64,000 bases of DNA, from NCBI RefSeq assembly GCF_000969985.1, contig NZ_CP009526.1, positions 1,674,001 to 1,738,000 on the forward strand, given 5' to 3'. Both the position numbers and the translations under genes were made by a program. A model generated the notes under the pieces. That model was not told the origin of the DNA. It saw only the letters and a program-made list of their open reading frames with translations, and made no database searches. Positions 1 to 64,000 of this stretch are shown here, one piece after another; within the stretch, counting starts at the first letter, position 1, and every line of letters begins with the position of its first letter. This stretch comes from Methanosarcina barkeri str. Wiesmoor (GTDB taxonomy: Archaea; Halobacteriota; Methanosarcinia; Methanosarcinales; Methanosarcinaceae).

Positions 1-358
1 TCTCGCGGTCAGCATACCAGTATCCAAACTCACTTCCCTCTGTAGGCACAATAGTTGCTTTGTATCCTTCCTTCTCAATAAGTTTTGCAATTTGAAAAGC
101 GACTATTCGAAGGGTTGCAGTTGCTGCCATAAGAGTATTGGTATATTCTGCCCGCCCGGCTGGAAGTGTCTCAAAAGCTCCTCTTGGTATGCCAACTCCC
201 AGAACTATAACTGATTGAACGCCTGCCATCACGTCCTGAGGTTTGTTTCCTGTATATTCCGGGTTTTCAAAGCAAGCTGCATCTGCAATCCCAATAAAAT
301 CCGCGTTCATTTTAAAAGCGGTGTCTTCTATCTTTTTTGTAAGAGCAATTTTCCTCAT
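1..358 (-). CDS. QueG-like iron-sulfur protein, N-terminal part (cut by window edge)
   Basis: The minus strand is open from an ATG at 356-358 to the window edge, giving 119 residues. The start MRKIALTKKIED is followed by ADFIGIADA and by QSVIVLGVGIP, the pattern of the N-terminal domain of epoxyqueuosine reductase-like and reductive dehalogenase-like proteins; their ferredoxin cysteines lie further downstream and would be outside this window. A purine-rich GGAG-type site (complement of ctcctg at 366-371) lies upstream. Family assignment is from memory. The specific substrate cannot be told, because methanogens carry several QueG-like proteins of unknown function. Confidence 0.6.
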   Translation of the reverse strand, partial: MRKIALTKKIEDTAFKMNADFIGIADAACFENPEYTGNKPQDVMAGVQSVIVLGVGIPRGAFETLPAGRAEYTNTLMAATATLRIVAFQIAKLIEKEGYKATIVPTEGSEFGYWYADRE

Positions 359-657
359 ACTTATCTCCTGTTAAAGTTAAATTTCGGTTAAACCAGGTCC
401 TGCTTTGTTTTCTTTTTATGGTTATAACTTTTGAGGTTCAATTTATATCTACTTGTAAGGTTTTTCTATTTACAGGCTCGGGTTTCGTGTAGAAACAAAG
501 AGATATTTAAAAACAAGGAAACAGTTAATATATAAATTATTGATTTCATCTGTATATTAACAAATTATCTTCATTACAAACAATAACTGTCGGCTTAAAG
601 TTATTGTTAAAGTTATTGTATTCTAAGCCGGAGGGGCTATGTAAAGTTTCTGGGGGG
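359..657. promoter_or_regulatory. Divergent intergenic region with TATA-like box and short inverted repeat
   Basis: This 299-bp AT-rich stretch separates the QueG-like gene from the rightward beta-helix gene. A TATA-like run (aatatataaa) lies near 528-537, about 120 bp before the chosen start of the beta-helix gene. An 8-bp inverted repeat, CAATAACT at 581-588 and AGTTATTG at 599-606, follows it and could be an operator or a weak hairpin. Nothing else is recognisable. Confidence 0.3.
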
Positions 658-2409
658 TTGGTTCTGAGAATTGTACTTATCGGAGATTGTAGCAGCAGGC
701 GGAGGTTAAATGCCGTGCTGATTGTTATTTTATTTTTACTTTCGGCAGGCGTCGGAAGTGCAGAGGTCATTTATGTAGAGCCTGGAAACTCGATCCAGGC
801 TGCAGTAAATAACTCTACGTCCGGAGATATAGTTATCGTGAAAGCCGGGGAATATCAGGAGAATATTGTTGTCAATGTTTCAGGTATAAATATCAGTTCG
901 GAGTTTGAGAACCCTGAAAATGTGCTTATAAGGACGAGGGATGAAAATTCCAGTGTGTTTCAGATTAAAGCCGATAATGTAACTGTCAGCGGCTTCAATA
1001 TAACCGGGTCAGGGGAAGTTTCCAACGTCTCTGTCTCCAGCATCTCTAATGTTTCAGGTTTTTCAAACGTTTCCGAAATGGGCAATGATTCCAGTGGCTT
1101 CAATAATTCCAGTGATTTTGAGAGTGCCGATCCTGAGCAGGCTTTCAGTTCAGAGCCAGATAAGCCTACATACCAATGGGATGGGTTTGGTTGTCCCTCA
1201 GCAGGGATTTGCCTTGAGCAGGTTAACAACTGCACAGTCGAGAATAACATATTTTTCGAAAATAGGTACGGGGTTTATCTGCAGGATTCCAAGAATAGTA
1301 CAGTCTTGAAGAATACTTTTTTCCGCAACGGCATCTGGCTTGACGAAGGGTGCGGCGAAAACCTGCTAATAAATAATGCTATTGAAGAGAGTAACCTCAT
1401 TATTGGGGCCCACTGCTGGGATAATATAATGTTCCAGAACAGGGTTTCAAACGGTGAAGGAATAAGTATTGCCTGTTGTGGTGGAAACAATCTTGTCTCA
1501 AGAAATGAAATTATAAACTGCAGTAATGGAATTGACATCTATGACGTTCAGGCAAGGACCGTCCTGCGTGACAACCTGATTCTAGGCTGCGAGAAAGGGA
1601 TTTATCTAACTTTCGTCTTCGATTCCAGAGTTTATAATAACACGATTTCAAACGGAAGCACAGGCATTTTTCTAAGAGAGGACTGCCACGACAATGAGCT
1701 GTCTAACAATACAATAACAACGAGTAACGAATCTGGCATTTACCTGCTGGACTACAGTGCAGATAACCGCATTTATAACAATTACTTCAATAATCGCGTA
1801 AATGTTAAAGCCGAAAATACTAAAGGAAATATCTGGAATACTACACAGTCGCCAGGGACAAACATCGTAGGAGGACCAAGCATGGGAGGAAATTTCTGGG
1901 CGAATCCGGAAGGGACCGGCTTCTCTCAGGTCTCAAATGATTCAAACTCGGATGGGATCTGCGATTTACCATTCCAGATTAATGGAAGCGATTTCGATTA
2001 TCTTCCACTTGCCAGACCTCCTTTCGTAACCGGTGTGGATCTTGAGGTCACAATCGGAATGCCTGAACCAAATAATACCTCGGACATTTTCATTGAAATT
2101 GACAGAGATACCCTTAATTTAGGAACCATGCTCTCCGGGCAGTCAACAGAACAGGTAAGTAAACCACAGGTTTTGACGATAAGGAACACAGGAAAAGGTA
2201 ATGTCAGGATTTCCGCTGAGGTTAGTGATCCCTCAGATACAGTTTTTTCTGAAGGGATCTATATTTCTTCCCGTTTCTGGCCAGACTTTTCTGAAGTGAT
2301 TGAAAACAATACAAGTAAAGCTCTGGAAATTGAACTTAAAGTCCCGACAAACTATTCTGGAAATGGCACTAAAAAAGGATCTCTTGTTTTCCTGGCTGAA
2401 AAGGTCTGA
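658..2409 (+). CDS. Secreted NosD-like right-handed beta-helix repeat protein
   Basis: The protein has a hydrophobic signal segment (LNAVLIVILFLL ending at GSA), then the typical opening of NosD/PbH1 proteins (VIYVEPGNSIQAAV, GDIVIVKAGEY), then many short N/G-rich beta-helix turns to about residue 440. An unusual Ser/Asn-rich insert with NVS repeats sits near residues 120-150. The last 120 residues form a separate beta-sandwich-like region (LNLGTMLSGQST). It has many NxS/T sites, as expected of an archaeal surface protein. The start is uncertain. TTG at 658 keeps a basic RRRLN segment before the hydrophobic core, while GTG at 715 has a near-perfect GGAGGT site (701-706) but leaves no positive n-region. 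TTG at 604 is also in frame. No enzymatic residues are recognised, and ligand and role are unknown. Confidence 0.7.
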   Translation: MVLRIVLIGDCSSRRRLNAVLIVILFLLSAGVGSAEVIYVEPGNSIQAAVNNSTSGDIVIVKAGEYQENIVVNVSGINISSEFENPENVLIRTRDENSSVFQIKADNVTVSGFNITGSGEVSNVSVSSISNVSGFSNVSEMGNDSSGFNNSSDFESADPEQAFSSEPDKPTYQWDGFGCPSAGICLEQVNNCTVENNIFFENRYGVYLQDSKNSTVLKNTFFRNGIWLDEGCGENLLINNAIEESNLIIGAHCWDNIMFQNRVSNGEGISIACCGGNNLVSRNEIINCSNGIDIYDVQARTVLRDNLILGCEKGIYLTFVFDSRVYNNTISNGSTGIFLREDCHDNELSNNTITTSNESGIYLLDYSADNRIYNNYFNNRVNVKAENTKGNIWNTTQSPGTNIVGGPSMGGNFWANPEGTGFSQVSNDSNSDGICDLPFQINGSDFDYLPLARPPFVTGVDLEVTIGMPEPNNTSDIFIEIDRDTLNLGTMLSGQSTEQVSKPQVLTIRNTGKGNVRISAEVSDPSDTVFSEGIYISSRFWPDFSEVIENNTSKALEIELKVPTNYSGNGTKKGSLVFLAEKV

Positions 2410-2586
2410 GAGCTCGGGTTTTTAGCTTCAATTTTCGGTTTTATAGTTTTTGGTTATCCACTGATACAAGATTATAGTCAACCCAGGAAATATATACACA
2501 TATAAACACGAACAATAAGTGTAAATAATACTTGAAAGTGAAATTAATTGTTAAGCCGCTTATATTTCAAACGAGAAGATAAACAA

Positions 2587-2647
2587 CGGAAAGCACGGAA
2601 GATACGGAAGAACCACACCCTTACTACTTATTTCTCCGTGCTTTCCG
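2587..2647. repeat. 13-bp perfect inverted repeat, possible transcription end
   Basis: CGGAAAGCACGGA at 2587-2599 is exactly complementary to TCCGTGCTTTCCG at 2635-2647, with a 35-nt spacer. The right arm is followed by a T-rich run (gattttttaattg). It lies 180 bp after the beta-helix gene and may end its transcript or be a dispersed palindrome. Confidence 0.45.
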
Positions 2648-3006
2648 TGTTTCCGATTTTTTAATTGAGTTTTCTCTACTTTTCTGTGTAAGAGCTCTCA
2701 AATAATCAAAGATTAGGAGACAATTACAGAAATTGAATATAAAAAAAGGTATATAGTCGGGTCTTTCTCCCAAAAATTTATATTAAATTGGTAAAAGATA
2801 GTTTACAAAGTTTAACTGTGCCTGTGAAGTACATTTGAACTCCATAAGATATCCTTAAGAGACACGATTATGTTAGCTGCGTATATTTACGCTTACTAAT
2901 CCTGTCTCCTGAGGTCTCTGGGCAGCAATATGGTGAAGCTTGTGGTTCAGAAGTACATCGGGTATATGTGAGGCTAAAAAATCCTTATTTTTAATGTGTG
3001 GTGAAT
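2648..3006. other. Intergenic DNA without a recognisable gene
   Basis: No intact coding region is supported here. A TTTGAACTCCATAA string at 2834-2847 matches the right half of an inverted motif seen at 23641, 25535, 28843 and 45298, so it may be an isolated operator half-site. A GGTGA site immediately before 3007 serves the decayed UPF0228 gene. Confidence 0.3.
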
Positions 3007-3104
3007 ATGATTAAAACAAACAAAGAAACTGCTGCTCTTATTGTTTTTCTAATTCTTGTAATATTTTGGGGATTGTTTGCAAAGTCGCCAAATTATACAT
3101 CGGG

Positions 3105-3180
3105 GTCAAACTATGAAACAAAGATCAAATTATGAAATAAGGATCAACTTATGAGCAAGTGCCGACCTATGAACAAATAC
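3105..3180 (+). repeat. 19-bp imperfect tandem repeat inside the UPF0228 pseudogene
   Basis: Four adjacent 19-bp units start at 3105, 3124, 3143 and 3162. They share the core TCAA-TATGAA-CAA with increasing divergence to the right. Because 19 is not a multiple of three, gain of two units shifts the frame. This explains the stop at 3133 and the resumption of the family sequence in a different frame. Confidence 0.6.
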
Positions 3181-3413
3181 CTGGCTTGATTATTCAATTT
3201 AAAGATGGGACTACTGAATTGGAAGTTAGAGCTATTCTTGAAAAATATAACTTGCCAACTTATAATTTAATTTACAATTGGGATAATAGAGGTTACAAAC
3301 ATTACATAAAAGTAAAAAAAGATAAAATGCCGGATGTAGTAGGAGAAGGATTGAATAAAGATGAAAATTGGACTGATCCCTTATTATATTATTTTGCAAA
3401 AGACGATTACATT

Positions 3414-3543
3414 GAGCCTATCCCAAAAGCTACTTTATTCTTGATCATTGGGAATTTTCAGAATTGTTACCATGATCATGATCTTTATTGATTATTCAAA
3501 ATACAAGGTCCAAAAAGCAAATTTCAAGTTTTGGGATAAACTC
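3414..3543. mobile_element. 130-bp MITE with 15-bp terminal inverted repeats, copy 1
   Basis: The element begins GAGCCTATCCCAAAA and ends TTTTGGGATAAACTC (13 of 15 positions complementary). It is flanked by the 3-bp direct repeat ATT (3411-3413 and 3544-3546). It carries no transposase. Copies at 44625 and 48653 have the same ends and their own 3-bp duplications. The end sequence and 3-bp duplication suggest mobilisation by an IS5-like transposase, which is an inference. It has inserted into the UPF0228 gene. Confidence 0.8.
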
Positions 3544-3854
3544 ATTATATGTCCTGTAGCAGAAAAAGCTATCCATGGTAAAAATTTTCTTGCAATACTA
3601 AAGAAAAATCATCTTCAGATTAATAAGTTCGTCTGGTGTATTGTTAGATTTGAAGATAATCCCAAGAACTAGATTTCTGAGGAACATACAGTTGGAATCA
3701 AAAGCCAGTTTGATAAAAACGAAAATATTTTCAATGTAGACCTTGAAGGTTCAACTGAATCAGATTTCAATATTAGTAGTCGTTCTTTTTCTCCTTTTCT
3801 AACGCAAAACTTTTACAAAAAATTCATGTTGAATAAACTCCTAAAGTATAAACT

Positions 3855-5318
3855 ATGAGACAGTCAGTGGGAATATGGTTATTTATAGCACTGGGTCTGT
3901 TCCTCCTTCTATCTACAGATTTGGGAGCTGCAGATCCTGTTATCCCGGACAGTGGGGACGTAAATCTTTCGGAACTCAGAGCTTTTGACCTGTTTTGTAA
4001 ATGTGAAACAGGATGTATAGTTAATACGGTTTCTCTTTCTTCCAGAGGAAATTATCTTGCAGTTGGGGATTTTAATCATGATGTTTCTCTTTTTAATTCT
4101 GAGGGGAAGAAACTCTGGAATTATACTACTGGAGATATTGTCTACACTGTATCAATCTCTCCCGAAGGGACTGGCGTAGTTGCAGGAAGTAACGATAAGA
4201 ATATATACTTTTTTAACAGGGAAGGAAAATTACTCTGGAGTTACGAAACAGGGGGCAGTGTGAATTGTGTTGTAGTCTCTTCCGATGGTTCATATGTAGC
4301 AGCAGGCAGTGATGACGGCAAAATTTATTTTTTTAATAAAGAAGGCAGGTTGTTATGGAATTTTGATTCCGGTGACTCTGTCCGCAGTATAGCCCTCTCC
4401 AGAGAAGGCTCTTACGTTACAGCCGGAGGTTCTAATTATTGTATTTACCTCTTTGACAGAGAAGGAAATAAAATCTGGGAACAAAAGACAGGCAGTGTAA
4501 TCAATTGTGTGTGCATTACTCCACAGGCTCGTTATGTGGCCGCCGGAGGCTCCAATTATAATGTATATTTCCTTAACCATAAAGGGGATTTTTCCTGGAT
4601 ACACAACCCTGCTTACTGGATCAGCAGCGTTTCCCTGACAAACAACGGTTCGTATTTGGCAGCAGGAAGCTTTGACGATAAAATCTACCTGTTTAACAGC
4701 ACAGGAACAAAACTCTGGGACTACAGGGCAAAAGACGACATCTACTCTGTTACAATTTCGCCGGATTCGTCATTTATTGCAGCCGGAAGCTGGGACGATA
4801 CGCTTTACGTGCTAGATCTGGATGGGAAAGAGTTATGGAATTACAGTTGCGGAGGAAATATTAATAGTGTGTCCGTTTCTCTCGATAGCTCAACCCTTGC
4901 TGCAGCAAGTGATGACGGAGCAGCGTATCTTTTTGAGCGGAACTCCACGGTTTTTGCACAGATATTCAGAGATGCTCGTTTCCTTTCAGGAGAAGGGCTC
5001 GGGCTGCCTTTAAAAGAAAGCATGGCAACAACGGGAGGCATTGAAAATGTAGTTGAGATTGCTTCAGCCTCCTCAGGTAAAATGTCGGGTGATATAAAAA
5101 GTGAAAACTATCCTGCTGCAGAGAGTTCAACTTCTACAAAAGGTTCATTAAGGCTTTCGGGACTGCTTAATTTCTTTAAATATCCAATATTCCTTTTACT
5201 GGCAGTTTTAATAGTAGCGATCTATCTGAAAAATCGAGCCTTTAAAAAACGGACTGGAGAGGAAAACCTGGAGGACTTTGAGAACCTTGATGATGAAAAA
5301 TACAGGCCTGGAAATTAA
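3855..5318 (+). CDS. Membrane-anchored eight-bladed WD40/PQQ-like propeller protein
   Basis: This 487-residue protein starts with a signal peptide (WLFIALGLFLLL). It then has eight copies of a ~41-residue unit with the pattern V-SVSxSxxGxYxAAGSxDxKIYLFNxxGxxLW, covering about residues 45-385. This predicts an extracytoplasmic beta-propeller. A serine-rich linker leads to one transmembrane helix (FFKYPIFLLLAVLIVAIYL, about 440-460) and a short acidic cytoplasmic tail. The ATG overlaps the TGA of the decayed UPF0228 frame, and no clear Shine-Dalgarno site is visible. Propellers of this type usually bind proteins or ligands, and no catalytic residues are recognised. Confidence 0.75.
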   Translation: MRQSVGIWLFIALGLFLLLSTDLGAADPVIPDSGDVNLSELRAFDLFCKCETGCIVNTVSLSSRGNYLAVGDFNHDVSLFNSEGKKLWNYTTGDIVYTVSISPEGTGVVAGSNDKNIYFFNREGKLLWSYETGGSVNCVVVSSDGSYVAAGSDDGKIYFFNKEGRLLWNFDSGDSVRSIALSREGSYVTAGGSNYCIYLFDREGNKIWEQKTGSVINCVCITPQARYVAAGGSNYNVYFLNHKGDFSWIHNPAYWISSVSLTNNGSYLAAGSFDDKIYLFNSTGTKLWDYRAKDDIYSVTISPDSSFIAAGSWDDTLYVLDLDGKELWNYSCGGNINSVSVSLDSSTLAAASDDGAAYLFERNSTVFAQIFRDARFLSGEGLGLPLKESMATTGGIENVVEIASASSGKMSGDIKSENYPAAESSTSTKGSLRLSGLLNFFKYPIFLLLAVLIVAIYLKNRAFKKRTGEENLEDFENLDDEKYRPGN

Positions 5319-5349
5319 TACGAAAACGAGGACACCTGAAATATTAGCC

Positions 5350-5376
5350 CTGGAGGCTTAAACCTCCAGCTTTATT
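5350..5376 (+). terminator. Hairpin terminator after the propeller gene
   Basis: CTGGAGG (5350-5356) and CCTCCAG (5363-5369) form a 7-bp stem with a 6-nt loop. The stem is followed by ctttatt, 32 bp after the stop codon. Confidence 0.55.
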
Positions 5377-5991
5377 AATTGTAGAGAAGATTACTATATT
5401 ACTATATATTGAGAAGCTGACATCACAATGTTTTTGCATTGGTAATTCTGAATAAGGAAAATAAATAATTTTTGTTAAAGAATATTCTTTGAAATTGACG
5501 GCTTTCATTTCCCACCTGCCACCTGCCGGTTCTCAATGGAAGCTGTTGAGGAAGTGGGACTTCACGCATTAGAGTTAAACCCTTAAATAAAAAAGGAAAA
5601 TCTTAACTATTACTTTTTCTATTCTTATAATAAGATTGAATAACGAAAAAACATAAAAAACTCAAAAAGAGTTTTTGTGTTAATCTAAAATTTGAAACAG
5701 TTATTTTATGAAATTGTCTTTAAAATAAAATCGTTTAAAAATAGACATATTGCTTTTTCTTATGTTGAATCATACAAAAATATAGTTTACTCAGTAATAA
5801 CTATAGTTTACTCAGTAATAACTATAGTTTACTCAGTAAAATATACAATTTATTTAGTATAGATTGTTTTCGTTTTTATACTCGTATTCGTAGCAGTATG
5901 ATCTACTTGTTATCTCCTGCTAATTCTAATCATATTAATAGAAATGGTCATATTAGTACTACTTTATCAAATAATTTACCTTTGACAGCTT
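5377..5991. other. AT-rich intergenic region
   Basis: No supported gene is seen in these 615 bp. The region holds the 21-bp tandem repeat described separately at 5781-5838. Short plus-strand open frames starting near 5898 are antisense to the radical SAM gene and have no ribosome-binding site. Confidence 0.4.
5781..5838. repeat. 21-bp tandem repeat, 2.8 copies
   Basis: The unit TATAGTTTACTCAGTAATAAC occurs at 5781-5801 and 5802-5822 exactly, with a third partial copy from 5823. There are no spacers, so it is a small satellite and not a CRISPR. Confidence 0.85.
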
Positions 5992-6639
5992 TCAGATTTC
6001 TTTGCTTGCAGCTTCGGATAAAGTCCTTATGTGGAAGCTCGAATCAAGCTCCTCTGCAAGCTTTCTACATTTTTCCAGGTCAATTTCGGGTATATTAACT
6101 ACTGTAACCCTTGTACTGATTCCTGCCTTCTTTGCTTTCTTAACAAAATCAAGTACTGCAGAATAAGCATTTTTATGAATCGGTCTGCAGAGTTTGTTAT
6201 ACTTTTCTTCGGACTCGGCATTCAAACTTACGGAAACAGAGTCTAACCCTGCGGTTTTCAGTTCTGAGACTACATCTCTTCCCGGATTTATCAGGGCTGC
6301 CTGTCCATTAGTATCTAGCCTTACTCGAATATTCCGGCTTTTCAGCCAGCGGGTTACTGCTAGCACCACATCAAGCCTGATGGTTGGCTCTCCAAGGCCT
6401 GTGAATACGATTTCTCTGTATTTTGAAAGGTCCAGTCCTTCAAGGGCTCCGATAACTTCCTCTGTTGTCGGTTCTCTTGAAAGCCTCAGGTCATATCCGT
6501 AAACCCCGTCTGCAAAATTACGGATGCAAAAGACGCAGTCTGCACTGCAGCGGTTTGTAAGGTTTATATAGAGATTTTTATGAGCTTCATAGTAAATTGC
6601 GTCCATGAAATCAAAATTTCTTACATTCCTTATAACCAT
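5992..6639 (-). CDS. Radical SAM protein, TatD-linked type
   Basis: The 215-residue product has NLYINLTNRCSADCVFC near residues 22-38, a CX3CX2C cluster-binding motif for the 4Fe-4S/SAM centre. It is followed by the FTGLGEPTIR glycine-rich stretch and SVSLNAES, as in small radical SAM enzymes. The LTNRC and RLSREPTTEEV pattern resembles the TatD-associated radical SAM family as I remember it. Its reaction is unknown. The start is uncertain: the ATG at 6637-6639 lacks a clear ribosome-binding site, and the Met 12 codons later is an alternative. The gene diverges from the ribosomal operon. Confidence 0.75.
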   Translation of the reverse strand: MVIRNVRNFDFMDAIYYEAHKNLYINLTNRCSADCVFCIRNFADGVYGYDLRLSREPTTEEVIGALEGLDLSKYREIVFTGLGEPTIRLDVVLAVTRWLKSRNIRVRLDTNGQAALINPGRDVVSELKTAGLDSVSVSLNAESEEKYNKLCRPIHKNAYSAVLDFVKKAKKAGISTRVTVVNIPEIDLEKCRKLAEELDSSFHIRTLSEAASKEI

Positions 6640-6678
6640 GACGTATTAGTTCATTTTTATCTCGTAACTGAAAATAGC

Positions 6679-6688
6679 TTTATATATA
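6679..6688 (-). promoter_or_regulatory. TATA-like box for the radical SAM gene
   Basis: TATATATAAA read on the minus strand lies about 40 bp before the radical SAM start codon, a plausible distance for an archaeal promoter with a short leader. The box is nearly symmetric, so orientation is inferred from the gene. Confidence 0.4.
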
Positions 6689-6900
6689 CGAATTTCTTAT
6701 TATTTTACTTCTGCTTTTGGTTTATGACTCACGTTTTCAAGCAGAAAGTTTATAGGTGATCATGTACTTCTAAGGTTCGATCTGCAGCATTTAGCTAGCA
6801 GTATCTATATTTCAACTCATTTACTCTCCGCATTGAAGTCTATACTATTTCGATTTAATATTTGATTTCAATGTTGACAGATGTGTGTTAAAAAACCAAT

Positions 6901-7310
<410 letters not shown>

Positions 7311-7319
7311 TCCTGATAA

Positions 7320-7760
<441 letters not shown>

Positions 7761-7800
7761 GAATTGTCAGTTTATTTGTTCGGATTATTAAGGTGTGCAC

Positions 7801-8250
7801 ATGGAACAGACATACGTTATGGTAAAGCCTGACGGAGTCCAGCGCGGGCTGGTAGGAGAGATAATCTCCAGAATCGAGAAGCGGGGCCTGAAAATCGTTG
7901 CCCTCAGAATGAACGTCATCAGTGAAGCCACTGCAAAAGAGCATTACAGTGAACATGCAGCCAAGCCATTTTTCCCCGGCCTTGTCGGATTCATAACGTC
8001 GGGACCTTCAGTTTCAATGGTAGTTGAAGGAAAAGATGCAATTAGAGTTATGAGGGCTATAAACGGGGCTACAAATCCTGTAGATGCAGCTCCCGGAACA
8101 GTCCGTGGGGATTTTGCTCTGGATGTAGGCAGAAATGTAGTTCATGCTTCCGATTCCCCAGAAGCTGCTGCAAGGGAAATTGCAATTCACTTTAAGGACT
8201 CCGAAATCGGGAACTATTCCAGGATTGACGAGGTCTGTCTGTACGAATAA
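7801..8250 (+). CDS. ndk: Nucleoside diphosphate kinase
   Basis: The 149-residue enzyme transfers the gamma phosphate of ATP to other NDPs through a phosphohistidine. [18 protein letters not shown] is the N-terminal signature. The catalytic His is in NVVHASDS near residue 116, and RGDFALD precedes it. AGGTG at 7791-7795 supports the ATG at 7801 over the in-frame start two codons upstream. It lies inside the ribosomal operon, the usual archaeal position before infB. Confidence 0.97.
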
Positions 8251-8404
8251 AGCAGGTGCATCAAAGCCTTTTCGCGTTTCTGAAACTTCAGGACACGATT
8301 CAGGGCCTTTGTTTATCCGACCTGCAATTTGGGTCCGTCAGGGTAAACCCGGACCCTTCTGGACCTGCAGCAAATAAGACGCGGGAATGAGAGAGGTTTT
8401 GCAT

Positions 8405-10180
8405 ATGGCCGACAAGAAAAATTTGAGGACTCCTATAGTCTGCGTGATGGGGCACGTCGACCACGGGAAAACGACTCTACTGGACAAGATCAGGGGTACT
8501 GCAATTGTCAGTGGAGAAGCCGGCGCTATCACCCAGCATATCGGGGCAACTGAAGTTCCAATAGATGTAATTATCAACAAGCTTGGAGACCCAAGGCTTC
8601 GGGATAGGTTCATAGTGCCAGGACTGCTCTTTATTGATACACCTGGACATCATGCCTTTACAACACTAAGAAGCAGGGGAGGCGCTCTTGCCGATCTTGC
8701 AATCGTTGTAGTGGATATAAACGAAGGTTTCAAACCTCAGACCTACGAAAGCCTGCAGATCTTAAAGCGGTTCAAAACTCCTTTTGTTGTTGTTGCGAAT
8801 AAGATTGACAGGATTGGCGGCTGGGTTTCACAAAAAGACCTGCCTTTTGCGGTCACTTTCAAAAAACAGTCTGAAGACGTCCAGGCCCGGCTTGAGACAA
8901 AGCTCTACGAGGTAATCGGAGAGTTATACAACCAGGGCTTTGCAGCAGAACGGTATGATAGGGTCACAAACTTCCAGAAAACCCTGGGTGTAGTGCCTGT
9001 AAGTGCCATGACAGGCGAAGGAATTCCTGATGTCCTGATGGTACTTCTAGGTCTGGCTCAGAAATTCCTTGAAGCAAACCTGCATTACAGTGCCAAAGGT
9101 CCCGGAGTCGGCACTGTGCTTGAGGTCAAGGAAGAAAAAGGGCTTGGTGCGACCCTGGATGTTATCCTTTATGACGGTACTCTGAAAAAGGGCGATACTG
9201 TTGTTATTGGAAGTCTGGGAAAACCAATCCAGACAAAGGTTCGTGCTCTCTTAAAGCCAAGGGAACTTTCTGAGATGCGTTATGAGAGCAAGTTCAAGCA
9301 GGTAAACAAGGTTACTGCTGCAGTTGGAGTAAAGATTTCAGCTCCAGGGCTCGAAGGTGCACTTGCAGGTTCTCCAATAAGGGTTGCTAACGAAGATACT
9401 CTTGACGAGATTGTAGACCAGATAAAATCCGAGATCGATGAAGTCAGGATTGATACTGGTGCGGTCGGAATTATGATCAAAGCGGATACGCTCGGCTCCC
9501 TTGAAGCTCTTGTCCATGAGTTCCAGAAAGATGAGGTCTCCATCAGGAAAGCCGAAGTAGGAGATATCTCACACCGGGACGCAATTGAGGCTTCGACAGT
9601 TGAAGACCCACTTTATTCGGTGATTATAGGTTTCAATGTCAAAGTTCACCCTGACGCCAGAGATTTCCTGCAGGAAAGCACTGTGAAGGTATTCACAAGT
9701 GACGTGATTTACCGCCTGGTTGAAGATTACCAGAAATATGTAAAAGAGCAGCAGGAGCAGGCTGAAAAGAGGATTTTCGAAACAATAATCCGTCCGGGAA
9801 AATTCAAAATCCTTCCTGGCTGCATATTCCGCCAGAGTAAACCCGCAGTTGTCGGCATAAGAGTGCTTGGCGGAGTCGTGCGGACAAATGCCGATGTGAT
9901 GCTTGAGAACGGAAACGTTGTAGGTAAGATCAAAGGCCTGCAGATCGAAGGAGAGAATATCCCGTCTGCAGGAGTAGGCAAAGAGGTTGCAATGGCAATT
10001 GAAGGTGCAACCGTAGGCAGGCAGATCAAAGAGGAGGACGTGCTCTACGTCAACGTGCCTGAGAGGCATGCCAAAGTTCTTGAGCACGAGATATACGATT
10101 CCCTTTCAACCGATGAAAAGGAAACTCTTGATATTTTTCTTTCCCTGAAAAGAAAAGATAATCCTTTCTGGGCAAAATAA
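8405..10180 (+). CDS. infB: Translation initiation factor aIF5B/IF-2
   Basis: The 591-residue GTPase promotes subunit joining and placement of initiator tRNA. G1 is GHVDHGKT near residues 16-23, G3 is DTPGHH, G4 is NKID and G5 is SAMTG. Domain II follows (GTVLEVKEEKGLGATLD), then the alpha/beta domain III and the C-terminal beta barrel ending RKDNPFWAK. There is no intein and the length is normal for archaeal aIF5B. The ATG at 8405 follows AGAGGT (8390-8395), and an ATG at 8387 would place that site inside the gene. The 154-bp gap after ndk has no other gene and may hold an internal promoter. Confidence 0.97.
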   Translation: MADKKNLRTPIVCVMGHVDHGKTTLLDKIRGTAIVSGEAGAITQHIGATEVPIDVIINKLGDPRLRDRFIVPGLLFIDTPGHHAFTTLRSRGGALADLAIVVVDINEGFKPQTYESLQILKRFKTPFVVVANKIDRIGGWVSQKDLPFAVTFKKQSEDVQARLETKLYEVIGELYNQGFAAERYDRVTNFQKTLGVVPVSAMTGEGIPDVLMVLLGLAQKFLEANLHYSAKGPGVGTVLEVKEEKGLGATLDVILYDGTLKKGDTVVIGSLGKPIQTKVRALLKPRELSEMRYESKFKQVNKVTAAVGVKISAPGLEGALAGSPIRVANEDTLDEIVDQIKSEIDEVRIDTGAVGIMIKADTLGSLEALVHEFQKDEVSIRKAEVGDISHRDAIEASTVEDPLYSVIIGFNVKVHPDARDFLQESTVKVFTSDVIYRLVEDYQKYVKEQQEQAEKRIFETIIRPGKFKILPGCIFRQSKPAVVGIRVLGGVVRTNADVMLENGNVVGKIKGLQIEGENIPSAGVGKEVAMAIEGATVGRQIKEEDVLYVNVPERHAKVLEHEIYDSLSTDEKETLDIFLSLKRKDNPFWAK

Positions 10181-10329
10181 TGCTTATAAGTGTATAATTA
10201 TATTCAGAAATTATGTTCAGAATGCACGGAAGGTTCAGGTAAAGATTCAGGAAAATCCGAGTAAAGTTTCGGATGAAGAGGCAAGGTAAAGGAATTATTA
10301 AAAGTAAATTTGATATTGGAGAATTTCAC

Positions 10330-10749
10330 ATGGCTAATTTCAAAGTTGTAGTTTCTGACCCAAAGGAAGGGCGTGCTTACCAGATTGATGTAAAAGACGC
10401 TGAAGCAAACGCATTAATCGGAAAGTCAATAGGCGACGTTGTTGATGGTGCTGTTTTCGGCCTGTCCGGTTACAAAGTAAAGATAACTGGCGGTTGTGAT
10501 GGCAGCGGTTTTGTTATGAAACCTGACCTTCTAGGTCCCAGAAGACAGAGAATCCTGATGGCAGTCGGTGTTGGCTATACCCCTAAACATCCAGGGCAGC
10601 GCAGGAGAAAGATGGTCCGCGGCAAGGAAGTTGCTCCTGACATTGTCCAGATAAATGCAAAAGTCGTTGAGTATGGGAGCAAATCCATAAAAGCTCTTCT
10701 CGGTCTCGAAGCCCCAGCAGAAGCTCCAGCGGAAGCTCCGGCAGAGTAA
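10330..10749 (+). CDS. rps6e: Small ribosomal subunit protein eS6
   Basis: This 139-residue S6e protein starts [18 protein letters not shown] and contains [13 protein letters not shown], the basic [12 protein letters not shown] and [10 protein letters not shown] segments. The C-terminus is a short repeat, three APAE units encoded by a 12-bp tandem repeat, an acidic-alanine tail that can vary in length. GGAGA at 10318-10322 supports the start at 10330, and the upstream in-frame ATG at 10273 has no such site. It is the last gene of the operon, before a strong hairpin. Confidence 0.95.
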
Positions 10750-10768
10750 ATCTCAATAACTCAAGTTT

Positions 10769-10784
10769 CCCGCCTGCGGGCGGG
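10769..10784 (+). terminator. GC-rich hairpin ending the ribosomal operon
   Basis: CCCGCC (10769-10774) and GGCGGG (10779-10784) form a perfect 6-bp stem with a TGCG loop, 19 bp after the rps6e stop. AT-rich DNA follows. Confidence 0.6.
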
Positions 10785-11126
10785 CTTAAACAATTTTCGT
10801 ATTATTTCTCTTTTTTATTTCGCTGCGTTTCTTTTGTTATTGCTTGATAGTGTTTCATTGTCATTATTTCACTAGAGATATCTCTATCCTTAGTTTTCCT
10901 ACTTTGCCTTTATATACTCTACTTCCTTGTAGAAGAATTATTGATACTGTGATTTTACAGAATCTTCAGCATACTATTCCACTATTCCACATCAAAAAAT
11001 TCAGTTTTCATAAAACTGAATTCAAAAAAGATTAAGTGTTAAGCTCAAGTGAACAGAAAAAGAAAGAAAATTGTTATCACTTTTTATCCGTGTAACAATT
11101 CAAATCACAGTTTCTATTGTTATCTA
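10785..11126. other. AT-rich intergenic DNA
   Basis: No gene is supported between the operon terminator and the tandem repeat. Open frames here, for example from 10844, lack ribosome-binding sites and resemble no family. Confidence 0.4.
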
Positions 11127-11226
11127 TTTCTACTTTTTGTATTCTGTTTCTACTTTTTGTATTCCATTTCTACTTTTTGTATTCTGTTTCTAATTCTTGT
11201 TCCCCGTTTCTAATTCTGGTTCTCCT
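11127..11226. repeat. 20-bp tandem repeat, five copies
   Basis: Units start at 11127, 11147, 11167, 11187 and 11207. The first three are TTTCTACTTTTTGTATTCTG with one or two changes. The last two share TTTCTAATTCT-GTTC. The array ends 15 bp beyond the stop codon of the leftward lipoprotein gene. Confidence 0.8.
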
Positions 11227-11240
11227 GAGTATCACGAATT

Positions 11241-12350
11241 TTATGCTTTTTCTGAAATTGATTCTGCGATTTTCATCATTTCGTCTTTTTCCAGGGAAGC
11301 ACAAAGACTTAGATTAACCTTTCCTAACTTCCACATCAAAAGTTTCGTTTTCCCCATCGAAAGATATTTTCCTTCTATCCCGTTAATCTGAATATCCTCA
11401 CCTCTATCCATAATTGTAGAATCGGATGACTGGTTCATAGAGACGGTTTCTGCAAGACTTATAAAGGCTTCGTCTTTTGTGTACGTAATTTCAACGGTTT
11501 CAAAACTCTGGTTTTCAGGAGAAAATTGGCTGTTGTTGTAGACCATTGAATTATTGAATTCATAGCCTTCAGGCAGATACTCCGGAGTAAGGATCTTAAA
11601 ACTGACTTCATTTCTGGCTTCTTCAAGGCTCAATTTTTCAGGAGGCTTAATTTCTCCTAAGTCTACTATTTTTGCGCCTTCTGGGACCTCAAATTTAAAT
11701 TCCGAATCTGGAAGCCCTGTGTTAACTTTAAGGTCTTGAATTTCCAATTTCATGGTTCGATTTCCATCGCCGTTATATGTCTCATACCTGAGAGGCATCC
11801 ATGTTTCCTGATCTACCCAAATTTTTGTTTTGTATATAAGCATGTACTCTCCATCGTTTTCTTTCGGAGTTGTTTCCAGCAGATAAGTTTTTCTTCCATC
11901 TACATTCTCAACTCTAAGTACTGTTACATTAGTATCGTTCAGGAAATCATCTATAATATTGGTATAATCATTTTTCGTAAGTTCAGAAGCTTTGGAAATT
12001 TTCATTTTTGTAACCGTATTTGTATCTGGGATGTAACTCCACACAGTTTTCCCATCTGAAACGATTATAGTTTGATTTTCTTTACCAGGTTCTGTTACAA
12101 TACTTTTAATCAGATTAGGCTTTTTGAACATAGTTTTGGATTCTGATTCTTTGGTTTCTCCTCCAAAGTAAGAGGTCACGTGCATTGTATATGAATAATC
12201 TCGAGTATTGTTCTCTTTATCCATCATCTGGGCTGCAATTTGTTCTGCACTCATGTTTTTTTCCGTGCAGCCTGAAGCAAAGAGGGCTACAACTATGAAA
12301 GTCAGAACAAATATTGAGCTAAATTTTTTCATTGTTGTCATATTACTCAT
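11241..12350 (-). CDS. LolA-like lipoprotein with C-terminal DUF4367-like domain
   Basis: The 369-residue product begins with a lipoprotein signal peptide ending in the lipobox FASGC near residue 28. Residues 35-230 match the outer-membrane lipoprotein sorting (LolA-like) fold of methanogens: IVSDGKTVWSYIPDTN, KIWVDQETWMPLRYE and SEFKFEVPEGAKIV. Residues 245-369 (FKILTPEYLPEGYE, INGIEGKYL) look like a DUF4367 domain. The halocin-like cluster also contains a shorter LolA-like paralogue at 14188. Both could bind hydrophobic ligands or act as immunity or chaperone proteins at the membrane, which is inference. The first of three close Met codons is used as start, and MKKFSS at 12332 is equally possible. 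Confidence 0.7.
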   Translation of the reverse strand: MSNMTTMKKFSSIFVLTFIVVALFASGCTEKNMSAEQIAAQMMDKENNTRDYSYTMHVTSYFGGETKESESKTMFKKPNLIKSIVTEPGKENQTIIVSDGKTVWSYIPDTNTVTKMKISKASELTKNDYTNIIDDFLNDTNVTVLRVENVDGRKTYLLETTPKENDGEYMLIYKTKIWVDQETWMPLRYETYNGDGNRTMKLEIQDLKVNTGLPDSEFKFEVPEGAKIVDLGEIKPPEKLSLEEARNEVSFKILTPEYLPEGYEFNNSMVYNNSQFSPENQSFETVEITYTKDEAFISLAETVSMNQSSDSTIMDRGEDIQINGIEGKYLSMGKTKLLMWKLGKVNLSLCASLEKDEMMKIAESISEKA

Positions 12351-12438
12351 CTTTCAACAGTTCATTCTTTTTTAAATATTGTAAAACTAATAATCTTGAA
12401 GACATTTGTAATTATTTATGAATTTTTCAAAATTAAGC

Positions 12439-13512
12439 TTAAAACATTATCCATAAACCAAGTAATATAAGCACAAATCCACTGATTTTTTTCAAGTATA
12501 TTTTATATGAACGAATTTGTTTAGATAGAGTATAACCTCCTATCAAGCCAATTCCGATAAAAGGTGTCAATACTCCAGCGCTAAAAGCAAGTAACAGGAT
12601 CAGATTATTTGCTGTTCCACTAGTGATGGTTTTATTGAGCAGAACAAGGAGCATTGGAGCAGTGCAAGGAACTTTTACAAAAGAAAATAATATCCCAAGG
12701 AAAAAAATTCCACCCAGAGTACCCGTATATCTCCGAGCAGAGTTCTGAAAATAGTTATCCAGAGCAACAGGTGATTTTAAAATTCCCATGAGGTTTAACC
12801 CAATAAGAATTATAATTATGCCTGTAATATAGGAAAAACTTTCCAAACTGGGAATTGATTTCTTAAAAGAGAGCAAACACAGACCTAAAACTATGTAGGA
12901 ACTCACCAGTCCCAATCCAAATATTACTGCACGTACCATACCGTTTTTTGTGCTACTGCATGTTCCTGCAGTAAAACTTAAAAGAAACCCTAGTATAGCC
13001 ATTAAACAAGGTGAAAAACCTGCAAAAAGGCCGAGTGAATAGGCAAATGGCAAATTCAGATTTGTATTAATATATCCATTATCCTGTTCTTTTTCCGGCA
13101 TCTTTTCTGTGGAATTTTCAGTATTCTTTCCCTCTTCCAAAAAGTATTTGTTGATTGATGTGTTTAGCTTCTCTTCAGTAATTTCTTCTTTAGGAATTTT
13201 TGTTTCATTGTTTATCACAATAGCCGGAACTTCAAGAAAACCATATTTGTTCCATTGATTGAAGCCATCAGCAGTGCTGGTATCAATTCGTGTTATCATG
13301 ATGCTATTGTTATATTGAACTTCTATTCGATCGACAATAGGATCGGCTATTTCACAATCATGACAACCTTTTTGATGAAAATACTGAATTGTGATTGGAT
13401 TTGCATACGCCGTCGGTATAAAAATAAGAGATAAATAAATTATAGTCAGGAGAGCTATTATATGAGAAATATTTTTCATGAGAATCCCTATAAGTACATC
13501 TTTTATTTTCAC
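12439..13512 (-). CDS. Thioredoxin-like domain fused to CcdA/DsbD-like transmembrane protein
   Basis: This 357-residue fusion has a signal/anchor segment (residues 15-36), then a thioredoxin-like domain with the redox motif GCHDC (Cys50, Cys53) and a cis-Pro region EVPAIVI (about 94-100). A charged linker (about 125-150) leads to six to seven transmembrane helices of the CcdA family. The two membrane cysteines of that family are visible in GFSPCLMA (Cys169) and VPCTAPM (Cys283). CcdA/DsbD proteins pass electrons across the membrane to extracytoplasmic thiols. Lying four genes from a ten-cysteine secreted precursor, it is the likely disulfide-handling component. The start could also be the Met at residue 12. 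Confidence 0.8.
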   Translation of the reverse strand: MKIKDVLIGILMKNISHIIALLTIIYLSLIFIPTAYANPITIQYFHQKGCHDCEIADPIVDRIEVQYNNSIMITRIDTSTADGFNQWNKYGFLEVPAIVINNETKIPKEEITEEKLNTSINKYFLEEGKNTENSTEKMPEKEQDNGYINTNLNLPFAYSLGLFAGFSPCLMAILGFLLSFTAGTCSSTKNGMVRAVIFGLGLVSSYIVLGLCLLSFKKSIPSLESFSYITGIIIILIGLNLMGILKSPVALDNYFQNSARRYTGTLGGIFFLGILFSFVKVPCTAPMLLVLLNKTITSGTANNLILLLAFSAGVLTPFIGIGLIGGYTLSKQIRSYKIYLKKISGFVLILLGLWIMF

Positions 13513-13540
13513 GAATCTGTGTATGTCGATAATAGGAAAC

Positions 13541-14191
13541 TCAATTATCTGAATTCTGTTTGCGCTGCAACCATTTTATTCCTAGAACCAAAAATATCAG
13601 TAATATTCCAAGAATTATACTTCCTTTCAAAATAGGAAGAATAGGATAATCAAGAACAAGGTAACGTACAAAAATGAAGGTACATGCGATTACGTAGAAA
13701 ACCAGCAATCTTATAGGATCTTTTTGATTTGCTTTCCTTTCACCATATATGATCTTTGAGAGTGAGACTCCGATAAATAATAAAAGCAAAATCCAGTATA
13801 TCTGATCCATATTATAAACTAAAGAAGCATAAAGATAGGCGACATACAAAAGTATTGTAACGAGTAGAAGACCCATATGTTCTCGAATTGATGACGAAAT
13901 TTTAGTTTCTTCATCTTTATAGACCTCTGTGATTTTTTCGTCATGAGACTTTGAACTCAAAATATGGTTAATTATAACGAAAAAATTATTGTTATCAATT
14001 TGTTCCTTTTTTCTATACCAGACCATAAAAGAGAAATGGATAGCTGTAATAAAGAGGGAAAGAATAAATACCCCTGACATCCCTAGCGGAATATATCCTT
14101 CCCTATTTAGTAGCCCAATTATTAAAAAACTAACAACTAATACTGGGAATGAACGTAATAATTCTTCTTTTACAATATAATCTATATTCAT
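13541..14191 (-). CDS. Six-helix integral membrane protein, unknown
   Basis: The 216-residue protein has about six hydrophobic segments: FPVLVVSFLIIGLL, MSGVFILSLFITAIH, two around residues 110-150, LLVFYVIACTFIFVRYLV, and a C-terminal one ending LGIKWLQRKQ. I recognise no family. Its ATG overlaps the stop of the LolA-like gene upstream (ATGA), and a GAGGTGG site lies just before it, so the two are probably translationally coupled. Within a bacteriocin-like cluster such a protein is a candidate for immunity, which is inference. Confidence 0.6.
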   Translation of the reverse strand: MNIDYIVKEELLRSFPVLVVSFLIIGLLNREGYIPLGMSGVFILSLFITAIHFSFMVWYRKKEQIDNNNFFVIINHILSSKSHDEKITEVYKDEETKISSSIREHMGLLLVTILLYVAYLYASLVYNMDQIYWILLLLFIGVSLSKIIYGERKANQKDPIRLLVFYVIACTFIFVRYLVLDYPILPILKGSIILGILLIFLVLGIKWLQRKQNSDN

Positions 14192-14856
14192 ATATTGACC
14201 ACCTCAGTACCTTCTAGAGGTTTAAATTTAAATTCAGTATCTTTTATGCCTGAATTTATAGAATAATTCTCATATTCTAGTGTCATCAGAAGTTTGTCAC
14301 CGTTATAACTTTGGATCTTTAGCGGCATCCAGATTTTGGGATCAATCCATAAAAAACGATGCCAGCCTTTGGATTCGCTTAGTTTACTTGAAATTACTTC
14401 GAGTTTATAAGTTTTGACTTTTCCTAAATATTCACTACCTTTGTAATTGATAGTACAATTATCTGATATAGGGTCAATAAATTCACTATAGGTTGGAATG
14501 AACTGTAAAGGATTCTGTGAGGTGTTATTCATTAACCATGTTTTGTTTTTAATTGGATCATATTCCCATGTCAGTGTTCCATCTGAACCAATTGTTAAAC
14601 ATGTAGAAGAATTTACCCGATCGACTCTTTTATACATATTGGGCTTTTTGATTAAAAAACTAGATTCAGTGGTTATAGATTCATTTCCTATAAACATAGT
14701 TAATTTTTCATCATAAGATATATCAGATATCTCTTGTTGTTTATTGATCAAGTTTTTAGAGACCGATTCTGAGTTCACTCTTTCTTCAAAACCATAATAA
14801 AAAATTGCAAAAACAATTATTGCAAAAACAAGGAATAAACTCTTTTTTGGTACCAT
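14188..14856 (-). CDS. Membrane-anchored LolA-like protein
   Basis: The 222-residue product has an N-terminal anchor (SLFLVFAIIVFAIFYY) and a LolA-like domain: SFLIKKPNMYKRV, TIGSDGTLTWEYDP, LWIDPKIWMPLKIQSYNG and TEFKFKPLEGTEVV. It is clearly paralogous to the first 230 residues of the lipoprotein at 11241. The stop overlaps the start of the next membrane protein by four bases. It is the first gene after the halocin-like precursor, separated by 87 bp. Confidence 0.65.
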   Translation of the reverse strand: MVPKKSLFLVFAIIVFAIFYYGFEERVNSESVSKNLINKQQEISDISYDEKLTMFIGNESITTESSFLIKKPNMYKRVDRVNSSTCLTIGSDGTLTWEYDPIKNKTWLMNNTSQNPLQFIPTYSEFIDPISDNCTINYKGSEYLGKVKTYKLEVISSKLSESKGWHRFLWIDPKIWMPLKIQSYNGDKLLMTLEYENYSINSGIKDTEFKFKPLEGTEVVNI

Positions 14857-14943
14857 TTTCTCTCCTCATAAAAAATAAGAGGTGAAAACCTCTAATAAAC
14901 ATTAAGTATTTTTCAGTTCAGACTGAACTTTGTATATGCCACA

Positions 14944-15720
14944 TCAATAACACTTTGCCAGTACAACTGCTATTTCAAGACCCATGCAAAGTGCAGCTGG
15001 TGAACAAGTTGGAATCGAAGGCATATAGTAACAAGGCGCAAGCACTGTTAAACAAACGTCACATATTGAGGGCGTTCCAGGAGGGCAAACAATACCTAAA
15101 ACTGAGCAAAGACAGTCATCGATAATCGCCTGCGCAACACAGCTCCAGTAACCATCTTTTGTACTAGTGGTGAAGAAGTCTGCATTGACATCTCCAATTA
15201 TAGCCCCTTTGCTCACAATTTGTGTATTGAGAATTTCCCCATCGTCACCTACTCTACTTAAAGTTAATTCGTTCAATGTTTTATCTTCAAAAATTTGTGT
15301 AGCACTCATTACTTGTGCAGGTTTTTCATCACTCCATATTACAAAAACATTGGATATTTGAACAGAGACATTATCCTTAGCAATAACTTCCACTGGCAAT
15401 ATAACTCCTGTCACATTATCTACAGACCCATCTTCCAGTGTTTTTTCTAGGGAATAAACTTTAGCACCATCTTCAATTTGTTTCAAGTCTGTGGCAGAAG
15501 GACTTCCTGAAAGTTTTTGAACATCTTTAAGATTTAGAGCAAAAGCAATTTTTTCGTACTTTTCCATTCCTGTTATTTCTTTCTTTTCAATTCCACTTGC
15601 AGTAAAATTGCAAGATGTCCCCGCAGGACACGCCATTGCAGGCGTAACCAGCATCATACTTACAACGAGCATCATCATGAAAAGCCCGCTGATTCGTCTA
15701 ATTTTGCTGTTTAATTTCAA
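14944..15720 (-). CDS. Secreted halocin C8-like precursor with ten-cysteine C-terminal domain
   Basis: The 258-residue precursor has a twin-arginine-like signal peptide (KIRRISGLF, then a hydrophobic run ending TPAMA). After it comes CPAGTSC, a hydrophilic domain of about 150 residues, and a C-terminal domain with exactly ten cysteines (194, 203, 205, 212, 220, 223, 230, 239, 245, 257) ending in AKCY. A signal peptide, an intervening domain and a terminal ten-cysteine peptide form the architecture of the halocin C8 precursor, whose middle domain gives immunity. Similarity is by layout and cysteine content and needs a profile search. TTG at 15718-15720 is preferred because AGGTGG lies 6 nt upstream. 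GTG at 15738 would place that site inside the gene. It heads the cluster running to 11241. Confidence 0.65.
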   Translation of the reverse strand: MKLNSKIRRISGLFMMMLVVSMMLVTPAMACPAGTSCNFTASGIEKKEITGMEKYEKIAFALNLKDVQKLSGSPSATDLKQIEDGAKVYSLEKTLEDGSVDNVTGVILPVEVIAKDNVSVQISNVFVIWSDEKPAQVMSATQIFEDKTLNELTLSRVGDDGEILNTQIVSKGAIIGDVNADFFTTSTKDGYWSCVAQAIIDDCLCSVLGIVCPPGTPSICDVCLTVLAPCYYMPSIPTCSPAALCMGLEIAVVLAKCY

Positions 15721-15879
15721 TCTATTCCACCTCTTCACTTTTATTCAAGAGGCACGAAGCAAACTTTAAAATAGTTAAAAAGTAATATACTCCATGCCTT
15801 CGGGTATGCAGGGTTCAGGATCGTTCTCAAACTTCACTGAACTCTGCAAACATTCCCACTTATTCAGTTTTAGAGAATC

Positions 15880-15992
15880 CTTTATAAGTTTTCCGGCCAA
15901 TTTCTCTAACTATCAGAGATCAGGGAATCTTTACAGATCTAAAATGAGCTACAAAAAACAGTTAGAGAAATTGGTCGAAAGTTATATATAGA
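15880..15992. repeat. 113-bp palindromic element with 15-bp perfect arms
   Basis: CCAATTTCTCTAACT (15897-15911) is exactly complementary to AGTTAGAGAAATTGG (15960-15974). Weaker complementarity extends outward to about 27 bp per arm. The loop is 48 nt. A similar palindrome with TCTCTAAC in its arms lies at 28675-28790. It may be a MITE or a structured transcript end. Confidence 0.6.
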
Positions 15993-16270
15993 ATAGTTCA
16001 ACGTCAATTATTCAAAGTATACAGCTAGTGATCAGGCTTTTTGCTAAAAAATGGCTGGTATGTTTTTGAGATATTGAATTTTTCTACGGCAAAATCGGAC
16101 TTTAAGAGTTCATCTAGTTTTAAAACTTTGTCATCGATGTCTTTTTACCACAATAAGTAGACTGGAAAAACAATATCTGATTAATTAAAAAAGGATGTCG
16201 AGAGATTGAAGCAGACTTTTTCAGAAACTTTTTGATAGTCGGTATTTTTAAAACTGGATTCAAGGTTATT
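15993..16270. other. Intergenic DNA between regulator 1 and the halocin-like cluster
   Basis: Nothing beyond AT-rich DNA is recognised here. It forms the 3' flank of the regulator and part of the upstream region of the halocin-like gene. Confidence 0.3.
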
Positions 16271-17050
16271 TTATCCATATTTTTCAATCAAATTTTCATA
16301 AGAAGGGTTTATTCTATAAATGATGTTTTTTCCTTTTCTTTCTTCATTTATGAGTTCTACTTCTTTAAGAGTTCTCATATACCAGCTAATTGTAGCTCTG
16401 GAAACTCCGATTTCATGTGCAAGAGCTGAGTTTGTATTACATTTTCCATTTTGTATTTCTGAAACTATTCTTTGATTTGTTATGTTTTGAAGAGCAGAAA
16501 TAATTTTTATTTCTTCTTCATCATAAGTGGAATTATTTTCGAAATACCTAATCTTTCCGCCATCTTTATGGACTTCAATTTTGTTCTGAACTGCCAGAAT
16601 AGTTATATGATGCCTTACTTTTCCTCTGCCTAAGCCTGTTTTTTCTACAATTTCACTAATGCATGCTCCCGGTTTAGTCTTGATATACGTATAAATACTG
16701 GACCGATTAAGATTATCTAGTACATTTTCTGTATCTACAATTTTGAATCCTAGTACCACGAAAATGAGTTTTGTAAAGTACAGCAATACGTCTATTATTG
16801 ATAAGATTTGCATCGCAGCCAGCCAGAGCAAGAACTGCCAGTAGACTGTAAAGTCCTTAAGTTGTACTACCTCTTCTCCGTCAATCGAAACTCCGACCTG
16901 GTCACCTGGAGCTGGGCTTACTATATATTCCGTAGCTCCAGCTGTTGCTGTTAACAGAAAAAATAATAAGAAAATGGTAAGCTTTTTTTGAAGCTTAACG
17001 CTGGTAGATATTAAGCGTGTAACTTTGGCTTCCACTAACCGATTCTCCAT
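16271..17050 (-). CDS. Membrane-tethered double winged-helix regulator, copy 1
   Basis: The product has a signal/anchor segment (about 25-42), a short outer stretch beginning TEYIVSPAPGDQVG, and a long hydrophobic hairpin (YWQFLLWLAAMQILSIIDVLL..IFVVLGFKI, about 70-100). Two cytoplasmic winged-helix domains follow: about 112-165 (ACISEIVEKTGLGRGKVRHH) and 178-255 (NSALAHEIGVSRATISWYM). It is probably a one-component sensor that binds DNA from the membrane. The start is uncertain because the first 56 bp overlap the upstream PPC-like gene and a start nearer LQKKLTIF would avoid this. Close paralogues lie at 23934 and 38536. The signal sensed is unknown. Confidence 0.7.
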   Translation of the reverse strand: MENRLVEAKVTRLISTSVKLQKKLTIFLLFFLLTATAGATEYIVSPAPGDQVGVSIDGEEVVQLKDFTVYWQFLLWLAAMQILSIIDVLLYFTKLIFVVLGFKIVDTENVLDNLNRSSIYTYIKTKPGACISEIVEKTGLGRGKVRHHITILAVQNKIEVHKDGGKIRYFENNSTYDEEEIKIISALQNITNQRIVSEIQNGKCNTNSALAHEIGVSRATISWYMRTLKEVELINEERKGKNIIYRINPSYENLIEKYG

Positions 17051-17495
17051 ATACTTTAAATTGCCAAGTTCCCTGTTCTACATATCCCTGAGAAGGATAT
17101 ATATCGAGGCATATCCTGCCATTTACGCTTCCATCATAATTATCACGGTAAGTTCCTACTTTGCTTCCTGATGGGGTGTAAACGCTGAGAGTCAGAGAAT
17201 CACTTGTGTCTCCCCAATTCAGATCTACCTCAAGATAATTTACTCCTGAGCCTACGCCCACATAGTGTGTTATAGTCTGCCCCTGGCTTATATATTGAGT
17301 TGACCGTAAAGAAGAGATACAATTCTCTGTATCAGAAGAATTTTCCACCCAGGGACTAACAATGTAATCTTGTCCAGTAGAATCTAAAATAACTTTTGTG
17401 TTAGCATTTTCGGAGTCTTGTTTTTCAGCGGAAACCGCAGGAATAGTCATCAATCCTATAATAACGCATAAAATCAACACATTACAGGTTTTCAT
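16995..17495 (-). CDS. Small secreted PPC-like (pre-peptidase C-terminal type) protein
   Basis: This 166-residue protein has a signal peptide (VLILCVIIGLMTIPAVSA) and a C-terminal beta-sandwich resembling PPC domains: VGSGVNYLEVDLNWGD, DSLTLSVYTPSGSKVG, WQFKVYGESVSGSQSYTLNIY. It has no catalytic part. Its QDYIVSP stretch echoes the TEYIVSP start of the neighbouring regulator's outer segment. The gene overlaps that regulator by up to 56 bp, so the two are likely expressed and act together, perhaps as ligand-binding protein and sensor (inference). A decayed copy with the same promoter lies at 39290-39758. Confidence 0.65.
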   Translation of the reverse strand: MKTCNVLILCVIIGLMTIPAVSAEKQDSENANTKVILDSTGQDYIVSPWVENSSDTENCISSLRSTQYISQGQTITHYVGVGSGVNYLEVDLNWGDTSDSLTLSVYTPSGSKVGTYRDNYDGSVNGRICLDIYPSQGYVEQGTWQFKVYGESVSGSQSYTLNIYQR

Positions 17496-17525
17496 AGTAA
17501 CACCAAAAAAAAGATTATAAACACA

Positions 17526-17536
17526 GATATATATAG
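17526..17536 (-). promoter_or_regulatory. TATA-like box of the PPC-like gene
   Basis: CTATATATATC on the minus strand lies about 35 bp before the start codon at 17495. The surrounding bases (tagtttctg then an AT run) are nearly identical upstream of the decayed second copy near 39795, so this promoter region was duplicated with the gene. Confidence 0.45.
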
Positions 17537-17877
17537 TTTCTGTTAATATTATAAAACGACCAGTGTTTTATTATATAATAATTTACTACTAAATTTAAAA
17601 AAGGCAGTGTCTCGAATTTGCTGTAAATTTGAAGTCAAGTTTTTACGTACTATGTAGATAATTGATCTTCCGATATGGAATTCTCTACTCAATAACTTCT
17701 TGATATTTATGATTTTACAGAAAAATTGGCACACCATCTCTTTTTGAGTTTTTACTCAAAGTTGCATTTACAAACTTCTGTAATCTTAACATTGCAAATT
17801 CATTTACATTTATATGTCTTCCATTTTTAAAATTTTTAATTAAGTTTTAGTAAAAATTTATCGATTACATATATTTA
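17537..17877. other. AT-rich intergenic DNA
   Basis: No gene is supported. A 62-codon minus-strand frame at 17549-17737 has no ribosome-binding site and matches nothing recognised. Confidence 0.35.
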
Positions 17878-18180
17878 TCATTGAGTTTGAGGCATAGATC
17901 CGTAATAAGTTTCCAGAAATGTTGATACAAAAATCAGAATAATAAGCCCAATTTTGATCCATTTTTTTATCTCTGGACTGATTGTGGGGGGAAGTGAAAT
18001 ATATCTCATAATTATGAAGGGGATTGAAAAACCTGTGCCTATAGAAATCAAAAACGTAGACAGTACATGTGCAAAATAAGTGTACTGTGGGTAATAAGTC
18101 ATTATTATGATACGAGTAACTGATGAAGCTACTAAGAAAACTAAGAAAATAGAACTAAAAATAAAGATGGGGTTTAACAT
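17878..18180 (-). CDS. Small three-helix membrane protein, candidate immunity protein
   Basis: The 100-residue protein has three hydrophobic segments: IFIFSSIFLVFLVASSV, VLSTFLISIGTGFSIPFIIM, and IKIGLIILIFVSTFL. I recognise no family. Its ATG lies inside the end of the cysteine-rich precursor gene (7-bp overlap with the TAA), so it is translationally coupled to it. Small membrane proteins in this position often protect the producer of an antimicrobial peptide. That role is inferred from position only. Confidence 0.6.
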   Translation of the reverse strand: MLNPIFIFSSIFLVFLVASSVTRIIIMTYYPQYTYFAHVLSTFLISIGTGFSIPFIIMRYISLPPTISPEIKKWIKIGLIILIFVSTFLETYYGSMPQTQ

Positions 18181-18728
18181 ACCTTCGCCTCTTGACAGAT
18201 TTCACTTGAGCTCCAATTACATATACTTTGAGCAGCCCACATGCAGAATTCACAAGCTGCTCCTCTTATTTGCACTTGATCTGTAACAGAATCGTACTGC
18301 AACATTGTAATTTCACCACCACTTCGAACACCTGCCACAACAGCACTTCCAAGTTCATTGGAAGCAAATACAATTATAGCAGATTCATTTTCATCTGTGC
18401 CATTAAATGGTATCCCTACAAGTGTAGTTGTTACTGTTTCATTTTCTGTTGTTGTAGTCGTCCTTGATACGTTAATTTCTTCAATAGAGAAGATATAGCC
18501 TGATTTTGTCAATTCGTCTTTCAGCTTAAAGACACTTTTATCTGATAATGCCTGTGCTATAGCTTTTTTCTGTTCTTTTTCTGACAGTTCTATAGTTTCC
18601 ACTTTCGCGTCTGAATATTTATCGTACTCGGAACTTAGCGAACAGGCTGGGCAATCTGCTGATGTGTTAGAGCTATCTGGTTCATTTTGTGCCTTATTCG
18701 ATATATTATATCTCCTATTTTTTTTCAT
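18174..18728 (-). CDS. Second halocin C8-like cysteine-rich precursor, shortened core
   Basis: The 184-residue product has DCPACS at residues 25-30, a middle domain of about 120 residues resembling the other precursor in layout, and a cysteine-rich C-terminus with Cys159, 162, 170, 178 and 184. The segment CEFCMWAAQSIC has the same C-x2-C-x2-AA-x3-C spacing as the start of mature halocin C8 as I remember it. The core is much shorter, with five cysteines instead of ten. There is no signal peptide. An AGGAGA site lies just inside the frame with no start codon after it, so the natural start may have changed. The ATG overlaps the end of the M28 peptidase gene by 14 bp. Confidence 0.55.
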   Translation of the reverse strand: MKKNRRYNISNKAQNEPDSSNTSADCPACSLSSEYDKYSDAKVETIELSEKEQKKAIAQALSDKSVFKLKDELTKSGYIFSIEEINVSRTTTTTENETVTTTLVGIPFNGTDENESAIIVFASNELGSAVVAGVRSGGEITMLQYDSVTDQVQIRGAACEFCMWAAQSICNWSSSEICQEAKVC

Positions 18729-20378
18729 CTTCAGAGACCTTTGGACCCGAAAATCTCTTTTTTATCCACTTCCCATAAAACGCAAAAGCAGCCAAAATTG
18801 CAACTACACCTGAGACAAAGATAAGAGGATTTCTACGATCCATGAATGGGTTATCTACCTGGACTCGTTCCATGGAATATTTTCTAAAATCAGAAGTTTT
18901 ATTCTCCATGAACAGAGTTCCGTTTTCATTTTCAAACCATATTTTTAAATTATGACTACCAGGGGTGAGAACAAAAAGATTCTCGGGATCCAGAGGCCCG
19001 AAATCATCCAGATAATAATAAAGAGTTTTGTTTGAGTCCACGGAATTTTCTAGATAACCGATTACATATGATACCTCATTCTCAGAGCTCTCTATTTCCT
19101 GATGAGGAGGTTCAGAACTTCTGCTTTGTTTTTCCTTATTTACAACATTTATGCTCTCGGTGCCTCTATTTCCATAACGGTCGGTTGCCAGAACCTTGAT
19201 AGTATGTCCTCCTACCGGAAGCGAAAAAGTCCTGCCTGATTGGAGATTTCCCAGGCTCTGATTGTCAAAAAAGACTTCCACAGTACTTTCGGGGTCGGAG
19301 ACGTTATAGATGAGTTCAAATGAGGCTTCTGAAATCTCCGGATTGGAAACATTAACAAGAGGAGCCTGATTCTCATCTGGATCTGCCAGATAAATAACAC
19401 TTCTTGCAGCCAGAGTACTTGCATTCCTGATAACCGAAAAATCGATATTATCAACTGTATCACTCAATTCGTGGAAATTATCATGACTTTTGTAATTGTG
19501 GTGGCAAAGGACTACTGCAGGAATGTGGTTTTCCCAAAAGATTTCATGATCTCCTCTTTCTATAAGTGCAGATTGAATTCTAACCCCCGAATTTCTTGCT
19601 TCATTTTCAAAAATATCTTTAAGCCAGGCATACTGGGGAAGATAGCATACGCAAAGAGGTTCGTTTCCTACGCAGTCGAGATTAACAACTGCAACAATAT
19701 TGTCTTTCAGCTCAGGATGGGCTTCAACCCATGCCTGGCTGCCAAGAAGATTAGACTCTTCTCCGGAAAAGGCAATGAAATATATTGTCCTGTTTAATGA
19801 CTTATTCTGCAATGTTTTTGCAAGTTCAAGCATGCAGGCAACTCCACCTGCATTATCATCCACTCCTGTTCCGTTGGCCGATTCGCAAACGTAAGTATCG
19901 GACCAGATCGGCCAGAGATAGGGCCTTTTGACCCTGGAATCAAAAAAACCTCGTAGACCGGGTTTAGGAGGTACAATTATTCTTGAATCATAATGTGCAG
20001 TTACGAGAATAATCTCATTTTTAAGGACATTTCCCTCTTTAACTCCCACAACGTTTGCGCCACTCACATTCCAGTAATTGAAATTCCTTGTGCGTACCCT
20101 CACGGAAAAATTATCAAGAGAGACATGCAGACCTGCGTTTTCCATCTCATTTTTTATGAATAGAGAAGCTTCGGCAGCGTTTTTGCTTCCTATTTTTCTT
20201 TCCCCAAAAGAAGATATGATCCGGGTTGAGTTTTCGATTCTTGTTTGGGAAATGTCAAGAGGAACTGATAGAGGTTCTTCACTTAATTTTGAGAGCAGGG
20301 AACTTGTTTTGTCCGGACTATCATTCCAGCCAGAGTACGAAATATTGTATACAATTTTTTCTGGACAACTACTTGTTC

Positions 20379-22096
20379 CGCACTTTCCGCAGTAAATTTT
20401 CTGGATTTGATATTTTTCAAATCATGTACTTACTTTTTATAAAATCTCATCCAATTTCCCCTTGATGACTCTCTCTCCCATCTCTGAATCCACAACTCAT
20501 CTTGGTCATTATGGCCTTATTGCTGGCATATTTGACGAACTTGAAATTTCAGATTTGATTGACACTCTTCTTCCTAAGAAAAGTGGTCATAACATTTCTC
20601 ATTCTACTGTTCTTAAGGCAATGTGCATTAACGGTTTAGGATTTACTGAACGTCGTCTTTACCTATTTCCTGCTTTCTTTGAAAACTTGCCCACTGAAAG
20701 GTTACTGGGAGAAGGTGTTCTCCCAGAACACCTTAATGATGACGTTTTTGGCAGAACTCTGGACAAAATCCAGGAATATGGAGCAACCGAAATCTTCAAT
20801 CATATAATTCTGCAAGCTATGAAACACGTTCCTATTAATCCTCGTTTTTGTCATTCAGATACTACAAATTTCAGTGTTTATGGTGACTATAAAAATGATG
20901 ATAACGGCAAAACTATCAACATTACTTATGGTCATCCTAAAGATAAGAGAGTCGATTTACTTCGTTTTTCTATTTCTATGGTTACTGATCAGAAAAGAAT
21001 TCCTCTGTTTGTGAGAGCGTTAGATGGTAACAGTTCCGATAAGAAAGTTCTCATCAAAACCATAAAGGAAGTAACACAGAACCTGAATCTTGATCAGAGA
21101 GTCTACCATATTGCAGACAGTGCATTTTATACTGAAGATAATGTCAAAGAGATAGGAACTAACGCTTTTTTCATCTCGAGAGTACCTGCAACCATCAATG
21201 AATCAAAGGAATTATTGATGACAGACTTAATTCTGGAAACATGCTCTGATGAACGTTATTCTTGTTCTGCTGTAAAATCCTGTTATGGTGGAGTAGAACA
21301 GTTATGGGTTGTATTCTGTTCAGAGGAAATGAAAAAGAAGGAAGAGAAGAAATTTGATGAAAAGATTCTCAAAGAGCTTGAAGCAGCAGAAAAGTCTCTT
21401 AAAAAGCTTTCTAATCATGAGTTTGCTTGTGAAGCAGACGCAAGAATGGCTGCTGAACAATGGTTGAAAGAGAATGAACTGTATGAATTCCAGAAACTTG
21501 AAATAAAAACTAAGTCACACAGACTTGGAAACAAGAAAGGAAGACCAAGGAAAGGTGAAGATGTACAGACTTTTTACCTGATAGAAGCAGAGATAAAACA
21601 CGACCAGGAGAAAGTACAGGAAAAAAGAGCAAAGTTAGGAAGGTTCATTCTTGCAACCAATGATCTGGAGTTGACTCCAGATCAACTCCTAAAGTACTAT
21701 AAAGAACAGGGAACAGTTGAAAGAGGGTTCAGGTTCCTTAAAGATAAGAGTTTCAGAGTGTCTGAGGTGTACCTGAAAAAAGAGTCCAGAATAGAAGCAC
21801 TTGCAATGGTAATGGTTCTGTGTTTGTTATTGTATTCAATAGCTGAATGGAAACTGAGAACAAGATTGGAGGAAACAAAAGAAGCTATTAGAAACCAAGT
21901 AAAGAAGAAAACACAGACTCCAACAATGAAATGGGTATTCTTTCAGTTCAGGAGAATAACGGAGTTAGAGATCGAAATTGAGGGAAAGAGGATAAAAAAG
22001 GTATTAAATCTGGATGAAGAAACAATTAAAGTGCTGAGATTGATGGGAGAAAAATACGAAAAATATTATATGTGAAAAAATAATGCGGAAAGTAGG
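20379..22096 (+). mobile_element. Complete IS1634-family insertion sequence, 1718 bp
   Basis: The left end reads CGCACTTTCCGCAGTAAATT and the complement of the right end reads CCTACTTTCCGCATTATTTT, giving imperfect inverted repeats of about 23 bp. The 6-bp direct repeat TTGTTC flanks it (20373-20378 and 22097-22102), in the size range usual for IS1634. It carries one intact transposase gene and splits the M28 peptidase. The intact ends and target duplication suggest a recent insertion. Confidence 0.9.
20465..22075 (+). CDS. IS1634-family DDE transposase
   Basis: The 536-residue transposase has the family's N-terminal region (HLGHYGLIAGIFDELEISDLID, RRLYLFPAFFENLPTERLLG). The DDE catalytic residues are probably the Asp of CHSDTTNFSVYGDY, the Asp of VYHIADSAFYT, and the Glu of EQGTVERGFRFLKD. 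The frame is intact. An ATG at 20465 directly follows a TTG, and either could start translation. A decayed relative lies at 49258-49738. Confidence 0.9.
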   Translation: MTLSPISESTTHLGHYGLIAGIFDELEISDLIDTLLPKKSGHNISHSTVLKAMCINGLGFTERRLYLFPAFFENLPTERLLGEGVLPEHLNDDVFGRTLDKIQEYGATEIFNHIILQAMKHVPINPRFCHSDTTNFSVYGDYKNDDNGKTINITYGHPKDKRVDLLRFSISMVTDQKRIPLFVRALDGNSSDKKVLIKTIKEVTQNLNLDQRVYHIADSAFYTEDNVKEIGTNAFFISRVPATINESKELLMTDLILETCSDERYSCSAVKSCYGGVEQLWVVFCSEEMKKKEEKKFDEKILKELEAAEKSLKKLSNHEFACEADARMAAEQWLKENELYEFQKLEIKTKSHRLGNKKGRPRKGEDVQTFYLIEAEIKHDQEKVQEKRAKLGRFILATNDLELTPDQLLKYYKEQGTVERGFRFLKDKSFRVSEVYLKKESRIEALAMVMVLCLLLYSIAEWKLRTRLEETKEAIRNQVKKKTQTPTMKWVFFQFRRITELEIEIEGKRIKKVLNLDEETIKVLRLMGEKYEKYYM

Positions 22097-22231
22097 TTGT
22101 TCCATTAATTTCATGAAAATCAGAAGAAAGTACATGGTAATCATGGGCAAATACGGTTTCCGAAAGTAAAACTAAGATTAAAAAAGTAATAACTAGGTTT
22201 GCTAATTTTCTGCCCATGCTCTCACCAAAAA

Positions 22232-23290
22232 CTACTCTTTTCTCAAGAATATAACTGCTATTCCAAATATAACAACTGTCAGGAAAGGACAGATAAATGC
22301 TATCTGTGAAGCGTTCGTATCATGGATTTTTCCTTCCTTAATTTTGTTATTGTAGATTTGGTTGGTAGAGCTTTCCGTTACGATACTTTCACTGTTATTT
22401 GATAGGAAATTATCTTTAACTGTATTATTACTGGAATTCCTTATTATTGAAATTCCAATACGGCTGTTGTTTGATATGAAATTATTTTTGACCGTATTAT
22501 TGTTGGAATCAGTTATTTGAACTCCAACAAGGCTCAAAGTTACATTGTTACCTGACATTGTGTTATTATTGCTGGATTCAGTAAGTAGAATACCGTCATC
22601 ATTACTATTTGAGACCATGTTATTTCTCAGTGTGTTGTTATTACTGCCATCTTCAATCCAGATACCGTCTTCTTCGTTCGAACTTGCATTATTATAACTC
22701 AAAATATTATTTTTGGAACCCCAAAAGTAGATGCCAAATCGGTTGTTAAAAGCATCATTATTGATGAGATCATTGCCGTTAGAATTTGTAAGACTAATGC
22801 CTCTCTCATTATCAGAAACAGTGTTCTTGCTTAGCATGTTATGATCGGAACTCTGGAGATCTATACCGATTACGTTGTTTGATAATTTGTTGTTATTAAT
22901 AATGCTGTTATTAACTCCTTCGAGATGTACTCCGGCGGTTGGAGATGTAACAATGTTACTGGCACCAGTAATTTTAAAGCCACTGATAGTTACGTCATCC
23001 TCAGTCACATTGAAGATATGTTCTCCAGGATTGGAAGCCTGAATTATGGTATCATCTGGATTGCCAGAGTTAGATTTTATGGACACAGATTTATTAACAA
23101 TCACATTTTCCGTGAAGTTTCCACTGTAAACAAGAATTGTATCGCCATCTTTTACATTATTGATAGCTTCCTGAATTATTGTGTAATTCGCTTCACCATT
23201 TTTGCTCACTGTGACCGTAGCTGCTTCTACGGTGCCTGCAATTAATATTAGATAAACAAACACCACTGAAAAATAAACTTTAATTTTCAT
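22232..23290 (-). CDS. Secreted NosD-like beta-helix protein with C-terminal membrane anchor
   Basis: The 352-residue product has a signal peptide (YFSVVFVYLILIAGTVEA) and the NosD/PbH1 opening (NYTIIQEAINNVKDGDTILVYSGNF). About ten 23-residue turns of the NNNTVxNNxxSNN type cover residues 110-315, followed by a transmembrane helix (AFICPFLTVVIFGIAVIF). The frame extends upstream to 23464, but that part is repeat DNA and gives no signal peptide. The ATG at 23288-23290 is chosen because the signal peptide follows directly. It lies 14 bp upstream of the peptidase gene in the same operon. No enzymatic motif is visible. Confidence 0.75.
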   Translation of the reverse strand: MKIKVYFSVVFVYLILIAGTVEAATVTVSKNGEANYTIIQEAINNVKDGDTILVYSGNFTENVIVNKSVSIKSNSGNPDDTIIQASNPGEHIFNVTEDDVTISGFKITGASNIVTSPTAGVHLEGVNNSIINNNKLSNNVIGIDLQSSDHNMLSKNTVSDNERGISLTNSNGNDLINNDAFNNRFGIYFWGSKNNILSYNNASSNEEDGIWIEDGSNNNTLRNNMVSNSNDDGILLTESSNNNTMSGNNVTLSLVGVQITDSNNNTVKNNFISNNSRIGISIIRNSSNNTVKDNFLSNNSESIVTESSTNQIYNNKIKEGKIHDTNASQIAFICPFLTVVIFGIAVIFLRKE

Positions 23291-23369
23291 ATCTATCACT
23301 TTAAAAAATGGTCTCCAAAAATTCAAAGGAAGGTGCAATGTAACCTTCAATTTAATTATCCTGATTCTT

Positions 23370-23810
23370 TGTGTACCCTCCAAAACAGTAATAATTCCTT
23401 TATGGGACAGTAATTGTAGACACAGTACTATAACGACTCTTTCCAGAAGACATAGTAGTCTCAATATTTGTCAGCAGAAACGCAACAAGAGTACACTATT
23501 TCTAAGTGTATTCTTGTTGTCATTCCTTTTCACCCCGTGATTTAACTCCAGAAACAGGATTAAGTAAACCTTGAATTTATTCAAAGTTAACTTAATTAAG
23601 CCGCTGGACATTTAGAGTTCAAATTCGTTTTTCTGAGAGGTTTGAACTCCATAATTTAATACTAACGCACTCTATATAAAATACAAAGTTTTTAGCCAAA
23701 TCATTAAACTATCAAATCAAATGTTTAACCTGTGATTTCATTTTTCAACGATAATATTTTATATGACAAACCGTTTGGTATTCTGAATATAGGTTATACT
23801 CAAAAGTGAA
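23370..23810. repeat. Dispersed ~0.45-kb leader repeat, copy A
   Basis: This intergenic DNA aligns by eye over most of its length with 25230-25700 and 45010-45480, and in part with 40440-40640. Conserved parts include a hairpin (arms 23483-23497 and 23505-23519) within a tiny minus-strand ORF, an inverted motif GAGTTCAAA (23615-23623) / TTTGAACTC (23641-23649), and a TATATAAA box (23673-23680). In minus-strand reading, box, operator and tiny ORF are in promoter order upstream of the beta-helix gene. Confidence 0.7.
23461..23523 (-). CDS. Tiny conserved ORF (20 residues), copy A
   Basis: ATG at 23521-23523 begins MTTRIHLEIV followed by YSCCVSADKY and a TGA. A strong GGGGTGA site lies 6-7 nt upstream. 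Copies at 25357-25419 and 45099-45179 keep the site, the start and the cores HLEIV and SCC, although several substitutions change residues. It may be a leader peptide for the beta-helix operon or a by-product of repeat DNA. There is no evidence of translation beyond the ribosome-binding site. Confidence 0.35.
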   Translation of the reverse strand: MTTRIHLEIVYSCCVSADKY

Positions 23811-23933
23811 ATATATACTATATTAGACATTTTGGGTTTTTTACTTGCAAAACCAATTTTTTAAAAATTCATTTATTTATCTGAGCTGTTTTTTAATGTT
23901 TTATCCTGAAGTAAGACTATTTTTAAAAGAATT

Positions 23934-24716
23934 TCAAATATGTTTTTCAATTTCATCCCGATAAATAGGATTTATACTGTATATTGTATTCTTTCCCATC
24001 TTATCTTCTTTAACAAGACCTGATTCATTCAACTGCTTCATATACCAGGTAATTGCACCTTTGGAAATTCCTGTTGTCCGGGCAAGATTTCCGTTGGTGT
24101 TGCATTCTTCCTTTAATATCTTATAAATTATCTTTCGGGTCATCTCATTTTGAAGAACGGAAATAACCAGTTTTTCTTCCTCACCGTATGTAGAATTATT
24201 CTGGAAATACCGGATCTTTCCGCAATCACTGCGGGATTCAATCAGATTTTCTGCTTCGAGAATATTGAGATGATAGCGAAGATTTCCCCTACTCAGACTC
24301 ATATCGCTTGCAATCTCGCTGATACACGTCCCTGGACAAGCTTTGATGAAAACATATATGTGTTTTCTCTTTAGAGTCCCAACAGTACTTGGATGGTCCA
24401 CAACTCGAAATCCTAGTACCACGAAAATAAGTTTTGTAAAGTACAGAATTACGTCTATTATTGATAAAATTTGCATCGCAGCTAACCAGAGCAAAAACTG
24501 CCAGTAGGGTATAACAGTATCCTCAAGTTTTACTACCTTTTCTCCATTAATTGAAGCTCCAGCTTGATCACCTAGAGCTGGGCTTACAATATATTCTGTA
24601 GCCTCAGCTGTTACTATTAAAAACAAGGATAAAAAGCAAAGGAGACAGAGTCTCCTATAATTAATGCAATGCGCCACCAAATTTGTAGCTCTGTTTTCCA
24701 CTAACCGATTCCCCAT
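23934..24716 (-). CDS. Membrane-tethered double winged-helix regulator, copy 2
   Basis: This 260-residue paralogue of the regulator at 16271 has a hydrophobic signal/anchor (CLLCFLSLFLIVTAEA), TEYIVSPALGDQAG, the same hydrophobic hairpin (YWQFLLWLAAMQILSIIDV), and two winged helices with CISEIASDMSLSRGNLRYHL and NLARTTGISKGAITWYM. The DNA-recognition helices differ from copy 1, so targets probably differ. Its PPC-like partner is reduced to a remnant directly upstream. The start may be the GTG before AHCINYRRL, because the first residues (MGNRLVENR) are the shadow of the lost partner's end. Confidence 0.7.
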   Translation of the reverse strand: MGNRLVENRATNLVAHCINYRRLCLLCFLSLFLIVTAEATEYIVSPALGDQAGASINGEKVVKLEDTVIPYWQFLLWLAAMQILSIIDVILYFTKLIFVVLGFRVVDHPSTVGTLKRKHIYVFIKACPGTCISEIASDMSLSRGNLRYHLNILEAENLIESRSDCGKIRYFQNNSTYGEEEKLVISVLQNEMTRKIIYKILKEECNTNGNLARTTGISKGAITWYMKQLNESGLVKEDKMGKNTIYSINPIYRDEIEKHI

Positions 24717-24790
24717 AAACTTTAAACTTTCAGGTTCCTTGTTCCATATATCCCTGGAAGGAGTCTATATTAAGATATTCTTTTAATCGA
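24717..24790 (-). pseudogene. Remnant of a PPC-like partner gene
   Basis: Minus-strand reading gives GYMEQGT, a stop, then KFKVYGES, matching the end of the intact PPC-like protein (GYVEQGTWQFKVYGES). Only the last ~20 codons survive. This shows that regulator copy 2 once had the same partner gene as copy 1. Confidence 0.6.
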
Positions 24791-25169
24791 GGAAATGCTT
24801 GTTTCTTTATTTTCATAGCGACCCACTCTTTCTCTAAAGGCACAAATCATTCAATAGCTCAAAAACAAAATAGGTAAACTGTTTTGGTTCATACTTTCTA
24901 AGAATTTCATATAAATTTCATTTTAAGCAAATATTTAACTGATTTTAAAAACTTCTCACACTTTCGATTTCTGTAATATAAGCGGAGCTTTCATAACATA
25001 TCTACAGAGTATTTTACGTCCTCTTCAATTAAATTTACGATTTTTTATGGTTTTAATCTGAGTTTAAACAATAAGTAAATCTGTTTTTTGAGAAAGCCAT
25101 TAATTACCTTAATTAATGAAAAAAGAGAGATAATATTCAATTTGATAGTGGATTTAAGAGGACCCTATA
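24791..25169. other. AT-rich intergenic DNA
   Basis: No gene or repeat is recognised between the PPC-like remnant and the large duplicated segment that starts near 25170. Confidence 0.35.
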
Positions 25170-26034
25170 TAATGTATTATCTGATCACTGTACACATCTT
25201 TAGCTCCTTCTGCATAAAGCTTCACCAGTTTCCGATCATAGAACTTTTTGTTTACTCGCCAAAACAGTACTTTCTCATGGAACAGTAATTGTAGACACAG
25301 ATTGTAGACACAGTATAGCGACTCTCTCGCGACTCTATCCAAAAGACATAGCGATCTCAATATTTACCAGCAGAAATACAACAAGAGTTCACTATTTCTA
25401 AGTGTTCTCTTGTTGTCATTTCTTTTCACCCCGAGATTTAACTCCAGAAACAGTATTAAGTAAACCTTAAATTTTTTCAAAGCTAACTTAATTAAGTCTC
25501 TGGACATTTGGATTTCAAATTGGTTTTTCAGATATTTGAACTCCATAATTTAATACTAACACACTCTATATAAAATACAAAGTTTTTAGCCAGATCATTA
25601 AACTATCAAATTAGATGTTTAATCTCTAATTTTATTTTTCAGCAGTAATACTTAATATGGAAAATCGTTTGGTATCTTGGATATAAGTTATACCGTGTGT
25701 GAATTTTGAGCTGTTTCGGTTTTTTAAACTCCGTTTTACTTTTAAACATTTCAGATGTATTTACTCTATATTATATTCCTTCTATAATTTTGAGGAACAG
25801 CTTTTGCAGATTCATTTCCTCTTCTTCGAACATGGATACCGTACCACCTGCCTTCTTGACAGCTTTTGCAATTTCTGTACGGAGCTTCATTTTGGTATGG
25901 ATGTATAGAACTTCATTCCGAACTTCAAGAGCCTGTACCCCCTCCACATTTCTTACGATTTCTGCAGTTTCAGAGATGGGAATATCCTGAACCTCAAGCA
26001 AATAATTCACACCTTCCTTTGCTCTTACAATATC
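25170..26034. repeat. Segmental duplication, copy B (leader repeat plus 3' end of ABC ATPase)
   Basis: These ~865 bp align by eye with 44949-45824. The segment contains the leader repeat with tiny ORF, a degenerate inverted motif (right half TTTGAACTCCA at 25535-25545), the TATATAAAA box (25567-25575) and the last ~90 codons of the ATPase gene. Because only copy B contains the full ATPase gene, B is probably the source and the copy at 45 kb is truncated. Confidence 0.75.
25357..25419 (-). CDS. Tiny conserved ORF (20 residues), copy B
   Basis: ATG at 25417-25419 begins MTTREHLEIV and continues NSCCISAGKY to a TGA. GGGGTGA precedes it at the same spacing as in copy A. The hairpin arms (25379-25393 and 25401-25415) lie within the ORF. 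No larger gene directly follows on the minus strand. Confidence 0.3.
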   Translation of the reverse strand: MTTREHLEIVNSCCISAGKY

Positions 26035-26919
26035 TCGCAAATCCTCCACAGACCCTACTGCCAGAAGTTTTCCTCTTGCAATTATTGCTATGCGGTCGCA
26101 GATCTCTTCAACTTCTTCCATAGAATGCGAACTCAGAAAAACGGTAACTCCTTTACTTCGGTTCAGGTCTTTTATAAGGTCCCTCATCATCTGAGCGCCA
26201 AGAGGGTCAATACCACTTGTTGGCTCGTCAAGGAAAAGGACTGAGGGTTCGTTGATCAAAGCCTGGGCAAGCCCAAAACGCTTTCGCATGCCTGTGGAAA
26301 AACCGCCTGTTTTCTGGTCAATGGCACGGGTAAGACCTACAGTTTCAAGTAAATTTACAATCCTTTTTTCCCGAACATCGGGTTCGATATTATAGAGCTT
26401 TGCATAAAAACGCAGGTTCTGCCTTGCAGTGAGATTATCATAAAAACCGGCAGGTTCGGGAAGGACTCCTGTCTGTTCTCTTATATTTATTACCTCACGG
26501 ATGATATCGAAACCTGCAACCTTTCCGCTTCCTTCGCTTGGCTCAAGCAAACCAATAAGCATTTTCATAGTTGTGGTCTTGCCAGCTCCGTTAGGACCCA
26601 CAAAACCGAAGACCTCTCCTTTTCTCACCTGCAGATTTAGGTTATCCACTGCGCGAATTTGGTTTTCCTTTCCAAAAAATTTACTCAAATGAATAGTTTC
26701 TATTGCAAATTCACCTGTTTTATGTACAATCCCGCTTTGCCCTAATTCAGTGCTCATTGATTCCATACCTGTTGATTCCATACCTGTTGATTCCATACCT
26801 GTTGATTCCATACCTGTTGATTCTATGCCTATTGATTCCATACCCGCTACTCTCATTCCTGCCGATTTGCTTATTGATTCCATGTCTATTGATTCCATAT
26901 TCATTGATTCCATATTCAC
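25771..26919 (-). CDS. ABC transporter ATPase with repetitive N-terminal extension
   Basis: The ATPase core is of the CcmA/NatA type that pairs with ABC-2 permeases. Walker A is GPNGAGKT (108-115), the signature is FSTGMRKR (about 207-214) and Walker B is VLFLDEPTSG (about 227-236), followed by the SSHSMEEVEEICD switch. The first 60 residues are an unusual Met-rich tract of GMEST repeats. The start at 26917-26919 overlaps the stop of the NEW3 protein gene by 4 bp (ATGA), supporting coupling. MSTELG at 26757 would give a normal-length protein. The likely permeases are the ABC-2 proteins at 31-33 and 41-43 kb, which lack an adjacent ATPase. Confidence 0.9.
   Translation of the reverse strand: MNMESMNMESIDMESISKSAGMRVAGMESIGIESTGMESTGMESTGMESTGMESMSTELGQSGIVHKTGEFAIETIHLSKFFGKENQIRAVDNLNLQVRKGEVFGFVGPNGAGKTTTMKMLIGLLEPSEGSGKVAGFDIIREVINIREQTGVLPEPAGFYDNLTARQNLRFYAKLYNIEPDVREKRIVNLLETVGLTRAIDQKTGGFSTGMRKRFGLAQALINEPSVLFLDEPTSGIDPLGAQMMRDLIKDLNRSKGVTVFLSSHSMEEVEEICDRIAIIARGKLLAVGSVEDLRDIVRAKEGVNYLLEVQDIPISETAEIVRNVEGVQALEVRNEVLYIHTKMKLRTEIAKAVKKAGGTVSMFEEEEMNLQKLFLKIIEGI
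26755..26856 (-). repeat. 15-bp coding minisatellite in the ATPase N-terminus
   Basis: Minus-strand reading gives consecutive GMEST-type pentapeptides from 15-bp units, perfect in the middle copies and degenerating outward. MES-type triplets continue to 26919. Every unit contains an in-frame ATG, so gain or loss of units keeps the frame and adds or removes potential start codons. Confidence 0.8.
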
Positions 26920-28484
26920 CGCCTTCCGAATTTACGTACTACAAAAACAAGCACAATGATTGCAAAGCCCAGAAGAGCTATGCCAAGAAGCCCGCTACTT
27001 GATGATTTTTCAATATTCACCTTGATACTTTTCTCAGAGCTCACAATATCGTCACTCTTTGCCCTGATGAAAATTTCCTTAACTCCAGAACCTGCATTGG
27101 CGTTTGCAGTAATCTGCACAGGTATGGTTTTGGACTCTCCTGCTTCCAGTTCTTCTATCGTTCCAAAGCCCTGGATCTGACTTGTGATTCCGGTTACTTC
27201 GTTAATTTCAAGAGTAACATCTTCAAGAGGATCATTTCTTCTATTCTCTACTTTAACCCTGACTTCAGATGAGCCGCCAGGATTCAATGTTAATTCAGTA
27301 GGGGTTGAATCAACTTTAAGCAGTTCTGCATTTTCGAGATCATTATTGATATTTATTTCAAGCTGCCTAGAAACAGTCCGATCTCCACTTACTGCTGCAA
27401 CTGTGATTGGATAAAGTCCACTTGTAGCATTCTGGAAGGGCTTGACCTTAACAGTGAAAAACTGTTCTTCACCTGCAGCAAGCATAACGGAAGAAAGCCT
27501 TCCGTCTTCGTCATCGTCAGTGACAAATTCCGTGTTCCAGCCTTCAGGCTGGCTCAAAACTTTAAGATTCAGTTTAAGTGGCTGATCATACCTGCTTCTC
27601 AAGGAAACTGCAAATTCTGCAGTCTTTTCAGGCCTAATTGCAAGTCCAACAATGCTGGAATTAAACTCTACGTATGCACTCAAATCCTCATTCTTTGCCA
27701 TCTCAGGATTTATTGTTACACTTAGAGGCAAGAGTACACTCTGATTGCTTTTTTCAGGACATGCTGCCACTAAAATTTCATAATCTCCTCTGGTTGCATT
27801 GATTGGAGGATTTACGGTAACACTAAATTGCTGACTTCCTTCTCCGGGGACTCCTAACCTGGTAATCCTGGCTCCATCCGTTGAAAGCAAGTTAACTCCC
27901 CATTTTTTGGGTTTTGAAACAAGATAAATCTGAAAATTTGCCCTACTTTTATATTTGTTTTCTATAGTAGCCCCAAAACTGACAGGAATTCCAGGATGGG
28001 TTTTTTTTCCAGGAATATCAGAATAAATTTCCAGGTTAGACATTGCATTCCTGTCAACCGTTACTGTAAATTCTTGATACATCTTATCATAATTTCTGAT
28101 ACTTTCTCCATAAGGTCGTAAACCTATTTTTACAGGATATGATCCATCCTTTGCATTTTCAGGAACTCTTACCTTAAGAGTCAATTCCTGTTCATCAGCT
28201 TCTTCGGGTAGAGTAATCTGGCTTACCTGAGTGCCATCTGCATAGATACCTGCAGTCCAGTTTTCGGGGACTTTCTCTATGAAAAATGTAACTGATGTGC
28301 TTTCAGAAGTATTGTATCCCTTTTCTACGGTAAAGCTGAACTCCACCAGGTCTCCAGGCTTTGCAACCTTGCCACTGATTTCGTTTAAGACTGCAAGATT
28401 GGAAAAGTCTGCTCTGGCCGGAAAGGGCATGAGAGAAAATAATATGAGTAGTACAAGGAGGAATTTCGCTTTATTTTCAGGCAC
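26916..28484 (-). CDS. Secreted NEW3-domain (COG1470-type) membrane-anchored protein
   Basis: The 522-residue protein has a signal peptide (FLLVLLILFSLMPFPARA). Four or five immunoglobulin-like repeats of the NEW3 type follow, with motifs such as GDLVEFSFTVEKGYN, GSYPVKIGLRPYG, ATRGDYEILVAACPE, ATSGLYPITVAAVSGD and LNPGGSSEVRVKVENR. The C-terminus is one transmembrane helix (GLLGIALLGFAIIVLVFVV) and RKFGRR. GTG at 28482-28484 follows AAGGAT. It overlaps the ATPase gene by 4 bp. In archaea such proteins often accompany ABC-2 transporters, probably as an external adaptor. Confidence 0.85.
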   Translation of the reverse strand: MPENKAKFLLVLLILFSLMPFPARADFSNLAVLNEISGKVAKPGDLVEFSFTVEKGYNTSESTSVTFFIEKVPENWTAGIYADGTQVSQITLPEEADEQELTLKVRVPENAKDGSYPVKIGLRPYGESIRNYDKMYQEFTVTVDRNAMSNLEIYSDIPGKKTHPGIPVSFGATIENKYKSRANFQIYLVSKPKKWGVNLLSTDGARITRLGVPGEGSQQFSVTVNPPINATRGDYEILVAACPEKSNQSVLLPLSVTINPEMAKNEDLSAYVEFNSSIVGLAIRPEKTAEFAVSLRSRYDQPLKLNLKVLSQPEGWNTEFVTDDDEDGRLSSVMLAAGEEQFFTVKVKPFQNATSGLYPITVAAVSGDRTVSRQLEININNDLENAELLKVDSTPTELTLNPGGSSEVRVKVENRRNDPLEDVTLEINEVTGITSQIQGFGTIEELEAGESKTIPVQITANANAGSGVKEIFIRAKSDDIVSSEKSIKVNIEKSSSSGLLGIALLGFAIIVLVFVVRKFGRR

Positions 28485-28674
28485 TTATATCCTTCCCAAG
28501 AAATATCATACATATAGTGATCAGGAAAAATTGGCGGGGTCGTAAGTGGAACTTCAAAGCTTAGCTATTTTAAGTCATTGATTTTTTTCTCAACTAGTAA
28601 GGTTGACTACTATTCCCAAAACTCTACCTCATCCTGAAAATACCTATCAATTTCCAGAAAACTTTTGTTATTTA

Positions 28675-28790
28675 TATATTTTATGTCCAAAGTCTCTAAC
28701 AATTCATACGTTGATTAAAATTATAAGAAAATTTATCATAATCCGAGTTTTTTCCAGGATTGTTAGAGACTTTGGACACAAAATTAATAT
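28675..28790. repeat. Palindromic element with 19-bp perfect arms
   Basis: GTCCAAAGTCTCTAACAAT (28685-28703) is exactly complementary to ATTGTTAGAGACTTTGGAC (28759-28777), and imperfect pairing extends about 10 bp outward. The loop is 55 nt. It resembles the palindrome at 15880-15992 in size and in the shared TCTCTAAC. It may be a MITE or a bidirectional terminator between the divergent NEW3 and PPC-like genes. Confidence 0.65.
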
Positions 28791-28813
28791 TGATGTAAAA
28801 AAGTAGCAATTTA

Positions 28814-28852
28814 TGGAGTTCAACCGGACGCGAAAAGAGAGATCGAACTCCA
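28814..28852. promoter_or_regulatory. Inverted GGAGTTC/GAACTCC operator-like motif
   Basis: TGGAGTTCAA (28814-28823) and TCGAACTCCA (28843-28852) are inverted halves 19 bp apart, about 95 bp before the PPC-like gene start. The same arrangement with 17-20 bp spacing occurs at 23615-23649 and 40447-40486, with degenerate left halves at 25510-25545 and 45270-45308. This recurrence suggests a regulator-binding site. Confidence 0.45.
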
Positions 28853-28909
28853 ACCCATAAAAGAGATAAATCTGCATAGTTTTAAAATTACTTAATACTT
28901 GCGGATTTT

Positions 28910-28937
28910 ACCTCTCGGTAAACAAAATTTGAGAGGT
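28910..28937 (+). promoter_or_regulatory. Hairpin covering the ribosome-binding site of the PPC-like gene
   Basis: ACCTCTC (28910-28916) pairs exactly with GAGAGGT (28931-28937), with a 14-nt loop. The right arm is the Shine-Dalgarno site (AGAGGTG) for the ATG at 28948. In the folded state the site would be hidden, which would allow translational control. Confidence 0.45.
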
Positions 28938-28947
28938 GTTAGCTAAA

Positions 28948-29367
28948 ATGAACATAAAAGCTAGTTTAATGATAGCGTTCATAGCGTGTGTCATGCTTGT
29001 GGGTGTTGCGGCAGCAAATCAAGAAAATCATGAAGCAGGAGATACATGGGGAAGAGCAGCTCTTTTCAAATTAGGCCCTGGGTACAACTCAGTTAGTGGA
29101 TCTTTAGGCGGACTAGATGTTGCTGATTACTGGCGCGAAAGTAACGCTGCTTCTAGTGTAAATGTCAAGTTGTACCTAGATGGAAGTTCACTTGCACGTG
29201 GTGCAGTAGCAGAGATGTACGAAGGCAATTATCCACATCCCTTTATGCAGCGTGTAAGTAGTGGTAATAACGACTGCCCTGATACTTACCTGAATCACGC
29301 CCCAGTATACGTTGTTATGACTCCAAAGGGCATTGGTGACTATACTTTTACTGTACGAAGGTATTGA
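28948..29367 (+). CDS. Small secreted PPC-like protein upstream of the propeller array
   Basis: The 139-residue protein has a signal peptide (SLMIAFIACVMLVGVAAA). Its beta-rich mature domain contains VSGSLGGLDVADYWR and ends YTFTVRRY, resembling a PPC domain (turn with DYW and a final strand). It has a single cysteine near the end and no catalytic motif. ATG at 28948 follows AGAGGTG with 9-nt spacing, and an in-frame start four codons upstream would precede that site's use. A strong terminator follows, so it is probably expressed at a higher level than the propeller genes behind it. Its function is unknown. Confidence 0.65.
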   Translation: MNIKASLMIAFIACVMLVGVAAANQENHEAGDTWGRAALFKLGPGYNSVSGSLGGLDVADYWRESNAASSVNVKLYLDGSSLARGAVAEMYEGNYPHPFMQRVSSGNNDCPDTYLNHAPVYVVMTPKGIGDYTFTVRRY

Positions 29368-29383
29368 GAGTTAAGATAACTTT

Positions 29384-29421
29384 CCATTCTGGTATTCGCA
29401 CCAGAATGGTCAATTTTTTTT
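29384..29421 (+). terminator. Strong hairpin terminator after the PPC-like gene
   Basis: CCATTCTGG (29384-29392) and CCAGAATGG (29401-29409) form a perfect 9-bp stem with an 8-nt loop, followed by TCAA and a run of T. A related hairpin with the same core lies at 32962-32985. Confidence 0.75.
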
Positions 29422-29463
29422 CAGATTACAGGACAACATTCTAAATTTGGACGGTGATTAAGG

Positions 29464-31137
29464 ATGTTAAAAACAAATATAATAATTATATTTTTATTAT
29501 TATTTGCTACAAATATAGCATCAGCAAACTCGACATCGGAAGATCTAAGTCTTAATGTCACACAGATTGATGAAATTCTCCAGATAGAAGATGGATTCGT
29601 AGTAACATCAACAGAATGGAGTCCTGATGGACAGTATTTGCTTGTAACCTGTTCCAAAATGAATTCACCTTTAAATTATATCGTTAAGCATTACTTATTA
29701 GATACGAATTCTCACACTTTCGGAGAAATAAATTATGGAATTAATGGGTCTGATACCAACGGAATATTGCAAGCAAAATGGACCCCATCAGGTGACAAGA
29801 TATATTTCGGAGTTTCAAGGATTGAAGAAACAAATTCTGGTCATTGTTATATCATTTGCAATCCTGATGGCACGAATTTGAGGTGTATTGGGACCAATTA
29901 TACTGATCTTTCATACATAATAAAGAATCTTGGGAGTATTGGTTTTCAGAGGAATCTTAACTGGAATCAAGATTCCAATAAAATCGTATTTGAATGGGAA
30001 AAACCAGGAAATCACTCTCCTGGAGTATATATAGCAGATGGAAAGGGGACAATTATCAGCGAACTTCTATCAGCAACGTATCCACAGCCTGCCTTGTACG
30101 ACTCTGATAAAGTCTTTATTGTTAAAGATGAAGGAACTGTAGTGCTTGCCAATGATGAAGGCGATTTGATTCAGACGTTTCAACCTGAGAACAAAGATGA
30201 ACGATACTGCGCTTTTTCACTTAGCCCTGACAGAAAAAAAATCATGTTTGCAGCAGGGTCATCAGACAGCTACAATTTACAGACATACGTCTCTAATATT
30301 GATGGTTCGAATTTAAAAGGAAATATCTCTTATAATGAAAATCTCTGGGCAAACGAATCCTGGCAGCCAAACGGTTCTCTTCTTCTGGTAAATCAGAACA
30401 GAAATCTGTATATTGTTGAAGGAGACGAAAATAATAAGCGTCTTTTATATAAAGGCAATGCCAGCGAATCCCAGTGGTTCCCAGATGGGAAGAAAATTCT
30501 TTTTGTTGAAAATGGAAACAAGCTGTATTCAATCGATATTGATGGAACCAATATAACTTTTATCACTAATTTCGGACAGACTTCATCCAATACATGGAAA
30601 TATTTTGATGGAGGTCAGCACTTTTCAATAAGTCCATCAGGAAAAATCATAGCTTTTATGTCTGCTTTTGACTCAGCCACTGGAAAAGCTATTGAAAACT
30701 ATAATATTGTTAATCTTAATATTGCTGCTCCTTTGTTCATTGTTAATTCCGAGGGCTCGAATCTCACTCAGGTGACGCCTGCAGTAAAGGGAAGATACGA
30801 TACATGCATAAACTGGAGCCCTGATGGAAAGCAATTCACAATCGGGTCCACTATATATATGGATCCAGGGTGGAACCATGTGAATAACTCTCTAGTAATA
30901 TTGGATTCTGAAAACTCTTCGTCAATCTGGAAGAGGTTGCCTGTAAAGGAAATTATCAAGAGCGAAGAATCTGGTACCGTTGATAAAGTCCAGATCAATG
31001 AACCAGATTCCATCAACACGTCGTCGCAAGTTGTCGAGAATAAGAAAACAAGCAGTCAATCTCCTTCCTTTACGTTTTTGCAATTGTTTATCTGTCTAAT
31101 GGGGATCTGGTTATTGCATAAAAGTAAGGAGTTGTGA
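29464..31137 (+). CDS. Membrane-anchored TolB/PD40-type beta-propeller protein, paralogue 1
   Basis: The 557-residue protein has a signal peptide (IIIIFLLLFATNIASA). Propeller repeats follow with WSPDGQYLLV, WTPSGDKIYF, LSPDRKKIMFA, WFPDGKKILFV, ISPSGKIIAFM and WSPDGKQFTI, the PD40/TolB pattern. A Ser/Asn-rich stalk leads to one transmembrane helix (FLQLFICLMGIWLLH) and KSKEL. GGTGA lies 6 nt before the ATG. It is followed 4 bp later by an ABC-2 permease. From about 29570 to 30550 its DNA is almost identical to paralogue 2, while the flanks differ, pointing to gene conversion. It probably displays a binding propeller outside the cell. Confidence 0.8.
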   Translation: MLKTNIIIIFLLLFATNIASANSTSEDLSLNVTQIDEILQIEDGFVVTSTEWSPDGQYLLVTCSKMNSPLNYIVKHYLLDTNSHTFGEINYGINGSDTNGILQAKWTPSGDKIYFGVSRIEETNSGHCYIICNPDGTNLRCIGTNYTDLSYIIKNLGSIGFQRNLNWNQDSNKIVFEWEKPGNHSPGVYIADGKGTIISELLSATYPQPALYDSDKVFIVKDEGTVVLANDEGDLIQTFQPENKDERYCAFSLSPDRKKIMFAAGSSDSYNLQTYVSNIDGSNLKGNISYNENLWANESWQPNGSLLLVNQNRNLYIVEGDENNKRLLYKGNASESQWFPDGKKILFVENGNKLYSIDIDGTNITFITNFGQTSSNTWKYFDGGQHFSISPSGKIIAFMSAFDSATGKAIENYNIVNLNIAAPLFIVNSEGSNLTQVTPAVKGRYDTCINWSPDGKQFTIGSTIYMDPGWNHVNNSLVILDSENSSSIWKRLPVKEIIKSEESGTVDKVQINEPDSINTSSQVVENKKTSSQSPSFTFLQLFICLMGIWLLHKSKEL

Positions 31138-31141
31138 TTCA

Positions 31142-32002
31142 GTGAATAAAGACAGCGTTTTAACAATTGCGCAAAAAGAATTCTCAGACAAATTGTACGA
31201 ACCCAGTTTTATTATACTGCTAGCTATCTTTACGGGCACTATACTTGCATATTTGCAAAATCGTGCCGGTGGAGATAATTTTGGGGACGTTGTCCAGGTT
31301 ATTGCAGTATTTTTTCCGTTAATAGGTATAGCCCTTGGGTATGACGGGATAATTAAAGAAAAAAATAGCAAAAGCCTCAGTGTTTTATTGACGCAACCGG
31401 TTTTCAGGGATAATATTATTACAGGCAAATTTCTGGGGATTTCAATGACCCTTGCTCTTGTAGTATTTTTTTCCCTGACAATAATTGCAGCTTCGGATTT
31501 TGTTATTTCCGGAAAAATCGCTGAGTTTGATTCTCTCTTGCGACTGTTTATTTTCGGGATATTTACCTTTCTTTATCTTTTACTTTTTGCCACATTTGGG
31601 CTTTTTACTTCAGTCTGGTGTAAAACAGAAATTGAATCCCTTACCTTTGGGGTTTTTGTCTGGATCAATATGTGTTTTGCCCTTGGGCCCACTATAATAA
31701 CGCTGGCATCTTTCGCATCAGGTCAAACACTGTTTGATATGACAAAAGAATTTGCTTCTACAGCATCCTTATTTTATAATATCTCACCTTTGCATCATTT
31801 TGCTGAGGTAATTGTTGGAACCCAAGATTTGAGTTTTTATGGAGGGTTCAATGTTCAGTCTGAAGTACATGGATTTCTGGATACTCAGTATACATTACCT
31901 TACCTGCTTGGATATTACTGGCAAAACGTGATAATTTTGTTAGTTCTCCCATTTCTGTTTCTGGCAGCTTCATACATTTCATTTTTGAGAGATGATATTT
32001 AA
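31142..32002 (+). CDS. ABC-2 type transporter permease
   Basis: The 286-residue protein has six predicted transmembrane helices. It shows the NosY/ABC-2 signature in the first cytoplasmic loop (LIGIALGYDGIIKEKNSKSLSVLL, then TQPVFRDNIITGKFLG). The GTG start follows AAGGAG and lies 4 bp after the propeller gene, so the genes form one operon. There is no ATPase gene nearby on this strand, and the closest is at 25771. The protein is probably half of a heterodimer with the next permease. Confidence 0.88.
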   Translation: MNKDSVLTIAQKEFSDKLYEPSFIILLAIFTGTILAYLQNRAGGDNFGDVVQVIAVFFPLIGIALGYDGIIKEKNSKSLSVLLTQPVFRDNIITGKFLGISMTLALVVFFSLTIIAASDFVISGKIAEFDSLLRLFIFGIFTFLYLLLFATFGLFTSVWCKTEIESLTFGVFVWINMCFALGPTIITLASFASGQTLFDMTKEFASTASLFYNISPLHHFAEVIVGTQDLSFYGGFNVQSEVHGFLDTQYTLPYLLGYYWQNVIILLVLPFLFLAASYISFLRDDI

Positions 32003-32014
32003 GGAGGGAAAAAT

Positions 32015-32899
32015 GTGGAAAATATCTCAAATGTCGAAGTAATAGCCCAAAAAGAGTTTACTGACCATCTAAAAAGTCCTGTATTCCTTTTATTTACAGC
32101 CACCTTCATGCTGGTTGTCATTACCTGGTCGTATGTACAGGGGACAGAAGTTGAATATACTTTGAATGTTCTTGGCAGTCCTGATTTGATGAGTGGGTTT
32201 GAAGGGGTAGCAGAGGTTGTCGGCCGTTTTGCACCAGTTATGGGTATAGTACTGGGTTTTGATGCAATCGTCAAAGAAATAAAATCCAGTTCTATGAATG
32301 TTTTATTGACACATCCCGTGTTCAGGGATAATATAATTCTTGGAAAAATCCTGGGATCAGGCTTGTGTATCTTGCTGGTGCTCTTCTTTTCCATTAATCT
32401 GGCAACTGGAGTCATGCTTATGGCTTCAGGAGTTCCAGTTACGATACAGCAAATCACAAGGATTGAGATATTCGTGATTTTGACTTTTTTTTATTCTTTA
32501 ATCTTCCTTGCAATCTCTATAATGATTTCGACAATAGCAAAAAAATCAAATAATTCCCTTATGTTCAACCTTATTTTCTGGCTTATCATAACGATATTGC
32601 TTGCCAAATTAGTCTTTGTTGTAAGTTATGCTTTTTCTGAAGATCTCAATACAGCAAATGGTCAGACTCAAATCATAAAGAACTTCTTACCTGATTATCA
32701 TTTTACTTCAACTGCTGTGGGAATCAAAAGTACTGGTACAGGAATGACTTCTGGAATAGGTGGAATATTTGACACACGCTATACATTGGGAGCCTGGGCA
32801 TGGGAGTTCTGGCCCAACCTGGCATATCTTTTCGTGCTACCCTTCATCTTGCTTATAGGCTCAGTGCTTGCCTTTTTGAAAAAGGACATAACATACTGA
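32015..32899 (+). CDS. ABC-2 type transporter permease, second subunit
   Basis: The 294-residue paralogue of the preceding permease has VMGIVLGFDAIVKEIKSSSMNVLL and THPVFRDNIILGKILGSG, and six hydrophobic segments ending FILLIGSVLAFLKKDI. GTG at 32015 follows AAGGAGGG with ideal spacing. It lies 12 bp after the first permease. Confidence 0.88.
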   Translation: MENISNVEVIAQKEFTDHLKSPVFLLFTATFMLVVITWSYVQGTEVEYTLNVLGSPDLMSGFEGVAEVVGRFAPVMGIVLGFDAIVKEIKSSSMNVLLTHPVFRDNIILGKILGSGLCILLVLFFSINLATGVMLMASGVPVTIQQITRIEIFVILTFFYSLIFLAISIMISTIAKKSNNSLMFNLIFWLIITILLAKLVFVVSYAFSEDLNTANGQTQIIKNFLPDYHFTSTAVGIKSTGTGMTSGIGGIFDTRYTLGAWAWEFWPNLAYLFVLPFILLIGSVLAFLKKDITY

Positions 32900-32961
32900 A
32901 GGAAAGTGTTTCCAAGGAAGCAGATTTTGGTTTAAGAGACATCAGTTTAAAGATTGTTTTT

Positions 32962-32995
32962 CATTCTGATTCAAATACCAGAATGAGTTATTTTT
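32962..32995 (+). terminator. Hairpin with T-rich tail after the permease pair
   Basis: CATTCTG (32962-32968) and CAGAATG (32979-32985) form a 7-bp stem followed by agttatttttc. The core matches the terminator at 29384, so this intergenic segment seems duplicated along with the propeller gene that follows. Confidence 0.55.
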
Positions 32996-33053
32996 CAACT
33001 TTTATTTTTTCAATTTTTGAAGTTAGCTTCCAAAGCTTAGGATGGAGATTCAA

Positions 33054-34709
33054 ATGTTAAGAAATGTTTTCACAATATTTATCTTATTTTCATTGTTACT
33101 TGCTACAAATATAGCATCAGCAAACTCAACATCGGAAGATCTAAGTTTTAATGTTACACCGCTTAATAAAATTCTCCAGATAGAAGATGGATTCGTAGTA
33201 ACATCAACAGAATGGAGTCCTGATGGACAGTATTTGCTTGTAACCTGTTCCAAAATGAATTCACCTTTAAATTATATCGTTAAGCATTACTTATTAGATA
33301 CGAATTCTCACACTTTCGGAGAAATAAATTATGGAATTAATGGGTCTGATACCAACGGAATATTGCAAGCAAAATGGACCCCATCAGGTGACAAGATATA
33401 TTTCGGAGTTTCAAGGATTGAAGAAACAAATTCTGGTCATTGTTATATCATTTGCAATCCTGATGGCACGAATTTGAGGTGTATTGGGACCAATTATACT
33501 GATCTTTCATACATAATAAAGAATCTTGGGAGTATTGGTTTTCAGAGGAATCTTAACTGGAATCAAGATTCCAATAAAATCGTATTTGAATGGGAAAAAC
33601 CAGGAAATCACTCTCCTGGAGTATATATAGCAGATGGAAAGGGGACAATTATCAGCGAACTTCTATCAGCAACGTATCCACAGCCTGCCTTGTACGACTC
33701 TGATAAAGTCTTTATTGTTAAAGATGAAGGAACTGTAGTGCTTGCCAATGATGAAGGCGATTTGATTCAGACGTTTCAACCTGAGAACAAAGATGAACGA
33801 TACTGCGCTTTTTCACTTAGCCCTAACAGAAAAAAAATCATGTTTGCAGTAGGGTCATCAGACAGCTACAATTTACAGACATACGTCTCTAATATTGATG
33901 GTTCGAATTTAAAAGGAAATATCTCTTATAATGAAAATCTCTGGGCAAACGAGTCCTGGCAGCCAAACGGTTCTCTTCTTCTGGTAAATCAGAACAGAAA
34001 TCTGTATATTGTTGAAGGAGACGAAAATAATAAGCGTCTTTTATATAAAGGCAATGCAAGCGAATCCCAGTGGTTCCCAGATGGGAAGAAAATACTGTTC
34101 GTTGAAAATGGAAACAAGCTGTATTCAATCGATATTGATGGAACCAATCTATCATTTATCACCAGTTTCGGACCTACTTACTCCTATACATGGAAATATT
34201 TCAACGAAGGTCAGCATTTTTCAATAAGTCCATCCGGGAACACTATAGCTTTTATGTCTGCATTTGACTCATCCACTGGAAAAATGATCGAAGACAATAA
34301 CATTTTTAATATTGAGATTGCCGCTCCTTTGTTTATTATAAATTCCAATGGTTCTAATCTAACTCAAGTGACACCTGCAGTAAAAGGAATATTTGATACA
34401 TGCATAAACTGGAGCCCCGATGGTAAGCAATTCACTATCGGATCCACGAAATATAGCAATGGTCATGGGAATAGTTCTCTGGTAAAATTGGATACTAAAA
34501 ACTCTTCGTCAACCTGGAAGAGTTTGCCTGTAAAGAGTGAAGAATCTGGCATCGTTGATAAAGTCCAGATCAATGAACCATATCCCAAAAATACATCACA
34601 GATTGCTGAGAGTCAAGAAATAATCAAGCAATCCCCTTCCTTTATGTTTATACAACCGTTTGTTTGCATAATAGGAATCTGGTTGTTACATAAAAGCAGA
34701 GACATGTGA
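33054..34709 (+). CDS. Membrane-anchored TolB/PD40-type propeller protein, paralogue 2
   Basis: The 551-residue protein has a signal peptide (LRNVFTIFILFSLLLATNIASA) and the same PD40 repeats as paralogue 1. Residues ~30-360 are nearly identical to it. The later part has diverged (NLSFITSFGPTYSY, KGIFDTCINWSPDGKQF). The end is a transmembrane helix (IQPFVCIIGIWLLH) and KSRDM. The ATG at 33054 has GGAGA upstream; an in-frame ATG at 33042 lies before that site. It is followed by a permease stub in place of a full permease. Confidence 0.8.
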   Translation: MLRNVFTIFILFSLLLATNIASANSTSEDLSFNVTPLNKILQIEDGFVVTSTEWSPDGQYLLVTCSKMNSPLNYIVKHYLLDTNSHTFGEINYGINGSDTNGILQAKWTPSGDKIYFGVSRIEETNSGHCYIICNPDGTNLRCIGTNYTDLSYIIKNLGSIGFQRNLNWNQDSNKIVFEWEKPGNHSPGVYIADGKGTIISELLSATYPQPALYDSDKVFIVKDEGTVVLANDEGDLIQTFQPENKDERYCAFSLSPNRKKIMFAVGSSDSYNLQTYVSNIDGSNLKGNISYNENLWANESWQPNGSLLLVNQNRNLYIVEGDENNKRLLYKGNASESQWFPDGKKILFVENGNKLYSIDIDGTNLSFITSFGPTYSYTWKYFNEGQHFSISPSGNTIAFMSAFDSSTGKMIEDNNIFNIEIAAPLFIINSNGSNLTQVTPAVKGIFDTCINWSPDGKQFTIGSTKYSNGHGNSSLVKLDTKNSSSTWKSLPVKSEESGIVDKVQINEPYPKNTSQIAESQEIIKQSPSFMFIQPFVCIIGIWLLHKSRDM

Positions 34710-34713
34710 TATT

Positions 34714-34782
34714 GTGAACAAAGACAGAGTTCTAATACTGGCGCAAAAGGAATTTTCGGACAAACGATATGAACAGATATGA
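34714..34782 (+). pseudogene. Stub of an ABC-2 permease gene
   Basis: GTG at 34714 begins VNKDRVLILAQKEFSDKRYE, closely matching the first 20 residues of the permease at 31142, then stops at TGA 34780-34782. The rest of the gene is absent. It marks where a propeller-permease unit was duplicated and the permeases deleted. Confidence 0.75.
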
Positions 34783-34846
34783 GCAGAATATAGGTTCATT
34801 TTTCATGATTTTAGGCAAACTTTCTAAATATATGGAGGAAATTCAA

Positions 34847-36544
34847 ATGTTAAGAAACATCCTCACAATATTTATCCTATTTTCATTGTTACTTGTTACA
34901 AATATAGCATCAGCAAACTCGACATCTGAAGATATAAATTTTAATGTTACATCGCTTGATAAAATTCTCCAGACAGAAGGTGGTTTTGTAGTAAGTTCAA
35001 CAGCATGGAGTCCTGATGGGCATTACTTACTGGTAACCTGTTCCAAATTGATTTCTCGTTCAAATAGTATTTACAAACATTATCTTTTAGACACAAATTC
35101 CCATACTTTTGGGGAAATCAATTATGGAATTAAAGAATTTAGTAGTTATTCCGTATCTAAGGTAGAATGGTCTCCTTCTGGAGATAGAATATATTTCCGA
35201 ATCTTAAAGTTTGCTGGCCCTACAGATTCTGGTAGTTGTTTTATCGTATGTAATCCAGATGGTACGAATTTAAGGGGTCTAGGGACCAATTATACAAGTC
35301 TTTCAGATGTGATAGAGAATCTTGGAAGTATGGGTTTTCAGAATAATCTGAAATGGAGTCCCGATTCCAGTAAAATTGCGTTTGAATGGCAAAAACCTGA
35401 GAATATTTTTAGTGGGGTATATATTTCAAATGGAAATGGAACAAATACTCATGAAATTCGATCAGAAGCTTCACAGCCTGTCTGGTATGACTCTACCAAA
35501 GTTTTTATTCTCTCCCATAAGGGAATTGTAGAGCTTATCGATGATAATGGTGACTCAATTCAGACATTCCATCCAGAAAATAAAAACGAACAGTACTGTG
35601 TATTTTCAGTCAGTCCTGATAAGAGAAAAATAATATTCGTTTCAGGATTACCAGGTAGCCACAATTTACAAACTTATATCTCTAACACTGACGGTTCGAA
35701 ATTGAGAGGAAACGTTTCGCATTATGGTGATACTGATGAGCATATCTTAACAAAAGAATATTGGCAACCAAACGGTTCACTTCTGCTAGTAAATCAGGAC
35801 GGGAGTCTCTATATTGTAGAAGGAAATGAAAACAACAAGCGTCTTTTGTATGAAGGCAACGCTACCAATCCCCAATGGTTCCCTGATGGTAAGAAAATAT
35901 TATTCGTTACAAATAAAAACAAGCTGTATTCAATCAATGTTGACGGAACCAACCTAACATTTATCACTAATTTTGGACTGACCACTTCTTATTTCTGGAG
36001 CCTTTATAAAGAAGCCAAACAATTTTCGATAAGTCCATCTGGAAATATAATAGCTTTTACTTCTGCTCTTTATCCTGATACCGGTAAAATTATTGAATCT
36101 GAGCCTGATCCCTCAACGCGTCAAAATATTGCTGTTCCCCTATTCATTGTTAATTCGGATGGTTCCAACCTCACTCAGGTGACACCTACAATAAAGGGCC
36201 TATATGAGATGTTTGGAGAATGGAGTCCAAATGGGAAGCAGTTTACTACTGACCCAATACAATTATCCGATTATCCTCAGCAGGGTGATGAGGGTAGTTG
36301 TTTAATTGAATTGGAAGCTCGTAACTCTTCTTCTATGTGGACGAATATGCCTGTAAAGAAAATTATAGGAAGAGAGGAACCTGCTACTGTTGGTAAAGCT
36401 CAAAATAGTGAGTCCAACTCTACAAACACATCGCAGGTTACTGAGAATAAAGAAACAAGTAAACAATCTCCTTCCTTTATATTTTTCGAATTATTTGTCT
36501 GTCTAATGGGAGTCTGGCTGCTGCATAAATCCCGGGATACATGA
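34847..36544 (+). CDS. Membrane-anchored TolB/PD40-type propeller protein, paralogue 3
   Basis: The 565-residue protein has the same layout as paralogues 1 and 2 but is clearly diverged throughout (SSTAWSPDGHYLLV, VEWSPSGDRIYFR, VSPDKRKIIFVS, WFPDGKKILFVT, GEWSPNGKQFTT). It has a transmembrane helix near the C-terminus (FFELFVCLMGVWLLH). The ATG at 34847 follows GGAGGA with 7-nt spacing. The longer open frame from 34769 starts inside the permease stub and is rejected. A second permease stub follows. Confidence 0.8.
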   Translation: MLRNILTIFILFSLLLVTNIASANSTSEDINFNVTSLDKILQTEGGFVVSSTAWSPDGHYLLVTCSKLISRSNSIYKHYLLDTNSHTFGEINYGIKEFSSYSVSKVEWSPSGDRIYFRILKFAGPTDSGSCFIVCNPDGTNLRGLGTNYTSLSDVIENLGSMGFQNNLKWSPDSSKIAFEWQKPENIFSGVYISNGNGTNTHEIRSEASQPVWYDSTKVFILSHKGIVELIDDNGDSIQTFHPENKNEQYCVFSVSPDKRKIIFVSGLPGSHNLQTYISNTDGSKLRGNVSHYGDTDEHILTKEYWQPNGSLLLVNQDGSLYIVEGNENNKRLLYEGNATNPQWFPDGKKILFVTNKNKLYSINVDGTNLTFITNFGLTTSYFWSLYKEAKQFSISPSGNIIAFTSALYPDTGKIIESEPDPSTRQNIAVPLFIVNSDGSNLTQVTPTIKGLYEMFGEWSPNGKQFTTDPIQLSDYPQQGDEGSCLIELEARNSSSMWTNMPVKKIIGREEPATVGKAQNSESNSTNTSQVTENKETSKQSPSFIFFELFVCLMGVWLLHKSRDT

Positions 36545-36548
36545 TATT

Positions 36549-36656
36549 GTGGACAAAGACAGAGTTTTAACAATTGCGCAAAAAGAATTCTCAGACAAAC
36601 GATATGAGCAGAATATAATAGGTTCATTTTTTCATGATTTTAGGCAAACTTTCTAA
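36549..36656 (+). pseudogene. Second stub of an ABC-2 permease gene
   Basis: GTG at 36549 begins VDKDRVLTIAQKEFSDKRYE and runs 35 codons to a TAA, matching the permease start and then unrelated sequence (FFHDFRQTF). The same tail sequence follows the first stub, so both arose by one deletion that was then duplicated. Confidence 0.75.
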
Positions 36657-36674
36657 ATTTTGGGGGTAATTCAA

Positions 36675-38399
36675 ATGTTAAGAAATATTCTCACAATATT
36701 TATCTTATTTTCATTGTTACTTGTTACAAATATAGCATCAGCAAACTCAACATCGGAAGATCTAAGTTTTAATGTTACACCGCTTAATAAAATTCTCCAG
36801 ATAGAAAAAGGATTCATGACAATTTCAACAGAATGGAGTCCTGATGGGCAATATCTGCTTGTAACTTATTCTAAATGGGTTCCTCCTTCAACTAATATCG
36901 TTAGACATTATTTATTAGATACAAATTCCCGTACATTTGGAGAAATTGATTATGGAGTTCATGGCCTGGATACCGATGGCATATTGCAGGCAAAGTGGAT
37001 TCCTTCTGGTGACAAGATATGCTTTGAAGTTTCAGGATATGGACCAACAGGGGCTGGTAATTGTTATATCTTTTGCAACCCAGACGGTACGAATTTAAGG
37101 GGTGTAGGGACTAACTATGCCGATCTTTCAAAGATATTAGAGAACCTTGGGGATATTGGTTTTCAAAGGAATCTGAAATGGAGTCCTGATTCTAGTAAAA
37201 TTGTATTTGAATGGCAAAAACCCGAAAATGCTTCTACTGAAGTATATGTAGCAAACAGAAATGGCACAAATGCCCGTGAACTTTCTTCAGCTACATATCC
37301 ACAGCCTGCCTGGTATGGCTCTGATAAAATCTTTATTGTTAAAGATGAAGGAAATGTAGAGCTTCTCAGTGAGGGCGGTGATTTAATTCAGACTTTCCAA
37401 CCGGAGAATAAAGATGAAAAATACTGTGTTTTTTCACTCAGCCCTGATAGGAAAAAAATAATATTCGCTTCAGGGTTACAGGGCAGCTTCGATTCACAGA
37501 CTTATATCTCTAATACCGATGGTTCGAATTTAAAAGGAAACATTTCTTATTATGATGGAGACAATCCAGAAGATACCAACCTCTTGACAAAAGAATATTG
37601 GCAGCCAAATGGTTCTCTTTTGCTGGTAAATCAGAACAGGAATCTGTATATTGTAGAAGGAGACGAAAACAATAAGCGTCTTTTGTATGAAGGTAATGCC
37701 AGTGAACCCCAATGGTTCCCTGATGGGAAGAAAATATTATTCGTTGAAAACAAAAACAAGCTGTATTCAATTGATATTGACGGGACCAATTTGTCCTTTA
37801 TCACTAATTTCGGACCGACACCAGCTCATTCCTGGTATAATTCAGACAAAATTGATCGTTTTTCAATTTATTCAATAAGTCCATCCAGTGATTTTATTGT
37901 ATTTGCTTCTGCCCTTAACCCAGATACCGGAAAATTTTATGAAAATGAAACTGATAAAATTCTTGAAAGTGCGAATGACTCTAGATATTCAAGCATTGCT
38001 GCCCCTTTGTTTATTGTTAATTGCAATGGTTCTAGTCTCACTCAGGTGACACCCACAACAAGGGGTAGATTCGATATGCTCCGAAGGTGGAGACCTGATG
38101 GAAAACAATTTACGATTGAGTCTTATTACCTTTATAAAACTGATTGGGAAGACTTTCTGGTCGATTTAAACAATCAAAACTCTTCTTCTATGTGGACTAA
38201 TATAACTGTAACGAAAATGTTCGGGAGCAAAAAATCTGGCACCTTTGATAAAGTCCAAATCGATGAACCAGATTTCACCAACACATCACAGGTTACTGAG
38301 AATAAAGAAACAAGCAAGCAATCACCTTCCTTTTCGTTTTTACAGCTGTTTGTTTGCATAATAGGAATCTGGTTGCTGCATAAAGCTCGGGAGCAGTAA
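36675..38399 (+). CDS. Membrane-anchored TolB/PD40-type propeller protein, paralogue 4
   Basis: The 574-residue protein is the fourth member of the tandem array. Signal peptide and first 40 residues are close to paralogue 2, and the remainder is intermediate between 2 and 3. PD40 motifs include TEWSPDGQYLLV, KWIPSGDKICFE, LKWSPDSSKIVFE, LSPDRKKIIFAS and WFPDGKKILFV. It has a C-terminal helix (FLQLFVCIIGIWLLH). ATG at 36675 follows GGGGGT. No permease or stub follows it. Confidence 0.8.
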   Translation: MLRNILTIFILFSLLLVTNIASANSTSEDLSFNVTPLNKILQIEKGFMTISTEWSPDGQYLLVTYSKWVPPSTNIVRHYLLDTNSRTFGEIDYGVHGLDTDGILQAKWIPSGDKICFEVSGYGPTGAGNCYIFCNPDGTNLRGVGTNYADLSKILENLGDIGFQRNLKWSPDSSKIVFEWQKPENASTEVYVANRNGTNARELSSATYPQPAWYGSDKIFIVKDEGNVELLSEGGDLIQTFQPENKDEKYCVFSLSPDRKKIIFASGLQGSFDSQTYISNTDGSNLKGNISYYDGDNPEDTNLLTKEYWQPNGSLLLVNQNRNLYIVEGDENNKRLLYEGNASEPQWFPDGKKILFVENKNKLYSIDIDGTNLSFITNFGPTPAHSWYNSDKIDRFSIYSISPSSDFIVFASALNPDTGKFYENETDKILESANDSRYSSIAAPLFIVNCNGSSLTQVTPTTRGRFDMLRRWRPDGKQFTIESYYLYKTDWEDFLVDLNNQNSSSMWTNITVTKMFGSKKSGTFDKVQIDEPDFTNTSQVTENKETSKQSPSFSFLQLFVCIIGIWLLHKAREQ

Positions 38400-38535
38400 T
38401 ACCACGAATAAATCAAGCATTTCAAGAAAAGTTATATTATGGAGGATGCCTGAACTAAAAAAGAGTTGTTGTGAAATTGGAATAGACTTTAACGGCTTTT
38501 AATAACCAATATATTAAAAGTCAATCCCGGTTATT

Positions 38536-39315
38536 TTACTTGTATTTTTCAATAAAGTTTTCATAAGAAGGATTTACTCTATAAATTATATTTCTTCCTT
38601 TTTTTGTTTCCTGAACTATCCCTATGTCTTTAAGGTTCTTAATGTACCAGCTAATAGTAGCCCTCGAAACTCCAATTTCCTGTGCAAGAGCTATATTTGT
38701 AGTACACTGACCATTTCTTATTTCTAAGACTATTTTTTTACTTGTTACGTTTTGAAGGGCAGAGATGATTATTTTTTCTTCGTTATCATAACTGAAATTG
38801 TTTTCGAAATATCTTACTTTTCCTCCATCTTTATAGGCTTCGATTTTGTTTTGAGCTTTAAGATTTTTTATATGATATTTGACTGCTCCCCGATTTAAAT
38901 TTAATTTATTTACAATATCACTAATGTATGTTCCAGGTCTAGTTTTAATATAGTCATAAACTTTAGATTGGCTGGAGCTACCAGGTTCATTTGCTTGCCC
39001 TTTAATCTTGAATCCTAGTACCACGAAAATAAGCTTTGCAAGGTGCAGCAATACGTCTATTATTGATAAAATTTGCATTGCAGCCAGCCAGAGCAAAAAC
39101 TGCCAGTATACTGTAAAGTCTCTAACTTGTGTTACTTCTTCTCCAGCTACGGACACCCCAAATTCATCGTTTGGAGCAGGACTTACAACATACTCCGTAG
39201 CCTCAGCTGTTACTATTAAATACAAAGATAAAAAGCAAAGGAGACAGAGTCTCCTATAATTAATGCAATGCGCCACCAAATTTGTAGCTCTGTTTTCCAC
39301 TAACCGATTCCCCAT
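38536..39315 (-). CDS. Membrane-tethered double winged-helix regulator, copy 3
   Basis: This 259-residue paralogue of copies 1 and 2 has a signal/anchor (CLLCFLSLYLIVTAEA), TEYVVSPAPNDEFG, the hydrophobic hairpin (YWQFLLWLAAMQILSIIDVLLH), and two winged helices with YISDIVNKLNLNRGAVKYHI and NIALAQEIGVSRATISWYI. Its second recognition helix equals that of copy 1 (GVSRATISWY), while the first differs. Its first 40 residues are nearly identical to copy 2. The start is uncertain for the same reason as in copy 2. The PPC-like partner upstream is decayed. Confidence 0.7.
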   Translation of the reverse strand: MGNRLVENRATNLVAHCINYRRLCLLCFLSLYLIVTAEATEYVVSPAPNDEFGVSVAGEEVTQVRDFTVYWQFLLWLAAMQILSIIDVLLHLAKLIFVVLGFKIKGQANEPGSSSQSKVYDYIKTRPGTYISDIVNKLNLNRGAVKYHIKNLKAQNKIEAYKDGGKVRYFENNFSYDNEEKIIISALQNVTSKKIVLEIRNGQCTTNIALAQEIGVSRATISWYIKNLKDIGIVQETKKGRNIIYRVNPSYENFIEKYK

Positions 39316-39758
39316 AAACTTTAAACTTTCAGGTTCCTTGTTGCACATATCCCTGGGAGGGATTTATATTAATGCGTATCCTACCATTTGTGCTTCCATC
39401 AGAGCTATCGTGGTAAGTTCCGAGTTTGCTTCCAGAGGGGGTATAAACACTAAGAGTCAGGGAATCACTTGTATCTCCCCATTTCAAATTTACTTCGAGA
39501 TAATTCACTCCTGAACCTATTTTACATTGTGAGTTATAGTATGTCCCTGGCTTATTGATTGGGTTGACCTTAGAAAGAAATGGAATTCTTTGTATCAAAA
39601 GAGTTTTCTATCCAGGGACTAACAATGTAATCTTTTCCATTAGAATCTAAAATAACTTCATTATTCGAGTTTCCTGAGTATCATTTTTCGGCAGAAACCG
39701 CAGGAATAGCCATCAATCCTATAATAACGCATAAAATCAACACTTTATAGACTTTCAT
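39290..39758 (-). pseudogene. Decayed PPC-like secreted protein gene
   Basis: The ATG at 39756-39758 begins MKVYKVLILCVIIGLMAIP, like the intact copy at 16995. Reading is then broken by a stop after SAEK and by frameshifts. The core VGSGVNYLEV..WGDTSDSLTLSVYTPSGSK is well preserved, and a stop replaces Trp before KFKVYGES. The region before the start matches the intact gene's promoter. The partner regulator (copy 3) remains intact. Confidence 0.8.
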
Positions 39759-40171
39759 AGTAACATCCAAAAAAGAATTATATATTCAGACATATATAGT
39801 TTCTGATATACTTTAAAACTACCAGCATGATATTATATAATAATTTGCTACGAAATTTAAAAATTACCTGAAAAAAGGTATAAATGTTCCTTTTGTCAAG
39901 AATTTCTTTTAAAACCCGAATTTGACAGATTCTATTAATTAATTCAGTATATTCTTACAAAAACACATTGAATTGACACATCAACTTGTGGCAAAATGAA
40001 ATATGTCAAAAATAAATAAACACAAAAGATAAATTTGAATTGTATGAAGAAAACAGAAGCCTGAAACCAATTTACACATTATAAAATGTATACTTCTGTC
40101 AAATTAAATTTAAAAAGGAAAGTAGCAAGGATATTTTCTATCTTCAGTTTCAGAATAAGATCGTAAATATC
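39759..40171. other. AT-rich intergenic DNA
   Basis: The first ~80 bp duplicate the upstream region of the intact PPC-like gene, including an ATATATAG box near 39793-39800. The remainder holds nothing recognised. Confidence 0.35.
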
Positions 40172-40434
40172 TTATATACTTATAAAAGCCTTTAGAGTAA
40201 CTTCTTTCGGGTTTCTTTCTCGAAGTTTGATATAAACAGGCGGACTAATAACAAAATGTGTTTCAGCTTCACTATATCTTAGACTGGTTCTTGTTATCGG
40301 GTACCCACCTGAATTTTCTGCTTGTCCAGAGACATAATCATTATGCAGGGCTATCTATCACCACGTCTATACTATTATTATAAGCCGTATTCGCTTTGCA
40401 CTAATCTACGTCGCTTCCGAGATTGATAGCCCTG
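40172..40434 (-). pseudogene. Degenerate reading frame, unknown protein end
   Basis: Minus-strand reading gives NNSIDVVIDSPA, a stop, and after a frameshift HNDYVSGQAENSGGYPIT, RTSLRYSEAETHFVISPP and VYIKLRERNPKEV to a TAA at 40172. It reads like the C-terminus of a protein but no start or family is recognised. A 10-bp inverted repeat (CAGGGCTATC 40346-40355, GATAGCCCTG 40425-40434) lies over its upstream part. It may be the remains of a gene displaced by the repeats around it. Confidence 0.35.
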
Positions 40435-40439
40435 ACTAA

Positions 40440-40640
40440 GGACATATGGAGTTCACATGGATCCTTAATGGAGAGTTTGAACCCCATAAATTACTACTAG
40501 TTCCTTTTATATAAACTGCAAAGTTTTTAACCAAATAATTAAACTATTAAGATGATGCTTAATTCATGATTTCATTTTTCTGCAATGTTAATATGAATAA
40601 TTTTTTGATATTTGGGATAAAATATATGTTTTACGCAATT
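40440..40640. repeat. Leader repeat, partial diverged copy D
   Basis: TGGAGTTCA (40447-40455) and TTTGAACCCCA (40476-40486) form the inverted motif. A TTTATATAAA box (40505-40514) and caaagtttttaacca follow, as in copies A, B and C. The tiny ORF part of the repeat is missing. Confidence 0.55.
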
Positions 40641-40654
40641 ATTGTGAGCTTTAG

Positions 40655-40790
40655 TCATATTTTGTGCTTCGAGAATATTAAGATGATAGCGAAGAGTTCC
40701 ACTGTTGAGGCCCACATTACTTGCGATCCCACTGAGTGCAGGTTACTGGACTTTAATAAGGCATTGTATGCACTTTCGGGAGGAAATTCT
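40655..40790 (-). pseudogene. Remnant of a fourth winged-helix regulator
   Basis: Minus-strand reading recovers SGIASNVGLNSGTLRYHLNILEAQN in place of the copy 2 segment SEIASDMSLSRGNLRYHLNILEAEN. Flanking sequence is lost. It shows that the regulator family had at least four members in this window. Confidence 0.6.
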
Positions 40791-41023
40791 CTCTTTCATC
40801 AGGGATTTATACCCTTCTTTTCTCTCACTAGGCATTCATATCCTTCCTCACAAGTTTGATGTGCAGCTATCAGGATGATTAAGGATCCAATCACTTGAAT
40901 CCCGCAAACTGACTGTGGTTCCTCTGTAGAGTTCACAATAATGGAGTAATACCGCCTATTGTGCTCTCAAAGAGGTACATACTTTGAAATAAAATTCAGT
41001 TTTTTGTATACCATTTTATCACT
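40791..41023. other. Intergenic DNA after the mirror permease cluster
   Basis: No gene is supported and no terminator-like hairpin is evident. Confidence 0.3.
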
Positions 41024-41908
41024 TTACAGAGTAATGTCTTTCCTGAGAAATGTGATGAAAGCTATTATAAACAATACAACCGGAGTCGTTATCAGCACTA
41101 CAATATTCATCCAGAATTCTGTTAAGCACTGAGTGAGAGTATATTTAGTATCAAAAATCCCTCCAATGATTGGTTCTACGTTAACTCCCATAAAACTCAA
41201 ATCAGTTCTGCCAATTACAGCCTCTCCATAGTGATGTATTGGTGATATATTCAAAAGTTGTGTGATCAATATACCTTCATTCGATGTTTGACCTGTCAAT
41301 ATGGCAACAACTGTCTTAAGAATTGCACCAAATAGTATGCAGATAAAAATCCATATAATAATGTTGCTGATTAGTGAATCAGTGGAGTTTTTTACTATCG
41401 TTGAGACGAGAATTGCAATTCCCAAAAATGTCACCGCATAGAAAAATGTAAGAATGGTGAACACAGCTATTCTGATTAGTTCCGTATATCCGATCTCGAC
41501 TCCATAGAAGATCAAGAGTGTTCCTACAGATACAAAAACCGAAAATATAATTATAGCAGCCATCAATAACGCTGATCCAATTAATTTCCCTGCAAGAATA
41601 TTATCCCTGAATATTGGATGAGTTAATAACACATTCAGTGATCCGGATTTCTGTTCTCTGACAACTGCATCGAATCCCAAAGCTATTCCAACCAATGGGG
41701 TAAATTGGGATATCATTCTGACATGAATACTACTCAGGAGAACTGAATTCTCGCCATACACCATGGAACCGATCATCATGGAACCAAGCATATAGGTAGA
41801 GGCAAATACTATTACTGTATATGTCGCAAGCAACACCAAAAATCCGGCATCTTGAAGATGGTCAGCAGCCTCTTTTTGAGCAACCACAAAAACATTATTA
41901 TTTTTCAT
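41024..41908 (-). CDS. ABC-2 type transporter permease (mirror cluster)
   Basis: The 294-residue protein has six hydrophobic segments. It shows the family signature LVGIALGFDAVVREQKSGSLNVLL, then THPIFRDNILAGKLIGSAL. It is related to, but clearly different from, the permeases at 31-33 kb. It is the last gene of a propeller-permease-permease operon on the minus strand, 5 bp after the preceding permease. Confidence 0.88.
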   Translation of the reverse strand: MKNNNVFVVAQKEAADHLQDAGFLVLLATYTVIVFASTYMLGSMMIGSMVYGENSVLLSSIHVRMISQFTPLVGIALGFDAVVREQKSGSLNVLLTHPIFRDNILAGKLIGSALLMAAIIIFSVFVSVGTLLIFYGVEIGYTELIRIAVFTILTFFYAVTFLGIAILVSTIVKNSTDSLISNIIIWIFICILFGAILKTVVAILTGQTSNEGILITQLLNISPIHHYGEAVIGRTDLSFMGVNVEPIIGGIFDTKYTLTQCLTEFWMNIVVLITTPVVLFIIAFITFLRKDITL

Positions 41909-41913
41909 TCGAG

Positions 41914-42819
41914 TTACCCCATGTCCTTTGATACATCCTGGCGCAAAAACATTATAAATGCTATTATAATTAAAAAAATAGGAGTAATAATTAAAATTAG
42001 AACATTTGTCCAGAGTTCATTCCACCACTGCTCCAGCGTATATTCCATGTCAAATATCCCTTTCACGCTTGGTTTCTCACTCGAAACACCCAACCAACTC
42101 AAACCAGGTCTACCACTTACCGCCATAGCATAATGATGTGCTGGCGTCAATTTTTGAATATCTGCATTAAGTTTTAGAAAACGCTCATTATTGTCTAAAT
42201 CTGTGGGTTTATGATCGGTTACAATAGAAACAGTTGTAGCACAAATCATACCAAATACAATACATAACACAACCCAGATCGCTATGTTGTATACCAGTGA
42301 TTTTGTGGCATTTTTTGTCACAATCGAACTAAGTATGCCAAGTGACAGAAATATTGATAGATATAAGTATGTAAGAATTGCAAAGATTACCAATCGGTTT
42401 AGAATTGGTGAACTTAACTCGGTTCCTGATGCCAAAAGTATTGTTCCGAGAACTGTGAAAATTGATATAAATACTACCAGAATTAGTGTAATCATTGCTC
42501 CAAGTGTTTTTCCAGCAATGATATTATCCCTGTATATTGGATGTGTCAGAAGCACATTCAAAGACCCGGATTCTCTCTCTTTGCTAATTGCATCGAAACC
42601 AAGTGCAATTCCCATAAATGGCAAGAAGAGGGAAACAATTTGAGAGATATCAAGATAACCTCTGGTTATGGCATTCCCTTGTGGCCCAATTCCAGAATCA
42701 TAACTTAAAGAAAAAATAATAGTTGTGAACATAAACATAAGTATTGCGAACCTTGGGCTCCATATATTGTCTGCAAATTCTTTCTGGGCAATCACAAACA
42801 TATTCCGATATTTTTCCAC
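41914..42819 (-). CDS. ABC-2 type transporter permease (mirror cluster, first subunit)
   Basis: The 301-residue protein has six hydrophobic segments and the signature FMGIALGFDAISKERESGSLNVLL, then THPIYRDNIIAGKTLGAMI. It starts MEKYRNMFVIAQKEFADN, like the other permeases of this group. It lies 9 bp after the propeller gene and 5 bp before the second permease. The ATPase partner must be encoded elsewhere, the one at 25771 being the nearest candidate. Confidence 0.88.
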   Translation of the reverse strand: MEKYRNMFVIAQKEFADNIWSPRFAILMFMFTTIIFSLSYDSGIGPQGNAITRGYLDISQIVSLFLPFMGIALGFDAISKERESGSLNVLLTHPIYRDNIIAGKTLGAMITLILVVFISIFTVLGTILLASGTELSSPILNRLVIFAILTYLYLSIFLSLGILSSIVTKNATKSLVYNIAIWVVLCIVFGMICATTVSIVTDHKPTDLDNNERFLKLNADIQKLTPAHHYAMAVSGRPGLSWLGVSSEKPSVKGIFDMEYTLEQWWNELWTNVLILIITPIFLIIIAFIMFLRQDVSKDMG

Positions 42820-42828
42820 AATTGACCC

Positions 42829-44436
42829 TCACATTATTTTTTTTACATGTATGCAGACGAATGCGATTAATATCCCCATAAATACAATGATTGCAGTAAA
42901 TCCAGGTAATCCATAAGTGTTTGCATTGGTATCTTCAGTGGTATTTACTCTTGAATGCTCGTCCATATCTTTTTTGATTATCACCGTTTCGGATGCAGTA
43001 CTGTTTGTGTAATTTTCGGCAGATATTTGTGTGTGGGTACCTTGTTCATGTATTTCGAAAATAATATTATCTACAACAATGAAGTGTCCAGATGGATCCA
43101 AACTGAGTCTATCAAAATTCTTCAATGGTAGTGGTATGTCCCAAGTATCATGCGTGCTGGTGTTTAGTACCGATAACTTATAATCCGTAGCAAATAGTAC
43201 GTCTGTACCTTCCCACGAGTAATAGGACACATTTTCGATTGTCAATTCATCTGATTCGTTATGCAAAAATATGTCATACGTTTTTGTATAAGGTGGAGTC
43301 GTAGAGTTGGGATTGAGACTGACCGTAGAGATATAACCATTAGATGCCACCATCCCATCGATATCTCTATCCTTCTCGATGATTTTTTTCATCTTTCCGG
43401 TTATCGAGAGTGAATACAGTGCATATGAATCATCAGAACATTTTTTAACCAAAATCCTTTCGCTGTCTGGATACCATTGTATCACCCTTGACGAACCCGA
43501 AGTAAAAGTTGTAATTTTTACAGGCTTCTCTACATTTTCATCCACAAGGTACACATCGTAACTGACATCGTCGACTTTTTCTGATGTTTTAATCTCATAG
43601 AAAATTAATTTTTTACTATCCGTACTCCATTTTTCATCATACATTCCAACATGCTCTGCAGAATAAACCTGATTAAGTGCTTTTTTTTCAAGATCTAAGG
43701 TGATAATATCATGGCTGTTTTTTGAAAATACGATTTTCTTACCATCCGGAGACCATTCCATATCAGTTATTTCTACATTATCACCCGGTATGCTAAAATT
43801 GAAATCATTTTTTTCATCTAAATCGTAAATTATAATTTTTCCAGACACTAGTAAAGCCATTTTATTTTCTTTTGGAGACCATTTAAAGTTAGATAAACCA
43901 GTTTCGAATCCTATCATTTTTGAATCTAATTCTACCTTTTGAATGAGGTTTAGATCTTTTGACATGAAGAAAAGACTGGCAGATTTTATCTTATACCCGC
44001 TTCCTTCTACTAACTCCATATATGCAAAATAATCACCAGATTGGCTCCATAAAGGAGGAGTAATTGCTTTCCCACCATTGCTGGAAGTCATTTCTGATCT
44101 TGCAAGACGCGTTATTCCGGATCCATCTGCATTTGCTGCATACAGTGCCTCTACACCACCTAACTGAGGTTTTCCTTTTGGATATGCACTGACAAACACA
44201 TCAATTAGCATATGGCTGCCGTCAGGGCTCCAGATTATATCAAAAACAGGTTTATTCCCGATATCAAGGCGATTCGTATCGACAAGACTCATGATGTCTT
44301 TGCCTACTGTCTGATTCAAGTCAGAAACTACGCTTACATTTGTCTGGTTTAAGCTATCGTTTGCAGAAACTGGGTGAAAAGATATGCAAACTAGAGCAAT
44401 GAACATCAGTGTTAGTGTGATCTGTTTATTGAACAT
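42829..44436 (-). CDS. Membrane-anchored TolB/PD40-type propeller protein (mirror cluster)
   Basis: The 535-residue protein has a signal peptide (ITLTLMFIALVCISFHPVSA) and PD40 repeats IIWSPDGSHMLID, PLWSQSGDYFAYM, FKWSPKENKMALL, MEWSPDGKKIVFS, EKWSTDSKKLIFY and IQWYPDSERILVK. It has a Thr/Asn-rich stalk and a C-terminal helix (GLPGFTAIIVFMGILIAFVCI). It is a distant relative of the four tandem paralogues with the same architecture and permease neighbours. A GGGGAGAAGG site precedes the start. Confidence 0.8.
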   Translation of the reverse strand: MFNKQITLTLMFIALVCISFHPVSANDSLNQTNVSVVSDLNQTVGKDIMSLVDTNRLDIGNKPVFDIIWSPDGSHMLIDVFVSAYPKGKPQLGGVEALYAANADGSGITRLARSEMTSSNGGKAITPPLWSQSGDYFAYMELVEGSGYKIKSASLFFMSKDLNLIQKVELDSKMIGFETGLSNFKWSPKENKMALLVSGKIIIYDLDEKNDFNFSIPGDNVEITDMEWSPDGKKIVFSKNSHDIITLDLEKKALNQVYSAEHVGMYDEKWSTDSKKLIFYEIKTSEKVDDVSYDVYLVDENVEKPVKITTFTSGSSRVIQWYPDSERILVKKCSDDSYALYSLSITGKMKKIIEKDRDIDGMVASNGYISTVSLNPNSTTPPYTKTYDIFLHNESDELTIENVSYYSWEGTDVLFATDYKLSVLNTSTHDTWDIPLPLKNFDRLSLDPSGHFIVVDNIIFEIHEQGTHTQISAENYTNSTASETVIIKKDMDEHSRVNTTEDTNANTYGLPGFTAIIVFMGILIAFVCIHVKKIM

Positions 44437-44624
44437 TTAATCCTTCTCCCCTGATCATAGGTTCAGATTTTTCTTGCCTGTATGCTATCGATTTTAAAAT
44501 AGAAATTAATTCACGATTTCTAACACAATACCTAAAATTGATACCTTGATCCAAGTTTAATCAGTGCAAATTATATATAATTGTTACGAAGATGATGATA
44601 ATTTATGAAGATTCCTTACTTAAT
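44437..44624. promoter_or_regulatory. Upstream region of the mirror propeller operon
   Basis: AT-rich DNA with an AATTATATATAATT symmetric TATA-like run near 44568-44581, about 135 bp from the start codon. No gene is seen. Confidence 0.3.
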
Positions 44625-44754
44625 GAGCCTATCCCAAAAGCCACTATATTATCAATAGTTGGGAATTTTCAGAATCGTTTTCATGATCTTGAGCTTGATT
44701 GATTATTCAAAATACAAGGCTCAAAAAGCAAATTTTAAGTTTTGGGATGAGCTC
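44625..44754. mobile_element. 130-bp MITE, copy 2
   Basis: Same length and same ends as copy 1 (GAGCCTATCCCAAAA and TTTTGGGATGAGCTC), flanked by AAT duplications (44622-44624 and 44755-44757). The interior is about 85% identical to copy 1 by eye. Confidence 0.8.
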
Positions 44755-45098
44755 AATAAATAAAGCAGAAATTCTATTATTTTTGAGCTGTTTTCGCTTA
44801 TAAAATTGAAGAAGAGAAGAGCAAGTCAGCCATCTCTATAAAATTTTAGTTAAATTATTTAAGTGTCTAGACCAGCAACTAACTGGTAGGAAAATTGCTT
44901 TCCGCAATGATTTCAATTTAAGTTTTTAACCAGATCATTGTTGTATAAAATGTATTATCTGGACACTGTACACATCTTCAGCTCCTTCTGCATAAAGCGT
45001 CACCAGTTTCCGATCAAGGAACTTTTTGTGTACTCTCTAAAATAGTCATAACTTCTCATGGAATAGTAATTGTGGAAACAGTACTATAGTGACTCTCT

Positions 45099-45179
45099 TC
45101 ATAAGCTATGGCAATTTCGATATTTATCAGCAGAAATGCAACAAGAGTACACTATTTCTAAGTGTTCTCTTGTTGTCAT
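45099..45179 (-). CDS. Tiny conserved ORF, copy C (26 residues)
   Basis: ATG at 45177-45179 begins MTTREHLEIV and YSCCISADKY as in copies A and B. The TGA seen there has changed to CGA, so the frame continues for RNCHSL. The GGGGTGA site and spacing are kept. Loss of the stop without other damage argues that the exact C-terminus is not critical, or that this copy is decaying. Confidence 0.3.
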   Translation of the reverse strand: MTTREHLEIVYSCCISADKYRNCHSL

Positions 45180-45545
45180 TTCTTTTCACCCCGAGATTTA
45201 ACTCCAGAGACAGGATTAAGTAAAACCTTATATCTTTTCAAAGTTGATTTAGTTAAGCCTCTGGACATTTGGATTTCAAATTGGTTTTTCAGAGATATTT
45301 GAACTCCATAATTTAATACTAACACACTCTATATAAAATACAAAGTTTTTAGCCAGATCATCAAACTATCAAATTAGATGTTTAATCTCTGCTTTTATTT
45401 TTCAGCCGTAATACTTAATATGGAAAATCGTTTGGTATCTTGGATATAAGTTATACCATGTGTTAATTTTGAGCTTTTTCGGTTTTTTAAACTCCGTTTG
45501 ACTTTTAAACATTTCAGATGTATTTACTCTATATTATATTCCTTC

Positions 45546-45824
45546 TTATATTCCTTCAATAATTTTGAGGAACAGTTTCTGCAGGAACAGTTTCTGCAAA
45601 TTCATTTCCTCTTCTTCGAACATGGATACCGTGACACTTGCCTTCTTGACAGCTTTTGCAATTTCTGTACGGAGCTTCATTTTGGTATGGATGTATAGAA
45701 TTCCATTCTGAACTTCAAGAGCCTGTACCCCCTCCACATTTCTTACAATTTCTGCAGTTTCAGAGATGGGAATATCCTGAACCTCAAGCAAATAATGTAC
45801 CTCCTCCTTTGCTCTTACAATATC
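45546..45824 (-). pseudogene. Truncated ABC ATPase 3' end
   Basis: The last ~90 residues of the ATPase at 25771 recur (LEVQDIPISETAEIVRNVEG, MFEEEEMNLQKLFL) with a 15-bp internal tandem duplication that repeats LQKLF. The ATP-binding motifs are missing, so it cannot act as an ATPase. Confidence 0.85.
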
Positions 45825-45825
45825 C

Positions 45826-46675
45826 TAGGAGTTACACAGTTGGCCTTTCACATATCTTTTTTACTAACTCTAAAAGTATACGAATTAATTTAACGTGTAT
45901 TGAGGATTCCTTCAATATTCCGTCACTGCCACTCTTTCACTTTTCATAGCACTTTCAAACCATGATATTCCACTTTTTATTCTTTGTAATTCCAGTCTAA
46001 GAAAAGCTCTTAGTGATAACTTTATATGTGCTCTTTGTGACTCTTCCTTTCTTGCCTGACATTTTTCGACACCACATAATTGCTTTATTCCTCTATGATA
46101 TTCCTCAATTTTCCACGACTTCTTTGCCAATTTCTCACGTTTTGATTCATCCATATGGTTCATCTATCTCCTGCATATCTGTAACCCAGTGTTGCATGTC
46201 TCCATCTTTTGAAACTATTCGAAACACCTTTACAAATCCATATGCTTTGAGGTGAACCACACGTCCTTTTGGAGGAATAACTACTGTTTCAAGTGACACA
46301 TTTCCTTTGTTGTCAGGATTTACCAAACGATTACTTTATAACCTTGTAAGGAAATGACATTCTTTTTTCTTCCCATAGTGATTTCGTGTCTTGAGGTTGC
46401 CTTTGAAGACAACGAGTAAAAGCGTCATGAGAAGGTGCATTAGCTACGTTTGGATAATATCTAGCAGCTTCAGTGCAAGTAAAAACGTTAGAATCCGCGA
46501 TGAGGAGATTAATGTAGTCGATGTCATTAATTGCGTAAGTCCTATAGTTATTTGACATCTGCAGAACGCGGGGAAGGGCTTGGGGACTTGTTCTCAAAAG
46601 AGAAAGAAATGAACCAGGAAGCTTCTCCCCCGAAACTGAGCCGAAAGGCGAAGAATTAAGGGAGACGTAGTTCAC
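45826..46675 (-). pseudogene. IS701-like transposase remnant
   Basis: Three blocks of a DDE transposase are recognisable on the minus strand. An N-terminal block at 46331-46510 reads NVFTCTEAARYYPNVANAPS. A middle block reads GFVKVFRIVSKDGDMQHWVT. A C-terminal block at 45912-46163 reads WKIEEYHRGIKQLCGVEKCQ. They are joined by an internal deletion and a frameshift. The family name is from memory of the WKIEEYHRGIKQ signature. Terminal repeats were not found. Confidence 0.7.
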
Positions 46676-46716
46676 ATTGACTAATGTTAAAAAACAAAAT
46701 TAAGATAAATTAATTT

Positions 46717-47928
46717 TTATTGCTTTTTTGCAACATCGGCAAGCCGTTTTCCAATTTCTCTGCACTTTTCCAGATCTTCTTCAGACGGCCTATATCTTAC
46801 CTGAAGCCCGGGTTCGAGCACATCGACTCCTGTATTTTTTAATTCCTGTTCTATGATTTTTACTGCTCCGCCTCCCCATCCATAAGACCCAAATGCTATA
46901 GCTTTTTTCTTTTGCGGACGAAGACCTTTAGTATATATTAAAAAGTCGCCAACGGTTGGAAAAACTCCATTATTAAGAGTTGGGGAACCCACTGCAAAGG
47001 CAGCCGCGTCAAGCATCTCTTTCATAATGAGACTTCTAGCATTTTTACGCAGGTTAAGCATTTTTACTTTAACACCGGTAGCCCAGATTGCTTCTGTAAT
47101 CTCTTTTGCCATTATTTCCGTGCTGTTCCACATAGTATCATATATGACGAGCACTTTTTCTTTTACTTCCCCATTAGCCCAGGCTTTATATTCTGCAAGG
47201 ATCTTTTCGAGGTCCTGTTTCCAGATGATTCCATGAGAAGGCGCTATCTGTAGAGGTTCTATTTTCATTTCTTCTATTAACTTGAAATAGCGAAGAAGAG
47301 CGATGTGGAAAGGCATAAGGATATTCGCATAGTACTCAGCTGCTTCTGGAAGCACGTTTCCTACTTCAAAATCATATCTTTTTGAGGTAGCTATATGCTG
47401 CCCGAAACCGTCATTTGAGAAAAGGATTCTATCTTCTTTCAGGAAAGTCTCCATGCTGTCAGGCCAGTGAAGCATTGTAGCTTCCAGAAAGATAAGAGTC
47501 TTACCTCCAAGGTCTAACTGGTCACCTGTCTTAACAGTTTCAATATCCCATTTCTCACTACCTGCTTCTCTGAAGTAACCGTTGAGGATATCGAGTCCTT
47601 TTTTTGTAATTATAATTTTTGCGTTCGTTTGCTTCTTAAGCTCTGCCAGGGAACCGGAATGATCTGGTTCCATATGGTTTACTACGATATAGTCAAGCTT
47701 TGAAGGGTCAATTATCTTACTGATTCGTCCAAGCATCTCTTCTGCAAAAGGAGCTTTTACAGTATCGATAAGGGCAGTTTTTTTCCCAATTACAAGGTAT
47801 GAGTTATATGTTGTTCCCCCAGGAGTAGTAAACCCATGAAAATCTCTGCCGTTCCAGTCAATTGCTCCTACCCAGTAAACTCCTCTGGAGAGCTCAACAA
47901 CTCCACTGATTTCTTCTTTTGTGTTCAT
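46717..47928 (-). CDS. fpaA: Flavodiiron protein, F420H2 oxidase type
   Basis: The 403-residue protein has an N-terminal metallo-beta-lactamase-like diiron domain and a C-terminal flavodoxin domain from about residue 258 (VLVIYDTMWNSTEIMA). Diiron ligands are visible in HMEPDHSG (85-92), in EATMLHWPDSM, in SNDGFGQH and in APSHGIIW. In methanogens this family reduces O2 to water with F420H2 and protects against oxygen. ATG at 47926-47928 follows GGAAG and is preferred to an in-frame TTG three codons earlier. A decayed rubrerythrin-like gene lies 20 bp upstream. The symbol follows common usage (fpaA/fprA). Confidence 0.9.
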   Translation of the reverse strand: MNTKEEISGVVELSRGVYWVGAIDWNGRDFHGFTTPGGTTYNSYLVIGKKTALIDTVKAPFAEEMLGRISKIIDPSKLDYIVVNHMEPDHSGSLAELKKQTNAKIIITKKGLDILNGYFREAGSEKWDIETVKTGDQLDLGGKTLIFLEATMLHWPDSMETFLKEDRILFSNDGFGQHIATSKRYDFEVGNVLPEAAEYYANILMPFHIALLRYFKLIEEMKIEPLQIAPSHGIIWKQDLEKILAEYKAWANGEVKEKVLVIYDTMWNSTEIMAKEITEAIWATGVKVKMLNLRKNARSLIMKEMLDAAAFAVGSPTLNNGVFPTVGDFLIYTKGLRPQKKKAIAFGSYGWGGGAVKIIEQELKNTGVDVLEPGLQVRYRPSEEDLEKCREIGKRLADVAKKQ

Positions 47929-47948
47929 ATTACTCAAACTTCCTTTTA

Positions 47949-48391
47949 TCAGGTCTGCATGCGGAAATTGGTAACATAATCTAGATAATTGTCAATTAAT
48001 TCATAACTTGCTAGTTTTAAATAAAAATCTTCACTTTTTCTCTCATGTCTCATAGCTGCAAGAAAAATACCTGTATCTCCCAAATTGATTTCATCCCCTT
48101 TTGTTCTTATTGGATCAAATTCAGGAATGAAAGACTGACTGCTAGGTATATCTGTATTGACTAATGGCAGTTTTTTTGTGTCACGGTATTTTTCAAGGTA
48201 GCCAAGATGCTTTGATTCTTCATTTTCTAAATATTTATATAATTTTTTAGTTCTTTGATTTTCTATTAAAGTTACTTTTGATAATAAAACTCCTTTGCTT
48301 CTTATTCTCTTTCAATTGTAAAAAATATGGCTTCTTCAACCCATTTAAGCTTCTTTACTCCTTTGATTACATCCTGAGATGAACTTTCCAT
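47949..48391 (-). pseudogene. Decayed rubrerythrin-like (ferritin-like diiron) gene
   Basis: ATG at 48389-48391 begins MESSSQDVIKGVKKLKWVEE, then AIFFTIERE followed by TAA where EKEAKEFY-type diiron ligands continue (EAKEFYYQK). After further stops and a frameshift it resumes as YLENEESKHLGYLEKYRDT and ends with IFLAAMRHERKSEDFYLKLA. The E-x-x-H and HERKSEDFY ligand motifs of ferritin-like domains are preserved. It lies just upstream of the flavodiiron gene, suggesting a former two-gene oxidative-stress operon. Confidence 0.7.
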
Positions 48392-48532
48392 ATTATTGTC
48401 CTCTTAGATACGTGCCTTGGAGTTTTTAGCACCATTTTTAGTCTTTGGTTTATATTTTTCTTCTTTTTCTGTTGTTCTTTATTTTATCCTGAAATACTTT
48501 CTCTTTGAATCTTTAACTATTTTTTTTCAATA

Positions 48533-48591
48533 CCTACCTAACAATTCAAGCAATCTTTCAGATGCCTACCTAACAATTCAAGCAATCTTTC
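48533..48591. repeat. 27-bp direct repeat, two copies
   Basis: CCTACCTAACAATTCAAGCA plus ATCTTTC occurs at 48533-48559 and 48565-48591, identical, 32 bp apart. No gene is associated. Confidence 0.75.
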
Positions 48592-48652
48592 CATTGATTT
48601 AGTTGATATTTTTTTTTCAAAAATCTATGCTATCTGTTTTTAAGTAATGCAT

Positions 48653-48794
48653 GAGCCTATCCCATAACTCAAAACTACTTCTCCGAATCTGGAATTCAGA
48701 ATAATCAATGAGTTTTTGATCACGTTTTGATCACAGGGAATTGTTCTGAAACTTCTATCAATTTTAAGTATAAAGCTGGTTTTGGGATAAGCTC
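48653..48794. mobile_element. 142-bp MITE, diverged copy 3
   Basis: Ends GAGCCTATCCCATAA and TTTTGGGATAAGCTC match copies 1 and 2. CAT duplications flank it (48650-48652 and 48795-48797). The interior is related to the others only in part and in reverse orientation, so it is a sister MITE using the same transposase. Confidence 0.75.
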
Positions 48795-49136
48795 CATAAA
48801 TAATATAAAAGGCAATACTTAAAACATGTTGAATATTGAATTTTAATACATTAATAGCAAAATTACCTGAGGTTCAATTGTAAAAGAGAAAGTTTATGAT
48901 TATTACCAGGAATGTTTTAAAATTCAACAAGTTTATTGTAGAATATAATAACTATTTTATTTTATAATAATCAAATACAAAAAAAATAGGAGTTTGCCTA
49001 AAAATTATAATTACTTTCTAAAATTTCTAATTTAAAAATATTCAATTGGATTTCTAACTACAAAACTAGTTTTGAAATTTTATAATTTAACCTGTATTTG
49101 GCAGGTTAACTCAACTAAATATATTTTCATATTTTT
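48795..49136. other. AT-rich intergenic DNA
   Basis: No gene is recognised. A small inverted repeat AACCTG/CAGGTT near 49089-49107 may be a transcription end. Confidence 0.3.
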
Positions 49137-49228
49137 TTCCATGAGGCTCAATGTCTTCCGGTTAATCTCTTTCTTCCATGAGACTCAATGTCTTCCAGTT
49201 AATCTCTTTCTTCCAGTTAATCTCTTCC
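49137..49228. repeat. 37-bp tandem repeat, 2.5 copies
   Basis: Units begin at 49137 and 49174 (TTCCATGA-G-CTCAATGTCT...), differing at two positions, with a third partial unit from 49211. They abut the IS1634 remnant. Confidence 0.75.
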
Positions 49229-49257
49229 ATATTTAGAATTTCTTACTTTGTTTTCCT

Positions 49258-49738
49258 TTTTTACTGCGTTATAAGTTCTGTAATTCTCTGAAACTTGAAA
49301 AATATCCCTCTCATTGTTGGTCTTTTTGTTGGTTTCCCTTTTTGATCTGGAACCGTTTCGTTTTCTTCTTGTAATTTTGTCCTTAATTTCCATTCGGCAA
49401 TTGAAGAAATCATTAGGCAGAGAACCATTATCATTGATGTGAAGCATGATTTCCGTAAACAGTTTTGCAGGACCATACTTTACGATTATTCTATCAAGAG
49501 TTTCTACGATAACGTCTTGATTCAGGTCTTCTCGTGTGACGCTTTCTCCAAATAATCTTTCTGTAGAAATATTCCTGAAATAATCAGGAAAAAGGTACAG
49601 ACGTTGCCCTATGAAACTAAGACCATTAGGTACTATGGCAAGGATGCAGACGGGATGAGGAACTTTGTGATCTCGTTCTTTAGAAAGTTTCTCATCGATC
49701 AGTTTGTCAACTTCAAGCTCTCAGAAAACTCCAGAAAT
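49258..49738 (-). pseudogene. IS1634-family transposase remnant with internal deletion
   Basis: The right part reads LSFIGQRLYLFPDYFRNIST and ERLFGESVTREDLNQDV, matching the N-terminal region of the intact transposase at 20465. The left part reads MVLCLMISSIAEWKLRTKL and FFKFQRITEL, matching its C-terminal region. The catalytic middle is deleted and frames are broken. Confidence 0.75.
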
Positions 49739-50208
49739 GAGACCAAGGTGACCTAAGAATCTTGTACGTTTTATTGAAGATTCAACTCTTCTACTATTGT
49801 TTTTATCTGCAATGGAAGATCAAGAAAAAGATATGGAAATTAATTATTATTAACTTATATGTTTACCTGCCGAATCTAGGATTAAGAATGGCACACAGCA
49901 CATTAAGAATGGCACACTACCGAATTTTTGAATATGGCAAAAAGGCCTTGTTCTCTTAAAACTCAACTCTGGTTGTCCTCCGAAGCTAAATTCATACTTT
50001 TGTAAGAAGTTACCCCTCTTGAGCGAACGAAGTGAGCGAAAAGGGTGCTGTCCCCCTTAGACGAAATTCAGGCAGCGAAGCGTATCTGTCCTCTCGAGAC
50101 GGAATTCGGGTGACAGGACTCGGGTAACGAAACTCGAGTGATGAAGTGCAATTCGGGCGTAGAAACCCTTAAAACGATGAAAAAGCTTAAAACAGGAGGG
50201 TAATGGAA
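49739..50208. other. Intergenic and leader DNA before the aldo/keto reductase
   Basis: A 15-bp direct repeat, TTAAGAATGGCACAC, occurs twice near 49885-49918. The stretch 50010-50165 is GC-richer than its surroundings, with several GAGCGA, ACGAA and CTCGGGT-like repeats. It may be a leader or remnant, and no gene is supported. Confidence 0.35.
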
Positions 50209-51405
50209 ATGCTTTACAGAAAAATTCCAAAGAACGGAGATGGACTTTCAATACTGGGATTCGGATGTATGCGCCTTGCAGCCAGGGACGGAATGATAGA
50301 TGAAGAAAGGGCTACCCGGCAAGTTAGATATGCAATTGATCACGGAGTAAACTATGTCGACACGGCCTGGCCGTATCACATGGGAGAAAGTGAGCCTTTC
50401 CTTGGGCGGGCTCTTGCAGATGGATATAGAGAAAAAATTAAACTTGCTACAAAACTTCCTTCCTGGACAATAAATAGTAGAAAGGATATGGACAGTATCC
50501 TGAATGCCCAACTTGAAAGGCTCAGGACTGACCATATCGATTATTACCTTGTTCACGGGCTTGTAGGACTTTTATGGGACAAAATGGAAAAGCTTGAAGT
50601 GCTGAATTTTCTTGATAGGGCAAAAGCTGACGGCCGAATTATAAATGCAGGTTTCTCCTTCCACGGATCGGCAGGGGATTTCAAACGGATTGTAGATGCA
50701 TATCCCTGGACTTTCTGTCAGATTCAATATAATTTCCTCGATGAAAAGAATCAGGCAGGAACGGAAGGGCTTGAGTATGCTGCTTCAAAAAACCTGGGTA
50801 TTATTATCATGGAACCCCTGCGAGGAGGCAAGCTGACAAATCCCGTACCTCCTGAAGTACAGGAGATCTGGAATGAAGCTCCTGTAAAGCGCACTCCAGC
50901 CGAATGGGCCCTTCGCTGGATCTGGAACCGGCCCGAGGTTACAGTTGTGCTTTCAGGCATGAATGAAGAGTCTCATATTGAAGAAAACCTGAAAACCGCA
51001 TCTGAAGCCTATCCAAACTCTCTGACTGAAGCCGAACTGCAGCTTATAAAAAAAGCGGAACAAAAATACAGGAAACTTATGAAAACCGGTTGTACGGGCT
51101 GTAGATATTGTATACCCTGCCCTTCAGGCGTCGATATTCCTGGCTGTTTTGAGATCTACGATAACTTTTACCTGTCAGGTAATGAAAAAGAAGCAAAACT
51201 TATGTATGCGGCAAAGCCAGGGGGAATAATAAGAGGGGATGCAGCAGGGTATGCCTCCCAGTGCGTCCAGTGCGGACAGTGCGCTGAAAAATGCCCACAG
51301 CACCTGGATATTCCTTCCCTGCTCGAAGCCGTGAAGGAAAAATTTGAGGGCAAAGACCATAAGGGATGGAGAATGATAGCGAAAAAAGCATTCAGAAAAG
51401 AGTAA
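50209..51405 (+). CDS. Aldo/keto reductase with C-terminal ferredoxin-like cysteines
   Basis: The 398-residue protein has an aldo/keto reductase TIM barrel. The catalytic pattern includes the Asp-Tyr region (NYVDTAWPYHMGESEPFLG) and the HGL region (DHIDYYLVHGL), with cofactor-side ELQ/MEPLRGGKL motifs. A C-terminal iron-sulfur domain follows, with CTGCRYCIPCPSGVDIP and later CVQCGQCAEKCPQHLDIP, enough cysteines for one or two 4Fe-4S clusters. ATG at 50209 lies 8 nt after GGAGGG. An ATG at 50203 would be only 2 nt from it. Substrate is unknown. Such fused reductases are common in anaerobes. Confidence 0.85.
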   Translation: MLYRKIPKNGDGLSILGFGCMRLAARDGMIDEERATRQVRYAIDHGVNYVDTAWPYHMGESEPFLGRALADGYREKIKLATKLPSWTINSRKDMDSILNAQLERLRTDHIDYYLVHGLVGLLWDKMEKLEVLNFLDRAKADGRIINAGFSFHGSAGDFKRIVDAYPWTFCQIQYNFLDEKNQAGTEGLEYAASKNLGIIIMEPLRGGKLTNPVPPEVQEIWNEAPVKRTPAEWALRWIWNRPEVTVVLSGMNEESHIEENLKTASEAYPNSLTEAELQLIKKAEQKYRKLMKTGCTGCRYCIPCPSGVDIPGCFEIYDNFYLSGNEKEAKLMYAAKPGGIIRGDAAGYASQCVQCGQCAEKCPQHLDIPSLLEAVKEKFEGKDHKGWRMIAKKAFRKE

Positions 51406-51516
51406 AGTGTTTGGGGGAACATAACGGCATTAGGAAAAGAATAAAAGTGTTTGAGGAAACATAACGGCATTAGGAAAAGAATAAAAGTGTTTGGAAAATC
51501 ATAAAGGCGTTTGCGG
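51404..51516 (+). repeat. 40-bp tandem repeat starting at the reductase stop codon
   Basis: Units begin at 51404 and 51444 (AAAGTGTTTG-GGAA-CATAAC then GGCATTAGGAAAAGAATA), with a third partial copy from 51484. The first unit begins inside the TAA stop codon. Confidence 0.75.
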
Positions 51517-51687
51517 AAAAATACAGGTTAGATGACAGGCATTAGCCCTCAAGTATTAACCGTTCTAGTCTGTTAGTAACCCTCAGTATTAACCTATTTA
51601 GTCTGTTAATAAAGTGACCTGTGGACAAACATATTTTTTACATTTTATAGCATTTATCGATTATGGGGTCCTTTATGACTTTTTCCC
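51517..51687. other. Intergenic DNA between convergent genes
   Basis: Two partial copies of a TATTAACC-T--AGTCTGTTA string near 51555-51612 form a short direct repeat. Nothing else is seen. Confidence 0.3.
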
Positions 51688-52254
51688 TCAGCACTCTTTC
51701 CCTATCGAAAAAGCTTTTCCAAGATTACACCCTACGCCATAATAGCTTCTATCCCCCGGGCTGTATATAACAGGTCTAATTTTTTCAATCTCAGGATTTC
51801 CTTTTTCATCGAGCACGGATTCGTCGGCTTTGATATCCAGGATTTCTCCTACAAACAGGGTATGAAGCCCGATCTCGAAGTTATGCAGAAGTTTGCACTC
51901 AAGAACAAAAGGAAACTCACCCACATAAGGAGCAGGCACAAGCTCACTTCTTACCGGCGTCAGGCAGGCGGTCTCAAATTTATCTTCATCCCTTCCGCTT
52001 GCGATTCCAAAGTGATCCGCTTGTTTTACATAAGCTTCTGAAGGGATACTGACAGTAAATGCCCTGTTTTCCATGATGTTGGCATAGCTGTAAGTCGCTT
52101 TTCTTAAGGATACGCTGACACATGGAGGGTTCGAACAGCAGATTCCTCCCCAGGCTACAGTCATGGCATTTGGCTTTCCATTCATGTCATAGGTACCGAC
52201 AACCCAGGTTGGAGTCGGAAATGCAAGTGGCTTTGCTCCTATTGATTGTTTCAT
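51688..52254 (-). CDS. Flavin reductase family (FMN-binding split barrel) protein
   Basis: The 188-residue protein starts with [20 protein letters not shown] followed by [20 protein letters not shown] and [11 protein letters not shown], the flavin reductase-like (DIM6/NTAB, flavoredoxin) pattern that binds FMN non-covalently. [20 protein letters not shown] is the typical later strand pair. The partner and electron donor are unknown. Length is normal for the family. Confidence 0.85.
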
Positions 52255-52836
52255 GTTTTATTTTTCGTTTCGATAGTACAAAATGCTTTCGTGACCTATC
52301 AGCTTGTATTTCTATAATCAGGGAAAGTTTCTGTAAAAATTCGAAGTCTTTTCTTATATCTGCAACAGTATGCCATTTTTATGCACGTATTTCCATACCA
52401 CACTTTTCATAATGATTTCATCTATACCTGTACACAGAACTTATCTGCCCTGGAACTTATCTGCCCCCTGGAACTTATCTGTACTTATACATGGGGTTAT
52501 CCGTACCCATGCATGGACCATATATGTCGCTAAATTCATAGAAAGTCTATCTTCTTTACTGTTTCTAAATATGTATTCTCTTCAGAGTCTTAAGGACAGT
52601 TTTTCAATGAGGGTTGCTGCACCATTTTCAATTATTTCCGGTTTTTTTTCGCCGGGCATCTGACAGTCATACAAACCGGCATTCAGTTAAAAATTATTAA
52701 ATATCTTGTATAGTTGCCGTTAAATAATATGTGAGCCATAGGATAACATATAAGAGTATCAATTCATTACTCCCTTTTCCGGACGAAATTGCTACAAGGG
52801 GCTTATCTGGTAAGGGAAAATTGTGGGGGTGCAAGA
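52255..52836. other. Intergenic region with short direct repeats
   Basis: GAACTTATCTG occurs three times at short intervals between 52437 and 52485. A GGGGGTG ribosome-binding site at 52825-52831 serves the next gene. No gene is supported otherwise. Confidence 0.35.
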
Positions 52837-53190
52837 TTGAAATATATAAACAAATACGGTAAGCTATTGCTCAGTGCATATATCATGAAGAAAATGAAGT
52901 CAGTAAAATCTCCAGGGAAAAAAGGAATATTACGTAAATATGCTAAGTTAGCTCTTGGCGCGTATCTCCTGAATAAACTCCGGTCAGAGAGACTTGAAAA
53001 GGAAGTAGAAGCCGAATTTGAACCGGAAGAAATGATGCTTAGCGAAGCAGAAGAAGCTGAAAAAGGCAGGGGGAGGCCTTCAATGAAAATGGGTAAAATA
53101 ATTCTTGGTGTTCTTGCAGGCGCAACACTTTTATACGCTATTAAAAGGCGTGCTGCTAAAAAGAGGGGTCATAAAATCAAAGTAGAATGA
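52837..53190 (+). CDS. Small basic membrane-associated protein, unknown
   Basis: This 117-residue protein begins at TTG 52837, 5 nt after GGGGGTG. It has three weakly hydrophobic G/A/Y-rich segments (KLLLSAYIMKKM, LALGAYLLNKL, IILGVLAGATLLYAI), the last followed by a Lys/Arg-rich tail. An acidic Glu-rich stretch (about residues 58-77) lies between the second and third. The first two segments look like internal duplicates (YGKLLLSAYxxxK and YAKLALGAYLLNK). No family is recognised. The next gene begins with a similar LMLGVLAGTAVIH segment, so the two are probably related in location and role. Confidence 0.55.
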   Translation: MKYINKYGKLLLSAYIMKKMKSVKSPGKKGILRKYAKLALGAYLLNKLRSERLEKEVEAEFEPEEMMLSEAEEAEKGRGRPSMKMGKIILGVLAGATLLYAIKRRAAKKRGHKIKVE

Positions 53191-53220
53191 GCCTGGAGGG
53201 AGGGTATAGACCTGCATAAA

Positions 53221-53727
53221 ATGAATAAATGGTGTAAACTCATGCTGGGTGTACTCGCAGGAACTGCCGTCATACATACCGTTAAAAAACACATGTGCTG
53301 CAACAGTTTCCTTCCAGAAGCTTTAAAATCTTTTTCCATTCCTTTCAAGCACAAACACACTCCTCCGAAGGTAAAATCCATCTATCCTGACAGGCAGACC
53401 TTTGCTTTCAGGCATGATTATCCTATCTGGGTCGAGTTCGATACGCCTATGAACAATGCAACCATTACGAAAGAAACCGTAATAGTTAGAAGTTCTGCAT
53501 CAAAAGAGCCTGTAGACGGATTACTGGACACAGGATCCAGAATGTTGATGTTCCGTCCTCATGGCGAATATCCTATAGACGAATCAGGTGCCGAAATAAC
53601 AATTACTTTACTTGGGAGCGAAACCGGATCAGGATTCATAATGGATGAGCGCGGTATTGCTCTGGATGGAAATGAAGACGGAAAACCTGGCGGAAACTAT
53701 GAATATACTTACAGAATTATAAGATAA
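53221..53727 (+). CDS. Membrane-anchored protein with SbsA-type Ig-like (Big_5) domain
   Basis: The 168-residue protein has an N-terminal anchor (KLMLGVLAGTAVIHTV) and a domain with PPKVKSIYPDRQTFAFRHDY, IWVEFDTPMNNATITKETV and a glycine-rich end (GNEDGKPGGNYEYTYRI), the bacterial Ig-like Big_5 pattern. GGAGGG at 53197-53202 is 18 nt from the ATG, longer than ideal. It follows the previous small membrane protein by 30 bp, suggesting an operon. Confidence 0.6.
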   Translation: MNKWCKLMLGVLAGTAVIHTVKKHMCCNSFLPEALKSFSIPFKHKHTPPKVKSIYPDRQTFAFRHDYPIWVEFDTPMNNATITKETVIVRSSASKEPVDGLLDTGSRMLMFRPHGEYPIDESGAEITITLLGSETGSGFIMDERGIALDGNEDGKPGGNYEYTYRIIR

Positions 53728-53759
53728 AATTGAAATATAGGATAAAAACAGGCTACCTT

Positions 53760-53797
53760 CTGAAATAAGCCAACTTTTAACTTATTTCAGGCTATTT
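53760..53797 (+). terminator. 10-bp stem hairpin terminator
   Basis: CTGAAATAAG (53760-53769) and CTTATTTCAG (53781-53790) pair perfectly, with an 11-nt loop and a following GCTATTTCTTTTT. It lies 33 bp after the stop codon. Confidence 0.75.
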
Positions 53798-53835
53798 CTT
53801 TTTCGTGTATAACTTTTTAACTTTCAATTTATGTA

Positions 53836-54026
53836 ACTATTCAGGTACCATAAATCAGCATCAAAAGCCGTAATTTAGAGTTTTTGGTATTTATAATACA
53901 TTTCAGTCGATTTTGTATACTAAGGCCAACTGATACCATTTTAAATTTTGATATGAATCACTTATTAGACAGATCCCTAGGACCAAAATCGGTGTTATTC
54001 GACTCATTTTAGGGTACCTGAATAGT
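53836..54026. mobile_element. 191-bp MITE-like element with 14-bp perfect terminal inverted repeats
   Basis: ACTATTCAGGTACC (53836-53849) is the exact complement of GGTACCTGAATAGT (54013-54026). The interior is non-coding. No clear target duplication is visible, although a TTTTTAACTTTCAAT string occurs on both sides (near 53814 and 54033). No second copy is seen in this window. Confidence 0.55.
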
Positions 54027-54629
54027 AACCAATTTTTTAACTTTCAATCTTTTAACTTTTTACTTTTTTCTGCAGGGTAGCAAAAATTCTGTAAATTCCT
54101 ATTGCCTATGTGTTTCTTATACATTTTTTACATTTTCTGTCCAGTAATCGAAGAAAAAATTTGCATTCCTGTATGCTGTGTAATTATTGAGTTTAGAAAA
54201 ACGACAGATTCAGTTTGTTAAACTTGTTTTACAATTCATTCAATTCGGTGAGCTCATTGTAAGTTTTGCATAAATATTAAATAGATTACTTTCATATTTT
54301 ATGAATAAATAAGCAAAAATATAGGAGACAGATGTTTTTCAATTTAAGAACGTATTGATTTTTATGAGAATATTATGAGGATATCCACACAAAACAACGA
54401 AGAGCCAAGCTGCTATGGTTTATTAACAATTATTGCCCCCCCATTTCTTTCTATTTTTTTATTTAGGGTATCAAAAAACTCCACTTTATGATATATTGCC
54501 AATGAATTTCGGGAATTTTGTGGTTGGAATAATTTTAGTAATTGTTTATAGAGGATTCTTAATAACACTGCCTGGTAACGGAAAATTTTGTTATTTTTTA
54601 ATACTAACCCGTTTAATAGGAGGATTTTT
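54027..54629. other. AT-rich intergenic DNA upstream of the TIG-domain gene
   Basis: No gene is supported. A 66-codon frame at 54433-54633 overlaps the next gene's ribosome-binding site, lacks one of its own and matches nothing. Confidence 0.35.
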
Positions 54630-55532
54630 ATGAAAATTCGATTGACAAATAGAACTCATGCAAGCGAAATAAAACCTGCAAGACCAAAAAGTGAGCGTTT
54701 TTTTGCCTGTTTGCTATTAACACTTCTTCTTTTTGGTTTACTAACTTCTCCAGCAATAGCTAAGACTAACTGGGATATTTCTCCCTCACATCCGAATGTT
54801 GGAGATACTCTGAAACTAACAGGCACAGCTTCTCCGGAAGAGGAGCTCGGAGCTGATATTTCATTTAAAAAAGAGCTCCCTGTTACCGAAGGCAGGTATC
54901 AGTATTTACTTGAAGAAATAAGGATCCCGTACGGTAAAAATAACCTTTTTACTGTCACAGGTAAGGGAGTGGAGAACCTTGACGTAAGCGTAAAGAAACT
55001 GATCTGGATCAAACTGTCTTCTGATGCATCCGGTGGAACTGCAACCATTTCTCAAGGACATGTTCCTCCTTTAACTTACAAAATTCTTATTAGTGGCGAT
55101 GCTCTGAGTAAAGCCTCTTCCGTAAAACTTACAGTTACGGCATCTCAGACTATAACAGCTGACTCAAACGGAAATTTCGAATTTAATTATGACACTTCTG
55201 CATTGCCCGCAGGCAAATATGTAGTAACGATAGGGAATAAGGCAAAAACAATCGAACTTGGATCTGGAAATCAAAATGCACCTGCTATCAGTAGTATCTC
55301 ACCTTCAAAAGGACCAAGTGGTGAACAGGTAACTATAACTGGAACAGGTTTTTATGGAGCAACAGGTGTCTATTTTGGAGGGAAAAAAGCCAGTTATTAC
55401 TCAATTCAAGGTGGTACTAAGATTGTTGTACCTGCCCCGAAAGGAAGCGGAACTGTTCAAGTAACAGTAAACTCTGAAAATGGAAAGAGCAATAGTGTAT
55501 CATATACCTATACTTCACCGAAAATCAGTTAA
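54630..55532 (+). CDS. Secreted protein with IPT/TIG domain
   Basis: The 300-residue protein has a positively charged leader and signal peptide (FFACLLLTLLLFGLLTSPAIA), then an N-terminal beta-sandwich (NWDISPSHPNVGDTLKLTGT). A middle domain (YKILISGDALSKASSVKLTV) follows, and then a C-terminal IPT/TIG domain (PAISSISPSKGPSGEQVTI, GTGFYGATGVYFGGKKASYY). ATG at 54630 follows AGGAGGA by 5 nt, so the longer frame from 54588 is rejected. A surface or secreted binding role is likely. Confidence 0.8.
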   Translation: MKIRLTNRTHASEIKPARPKSERFFACLLLTLLLFGLLTSPAIAKTNWDISPSHPNVGDTLKLTGTASPEEELGADISFKKELPVTEGRYQYLLEEIRIPYGKNNLFTVTGKGVENLDVSVKKLIWIKLSSDASGGTATISQGHVPPLTYKILISGDALSKASSVKLTVTASQTITADSNGNFEFNYDTSALPAGKYVVTIGNKAKTIELGSGNQNAPAISSISPSKGPSGEQVTITGTGFYGATGVYFGGKKASYYSIQGGTKIVVPAPKGSGTVQVTVNSENGKSNSVSYTYTSPKIS

Positions 55533-55739
55533 AATGATAGAGTTTTTCAAAGCTACAAATGTCAATTTAACAGTGTGATATCATAGATTTTAGCACAAAA
55601 ACTATGCATAACATGCAGAGTCCGAATATCCATAACTTTTGGTACACTGCCGTGAAGGCAGCGTGCCTAAATTTCTGTAATTTTGATCCCTAATTTTTGT
55701 ATAAGCTTTTTCCTTAAAACCTATGCATCTTAAATTAGA

Positions 55740-55850
55740 ATTTACTATGCATCTTAGATAAAATGTCAAATAAGAAAGAGCGATTACTCGCTCTTCCTCT
55801 TCTAAGAACCGGATGTGCACTTTTCAATGAATCCGGCTCAAGCGTTAGAT
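55740..55850 (-). other. Possible group II intron remnant
   Basis: On the minus strand GAGCCGGATTCATTGAAAAG is followed by TGCACATCCGGTTCTTAG, a hairpin resembling the conserved stretch flanking reverse-transcriptase ORFs of group II introns (55806-55839). A GAGCGAGTAATCGCTC palindrome adjoins it (about 55777-55793). No reverse transcriptase sequence is left, so the call rests on one hairpin. Confidence 0.3.
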
Positions 55851-56145
55851 AACCTTTTCTGTATCAGGCAGCAGTTTTTTTCAAAAGGAGTAACCTTTCC
55901 GGAAACTTAATTTATTTTTGTTCACGGAAGTAGTCAGAGTCAAAAAACGGATTCATTTGTAGTTTTAAAGGAATATGTCTACGGATTCTGATTGTTGATA
56001 AAAGCAACAGACTGTTTCTTTCTGTTCTAAAGTTCCATTTTCGTGTAGAATTTCGCTTCCAATATTTGCTGATAATCAAAATATCAATTAATTAATGAGG
56101 GAGCACCCTTTTATTTCTTTTTATTTAATTTTATATGATGGGTTT
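55851..56145. other. Intergenic DNA after the hydantoinase gene
   Basis: Nothing is recognised in this 295-bp stretch. Confidence 0.3.
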
Positions 56146-59100
56146 TTAGTCTTCCTTCTCGCCATACCCCCCGCCGCCCGGCGTCTCGATTACAAAAAGT
56201 TCCCCGGCCTTCAGCTCAACTTCGGCCTGGCCTCCAATTTCAATAACACTGCCGTCCCTGCGGACAATTGCGTTTCTTCCGCATTTTGCAGGCAGTCCGC
56301 CTTTGAGCCCGAAAGGCGGGAATTTCCTGTGGCTTGAAAGAATGGCAGCATTCATGTCTATCAGGAACCTGAGCTTTCGGACAACCCCGTTTCCACCTCT
56401 GAATTTGCCGTCTCCACCGCTTCCTTCCCGGATGGAAAATTCCTCAAGTAAAACCGGAAATCTTGTTTCAAGAATTTCAGGGTCGGTGATCCTGGAATTG
56501 GTCATATGAGTGTGCACAGCATCTGTTCCTGAAAAACCTGGGCCGGCCCCTGAACCTCCGCAAATGGTCTCATAATACTGGAAATCGGGGTTTCCGAAGG
56601 TAAAATTGTTCATCGTACCCTGGGAAGCCGCAAGCGTGCCAAGAGCTCCGAAAAGAGCATCAACAATGTACTGCGAAGTTTCAACGTTACCTGCCACAAC
56701 TGCAGCAGGAGTTTCTGGCCTTAGCAGGGAACCCTCGGGAATAATAATCTCAAGCGGCCTTAGGCAGCCCGCATTAAGGGGAATATCGCTTTTTACAAGC
56801 GTTCTGAAAGCGTAAAGTACAGCAGCTATGCAAACCGATGCGGGAGCATTGAAATTATTTGAAAGCTGTGAAGAAGTACCTGTAAAATCAATTATAGCAC
56901 TCCGGTTTTTGCGGTCAATTGTAACCTTCACTTTAATTACGTTCCCGTCATCGAGTGCATAAGTAAATTCCCCGTCTTTAAGCCTGTCAATAACCCTTCT
57001 GACCTCTTCCTCGGCATTATCCTGCACATGTTCCATGTAAGCTTCAACTGTTTTAAGGGAAAATTCTTCAACCATCCTGTGCATTTCGGATAAGCCTTTT
57101 TCATTTGCTGCAACCTGTGCTCGGATATCCGCAAGGTTCTGGTCAGGGTTTCTTGCAGGATATTTTCCCGAGCCCAGCCATGTCTTCAGCCTTTCTTCAC
57201 AGAAATGGCCCTGTTCCACGATTTTCATGCCCTCGCTCAATACCCCTTCTTCAGCAATTGTCCTGCTATTTGGAGGCATAGACCCTGGGCTGATCCCTCC
57301 AACATCGGCATGATGACCTCTTGAAGCCAGGTAAAACAGGATTCTCCCGGAGTTTCCAAACATCGGGGTAACAACTGTGATATCCGGGAGGTGGGTTCCT
57401 CCGTGGTAAGGGGAATTGATCAAATATACATCCCCTGCACGCATTTTCTGTAACTGCGTCTGGATAAGTGCTTTTACACATTCTCCCATTGAACCAAGAT
57501 GCACAGGGATATGAGGGGCATTAGCTACCAGGTTTCCGTCACTGTCAAAAAGTGCACAGGAGAAATCTAGCCTCTCCTTTATGTTTACCGAGTGGGCCGT
57601 GTTCTGCAGGGTAAAACCCATTTGCTCAGCAACTGACATAAATCTATTATTGAAAATCTCGAGCATTACAGGATCAACATCAGTTCCTATGGCTGTATGG
57701 GTTGGGAGTGGAATTTCGCGTTTAAGGAGAAGGTGGTTGCGTTCAGTAATCGTGCCTTCCCAGCCGGGTTCGAGCACAATGGTTGTGTTTTTCTCTATGA
57801 GCACTGCCGGGCCGCTTACATGGCTTCCGGGCTTGAGCTCGTCCCTCTGAAAAACCGGAGTATCATGAAACTCGCCATTGCTGTACATACGCACCGCAGC
57901 GACAGGAGAGAAAACAGGATTCTCTTCCTTTTCCAGCACAGGGTCCAGAACCCTTTCATTAACTCCTACGGTCTCTACGGAAGCTGCTTCGACAACCATG
58001 GCTTTGCCTTCCATTACAAATCCGAATCGCTTCCTGTGGGCATCCTCAAAACCCTTCCTGAGAGCAGCCGTATCCGCAAAATCAATAACAAGCTGCGTAT
58101 CCGATCCTGCGTAACGCATATGTACCTTATAAAGTGCAGTAATTTTGGCTTCCTGAACGCCCTGTTCACGCATGAGCAGGCGACCTTCATGCTCAAGCCC
58201 GGAAAACACTGTTTTCAAACTCTCTACCAGCGTGTCCGAGAGCTCGCTGCCTATATAGCGCTCTTTTATAAGCCTCTGATCTGCAAGTCCCATGCCGTAT
58301 GCCGAAAGCACACCTGCATACGGATGAATGAAAATGCTTTTGATCCCAAGGCTGTCTGCAACCCTGCAGGCATGCTGGGCAGCAGCTCCTCCAAAGCAGC
58401 AGAGGGTATATTCTTTTATGTTGTATCCCCTCTGGACCGAGATTTTCTTGATAGCATTTGCCATATTTTCAACCGCAACCGAAAGGAAGCCTTCGGCTAC
58501 TTGCTCAGGTGTCCGGATATCGCCTTTGGTTTTGCCTTTGGTTTTGCCTTTGTCTGAAACCTTTTCTGCAAGCTCTTCGAATTTTCTGCGCACAAGTTCG
58601 GAGTCAAGGGGCTGGTCAGCATTGGGCCCAAAAATTCTGGGGAAAAACTCAGGCTGCAGTTTTCCAAGCATGACATTGCAGTCGGTAACCGCAAGCGGTC
58701 CACCTTTTCGATAACACATCGGTCCAGGGTCTGAACCAGCAGAATCAGGGCCTACCCTGAACCTGCCTCCCTCGTAGTGAAGTATGGAACCTCCGCCTGC
58801 TGCAACCGTATGGATACGCATCATAGGCGAACGCAGGCGTACTCCTGCAATCTCGGTTTCAAGACTGCGCTCGTATTCCCCGCTGTACTGGGCTACATCC
58901 GTGGATGTGCCTCCCATATCGAAAGTGATTATTTTTCTTGCCCCTGCCATTTCCGAGGTTGCAACTGCTCCAACGATCCCACCGGCAGGACCGGAAAGGA
59001 TACAGTCCTTGCCCTGAAAAGTTTCCGCGTCCGTAAGTCCTCCGCTGGACTGCATGAACATAAGCCTGGGACTTCTTTTAACTTCATTCTCTTTTCTGTC

Positions 59101-59922
59101 CCCGCGATCATTTATTGTCCCATTTCCATTTTCTTTTTCTATTCCATCCCTGCTTTCTTTTTCTGTCCCATCTCCACTTTCTTTTTCTGTCCTATCTCCA
59201 CTTTCCTTTCCTCCCCTTCCTTCTTTCAGGGATTCCTGTACCATATTAACGTACCTGCGGAGCACAGGAGAGAGATATGCATCCACTACGGTTGTTTCCC
59301 CTCTGCTTACAAGTTTAATTAACGGGCTTGCCTGATGGGAGAGGGACACCTGCGTAAAACCGATTTCTCTGGCAAGCCTGCCAAGTTTGAGTTCATGCTC
59401 AGGATACCTGTACGCATGCATAAGTACGATTGCAGCCGACTGAATACCAGCTTTGAAAGCTGCTTCAAGTGATTTTTTTGCATTTTCAAGGTCAAGAGGC
59501 AAAAGCTCTTTTCCGTCGGCTCCGACTCTTCCGGAAACCTCAATAATTCTTTCATAAAGCTGTTCCGGAAGTTCGATCTTCTGAGCAAAAATATCCGGAC
59601 GGTTCTGGTATCCGATTCTTAAAGCATCCCCGAACCCCCTGTTTATGACAAGAACAGTTCGTTCCCCTTTCCGTTCAAGCAGAGCATTTGTGCCGACTGT
59701 TGTTCCCATTTTAACGGATTCTATGATTTCAGCAGGTAGCGGCGCATTTCCAGGCAGTCTGAGAATCTGCCGGATACCGTGCATAGCTGCATCTTTATAA
59801 TGACACGGATCATCGGAAAGAAGTTTGTGAGTAATCAGTTTTCCATCAGGGTTGCGGGCTACGATATCAGTAAACGTGCCTCCGCGGTCTATCCAGAACT
59901 GCCATCTGGCTTTGGGGGACAT
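56146..59922 (-). CDS. Fused hydantoinase/5-oxoprolinase (HyuA-HyuB type)
   Basis: The 1258-residue protein joins an ATP-binding HyuA half ([18 protein letters not shown] at 10-27, [16 protein letters not shown] at 72-87, [12 protein letters not shown]) to a HyuB half starting near residue 725 ([20 protein letters not shown]) and ending [10 protein letters not shown]. The full length matches eukaryotic and bacterial 5-oxoprolinases of about 1,250-1,290 residues, which open 5-oxoproline or hydantoins with ATP. Substrate cannot be told. Unusually, residues about 235-283 are a Lys/Glu/Gly/Asp-rich insert of 8-residue repeats, and a second short [10 protein letters not shown] repeat lies near 465. 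GC content is higher than in neighbouring genes. Confidence 0.88.
59113..59208 (-). repeat. 24-bp coding repeat in the HyuA half
   Basis: Minus-strand reading gives four 8-residue units of the type KESGDGTE ([32 protein letters not shown]). The unit length keeps the reading frame. Confidence 0.7.
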
Positions 59923-60148
59923 GAAGAGAATAATTGTATAAGTTGTATTAATTGTTAATTGGGGTTTGAGGTTTCAGCTAGATTTTCAGAAAGCAACGAA
60001 CTTATTTTCAAAATGACTGTGAGAGAGTTGTCCCTTAATGGTGAGATTCGAAAAAAAGAAAAAGATATTAGAGTTAAACAGTAATACTCAGAAAAGGAAT
60101 TGAACCTCCTAAATATTATGTCAAGTATGATATAAATGGAGCAGACTC
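59923..60148. promoter_or_regulatory. Divergent promoter region between oxoprolinase and Roco genes
   Basis: This 226-bp region holds the start regions of both genes. GGAGCA lies 7 nt before the Roco ATG. A 23-codon frame at 60013-60084 (MTVRELSLNG) has no ribosome-binding site and is not called. Confidence 0.35.
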
Positions 60149-62827
60149 ATGACAAATGAAAGAGTTGTACAGCTTATTAGTGTGGCTAAGGAAAAAAACC
60201 TTACAAACCTTAATTTATCTGGGAATCAGCTAACACAAGTACCACAAGAAATTGGAGAACTTAAAAACCTTACCATGCTTGATTTATCTGAGAATACCCT
60301 CACTATACTGCCACAAGAGATTGGAGAACTTAAAAACCTTAAAACACTTGATTTATCTGGGAATCAGCTTATCCAGTTGCCATCAGAAATTGGAAGACTT
60401 AAAAATCTTACAATTCTTAACTTATACGATAATCAGCTGACTCAACTGCCACCGGAAATTAAAGAACTTAAAAACCTTACAGCGCTTACATTATTTAATA
60501 ACAAACTAACCCAAATACCTCCAGAAATTGGAAAGCTTAAAAATCTTGAGACACTTTACATATATTGCAATCAGCTGACACAGCTTCCACCAGAAATTGG
60601 AGAACTTAAAAACCTTTCAATACTTGCACTAAATAAGAACAAGCTGACCCAACTGCCATCAGAAATTGGAAATCTTAAAAATCTTGAGACACTTTCCTTA
60701 TATCGTAATCAGCTAATAGAACTTCCACCAGAAATAGGAAAACTTGAAAACCTTAAAACACTTTACATAGATAATAATAAGTTAACTATACTGCCACCGG
60801 AAATTTCAGAACTTAAAAACCTTATAACTCTTAATTTATCTGCCAATCCCTTAACTTCACCCCCTCCAGAAATTGTTTCAAGAGGGTTGGAAGCTATTTT
60901 TACCTATCTTAATCAATCAAAAACTACTGAAAATAATGAAGCTAAGCTAGTATTAGTTGGTAATGGGGAAGTTGGAAAAACTTGTCTCGCTTACAGGTTG
61001 ATTTATGATAACTTTTTGGAAGATTCTAAAATTACTGAAGGAATAAATATATCAAAATGGAAAATTCCTGCTCCAGATTCAGGAAATAGTGAAATCAAGC
61101 TAAATATATGGGATTTTGGAGGACAGGAAATATATCACGCAACTCACCAGTTTTTCCTGACAAAACGTTCGCTTTATCTACTTTTATGGAATGCCCGAAA
61201 AACAAAGGATTATGATAATATTTACTACTGGTTGCACACGATTGAAGCTTTTGGAGAAGACAGCCCTGTAATACTTGTAATGAGCAAAATGAATGAGAGT
61301 AATGACGATCTTAACCTGAAAGATTTGAAAAACAAATTTCCTCAAATTGTCGATTACCTAAAAATTGATAGTAAAGATGGTAAAGGAATCTCCATTTTAA
61401 AAGAAAAAATTAGTGAAACTGCCTGGGATCTACCTTTAATGAAGGCTAAGTGGGTGGATTCATGGTTTAAAGTAAGACAAAAATTGGAAGATCTTAATGA
61501 AAATTGGATTAACTATTATAGATTTTACGATATTTGCAAATCCGAAGGTTTAGATGAAAAGAATATAACTGTATTAGATGATTATTTGAATGATTTGGGA
61601 GTAACTCTTCATTTTAAAGATAGATTAACACTAAAGAATATTGTAATATTAAAACCTGAATGGGCTACAGGAGCATTTTATAAAATCTTGTCCACAAAAT
61701 CTGTTCTCGATAATGAAGGTGCACTGCCACAAAGTGAATTGAGCCAAATATGGAATACGAAAACGTATCCGCCTTCTGTTCATCCCCAACTTATGGAATT
61801 AATGAATAAATTTGAGCTTTCATATGAACTTCCAGATAAGAGCAACTATCTTATTCCTGAATTATTACCTAAAAATGAGCCCGATAATTTTGAGTGGAAT
61901 AAGGAAGATGATCTTTGCTTCTATTATTGTTATGACTACTTTTTGCCTTCCGGCATAATTACTCGTTTTATCGTGCGCATGCATGAGAATCTCGTGATAA
62001 AAGAGAATGGAATGCCTCTCTGCTGGAGAGAGGGAGCAGTATTGAAATTCCAAAATTCTAGTGCTCTTGTAAAGATGAAGCCAGATGAAAGACAAATCGA
62101 AATCAGAATAAAAGGTAACAATAAAAGATGGGTTCTCGGAGCTATTTGTAGCCATCTAGATGAGATAAACGCTTCTATAAAAAAGATAAAAGTCAGTAAA
62201 CAAATCCCATGTAACTGTTCAGAAAATTGCCCTCAAAGATACTTATACGAAGATTTATTAAAAGCCGAAGTCGCCAATCTAGGGAACTTAATATGTTATA
62301 AAAGTTTTAAGTCTGTACCTGTTTCACTATTATTAGATGGATACAGTAGAAAAGAAGAAAGACTTAGAGAGTATGATTATGAACTTTATGGCAATAGACC
62401 AATTTTTGTAATCACCCAAAAAGCTGAAGCTCAGTCAAAATCACTCTCAACTATTAAAGCCGAACAAAGAACAAATATTAGTGTAGATGTCAATATCGAT
62501 TTAAAGATAGATTTGCCGGAAATTCAAAAGGAATTTAATAAGCTGAAAAAGGAAATTAAGACCTTAAATCCTGAGCTTGGAAGTGAATTGGATGAGATTC
62601 AGGATAGTTTAGATGAAGTAAGTGCAAATAGTGATACGGATAAATTGAATAAACCTCTTAATAAGGTAAGAAGAATACTTGAAGAATTGAACGATCCTGA
62701 TTCTGACTATAACAAGGTAATAAAAGGAACTGAAAAAGGCATAGAATATGCACAAAAGCTTGGTAGAACCTATAATAAATTTGCTCCGTGGATTGGAATA
62801 CCTAAAGTTCCAGACCCACTTCTTTGA
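60149..62827 (+). CDS. Roco protein (LRR-Roc GTPase-COR)
   Basis: This 892-residue protein has ten leucine-rich repeats of exactly 23 residues (18-247, LPPEIGELKNLxxLxLxxNxLTQ), a Ras-of-complex GTPase domain and a COR domain to about residue 700. P-loop is GNGEVGKT (271-278) and switch II is DFGGQE (322-327). The usual NKxD specificity motif is replaced by SKMN (379-382). After COR comes a CNCSENC cysteine cluster near 690 and a C-terminal coiled coil (PEIQKEFNKLKKEIKTL). Roco proteins dimerise through COR and are nucleotide-controlled. Methanosarcina homologues have been used as LRRK2 models. The cellular role is unknown. Confidence 0.93.
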   Translation: MTNERVVQLISVAKEKNLTNLNLSGNQLTQVPQEIGELKNLTMLDLSENTLTILPQEIGELKNLKTLDLSGNQLIQLPSEIGRLKNLTILNLYDNQLTQLPPEIKELKNLTALTLFNNKLTQIPPEIGKLKNLETLYIYCNQLTQLPPEIGELKNLSILALNKNKLTQLPSEIGNLKNLETLSLYRNQLIELPPEIGKLENLKTLYIDNNKLTILPPEISELKNLITLNLSANPLTSPPPEIVSRGLEAIFTYLNQSKTTENNEAKLVLVGNGEVGKTCLAYRLIYDNFLEDSKITEGINISKWKIPAPDSGNSEIKLNIWDFGGQEIYHATHQFFLTKRSLYLLLWNARKTKDYDNIYYWLHTIEAFGEDSPVILVMSKMNESNDDLNLKDLKNKFPQIVDYLKIDSKDGKGISILKEKISETAWDLPLMKAKWVDSWFKVRQKLEDLNENWINYYRFYDICKSEGLDEKNITVLDDYLNDLGVTLHFKDRLTLKNIVILKPEWATGAFYKILSTKSVLDNEGALPQSELSQIWNTKTYPPSVHPQLMELMNKFELSYELPDKSNYLIPELLPKNEPDNFEWNKEDDLCFYYCYDYFLPSGIITRFIVRMHENLVIKENGMPLCWREGAVLKFQNSSALVKMKPDERQIEIRIKGNNKRWVLGAICSHLDEINASIKKIKVSKQIPCNCSENCPQRYLYEDLLKAEVANLGNLICYKSFKSVPVSLLLDGYSRKEERLREYDYELYGNRPIFVITQKAEAQSKSLSTIKAEQRTNISVDVNIDLKIDLPEIQKEFNKLKKEIKTLNPELGSELDEIQDSLDEVSANSDTDKLNKPLNKVRRILEELNDPDSDYNKVIKGTEKGIEYAQKLGRTYNKFAPWIGIPKVPDPLL

Positions 62828-62870
62828 AAATAATATTGGTTCCATTTTCACAGGCCAACATTAGATACCT

Positions 62871-63731
62871 TCACCCGAGTTCGAAAGTAGTGACCCCGTA
62901 AACCTTTTCGATATTTATATCAGGCTCTTCCCGGCTGTACATCCGGATAGTTTTGAACATTACAGTCATTCCATATTTATTTGCAATTTCCATTGCTTTT
63001 TTGTTTGGCTCCGGAACATCCAGATATATGGCTTCATCCGGAACAGAGGCCTTGAGAGCTAGAAATATTTCTTCTGCCGTTATCGCGTCATCTGCGAAAA
63101 GAGGGCCTATTTTGTATCCACTCTGGCACTTCCTTATAACGCCGTATCCTTTCAGTTTTCCGGTTTCGACGGCTGCAAAGGCATAAGAATCAGGTTGTTT
63201 AATCCATTTTTCCAGAAAAGTAGACCTTGGAGCCGGAAACATTCCCCTGTCGTACTCAAGCAGGCTTTCAAATGGGATGTCTGAGATTTTCACAAGTCTA
63301 TCCGGAACTTTTCCTCCTCCAATTCCTTCAAATCGCAGGTTGCTGTAAAAGGACTTGAACTTCATAAACTCCTGGTACTTCTTTTCGTTTTCCAATACTC
63401 CATCAAGTCCTATATTCCTGTTCCCCAGATATTCCAGAGATTTTTCAGTTAATTTCATCCCAATTCCTTTTTCCCTGAATTCGGGTTTAACCACATAGAG
63501 ACCAAAAAAACTAAAGAAATCGTCATATGCGACAGCAGAGGAACAGCCTATGGTATCTCCTTCAACTTCTGCAATAAAAAAACCGTCCGGATCAGTTTCA
63601 TAAAAAATTTCCCCGTCATGGATGCCAGGGTTCCATCCTTCGCCGGCTGCCATTTGGATAGCAAATTCGGCTTCATCGCGACTCATTTTCCGAATTTTCA
63701 GCCCTTTTATCTCTGTATGACTTTTTCCCAT
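62871..63731 (-). CDS. GNAT-family N-acetyltransferase with second C-terminal domain
   Basis: The 286-residue protein has an N-terminal GNAT fold with FFIAEVEGDTIGCSSAVAYD, then FGLYVVKPEFREKGIGMKLT containing the acetyl-CoA binding R-x-x-G-I-G. A second GNAT-like domain (about 150-286; KGYGVIRKCQSGYKIGPLFA, YLDVPEPNKKAMEIANKYG) follows, as in the two-domain Acetyltransf_18 group. The substrate is unknown. It converges with the Roco gene, ends 43 bp apart. Confidence 0.82.
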   Translation of the reverse strand: MGKSHTEIKGLKIRKMSRDEAEFAIQMAAGEGWNPGIHDGEIFYETDPDGFFIAEVEGDTIGCSSAVAYDDFFSFFGLYVVKPEFREKGIGMKLTEKSLEYLGNRNIGLDGVLENEKKYQEFMKFKSFYSNLRFEGIGGGKVPDRLVKISDIPFESLLEYDRGMFPAPRSTFLEKWIKQPDSYAFAAVETGKLKGYGVIRKCQSGYKIGPLFADDAITAEEIFLALKASVPDEAIYLDVPEPNKKAMEIANKYGMTVMFKTIRMYSREEPDINIEKVYGVTTFELG

Positions 63732-63840
63732 GTATTATTGTACTTTTGTATTCTATTTATATTTCATTCACAAATAATACTTCATATTTATATTTCATAT
63801 ATAAATTAACACTTTTTATTAATATTTTAAAAACTCAATT

Positions 63841-64000
63841 GATTACACTTTTCACTATCGATTACACTTTTCACTATCGATTACACTTTTCACTATCGAT
63901 TACACTTTTCACTATCGATTACACTTTTCACTATCGATTACACTTTTCACTATCGATTACACTTTTCACTATCGATTACACTTTTCACTATCGATTACAC
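63841..64000. repeat. 19-bp perfect tandem repeat array running off the window
   Basis: The unit GATTACACTTTTCACTATC is repeated eight times without change (63841-63992), and a ninth begins at 63993. Units are directly adjacent without spacers, so this is not a CRISPR. The array continues past the window edge, so its full length is unknown. Confidence 0.95.

What the first reader, a model, noticed from the sequence alone, without database searches (positions are those of the whole stretch)
11241..15720. Halocin C8-like precursor with its own thioredoxin-CcdA fusion in a methanogen
The secreted 258-residue protein has a twin-arginine-like signal, a middle domain and a terminal domain with exactly ten cysteines, the layout of the halocin C8 precursor (established for haloarchaea). 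Downstream on the same strand are a LolA-like protein, a membrane protein, a CXXC-CcdA fusion and a lipoprotein. A five-disulfide peptide needs thiol handling, which the fusion could supply. A complete archaeocin locus in Methanosarcina would be new to me. Peptide and cysteines are seen; the antimicrobial role is inferred.
Basis: partly seen in the sequence, partly recalled or inferred. Interest (0 to 1): 0.82.

Follow-up and report, generated by a model that had tools for sequence, protein, structure and literature searches.

The report
Methanosarcina peptide-toxin locus under sRNA162
A methane-making archaeon carries what looks like a swappable peptide-toxin locus (toxin precursor, a membrane protein that probably gives immunity, and its own disulfide-handling enzyme), and the toxin gene is the unexplained target of sRNA162, one of the best-studied archaeal regulatory RNAs.

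Summary
In detail: a 258-residue secreted precursor (14944-15720, minus strand) has exactly ten cysteines in its last 73 residues, followed by a LolA-like protein, a membrane protein, a thioredoxin-CcdA fusion and a lipoprotein. The halocin C8 label does not fit this peptide: no TIGR04449 match, and profile comparison gives 0.5%. Its leader is shared with a Methanosarcinales family whose C-terminal domains are swapped, and some siblings do carry a halocin C8 domain above the curated cut-off. Each toxin type travels with its own small membrane protein (23 of 24 pairs). In 22 genomes the fusion lies within 6.3 kb of a precursor. Several genomes have lost the toxin but keep an intact, selected membrane protein, as expected of immunity genes. 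The unexpected part: Rfam sRNA162 (RF02792) lies antisense to the precursor's 5' leader here and at nearly every Methanosarcina precursor. In M. mazei its cis target, MM2442, is recorded as 'unknown function' with no ribosome-binding site. Gene order and transcript geometry identify MM2442 as this precursor; a TTG start 42 nt upstream behind AGAGGTGG explains the missing site. Antimicrobial activity is inferred, not shown. Best reading: a polymorphic archaeocin locus with cognate immunity, controlled by sRNA162.

The parts
14944..15720 (-). Secreted precursor, 258 aa; TTG start 15720. Leader residues 1-31 (15720-15628), middle domain 32-185 (15627-15166), type A ten-cysteine domain 186-258 (15165-14944)
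   Evidence: leader homologous to all sibling types (hhalign 98.9-99.7%)
15727..15734 (-). Ribosome-binding site AGAGGTGG of the TTG start
   Evidence: AGAGGTG kept in 15 of 15 precursors
15796..15984 (+). sRNA162 gene (Rfam RF02792), antisense to the precursor 5' leader; overlap with the inferred mRNA about 67 nt (65 nt reported in M. mazei)
   Evidence: 182.2 bits, gathering score 78; PMC3510493
15881..15887 (-). TATA box (TTATAAA) of the precursor; transcription start inferred near 15862
   Evidence: sequence; spacing transferred from the orthologous locus L033 and the mapped start in PMC3510493
14188..14856 (-). LolA-like protein, 222 aa, specific to type A loci
   Evidence: Pfam LolA_like E 4.7e-6, below the curated cut-off; beside type A toxins in L032, L033 and L192
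13541..14191 (-). TM216, six-TM protein, predicted immunity protein for the type A peptide
   Evidence: pairs only with type A; kept intact without the toxin in several genomes, dN/dS 0.16-0.35
12439..13512 (-). Extracytoplasmic thioredoxin (CHDC)-CcdA fusion; ATG start at 13476 likely
   Evidence: DsbD, thioredoxin and glutaredoxin profile matches; co-located with precursors in 22 genomes
11241..12350 (-). LolA-like lipoprotein (lipobox LFASGC), 369 aa
   Evidence: Pfam LolA_like 58.3 bits, cut-off 30; conserved at loci L036, L039, L040, L156
16271..17050 (-). ArsR-type regulator with N-terminal TM segments (counterpart of M. mazei MM2441, trans target of sRNA162)
   Evidence: gene order as in PMC3510493
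16995..17495 (-). PPC-like secreted protein overlapping the regulator (counterpart of MM2440)
18174..18728 (-). Dead type B (halocin C8-like) precursor: leader lost and toxic core deleted
   Evidence: alignment to intact L035:6374-7126; pairing with TM100
17878..18180 (-). TM100, intact membrane protein paired with type B toxins: predicted orphan immunity gene

Best explanation
This is a polymorphic archaeocin locus. The precursor is exported, its five-disulfide C-terminal domain ('type A') is oxidised or isomerised outside the membrane with help from the Trx-CcdA fusion, and it is then cut off as a peptide that inhibits related archaea. TM216, probably with the LolA-like proteins, protects the producer. 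The same leader, promoter and antisense sRNA162 serve at least six alternative cysteine-rich toxin domains, most with their own membrane protein; cassettes are exchanged between species and dead toxins leave immunity genes behind. sRNA162 binds the precursor's 5' leader as a cis antisense RNA and, in trans, the upstream ArsR regulator mRNA. Shown here: the genes, type-immunity pairing, co-localisation, exchange, sRNA162 position, start codon. Shown in the literature for M. mazei: binding of sRNA162 to the MM2442 leader and to the MM2440-2441 mRNA. Inferred: cleavage, disulfides, killing, immunity, and that MM2442 is this gene.
For: Shared leader, swapped toxins: N-terminal profiles of type A against all other types 98.9-99.7%, C-terminal profiles of type A unrelated to the others except a weak A-F match (55%). 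Siblings carry a true halocin C8 domain. Each toxin type has its own membrane protein, 23 of 24 pairs, permutation p 5e-5; type A with LolA222 and a TM216-like fragment recurs in another family (L192). Trx-CcdA lies within 6.3 kb of a precursor in all 22 genomes holding both, Fisher p 4e-17; outside the genus it overlaps a halocin C8-like precursor by 7 bp (L147). Toxin lost, immunity kept: in sister species G029 both type D and type A toxins are gone while TM129 and TM216 (98%) are intact; orphan TM216 dN/dS 0.16-0.35. Recent exchange centred on the toxin: dS precursor 0.12, LolA222 0.21, TM216 0.39, Trx-CcdA 0.73, infB 0.94 for window-G008. Toxin domain dN/dS about 1-1.5 with all ten cysteines kept. 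sRNA162 antisense upstream of precursors of every type in the genus. MM2442 identification: gene order and count, transcription start and overlap geometry.
Against: No antimicrobial activity, mature peptide or disulfide has been shown. Structure predictions of precursor and domain were useless (pLDDT 41 and 46). Trx-CcdA is absent from several precursor loci (G044, G052, f5 genomes) and present without a precursor in G016 and G488, so it is not strictly required or exclusive. CcdA/DsbD proteins normally deliver reducing power, so isomerisation or toxin inactivation is as possible as oxidation. No maturation protease is encoded in the window locus (subtilases sit beside precursors only in L183 and L187). 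The dN/dS excess rests on 12-24 substitutions per non-independent pair. sRNA162-like RNAs also precede other secreted proteins (8 of 36).
Confidence: 0.72

Rival explanations
1. A true halocin C8 family member in a methanogen: ten-cysteine halocin fold, immunity supplied by the middle domain of the precursor.
For: Same layout (leader, middle domain, ten-cysteine end); siblings with the same leader match TIGR04449.
Against: No TIGR04449 match and hhalign 0.5% to halocin C8 sets; different cysteine spacing; separate membrane immunity candidates; twin arginine not conserved.
Confidence: 0.08
2. A self-directed regulatory or addiction module: the peptide acts on its own cell and sRNA162 is an antisense antitoxin, as in type I toxin-antitoxin systems.
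For: sRNA162 is a cis antisense RNA on the precursor leader and present at nearly every cassette; the leaders and sRNAs are shared between types.
Against: Secreted, disulfide-rich precursor with type-specific membrane proteins retained after toxin loss fits defence against incoming toxin; in M. mazei an sRNA162 deletion mutant is viable (PMC3510493).
Confidence: 0.1
3. A secreted cysteine-rich signal or surface protein: the membrane protein is its receptor and variation reflects private signalling or recognition of kin.
For: Polymorphic ligand with matching membrane protein would look the same; link to growth phase through sRNA162 (PMC3510493).
Against: Repeated deletion of the ligand with the membrane protein kept under selection is unexpected for a receptor; halocin C8 domains in siblings are from a known antibiotic family.
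Confidence: 0.1

Closest known systems
Halocin C8 (ProC8/HalI) family, TIGR04449
   Same: Secreted precursor with leader, middle domain and C-terminal ten-cysteine domain; siblings with the same leader carry this very domain.
   Different: Type A domain does not match it; ArsR/sRNA162 control, Trx-CcdA (not found beside haloarchaeal halocin C8 genes here), LolA-like and separate membrane proteins; leader not clearly Tat.
M. mazei sRNA162 - MM2440-2441 - MM2442 locus (Jaeger et al. 2012, PMC3510493)
   Same: Same gene order, same sRNA family, same antisense overlap; MM2442 is, by inference, the type A precursor.
   Different: There MM2442 was a protein of unknown function with no ribosome-binding site; here it is an archaeocin-like precursor with an upstream TTG start, one of many toxin types.
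Polymorphic toxin systems (conserved delivery part, swapped toxin, cognate immunity, orphan immunity genes)
   Same: Conserved N-terminus, swapped C-terminal effector, cognate immunity next to it, orphan immunity genes and dead toxins.
   Different: Effector is a small disulfide-rich secreted peptide, not a large surface protein with an enzyme domain; no delivery machine.
DsbD / CcdA thiol carriers
   Same: CcdA-type membrane domain with SPC and VPC cysteines and an outside thioredoxin domain with CxxC.
   Different: Shorter fusion of the two domains only, genetically tied to peptide precursors.

Membership tests
Halocin C8 family (TIGR04449) | C-terminal halocin_C8 domain above cut-off (24 bits) | tested here: not met
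   No hit at E up to 1; hhalign 0.5%; positive control L136 56.9 bits
Halocin C8 family (TIGR04449) | Ten cysteines in a C-terminal peptide domain | tested here: met
Halocin C8 family (TIGR04449) | Export by Tat signal | tested here: not met
   RR in the window only, RK in close orthologues
Halocin C8 family (TIGR04449) | Middle domain homologous to HalI immunity domain | tested here: inconclusive
   type A against halo set 0.1%, sibling type E 90%
Halocin C8 family (TIGR04449) | Cleaved peptide with antimicrobial activity | not testable with these tools
   needs culture and mass spectrometry
Polymorphic toxin/bacteriocin locus | Conserved N-terminal part with swapped effector domain | tested here: met
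Polymorphic toxin/bacteriocin locus | Type-specific immunity gene next to the effector | tested here: met
   23 of 24 pairs; immunity function itself not tested
Polymorphic toxin/bacteriocin locus | Orphan immunity genes kept after toxin loss | tested here: met
sRNA162 (RF02792) | Covariance model score at or above 78 bits | tested here: met
   182.2 bits at 15796-15984
sRNA162 (RF02792) | Antisense overlap with the 5' leader of the downstream gene | tested here: met
   about 67 nt from an inferred transcription start; expression in this organism not tested
CcdA/DsbD thiol carrier | CcdA membrane domain with its two cysteines plus outside CxxC thioredoxin domain | tested here: met
   invariant C38, C41, C157, C271 over nine sequences; DsbD match E 2.8e-14, below cut-off

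The most novel reading that the evidence does not exclude
sRNA162, a flagship archaeal regulatory RNA credited with a methanol/methylamine switch, is primarily the antisense regulator of a mobile, polymorphic family of secreted peptide toxins in Methanosarcina. It travels with each toxin cassette and links weapon production to growth phase and carbon source through the ArsR-type regulator.
Probability: 0.45. Interest if true: 0.86.

Novelty: new variant of a known kind. Interest (0 to 1): 0.77.

Why it matters
Methanogens have no characterised archaeocin that I know of. The locus gives a defined toxin, immunity and thiol-enzyme set in a genetically tractable genus. It also offers an answer to a question left open since 2012, namely what sRNA162's cis target MM2442 is and why it seemed to lack a ribosome-binding site. 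Both can be tested in M. mazei with existing strains and published Ribo-seq data.

Tried and rejected
Halocin C8 membership by Pfam, NCBIfam and hhalign: rejected for this peptide. PADLOC defence families: no match. PDB sequence search: nothing. Viral contigs and plasmids: no relatives. The conserved upstream region was first taken for an operator or riboswitch; Rfam identified it as sRNA162. Type A domain elsewhere in the order: one convincing hit (G455, E 8.8e-24), the rest weak and probably chance. Makarova et al. 2019 (mBio 10:e00715-19), which from memory extends the halocin C8 family to diverse archaea, is not in the library, so how much of the Methanosarcina family is already described there could not be checked.
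Full report
OBSERVATION. The window lies in a Methanosarcina chromosome: the genome search places it in a 4.9-Mb genome, and one contig of the same genus is titled Methanosarcina sp. UBA402. The described genes are all there on the minus strand. The precursor start is the TTG at 15720, behind AGAGGTGG; the same AGAGGTG and spacing occur in all 15 Methanosarcina precursors compared. The last 73 residues contain ten cysteines, all invariant in two orthologues of 78-88% domain identity. The leader ends in TPAMA-C, a plausible signal-peptidase site; the twin arginine is not conserved.

FAMILY. The leader occurs in many Methanosarcina proteins that end in different cysteine-rich domains. I sorted them into types A to G. 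N-terminal profiles are homologous across all types (hhalign 98.3-100%), whereas C-terminal profiles are mostly unrelated. Types B and C match halocin C8 sets at 55-99%, and three proteins reach the TIGR04449 cut-off. The window's type A does not; the protein in G094 (L136) that carries the halocin C8 sequence as I know it scores 56.9 bits as a control. Type A was found in three Methanosarcina genomes and, at E 8.8e-24, in a genome of another family (G455, L192), where LolA-like and TM216-like genes again follow it. Over the order, the family is in 39 of 186 genomes and 12 of 27 genera at E up to 0.001.

COMPANIONS. Trx-CcdA has a signal sequence, an outside CHDC thioredoxin-like domain and a CcdA-like membrane domain with conserved SPC and VPC cysteines. 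In 186 genomes, 26 have the fusion (or a large piece) and 32 a precursor; 22 have both, always within 6.3 kb (Fisher p 4e-17, not corrected for phylogeny). In G256, another genus, precursor and fusion overlap by 7 bp and are followed by a LolA-like lipoprotein and a 74-residue membrane protein. The small membrane protein next to the toxin changes with the toxin type: A-TM216, B-TM100, C-TM72, D-TM129, E-TM116, G-TM95; 23 of 24 pairs agree (permutation p 5e-5). Some of these pairs are orthologous loci, so the number overstates independence.

TOXIN LOST, IMMUNITY KEPT. In the sister species G029 (infB dS 0.10), window segment 14189-15688 (precursor and LolA222) is absent and Trx-CcdA is reduced to 68 codons, but TM216 is intact at 98% identity. 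At the same site a type D toxin has been deleted between its leader and its last residues while TM129 is intact. In the window itself a type B toxin (18174-18728) has lost its leader and toxic core while TM100 (17878-18180) is intact. Orphan TM216 genes in G009, G015, G021 and G022 show dN/dS 0.16-0.35. Broken TM216 copies also exist, so retention is common, not universal.

EXCHANGE AND SELECTION. Between the window and G008, dS falls from 0.94 (infB) and 0.97 (regulator) to 0.12 in the precursor, then rises through LolA222 (0.21), TM216 (0.39) and Trx-CcdA (0.73): the toxin end of the cassette moved between species recently. In the toxin domain dN/dS is about 1-1.5 against 0.2-0.4 in the companions (Fisher p 0.014-0.018 per pair, few sites, pairs not independent).

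sRNA162. The region upstream of every toxin type is conserved. Rfam identifies it as sRNA162, window 15796-15984 on the plus strand, 182.2 bits, and finds it in the same antisense place at precursors of types A, B, C, D, F and G and at the type E relative of G007. Of 36 above-threshold copies in the genus I assign 13 to intact precursors, 11 to precursor remnants or toxin-free cassettes, 8 to other secreted proteins, and 4 to nothing evident (assignment by reading the sequence). Exceptions: the type E precursor of G003 has none above threshold, and G001 is cut by the contig end. In M. mazei (PMC3510493), sRNA162 lies between MM2441 (ArsR regulator, second gene after MM2440) and MM2442 (unknown function). 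MM2442's transcript starts 184 nt before its annotated start and overlaps sRNA162 by 65 nt; its leader binds sRNA162 in vitro; the authors saw no ribosome-binding site and called its role elusive. Locus L033 (G008, best sRNA162 score 214.8) has PPC protein, ArsR regulator, sRNA162, type A precursor, LolA222, TM216, Trx-CcdA and a second ArsR regulator, which fits MM2440 to MM2446 by count. A TATA box at 10042 is 25 bp before position 10017, which is exactly 184 nt before the ATG of codon 15. I infer that MM2442 is the type A precursor, annotated 14 codons short, and that its real TTG start has a strong ribosome-binding site.

MECHANISM. Most likely: Sec export; thiol handling by Trx-CcdA (from DsbD knowledge, supplying reducing power for disulfide isomerisation); cleavage between middle domain and cysteine domain by an unlinked protease (subtilases sit next to precursors in L183 and L187, and a serine protease activates halocin H4, PMC12893001); release of a five-disulfide peptide; protection by TM216 with LolA-like proteins as binders at the membrane. 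All activity steps are inferred.

NOVELTY. Halocin C8-like proteins outside haloarchaea are recognised by TIGR04449, and Makarova et al. 2019 probably covers part of this family, but it could not be read. What seems new: the type A peptide class, the type-immunity pairing with orphan immunity genes, the tie to Trx-CcdA, and the sRNA162/MM2442 connection. I found no paper in the library that makes the last link.

Noticed in passing
window 28677-28863 (minus strand): A diverged sRNA162-like sequence (51.9 bits, below the gathering score) lies antisense upstream of a 139-residue secreted protein.
   Followed up: partly
L033 4585-4774 and 1042-4509: The second sRNA162 copy of G008 (probably sRNA171) precedes a secreted 148-residue protein of another kind, followed by two membrane proteins, an ABC ATPase and a LolA-like lipoprotein: possibly another peptide system with ABC-type immunity.
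   Followed up: no
L183 4014-5126, L187 5971-7086: Secreted subtilases (Peptidase_S8) directly beside precursors in another family of the order: candidate maturation proteases.
   Followed up: partly
upstream regions of L032:12441 and L034:13289: The loop of the first leader hairpin is inverted relative to other copies while the stem is kept.
   Followed up: no
L030: Contig filed under a Bacteroidaceae MAG carries this Methanosarcina locus, most likely misbinning.
   Followed up: no
window 55765-55841: Rfam group II intron match just above threshold (42.3 bits, cut-off 40).
   Followed up: no
G016:C1:813449-814498 and G022:C1:3194004-3195053 (L153, L154): A 70%-identical Trx-CcdA copy away from any precursor, next to a secreted protein that looks like a chagasin-type protease inhibitor (by eye).
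   Followed up: no

Follow-up and report, generated by a model that had tools for sequence, protein, structure and literature searches.

Four tandem propeller genes and one ABC-2 permease pair in Methanosarcina barkeri: distinct lineages, permease stubs and a gene-conversion tract

Why should an archaeal genome keep four intact propeller genes in tandem around a single pair of permease genes, and how did such an array arise? The locus lies in a stretch of 64,000 nucleotides from Methanosarcina barkeri str. Wiesmoor (contig NZ_CP009526.1), hereafter the window, and the initial annotation had proposed that the array grew by unit duplication, lost permeases, was partly homogenised and kept its propellers for diversified ligand binding. 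The answer that we favour, at about even chances, is that exchangeable tail-anchored propellers serve one surface ABC-2 transporter, the units having recombined locally and probably between species. Positions 29464-38399 hold four propeller genes (P1 to P4; 557, 555, 591 and 579 codons) and one ABC-2 permease pair (Table 1). All four propeller frames are indeed open, as annotated, and end in a predicted C-terminal anchor segment; they match the PD40 family PF07676 with 49.8, 48.4, 55.9 and 49.4 bits, respectively, against a curated cut-off of 20.9. The two permeases match PF12679 (curated cut-off 27.2) with 92.3 bits over model positions 1-283 of 283 and with 101.6 bits over positions 3-282. 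One permease pair for four propellers is thus a correct description of the array, but the wider region has two pairs, the other belonging to the divergent unit on the opposite strand.

Table 1. Features of the propeller-permease array and its neighbourhood (window positions).
Feature	Position	Strand	Basis or remark
ABC ATPase that probably powers the permease pair	25771..26919	-	PF00005, 102.2 bits; neighbours in relatives
NEW3/CARDB-domain protein; 4-base overlap with the ATPase gene	26916..28484	-	PF10633, 79.2 bits; neighbours in relatives
Small protein directly upstream of the array; no Pfam family	28936..29367	+	5 of the 8 related loci have a relative
P1, lineage A: predicted signal peptide, PD40 propeller, stalk, predicted C-terminal TM helix	29464..31137	+	ORF, PF07676, lineage tree
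Conversion tract, P1 copy	29573..30497	+	4 differences in 925 bp to P2
ABC-2 permease 1 (perm1), lineage-D unit type	31142..32002	+	PF12679, tree, AU tests
ABC-2 permease 2, lineage-D unit type	32015..32899	+	PF12679, tree, AU tests
P2, lineage A; aligned start ATG 33054	33042..34709	+	ORF, PF07676, tree
P2 copy of the second homogenised stretch (end of leader plus signal peptide)	33048..33169	+	97.5% to P4 copy
Conversion tract, P2 copy	33169..34093	+	4 differences in 925 bp to P1
Permease stub after P2 (22 codons and stop)	34714..34782	+	Read from sequence; match to perm1
P3, lineage C; aligned start ATG 34847	34769..36544	+	ORF, PF07676, tree
Second homogenised stretch, P3 copy	34841..34962	+	
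Permease stub after P3 (35 codons and stop)	36549..36656	+	Read from sequence; match to perm1
P4, lineage D; aligned start ATG 36675	36660..38399	+	ORF, PF07676, tree
Second homogenised stretch, P4 copy	36669..36790	+	
P4 residues 379-498, rich in lineage-specific residues (blades 8-9)	37809..38168	+	
Winged-helix regulator adjoining the array	38536..39348	-	PF13412, PF24266
Second, divergent propeller-permease unit, 2.6 kb past the array	41024-44436	-	

The propellers fall into separate, old lineages, P1 and P2 in one, P3 in another and P4 in a third, each grouping with genes from other Methanosarcina-type genomes (given here by number, as G004). P3 and P4 do so in the trees of both gene parts. 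With test groups picked after inspection of the data, the approximately unbiased (AU) test on the 3' part rejected a single clade of all four window propellers (p 4e-4). Local duplication alone is thereby rejected as the origin of the four, and the pattern is not that of whole-gene concerted evolution; growth by unit duplication survives for P1 and P2 only, whose local duplication was not rejected (p 0.31). The permease pair is kin to the pairs of lineage-D units, the type of P4, and yet stands behind P1, a lineage-A propeller. This re-pairing is supported at an AU p of at most 3e-5, and placing P1 as a lineage-D propeller matching its permeases was rejected on the 3' part (p 2e-7). Likewise, contig 94 of G004 carries a lineage-D-type permease pair behind a propeller of another lineage.

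P2 and P3 bear traces of lost partners. Sequence matching the beginning of perm1 follows P2 (60 nt, 80% identity, E 1.5e-9) and P3 (51 nt, 94%, E 1.4e-16). Compared with each other, the two stretches of stub plus tail are 87% identical over 255 alignment columns, in agreement with the annotated permease stubs sharing one tail. What they share as a tail is the leader of the propeller that follows, extending into the signal peptide of that propeller; G004 has the same combination of stub, tail and leader (82-86%). The 86 bases from the P4 stop were aligned to the four permease and stub starts and revealed no third stub, the alignment scores being reached by 139, 329, 391 and 1072 of 2000 shuffles. 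Since 8 related loci in 7 genomes each hold one or two complete propeller-permease-permease units, the stubs are read most simply as deletions from such units, and the proposed permease loss is borne out to that extent.

Does a propeller without permeases still have a function? P3 compared with its G004 counterpart gave an omega of 0.46 (p 3e-7 against equal rates), P4 also gave an omega below 1 (p 6e-12), and gene-level positive selection was ruled out, every computed omega being below 1; the highest, 0.63, was that between P1 and P2 over the first 108 bases of P1. Since the stub is common to P3 and its G004 counterpart, the loss most simply predates their split, although the stub could instead have spread by conversion. 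Given the shared stub and the omega of 0.46, a propeller apparently remains of use once its own permeases are missing, and P3, as far as the coding sequence tells, has stayed under purifying selection in that state. It is unlikely, but a serious alternative, that P2 to P4 are leftovers of units being lost, with P1 and its permeases the sole working set. Full permeases are absent for P2 to P4; a second propeller in G002 is broken by an insert whose short ORF weakly resembles a transposase family; the omega of P3 is the highest of the three copies compared over the whole gene and may reflect relaxed constraint; and the four differences between P1 and P2 within the conversion tract described below look derived in P2. 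Against decay stand four open frames that reach their anchor segments, the omega values of P3 and P4, and a stub whose origin would be older than the split from the G004 counterpart.

The exchangeable-partner reading also involves exchange between species, which we considered through synonymous divergence (dS, Nei-Gojobori method with Jukes-Cantor correction; values above 1 are rough). From their G004 or G014 copies, P3, P4 and the permeases differ by a dS of 0.17-0.26, whereas six host genes gave 0.79-1.8 in the same genome pairs (five compared with G014, four with G004). A seventh host gene, mcrA, lies between the two ranges (0.43-0.46), so that the contrast depends on the gene chosen. P1 differs from its G019 relative by 0.64, near the value for PGK (0.72). 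Against G018, the nearest genome judged by aIF5B and PGK (0.52 and 0.54), the ATPase and NEW3 genes gave 0.81 and 0.92. The low dS to the G004 and G014 copies suggests import, P3, P4 and the permeases having probably been exchanged between species.

The proposed link between propellers and transporter draws on the related loci, several of which come from fragmented assemblies, G005 being a metagenome-assembled genome (MAG) of 79% completeness. Of the 9 loci compared, that of the window among them, 6 have the ATPase and NEW3 genes next to the array and 2 others have them no farther than about 6 kb away. G014, which has one lineage-D unit at this locus, carries an ATPase copy in three fragments adjoining the array and an intact copy 6 kb away. 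Upstream of P1, at 29384-29409, a promoter scan with a bacterial consensus gave its one terminator-like site on the plus strand, to which we attach no weight. It is distinctly unlikely, in our view, that the propellers work independently at the cell surface, for example in adhesion or S-layer contact, their proximity to ABC-2 permease genes being regulatory or historical. Such a role would fit the six genomes, this one included, that have propeller genes with no permeases within the stretches examined, one of them, elsewhere in this genome, showing an omega of 0.19 against its G028 relative. It fits less well with the constant propeller-permease-permease order and the gaps of at most 20 bp between propeller and permease hits in the 8 related loci, and with the divergent second unit, again a propeller with two permeases even though its propeller is only 18-26% identical over short stretches.

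Homogenisation within the array is clearest between P1 and P2, which the initial annotation had described as nearly identical over about 1 kb with differing flanks. An exact match of 656 bp starts at 29573/33169, and identity, close to 100% in the tract, drops to 83% and 82% in the 5' and 3' in-gene flanks. None of the 2000 shuffles of a GENECONV-like permutation reached the longest run shared by P1 and P2 (236 polymorphic sites, P1 29585-30225), the resulting p of 0.0005 being the floor of the procedure. Protein constraint does not explain this identity, since dS rises from 0.010 inside the tract to 0.571 downstream of it. A tract identical at synonymous sites between diverged flanks is the signature of ectopic gene conversion, and both the suspected conversion and the partial homogenisation of the array are thus supported. 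The direction of the P1/P2 conversion is left undecided because both copies belong to lineage A and the 3' tree resolves P1, P2 and G019 poorly. An assembly artefact is very improbable: long identical stretches are where assemblers may err, but the two copies differ at 4 sites within distinct flanks, the genome was assembled in 2 contigs, and a separate 216-bp identical stretch joins two propellers in the G005 MAG.

Where, then, do the propellers differ? Lineage-specific sites were counted on four lineage-A sequences (P1, G005_a, G002 and G019) and four lineage-D sequences, P2 and lineages C and E being set aside. They occupy 31 of the 120 positions of P4 residues 379-498, a range selected post hoc from the data, versus 7 of the 342 positions in the rest of residues 38-499. 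This cluster corresponds to blades 8-9, with blade and loop limits taken from a low-confidence full-length model (pLDDT 64), and falls outside the conversion tract. Its odds ratio falls from 13.4 to 5.4 when G005 is dropped, so conversion in other parts of the gene accounts for some of the contrast. Lineage-specific positions are also concentrated in the BC and DA loops; overall variability was counted on 18 sequences, excluding five distant orphan genes, and the contrast between faces may be partly expected, loops of PD40 propellers varying more than motif turns in general. The idea of diversified ligand binding therefore keeps some support, as the variable positions are neither evenly spread nor confined to the stalk, but it is weakened by the post hoc range and by the share of the contrast due to conversion.

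The domain shows nine repeat motifs and is probably a nine-bladed propeller according to the models. The full-length model gave low TM-scores, and the P1 propeller domain was then refolded alone (pLDDT 70, a moderate confidence). Among the best matches of this domain model were eIF2A (3wj9, Z 21.4, rmsd 3.6, 343 aligned residues; 8dys, Z 20.3), Cake9 (6tjh, Z 20.4) and a centriole protein (9qzc_i, Z 19.9), followed by eIF3b at Z 16.5-18.6 (4nox, 17.7), tied with DPP4 entries at 14.8-18.6. The Foldseek TM-score by query length was at most 0.43 among the matches listed, and a profile search of the sequences of solved structures returned nothing at an E-value of 0.001.

Returning to the exchangeable-partner reading, the array would form a modular component of an ABC-2 transporter at the surface of a Methanosarcina-type archaeon. 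The sequence supports recombination of its propeller-permease-permease units, by conversion among neighbours (the body of P1 and P2; in P2 to P4, leader plus signal peptide) and probably by exchange of P3, P4 and the permeases between species. The lineage-D-related permease pair stands behind P1, and P2 to P4 lack permeases of their own. The pair's ATPase would be the one encoded at 25771-26919, and each of P1 to P4 could dock on the pair from outside as an exchangeable partner subunit. The propellers, differing mainly in blades 8-9, might each contact a different ligand, substrate protein or surface neighbour. These functional steps (docking, partner exchange and ligand contact) we infer from gene content and sequence. 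A bolder version, which we think quite improbable, makes the locus a shared chromosomal exchange point for surface-receptor cassettes in Methanosarcina, where one ABC-2 transporter is served by changing nine-bladed, tail-anchored propellers with a scaffold kept uniform by conversion and diverse, traded blades 8-9. If true, it might allow substrate switching or escape from surface-binding viruses or competitors.

Conversion, separation of partners and trading of genes are processes of a known kind; the gene family is unstudied, and judging from titles and abstract openings, which are no proof of absence, we found no publication giving the propeller-ABC-2 family a role. The locus offers a natural experiment: propellers persist without permeases of their own, a permease pair has changed its partner, and one variable sector contrasts with a homogenised scaffold. 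Whether the transporter owes its specificity to the propeller becomes a testable question in a methanogen open to genetic work.

Several known systems resemble parts of this locus. NosDFY-type systems, which act in the maturation of a copper centre, combine an ABC-2 permease, a separate ATPase and an extracytoplasmic partner encoded alongside, and the array has the same three elements. Here, however, the gene beside the permeases encodes a tail-anchored PD40 propeller and not a beta-helical NosD, the nearest NosD-domain gene found being at 22232-23464, beyond the ATPase; moreover, the permeases are two distinct proteins and the partners number four. With TolB and other PD40 proteins, P1 to P4 share PD40 repeats above the PF07676 cut-off and a predicted signal peptide. 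They differ by their predicted C-terminal anchor helix and by nine repeat motifs, where TolB has six blades, and score 44.3-47.6 bits against the TolB model TIGR02800 (cut-off 343.15). The P1 model also resembles the nine-bladed propellers of eIF2A and eIF3b, which rank with its best matches in structure; these are translation factors with 11-13% identity to it, and we claim no shared function. Finally, in PMC6053082, trees of mtmB, mtmC, mtbB and mtbC in Methanosarcinales show recurrent concerted evolution. The likeness lies in gene conversion between paralogues in the same archaeal order, and the difference in that only tracts are homogenised in the array, where the lineages stay distinct.

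In the 4.9 Mb, two-contig genome that holds the window (G000:C2:1674001-1738000), the plus strand carries the ordering: small protein-P1-permease 1-permease 2-P2-stub-P3-stub-P4, where P1 to P4 are propeller proteins sharing 60 to 87% amino acid identity. A NEW3/CARDB-domain protein and an ABC ATPase are transcribed divergently from this array. Beyond it come a winged-helix regulator and, on the opposite strand, a second divergent propeller-permease-permease unit, whose propeller shares 18 to 26% identity with P1-P4, over short stretches only. The genes of this second unit are near their copies in the relatives G014, G029 and G004 (dS 0.13 to 0.51). The winged-helix regulators flanking the ATPase-to-array region look similar by eye. 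Elsewhere in the window, an M28 peptidase gene and a NosD-domain gene flank one whose product carries DUF4277 and DDE transposase domains. A Roc-COR GTPase with leucine-rich repeats went unmatched at E 1e-60 in 3 of the 5 relatives searched, one of them 79% complete.

Coordinates of the array and of the other features mentioned in the text
Feature	Position	Strand
DUF4277/DDE transposase domain gene	20462-22075	
Winged-helix regulator	23934-24716	
ABC ATPase	25771-26919	-
NEW3/CARDB-domain protein	26916-28484	-
Small protein	from 28936	+
P1 (lineage A)	29464-31137	+
P1/P2 tract, in P1	29573-30497	+
Switch of similarity, P1 3' end to permease 1 start	~31100 to ~31200	+
Permease 1	31142-32002	+
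Permease 2	32015-32899	+
P2 (lineage A)	33042-34709	+
P3 (lineage C)	34769-36544	+
P4 (lineage D)	36660-38399	+
Winged-helix regulator	38536-39348	
Second propeller-permease-permease unit	41024-44436	-
Roc-COR GTPase	60149-62827	
Orphan propeller, own genome	L038:8463-10190 (G000:C2:3800462-3802189)	
Broken second propeller, G002	L034:12115-13515	

Homologs of P4 were detected at E 1e-20 in 13 of 59 genomes and those of the permease at E 1e-80 in 7 of 30 genus members, the own genome being counted in both; the four named loci matched in the P4 scan all belong to Methanosarcina. Propeller and permeases occur together in the window and in 8 fetched loci from 7 genomes, with 1 or 2 complete units per locus, and four propellers are found only in the window among these 9 loci. 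Propellers without permeases appear in six other stretches that were fetched, including one from the own genome. Of the 9 loci, 6 have the ATPase-NEW3 pair adjoining the array and 2 have it no more than about 6 kb away, the ninth (L032) stopping at a contig edge; in G014 the adjoining ATPase copy is fragmented. Far from the array, an orphan propeller of the P1-P4 family has no permeases within the fetched 18 kb, and inspection by eye shows no C-terminal anchor. Its relatives in G028, G001, G016 and G020 show stops within the match, and omega between the own and G028 copies is 0.19. The second propeller of G002 is broken, its middle missing, with an insert whose short ORF scores 28.0 bits, under the 34.3 cut-off, against the putative transposase family DUF4096.

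The initial annotation had the array growing by unit duplication. In the tree, P1 and P2 group with G002 and G019, joined in the 3' part by G005_a; P3 pairs with G004_c93a, and P4 groups with G014, G029_a and G005_b. With groupings picked after seeing the data, a single clade of all four propellers was rejected (AU p 4e-4, 3' part) and a clade of P1 and P2 was not (AU p 0.31), which speaks against purely local duplication of the four but not of these two copies. The window permease pair is sister to the G014 pair (100/100 support), which follows a lineage-D propeller. Placing it among the pairs that follow lineage-A propellers was rejected (p 2.6e-53 for G002, 2.6e-5 for G005_a and 3.0e-5 for both), and similarity switches at the junction of P1 and permease 1. 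Since P4 and the permeases have about equal dS to their G014 counterparts (0.25; 0.17 and 0.24), they look like joint arrivals that would have been separated afterwards. On G004 contig 94 a lineage-D-type permease pair likewise follows a non-D propeller.

Nei-Gojobori dS values with Jukes-Cantor correction (rough above 1) were compared with those of other genes. Against G014, the second-unit genes give 0.13 to 0.36, the N-terminal part of mcrA 0.46, aIF5B 0.87, NEW3 0.93, the hydantoinase gene 1.04, PGK 1.55 and the flavodoxin-domain gene at 46717 1.59. Against G004, P3 gives 0.26, mcrA 0.43, ATPase 0.79, NEW3 0.82, aIF5B 0.88 and PGK 1.81. P1 is at 0.49 from G002 (aIF5B 0.96, ATPase 0.84) and at 0.64 from G019, near PGK (0.72), so that exchange is probable for P3, P4 and the permeases, with only a weak case for P1. 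Codon bias or slow local rates are alternative explanations of the low values. Start to start, aIF5B lies 12 to 22 kb upstream of the array in G002, G014 and G029 and 21 kb in the window; the site is thus common and its content different, a pattern we read, on the sequences, as probable interspecies homologous recombination at a single site.

Same-tailed permease stubs had been reported after P2 and P3. In both, the start of permease 1 remains, and the tail proves to be the leader of the following propeller. G004 shows the same stub-tail-leader layout between a lineage-C propeller and the next one (82-86% identity, 262-265 columns), so the permeases after the lineage-C propeller were, most simply, deleted before the window and G004 copies diverged. 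The permease part is 94% identical to permease 1 in the P3 stub against 80% in the P2 stub, and the stubs may therefore have been partly overwritten as well.

The near-identity of P1 and P2 between differing flanks was confirmed, and the partial homogenisation deduced from it was supported. In their tract the two genes are about 100% identical, with four differences and a longest exact match of 656 bp, and identity falls downstream within the gene to 63-88% per 60-column step. Their dS is 0.010 in the tract against 0.571 downstream and 0.265 upstream, and none of 2000 shuffles matched the observed run. A second homogenised stretch comprises the last bases 5' of the start codon and the signal peptide in P2, P3 and P4. 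There P2 and P4 are 96-97.5% identical, versus 79% and 69% across the remaining two parts of the gene; P4 and its G014 relative show the reverse pattern (74%, and 90% in the body). The P2-P4 run was significant (global p 0.019), as was a short P3-P4 run near the 3' end (global p 0.005), and 3 of the 6 window propeller pairs had no significant run in this permutation test. Independently, lineage-A and lineage-D propellers of G005, a MAG, share an identical 216-bp stretch stopping at P1 position 30576, about 80 bases beyond the end of the P1/P2 tract.

The full-length P4 model comprises a signal peptide helix (2-23), the propeller, a stalk (500-555, pLDDT <50) and a helix (554-573). The P1 propeller domain modelled alone (pLDDT 70) had as best VIA match eIF2A (3wj9, Z 21.4, rmsd 3.6, 343 aligned), followed by the designed Cake9 (20.4), human eIF2A (20.3) and a centriole protein (19.9); eIF3b (16.5-18.6; 4nox is titled nine-bladed) was level with DPP4 entries (14.8-18.6). 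DPP4 has eight blades, eIF2A and Cake9 nine, and nine repeat motifs were counted by eye in P4. Foldseek matched the P1 model to propellers of many types, and among the matches listed the query-length TM-score never exceeded 0.43. Over 18 propellers, mean entropy is about twofold higher in BC/DA loops (1.11-1.16) than in AB/CD turns (0.57-0.58), names we assume from the PD40 topology, a contrast partly expected because the turns carry the family motif.

Lineages A and D are each fixed, and differ, at 41 positions: 38 lie in residues 38-499, and the other three comprise two stalk positions and one anchor-helix position. Variable positions are thus neither evenly spread nor confined to the stalk, 31 of the 38 falling in P4 379-498, a range picked after seeing the data (31/120 versus 7/342 elsewhere, Fisher p 7e-14; 22/107 versus 7/335 without gap positions; 23/107 versus 18/335, fixed-different against fixed-same, p 5e-6, also without G005). 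The diversified ligand binding first suggested survives this check and may hold, but the contrast stems in part from interlineage conversion over the 5' two thirds of the gene, as in G005.

Gene content, the change of partner and the persistence of P3 without permeases suggest that the four propellers serve one permease pair. Decay of the propellers carries substantial weight as an alternative: P3 is the least constrained of P1, P3 and P4. Omega nevertheless stands at 0.46 between P3 and its G004 counterpart, where non-synonymous changes per site are fewer than synonymous ones (p 3e-7); it is 0.33 between P4 and G014 and 0.23 between P1 and G002. P3 and P4 are thus constrained without permeases of their own, although some P4 divergence may be older than the permease loss. 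An independent surface role of the propellers has substantial weight too. Under service to a shared pair, the propeller would be held outside the cell by its C-terminal helix, and a diverse sector on a common scaffold fits partners that would share one docking mode yet differ in what they recognise.

In systems of this kind a substrate is moved or extracted by an ABC-2 permease pair and its ATPase, and a partner outside the cell presents it or receives it; NosD plays this part for NosFY. Our literature searches turned up no account of this propeller-ABC-2 family or of its re-paired, partly permease-less array. Paralogues of Methanosarcinales are documented to undergo gene conversion (PMC6053082), and modelling work on polyploid archaea, including methanogens, treats both conversion and lateral gene exchange (PMC4898445). 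The process is therefore already known.
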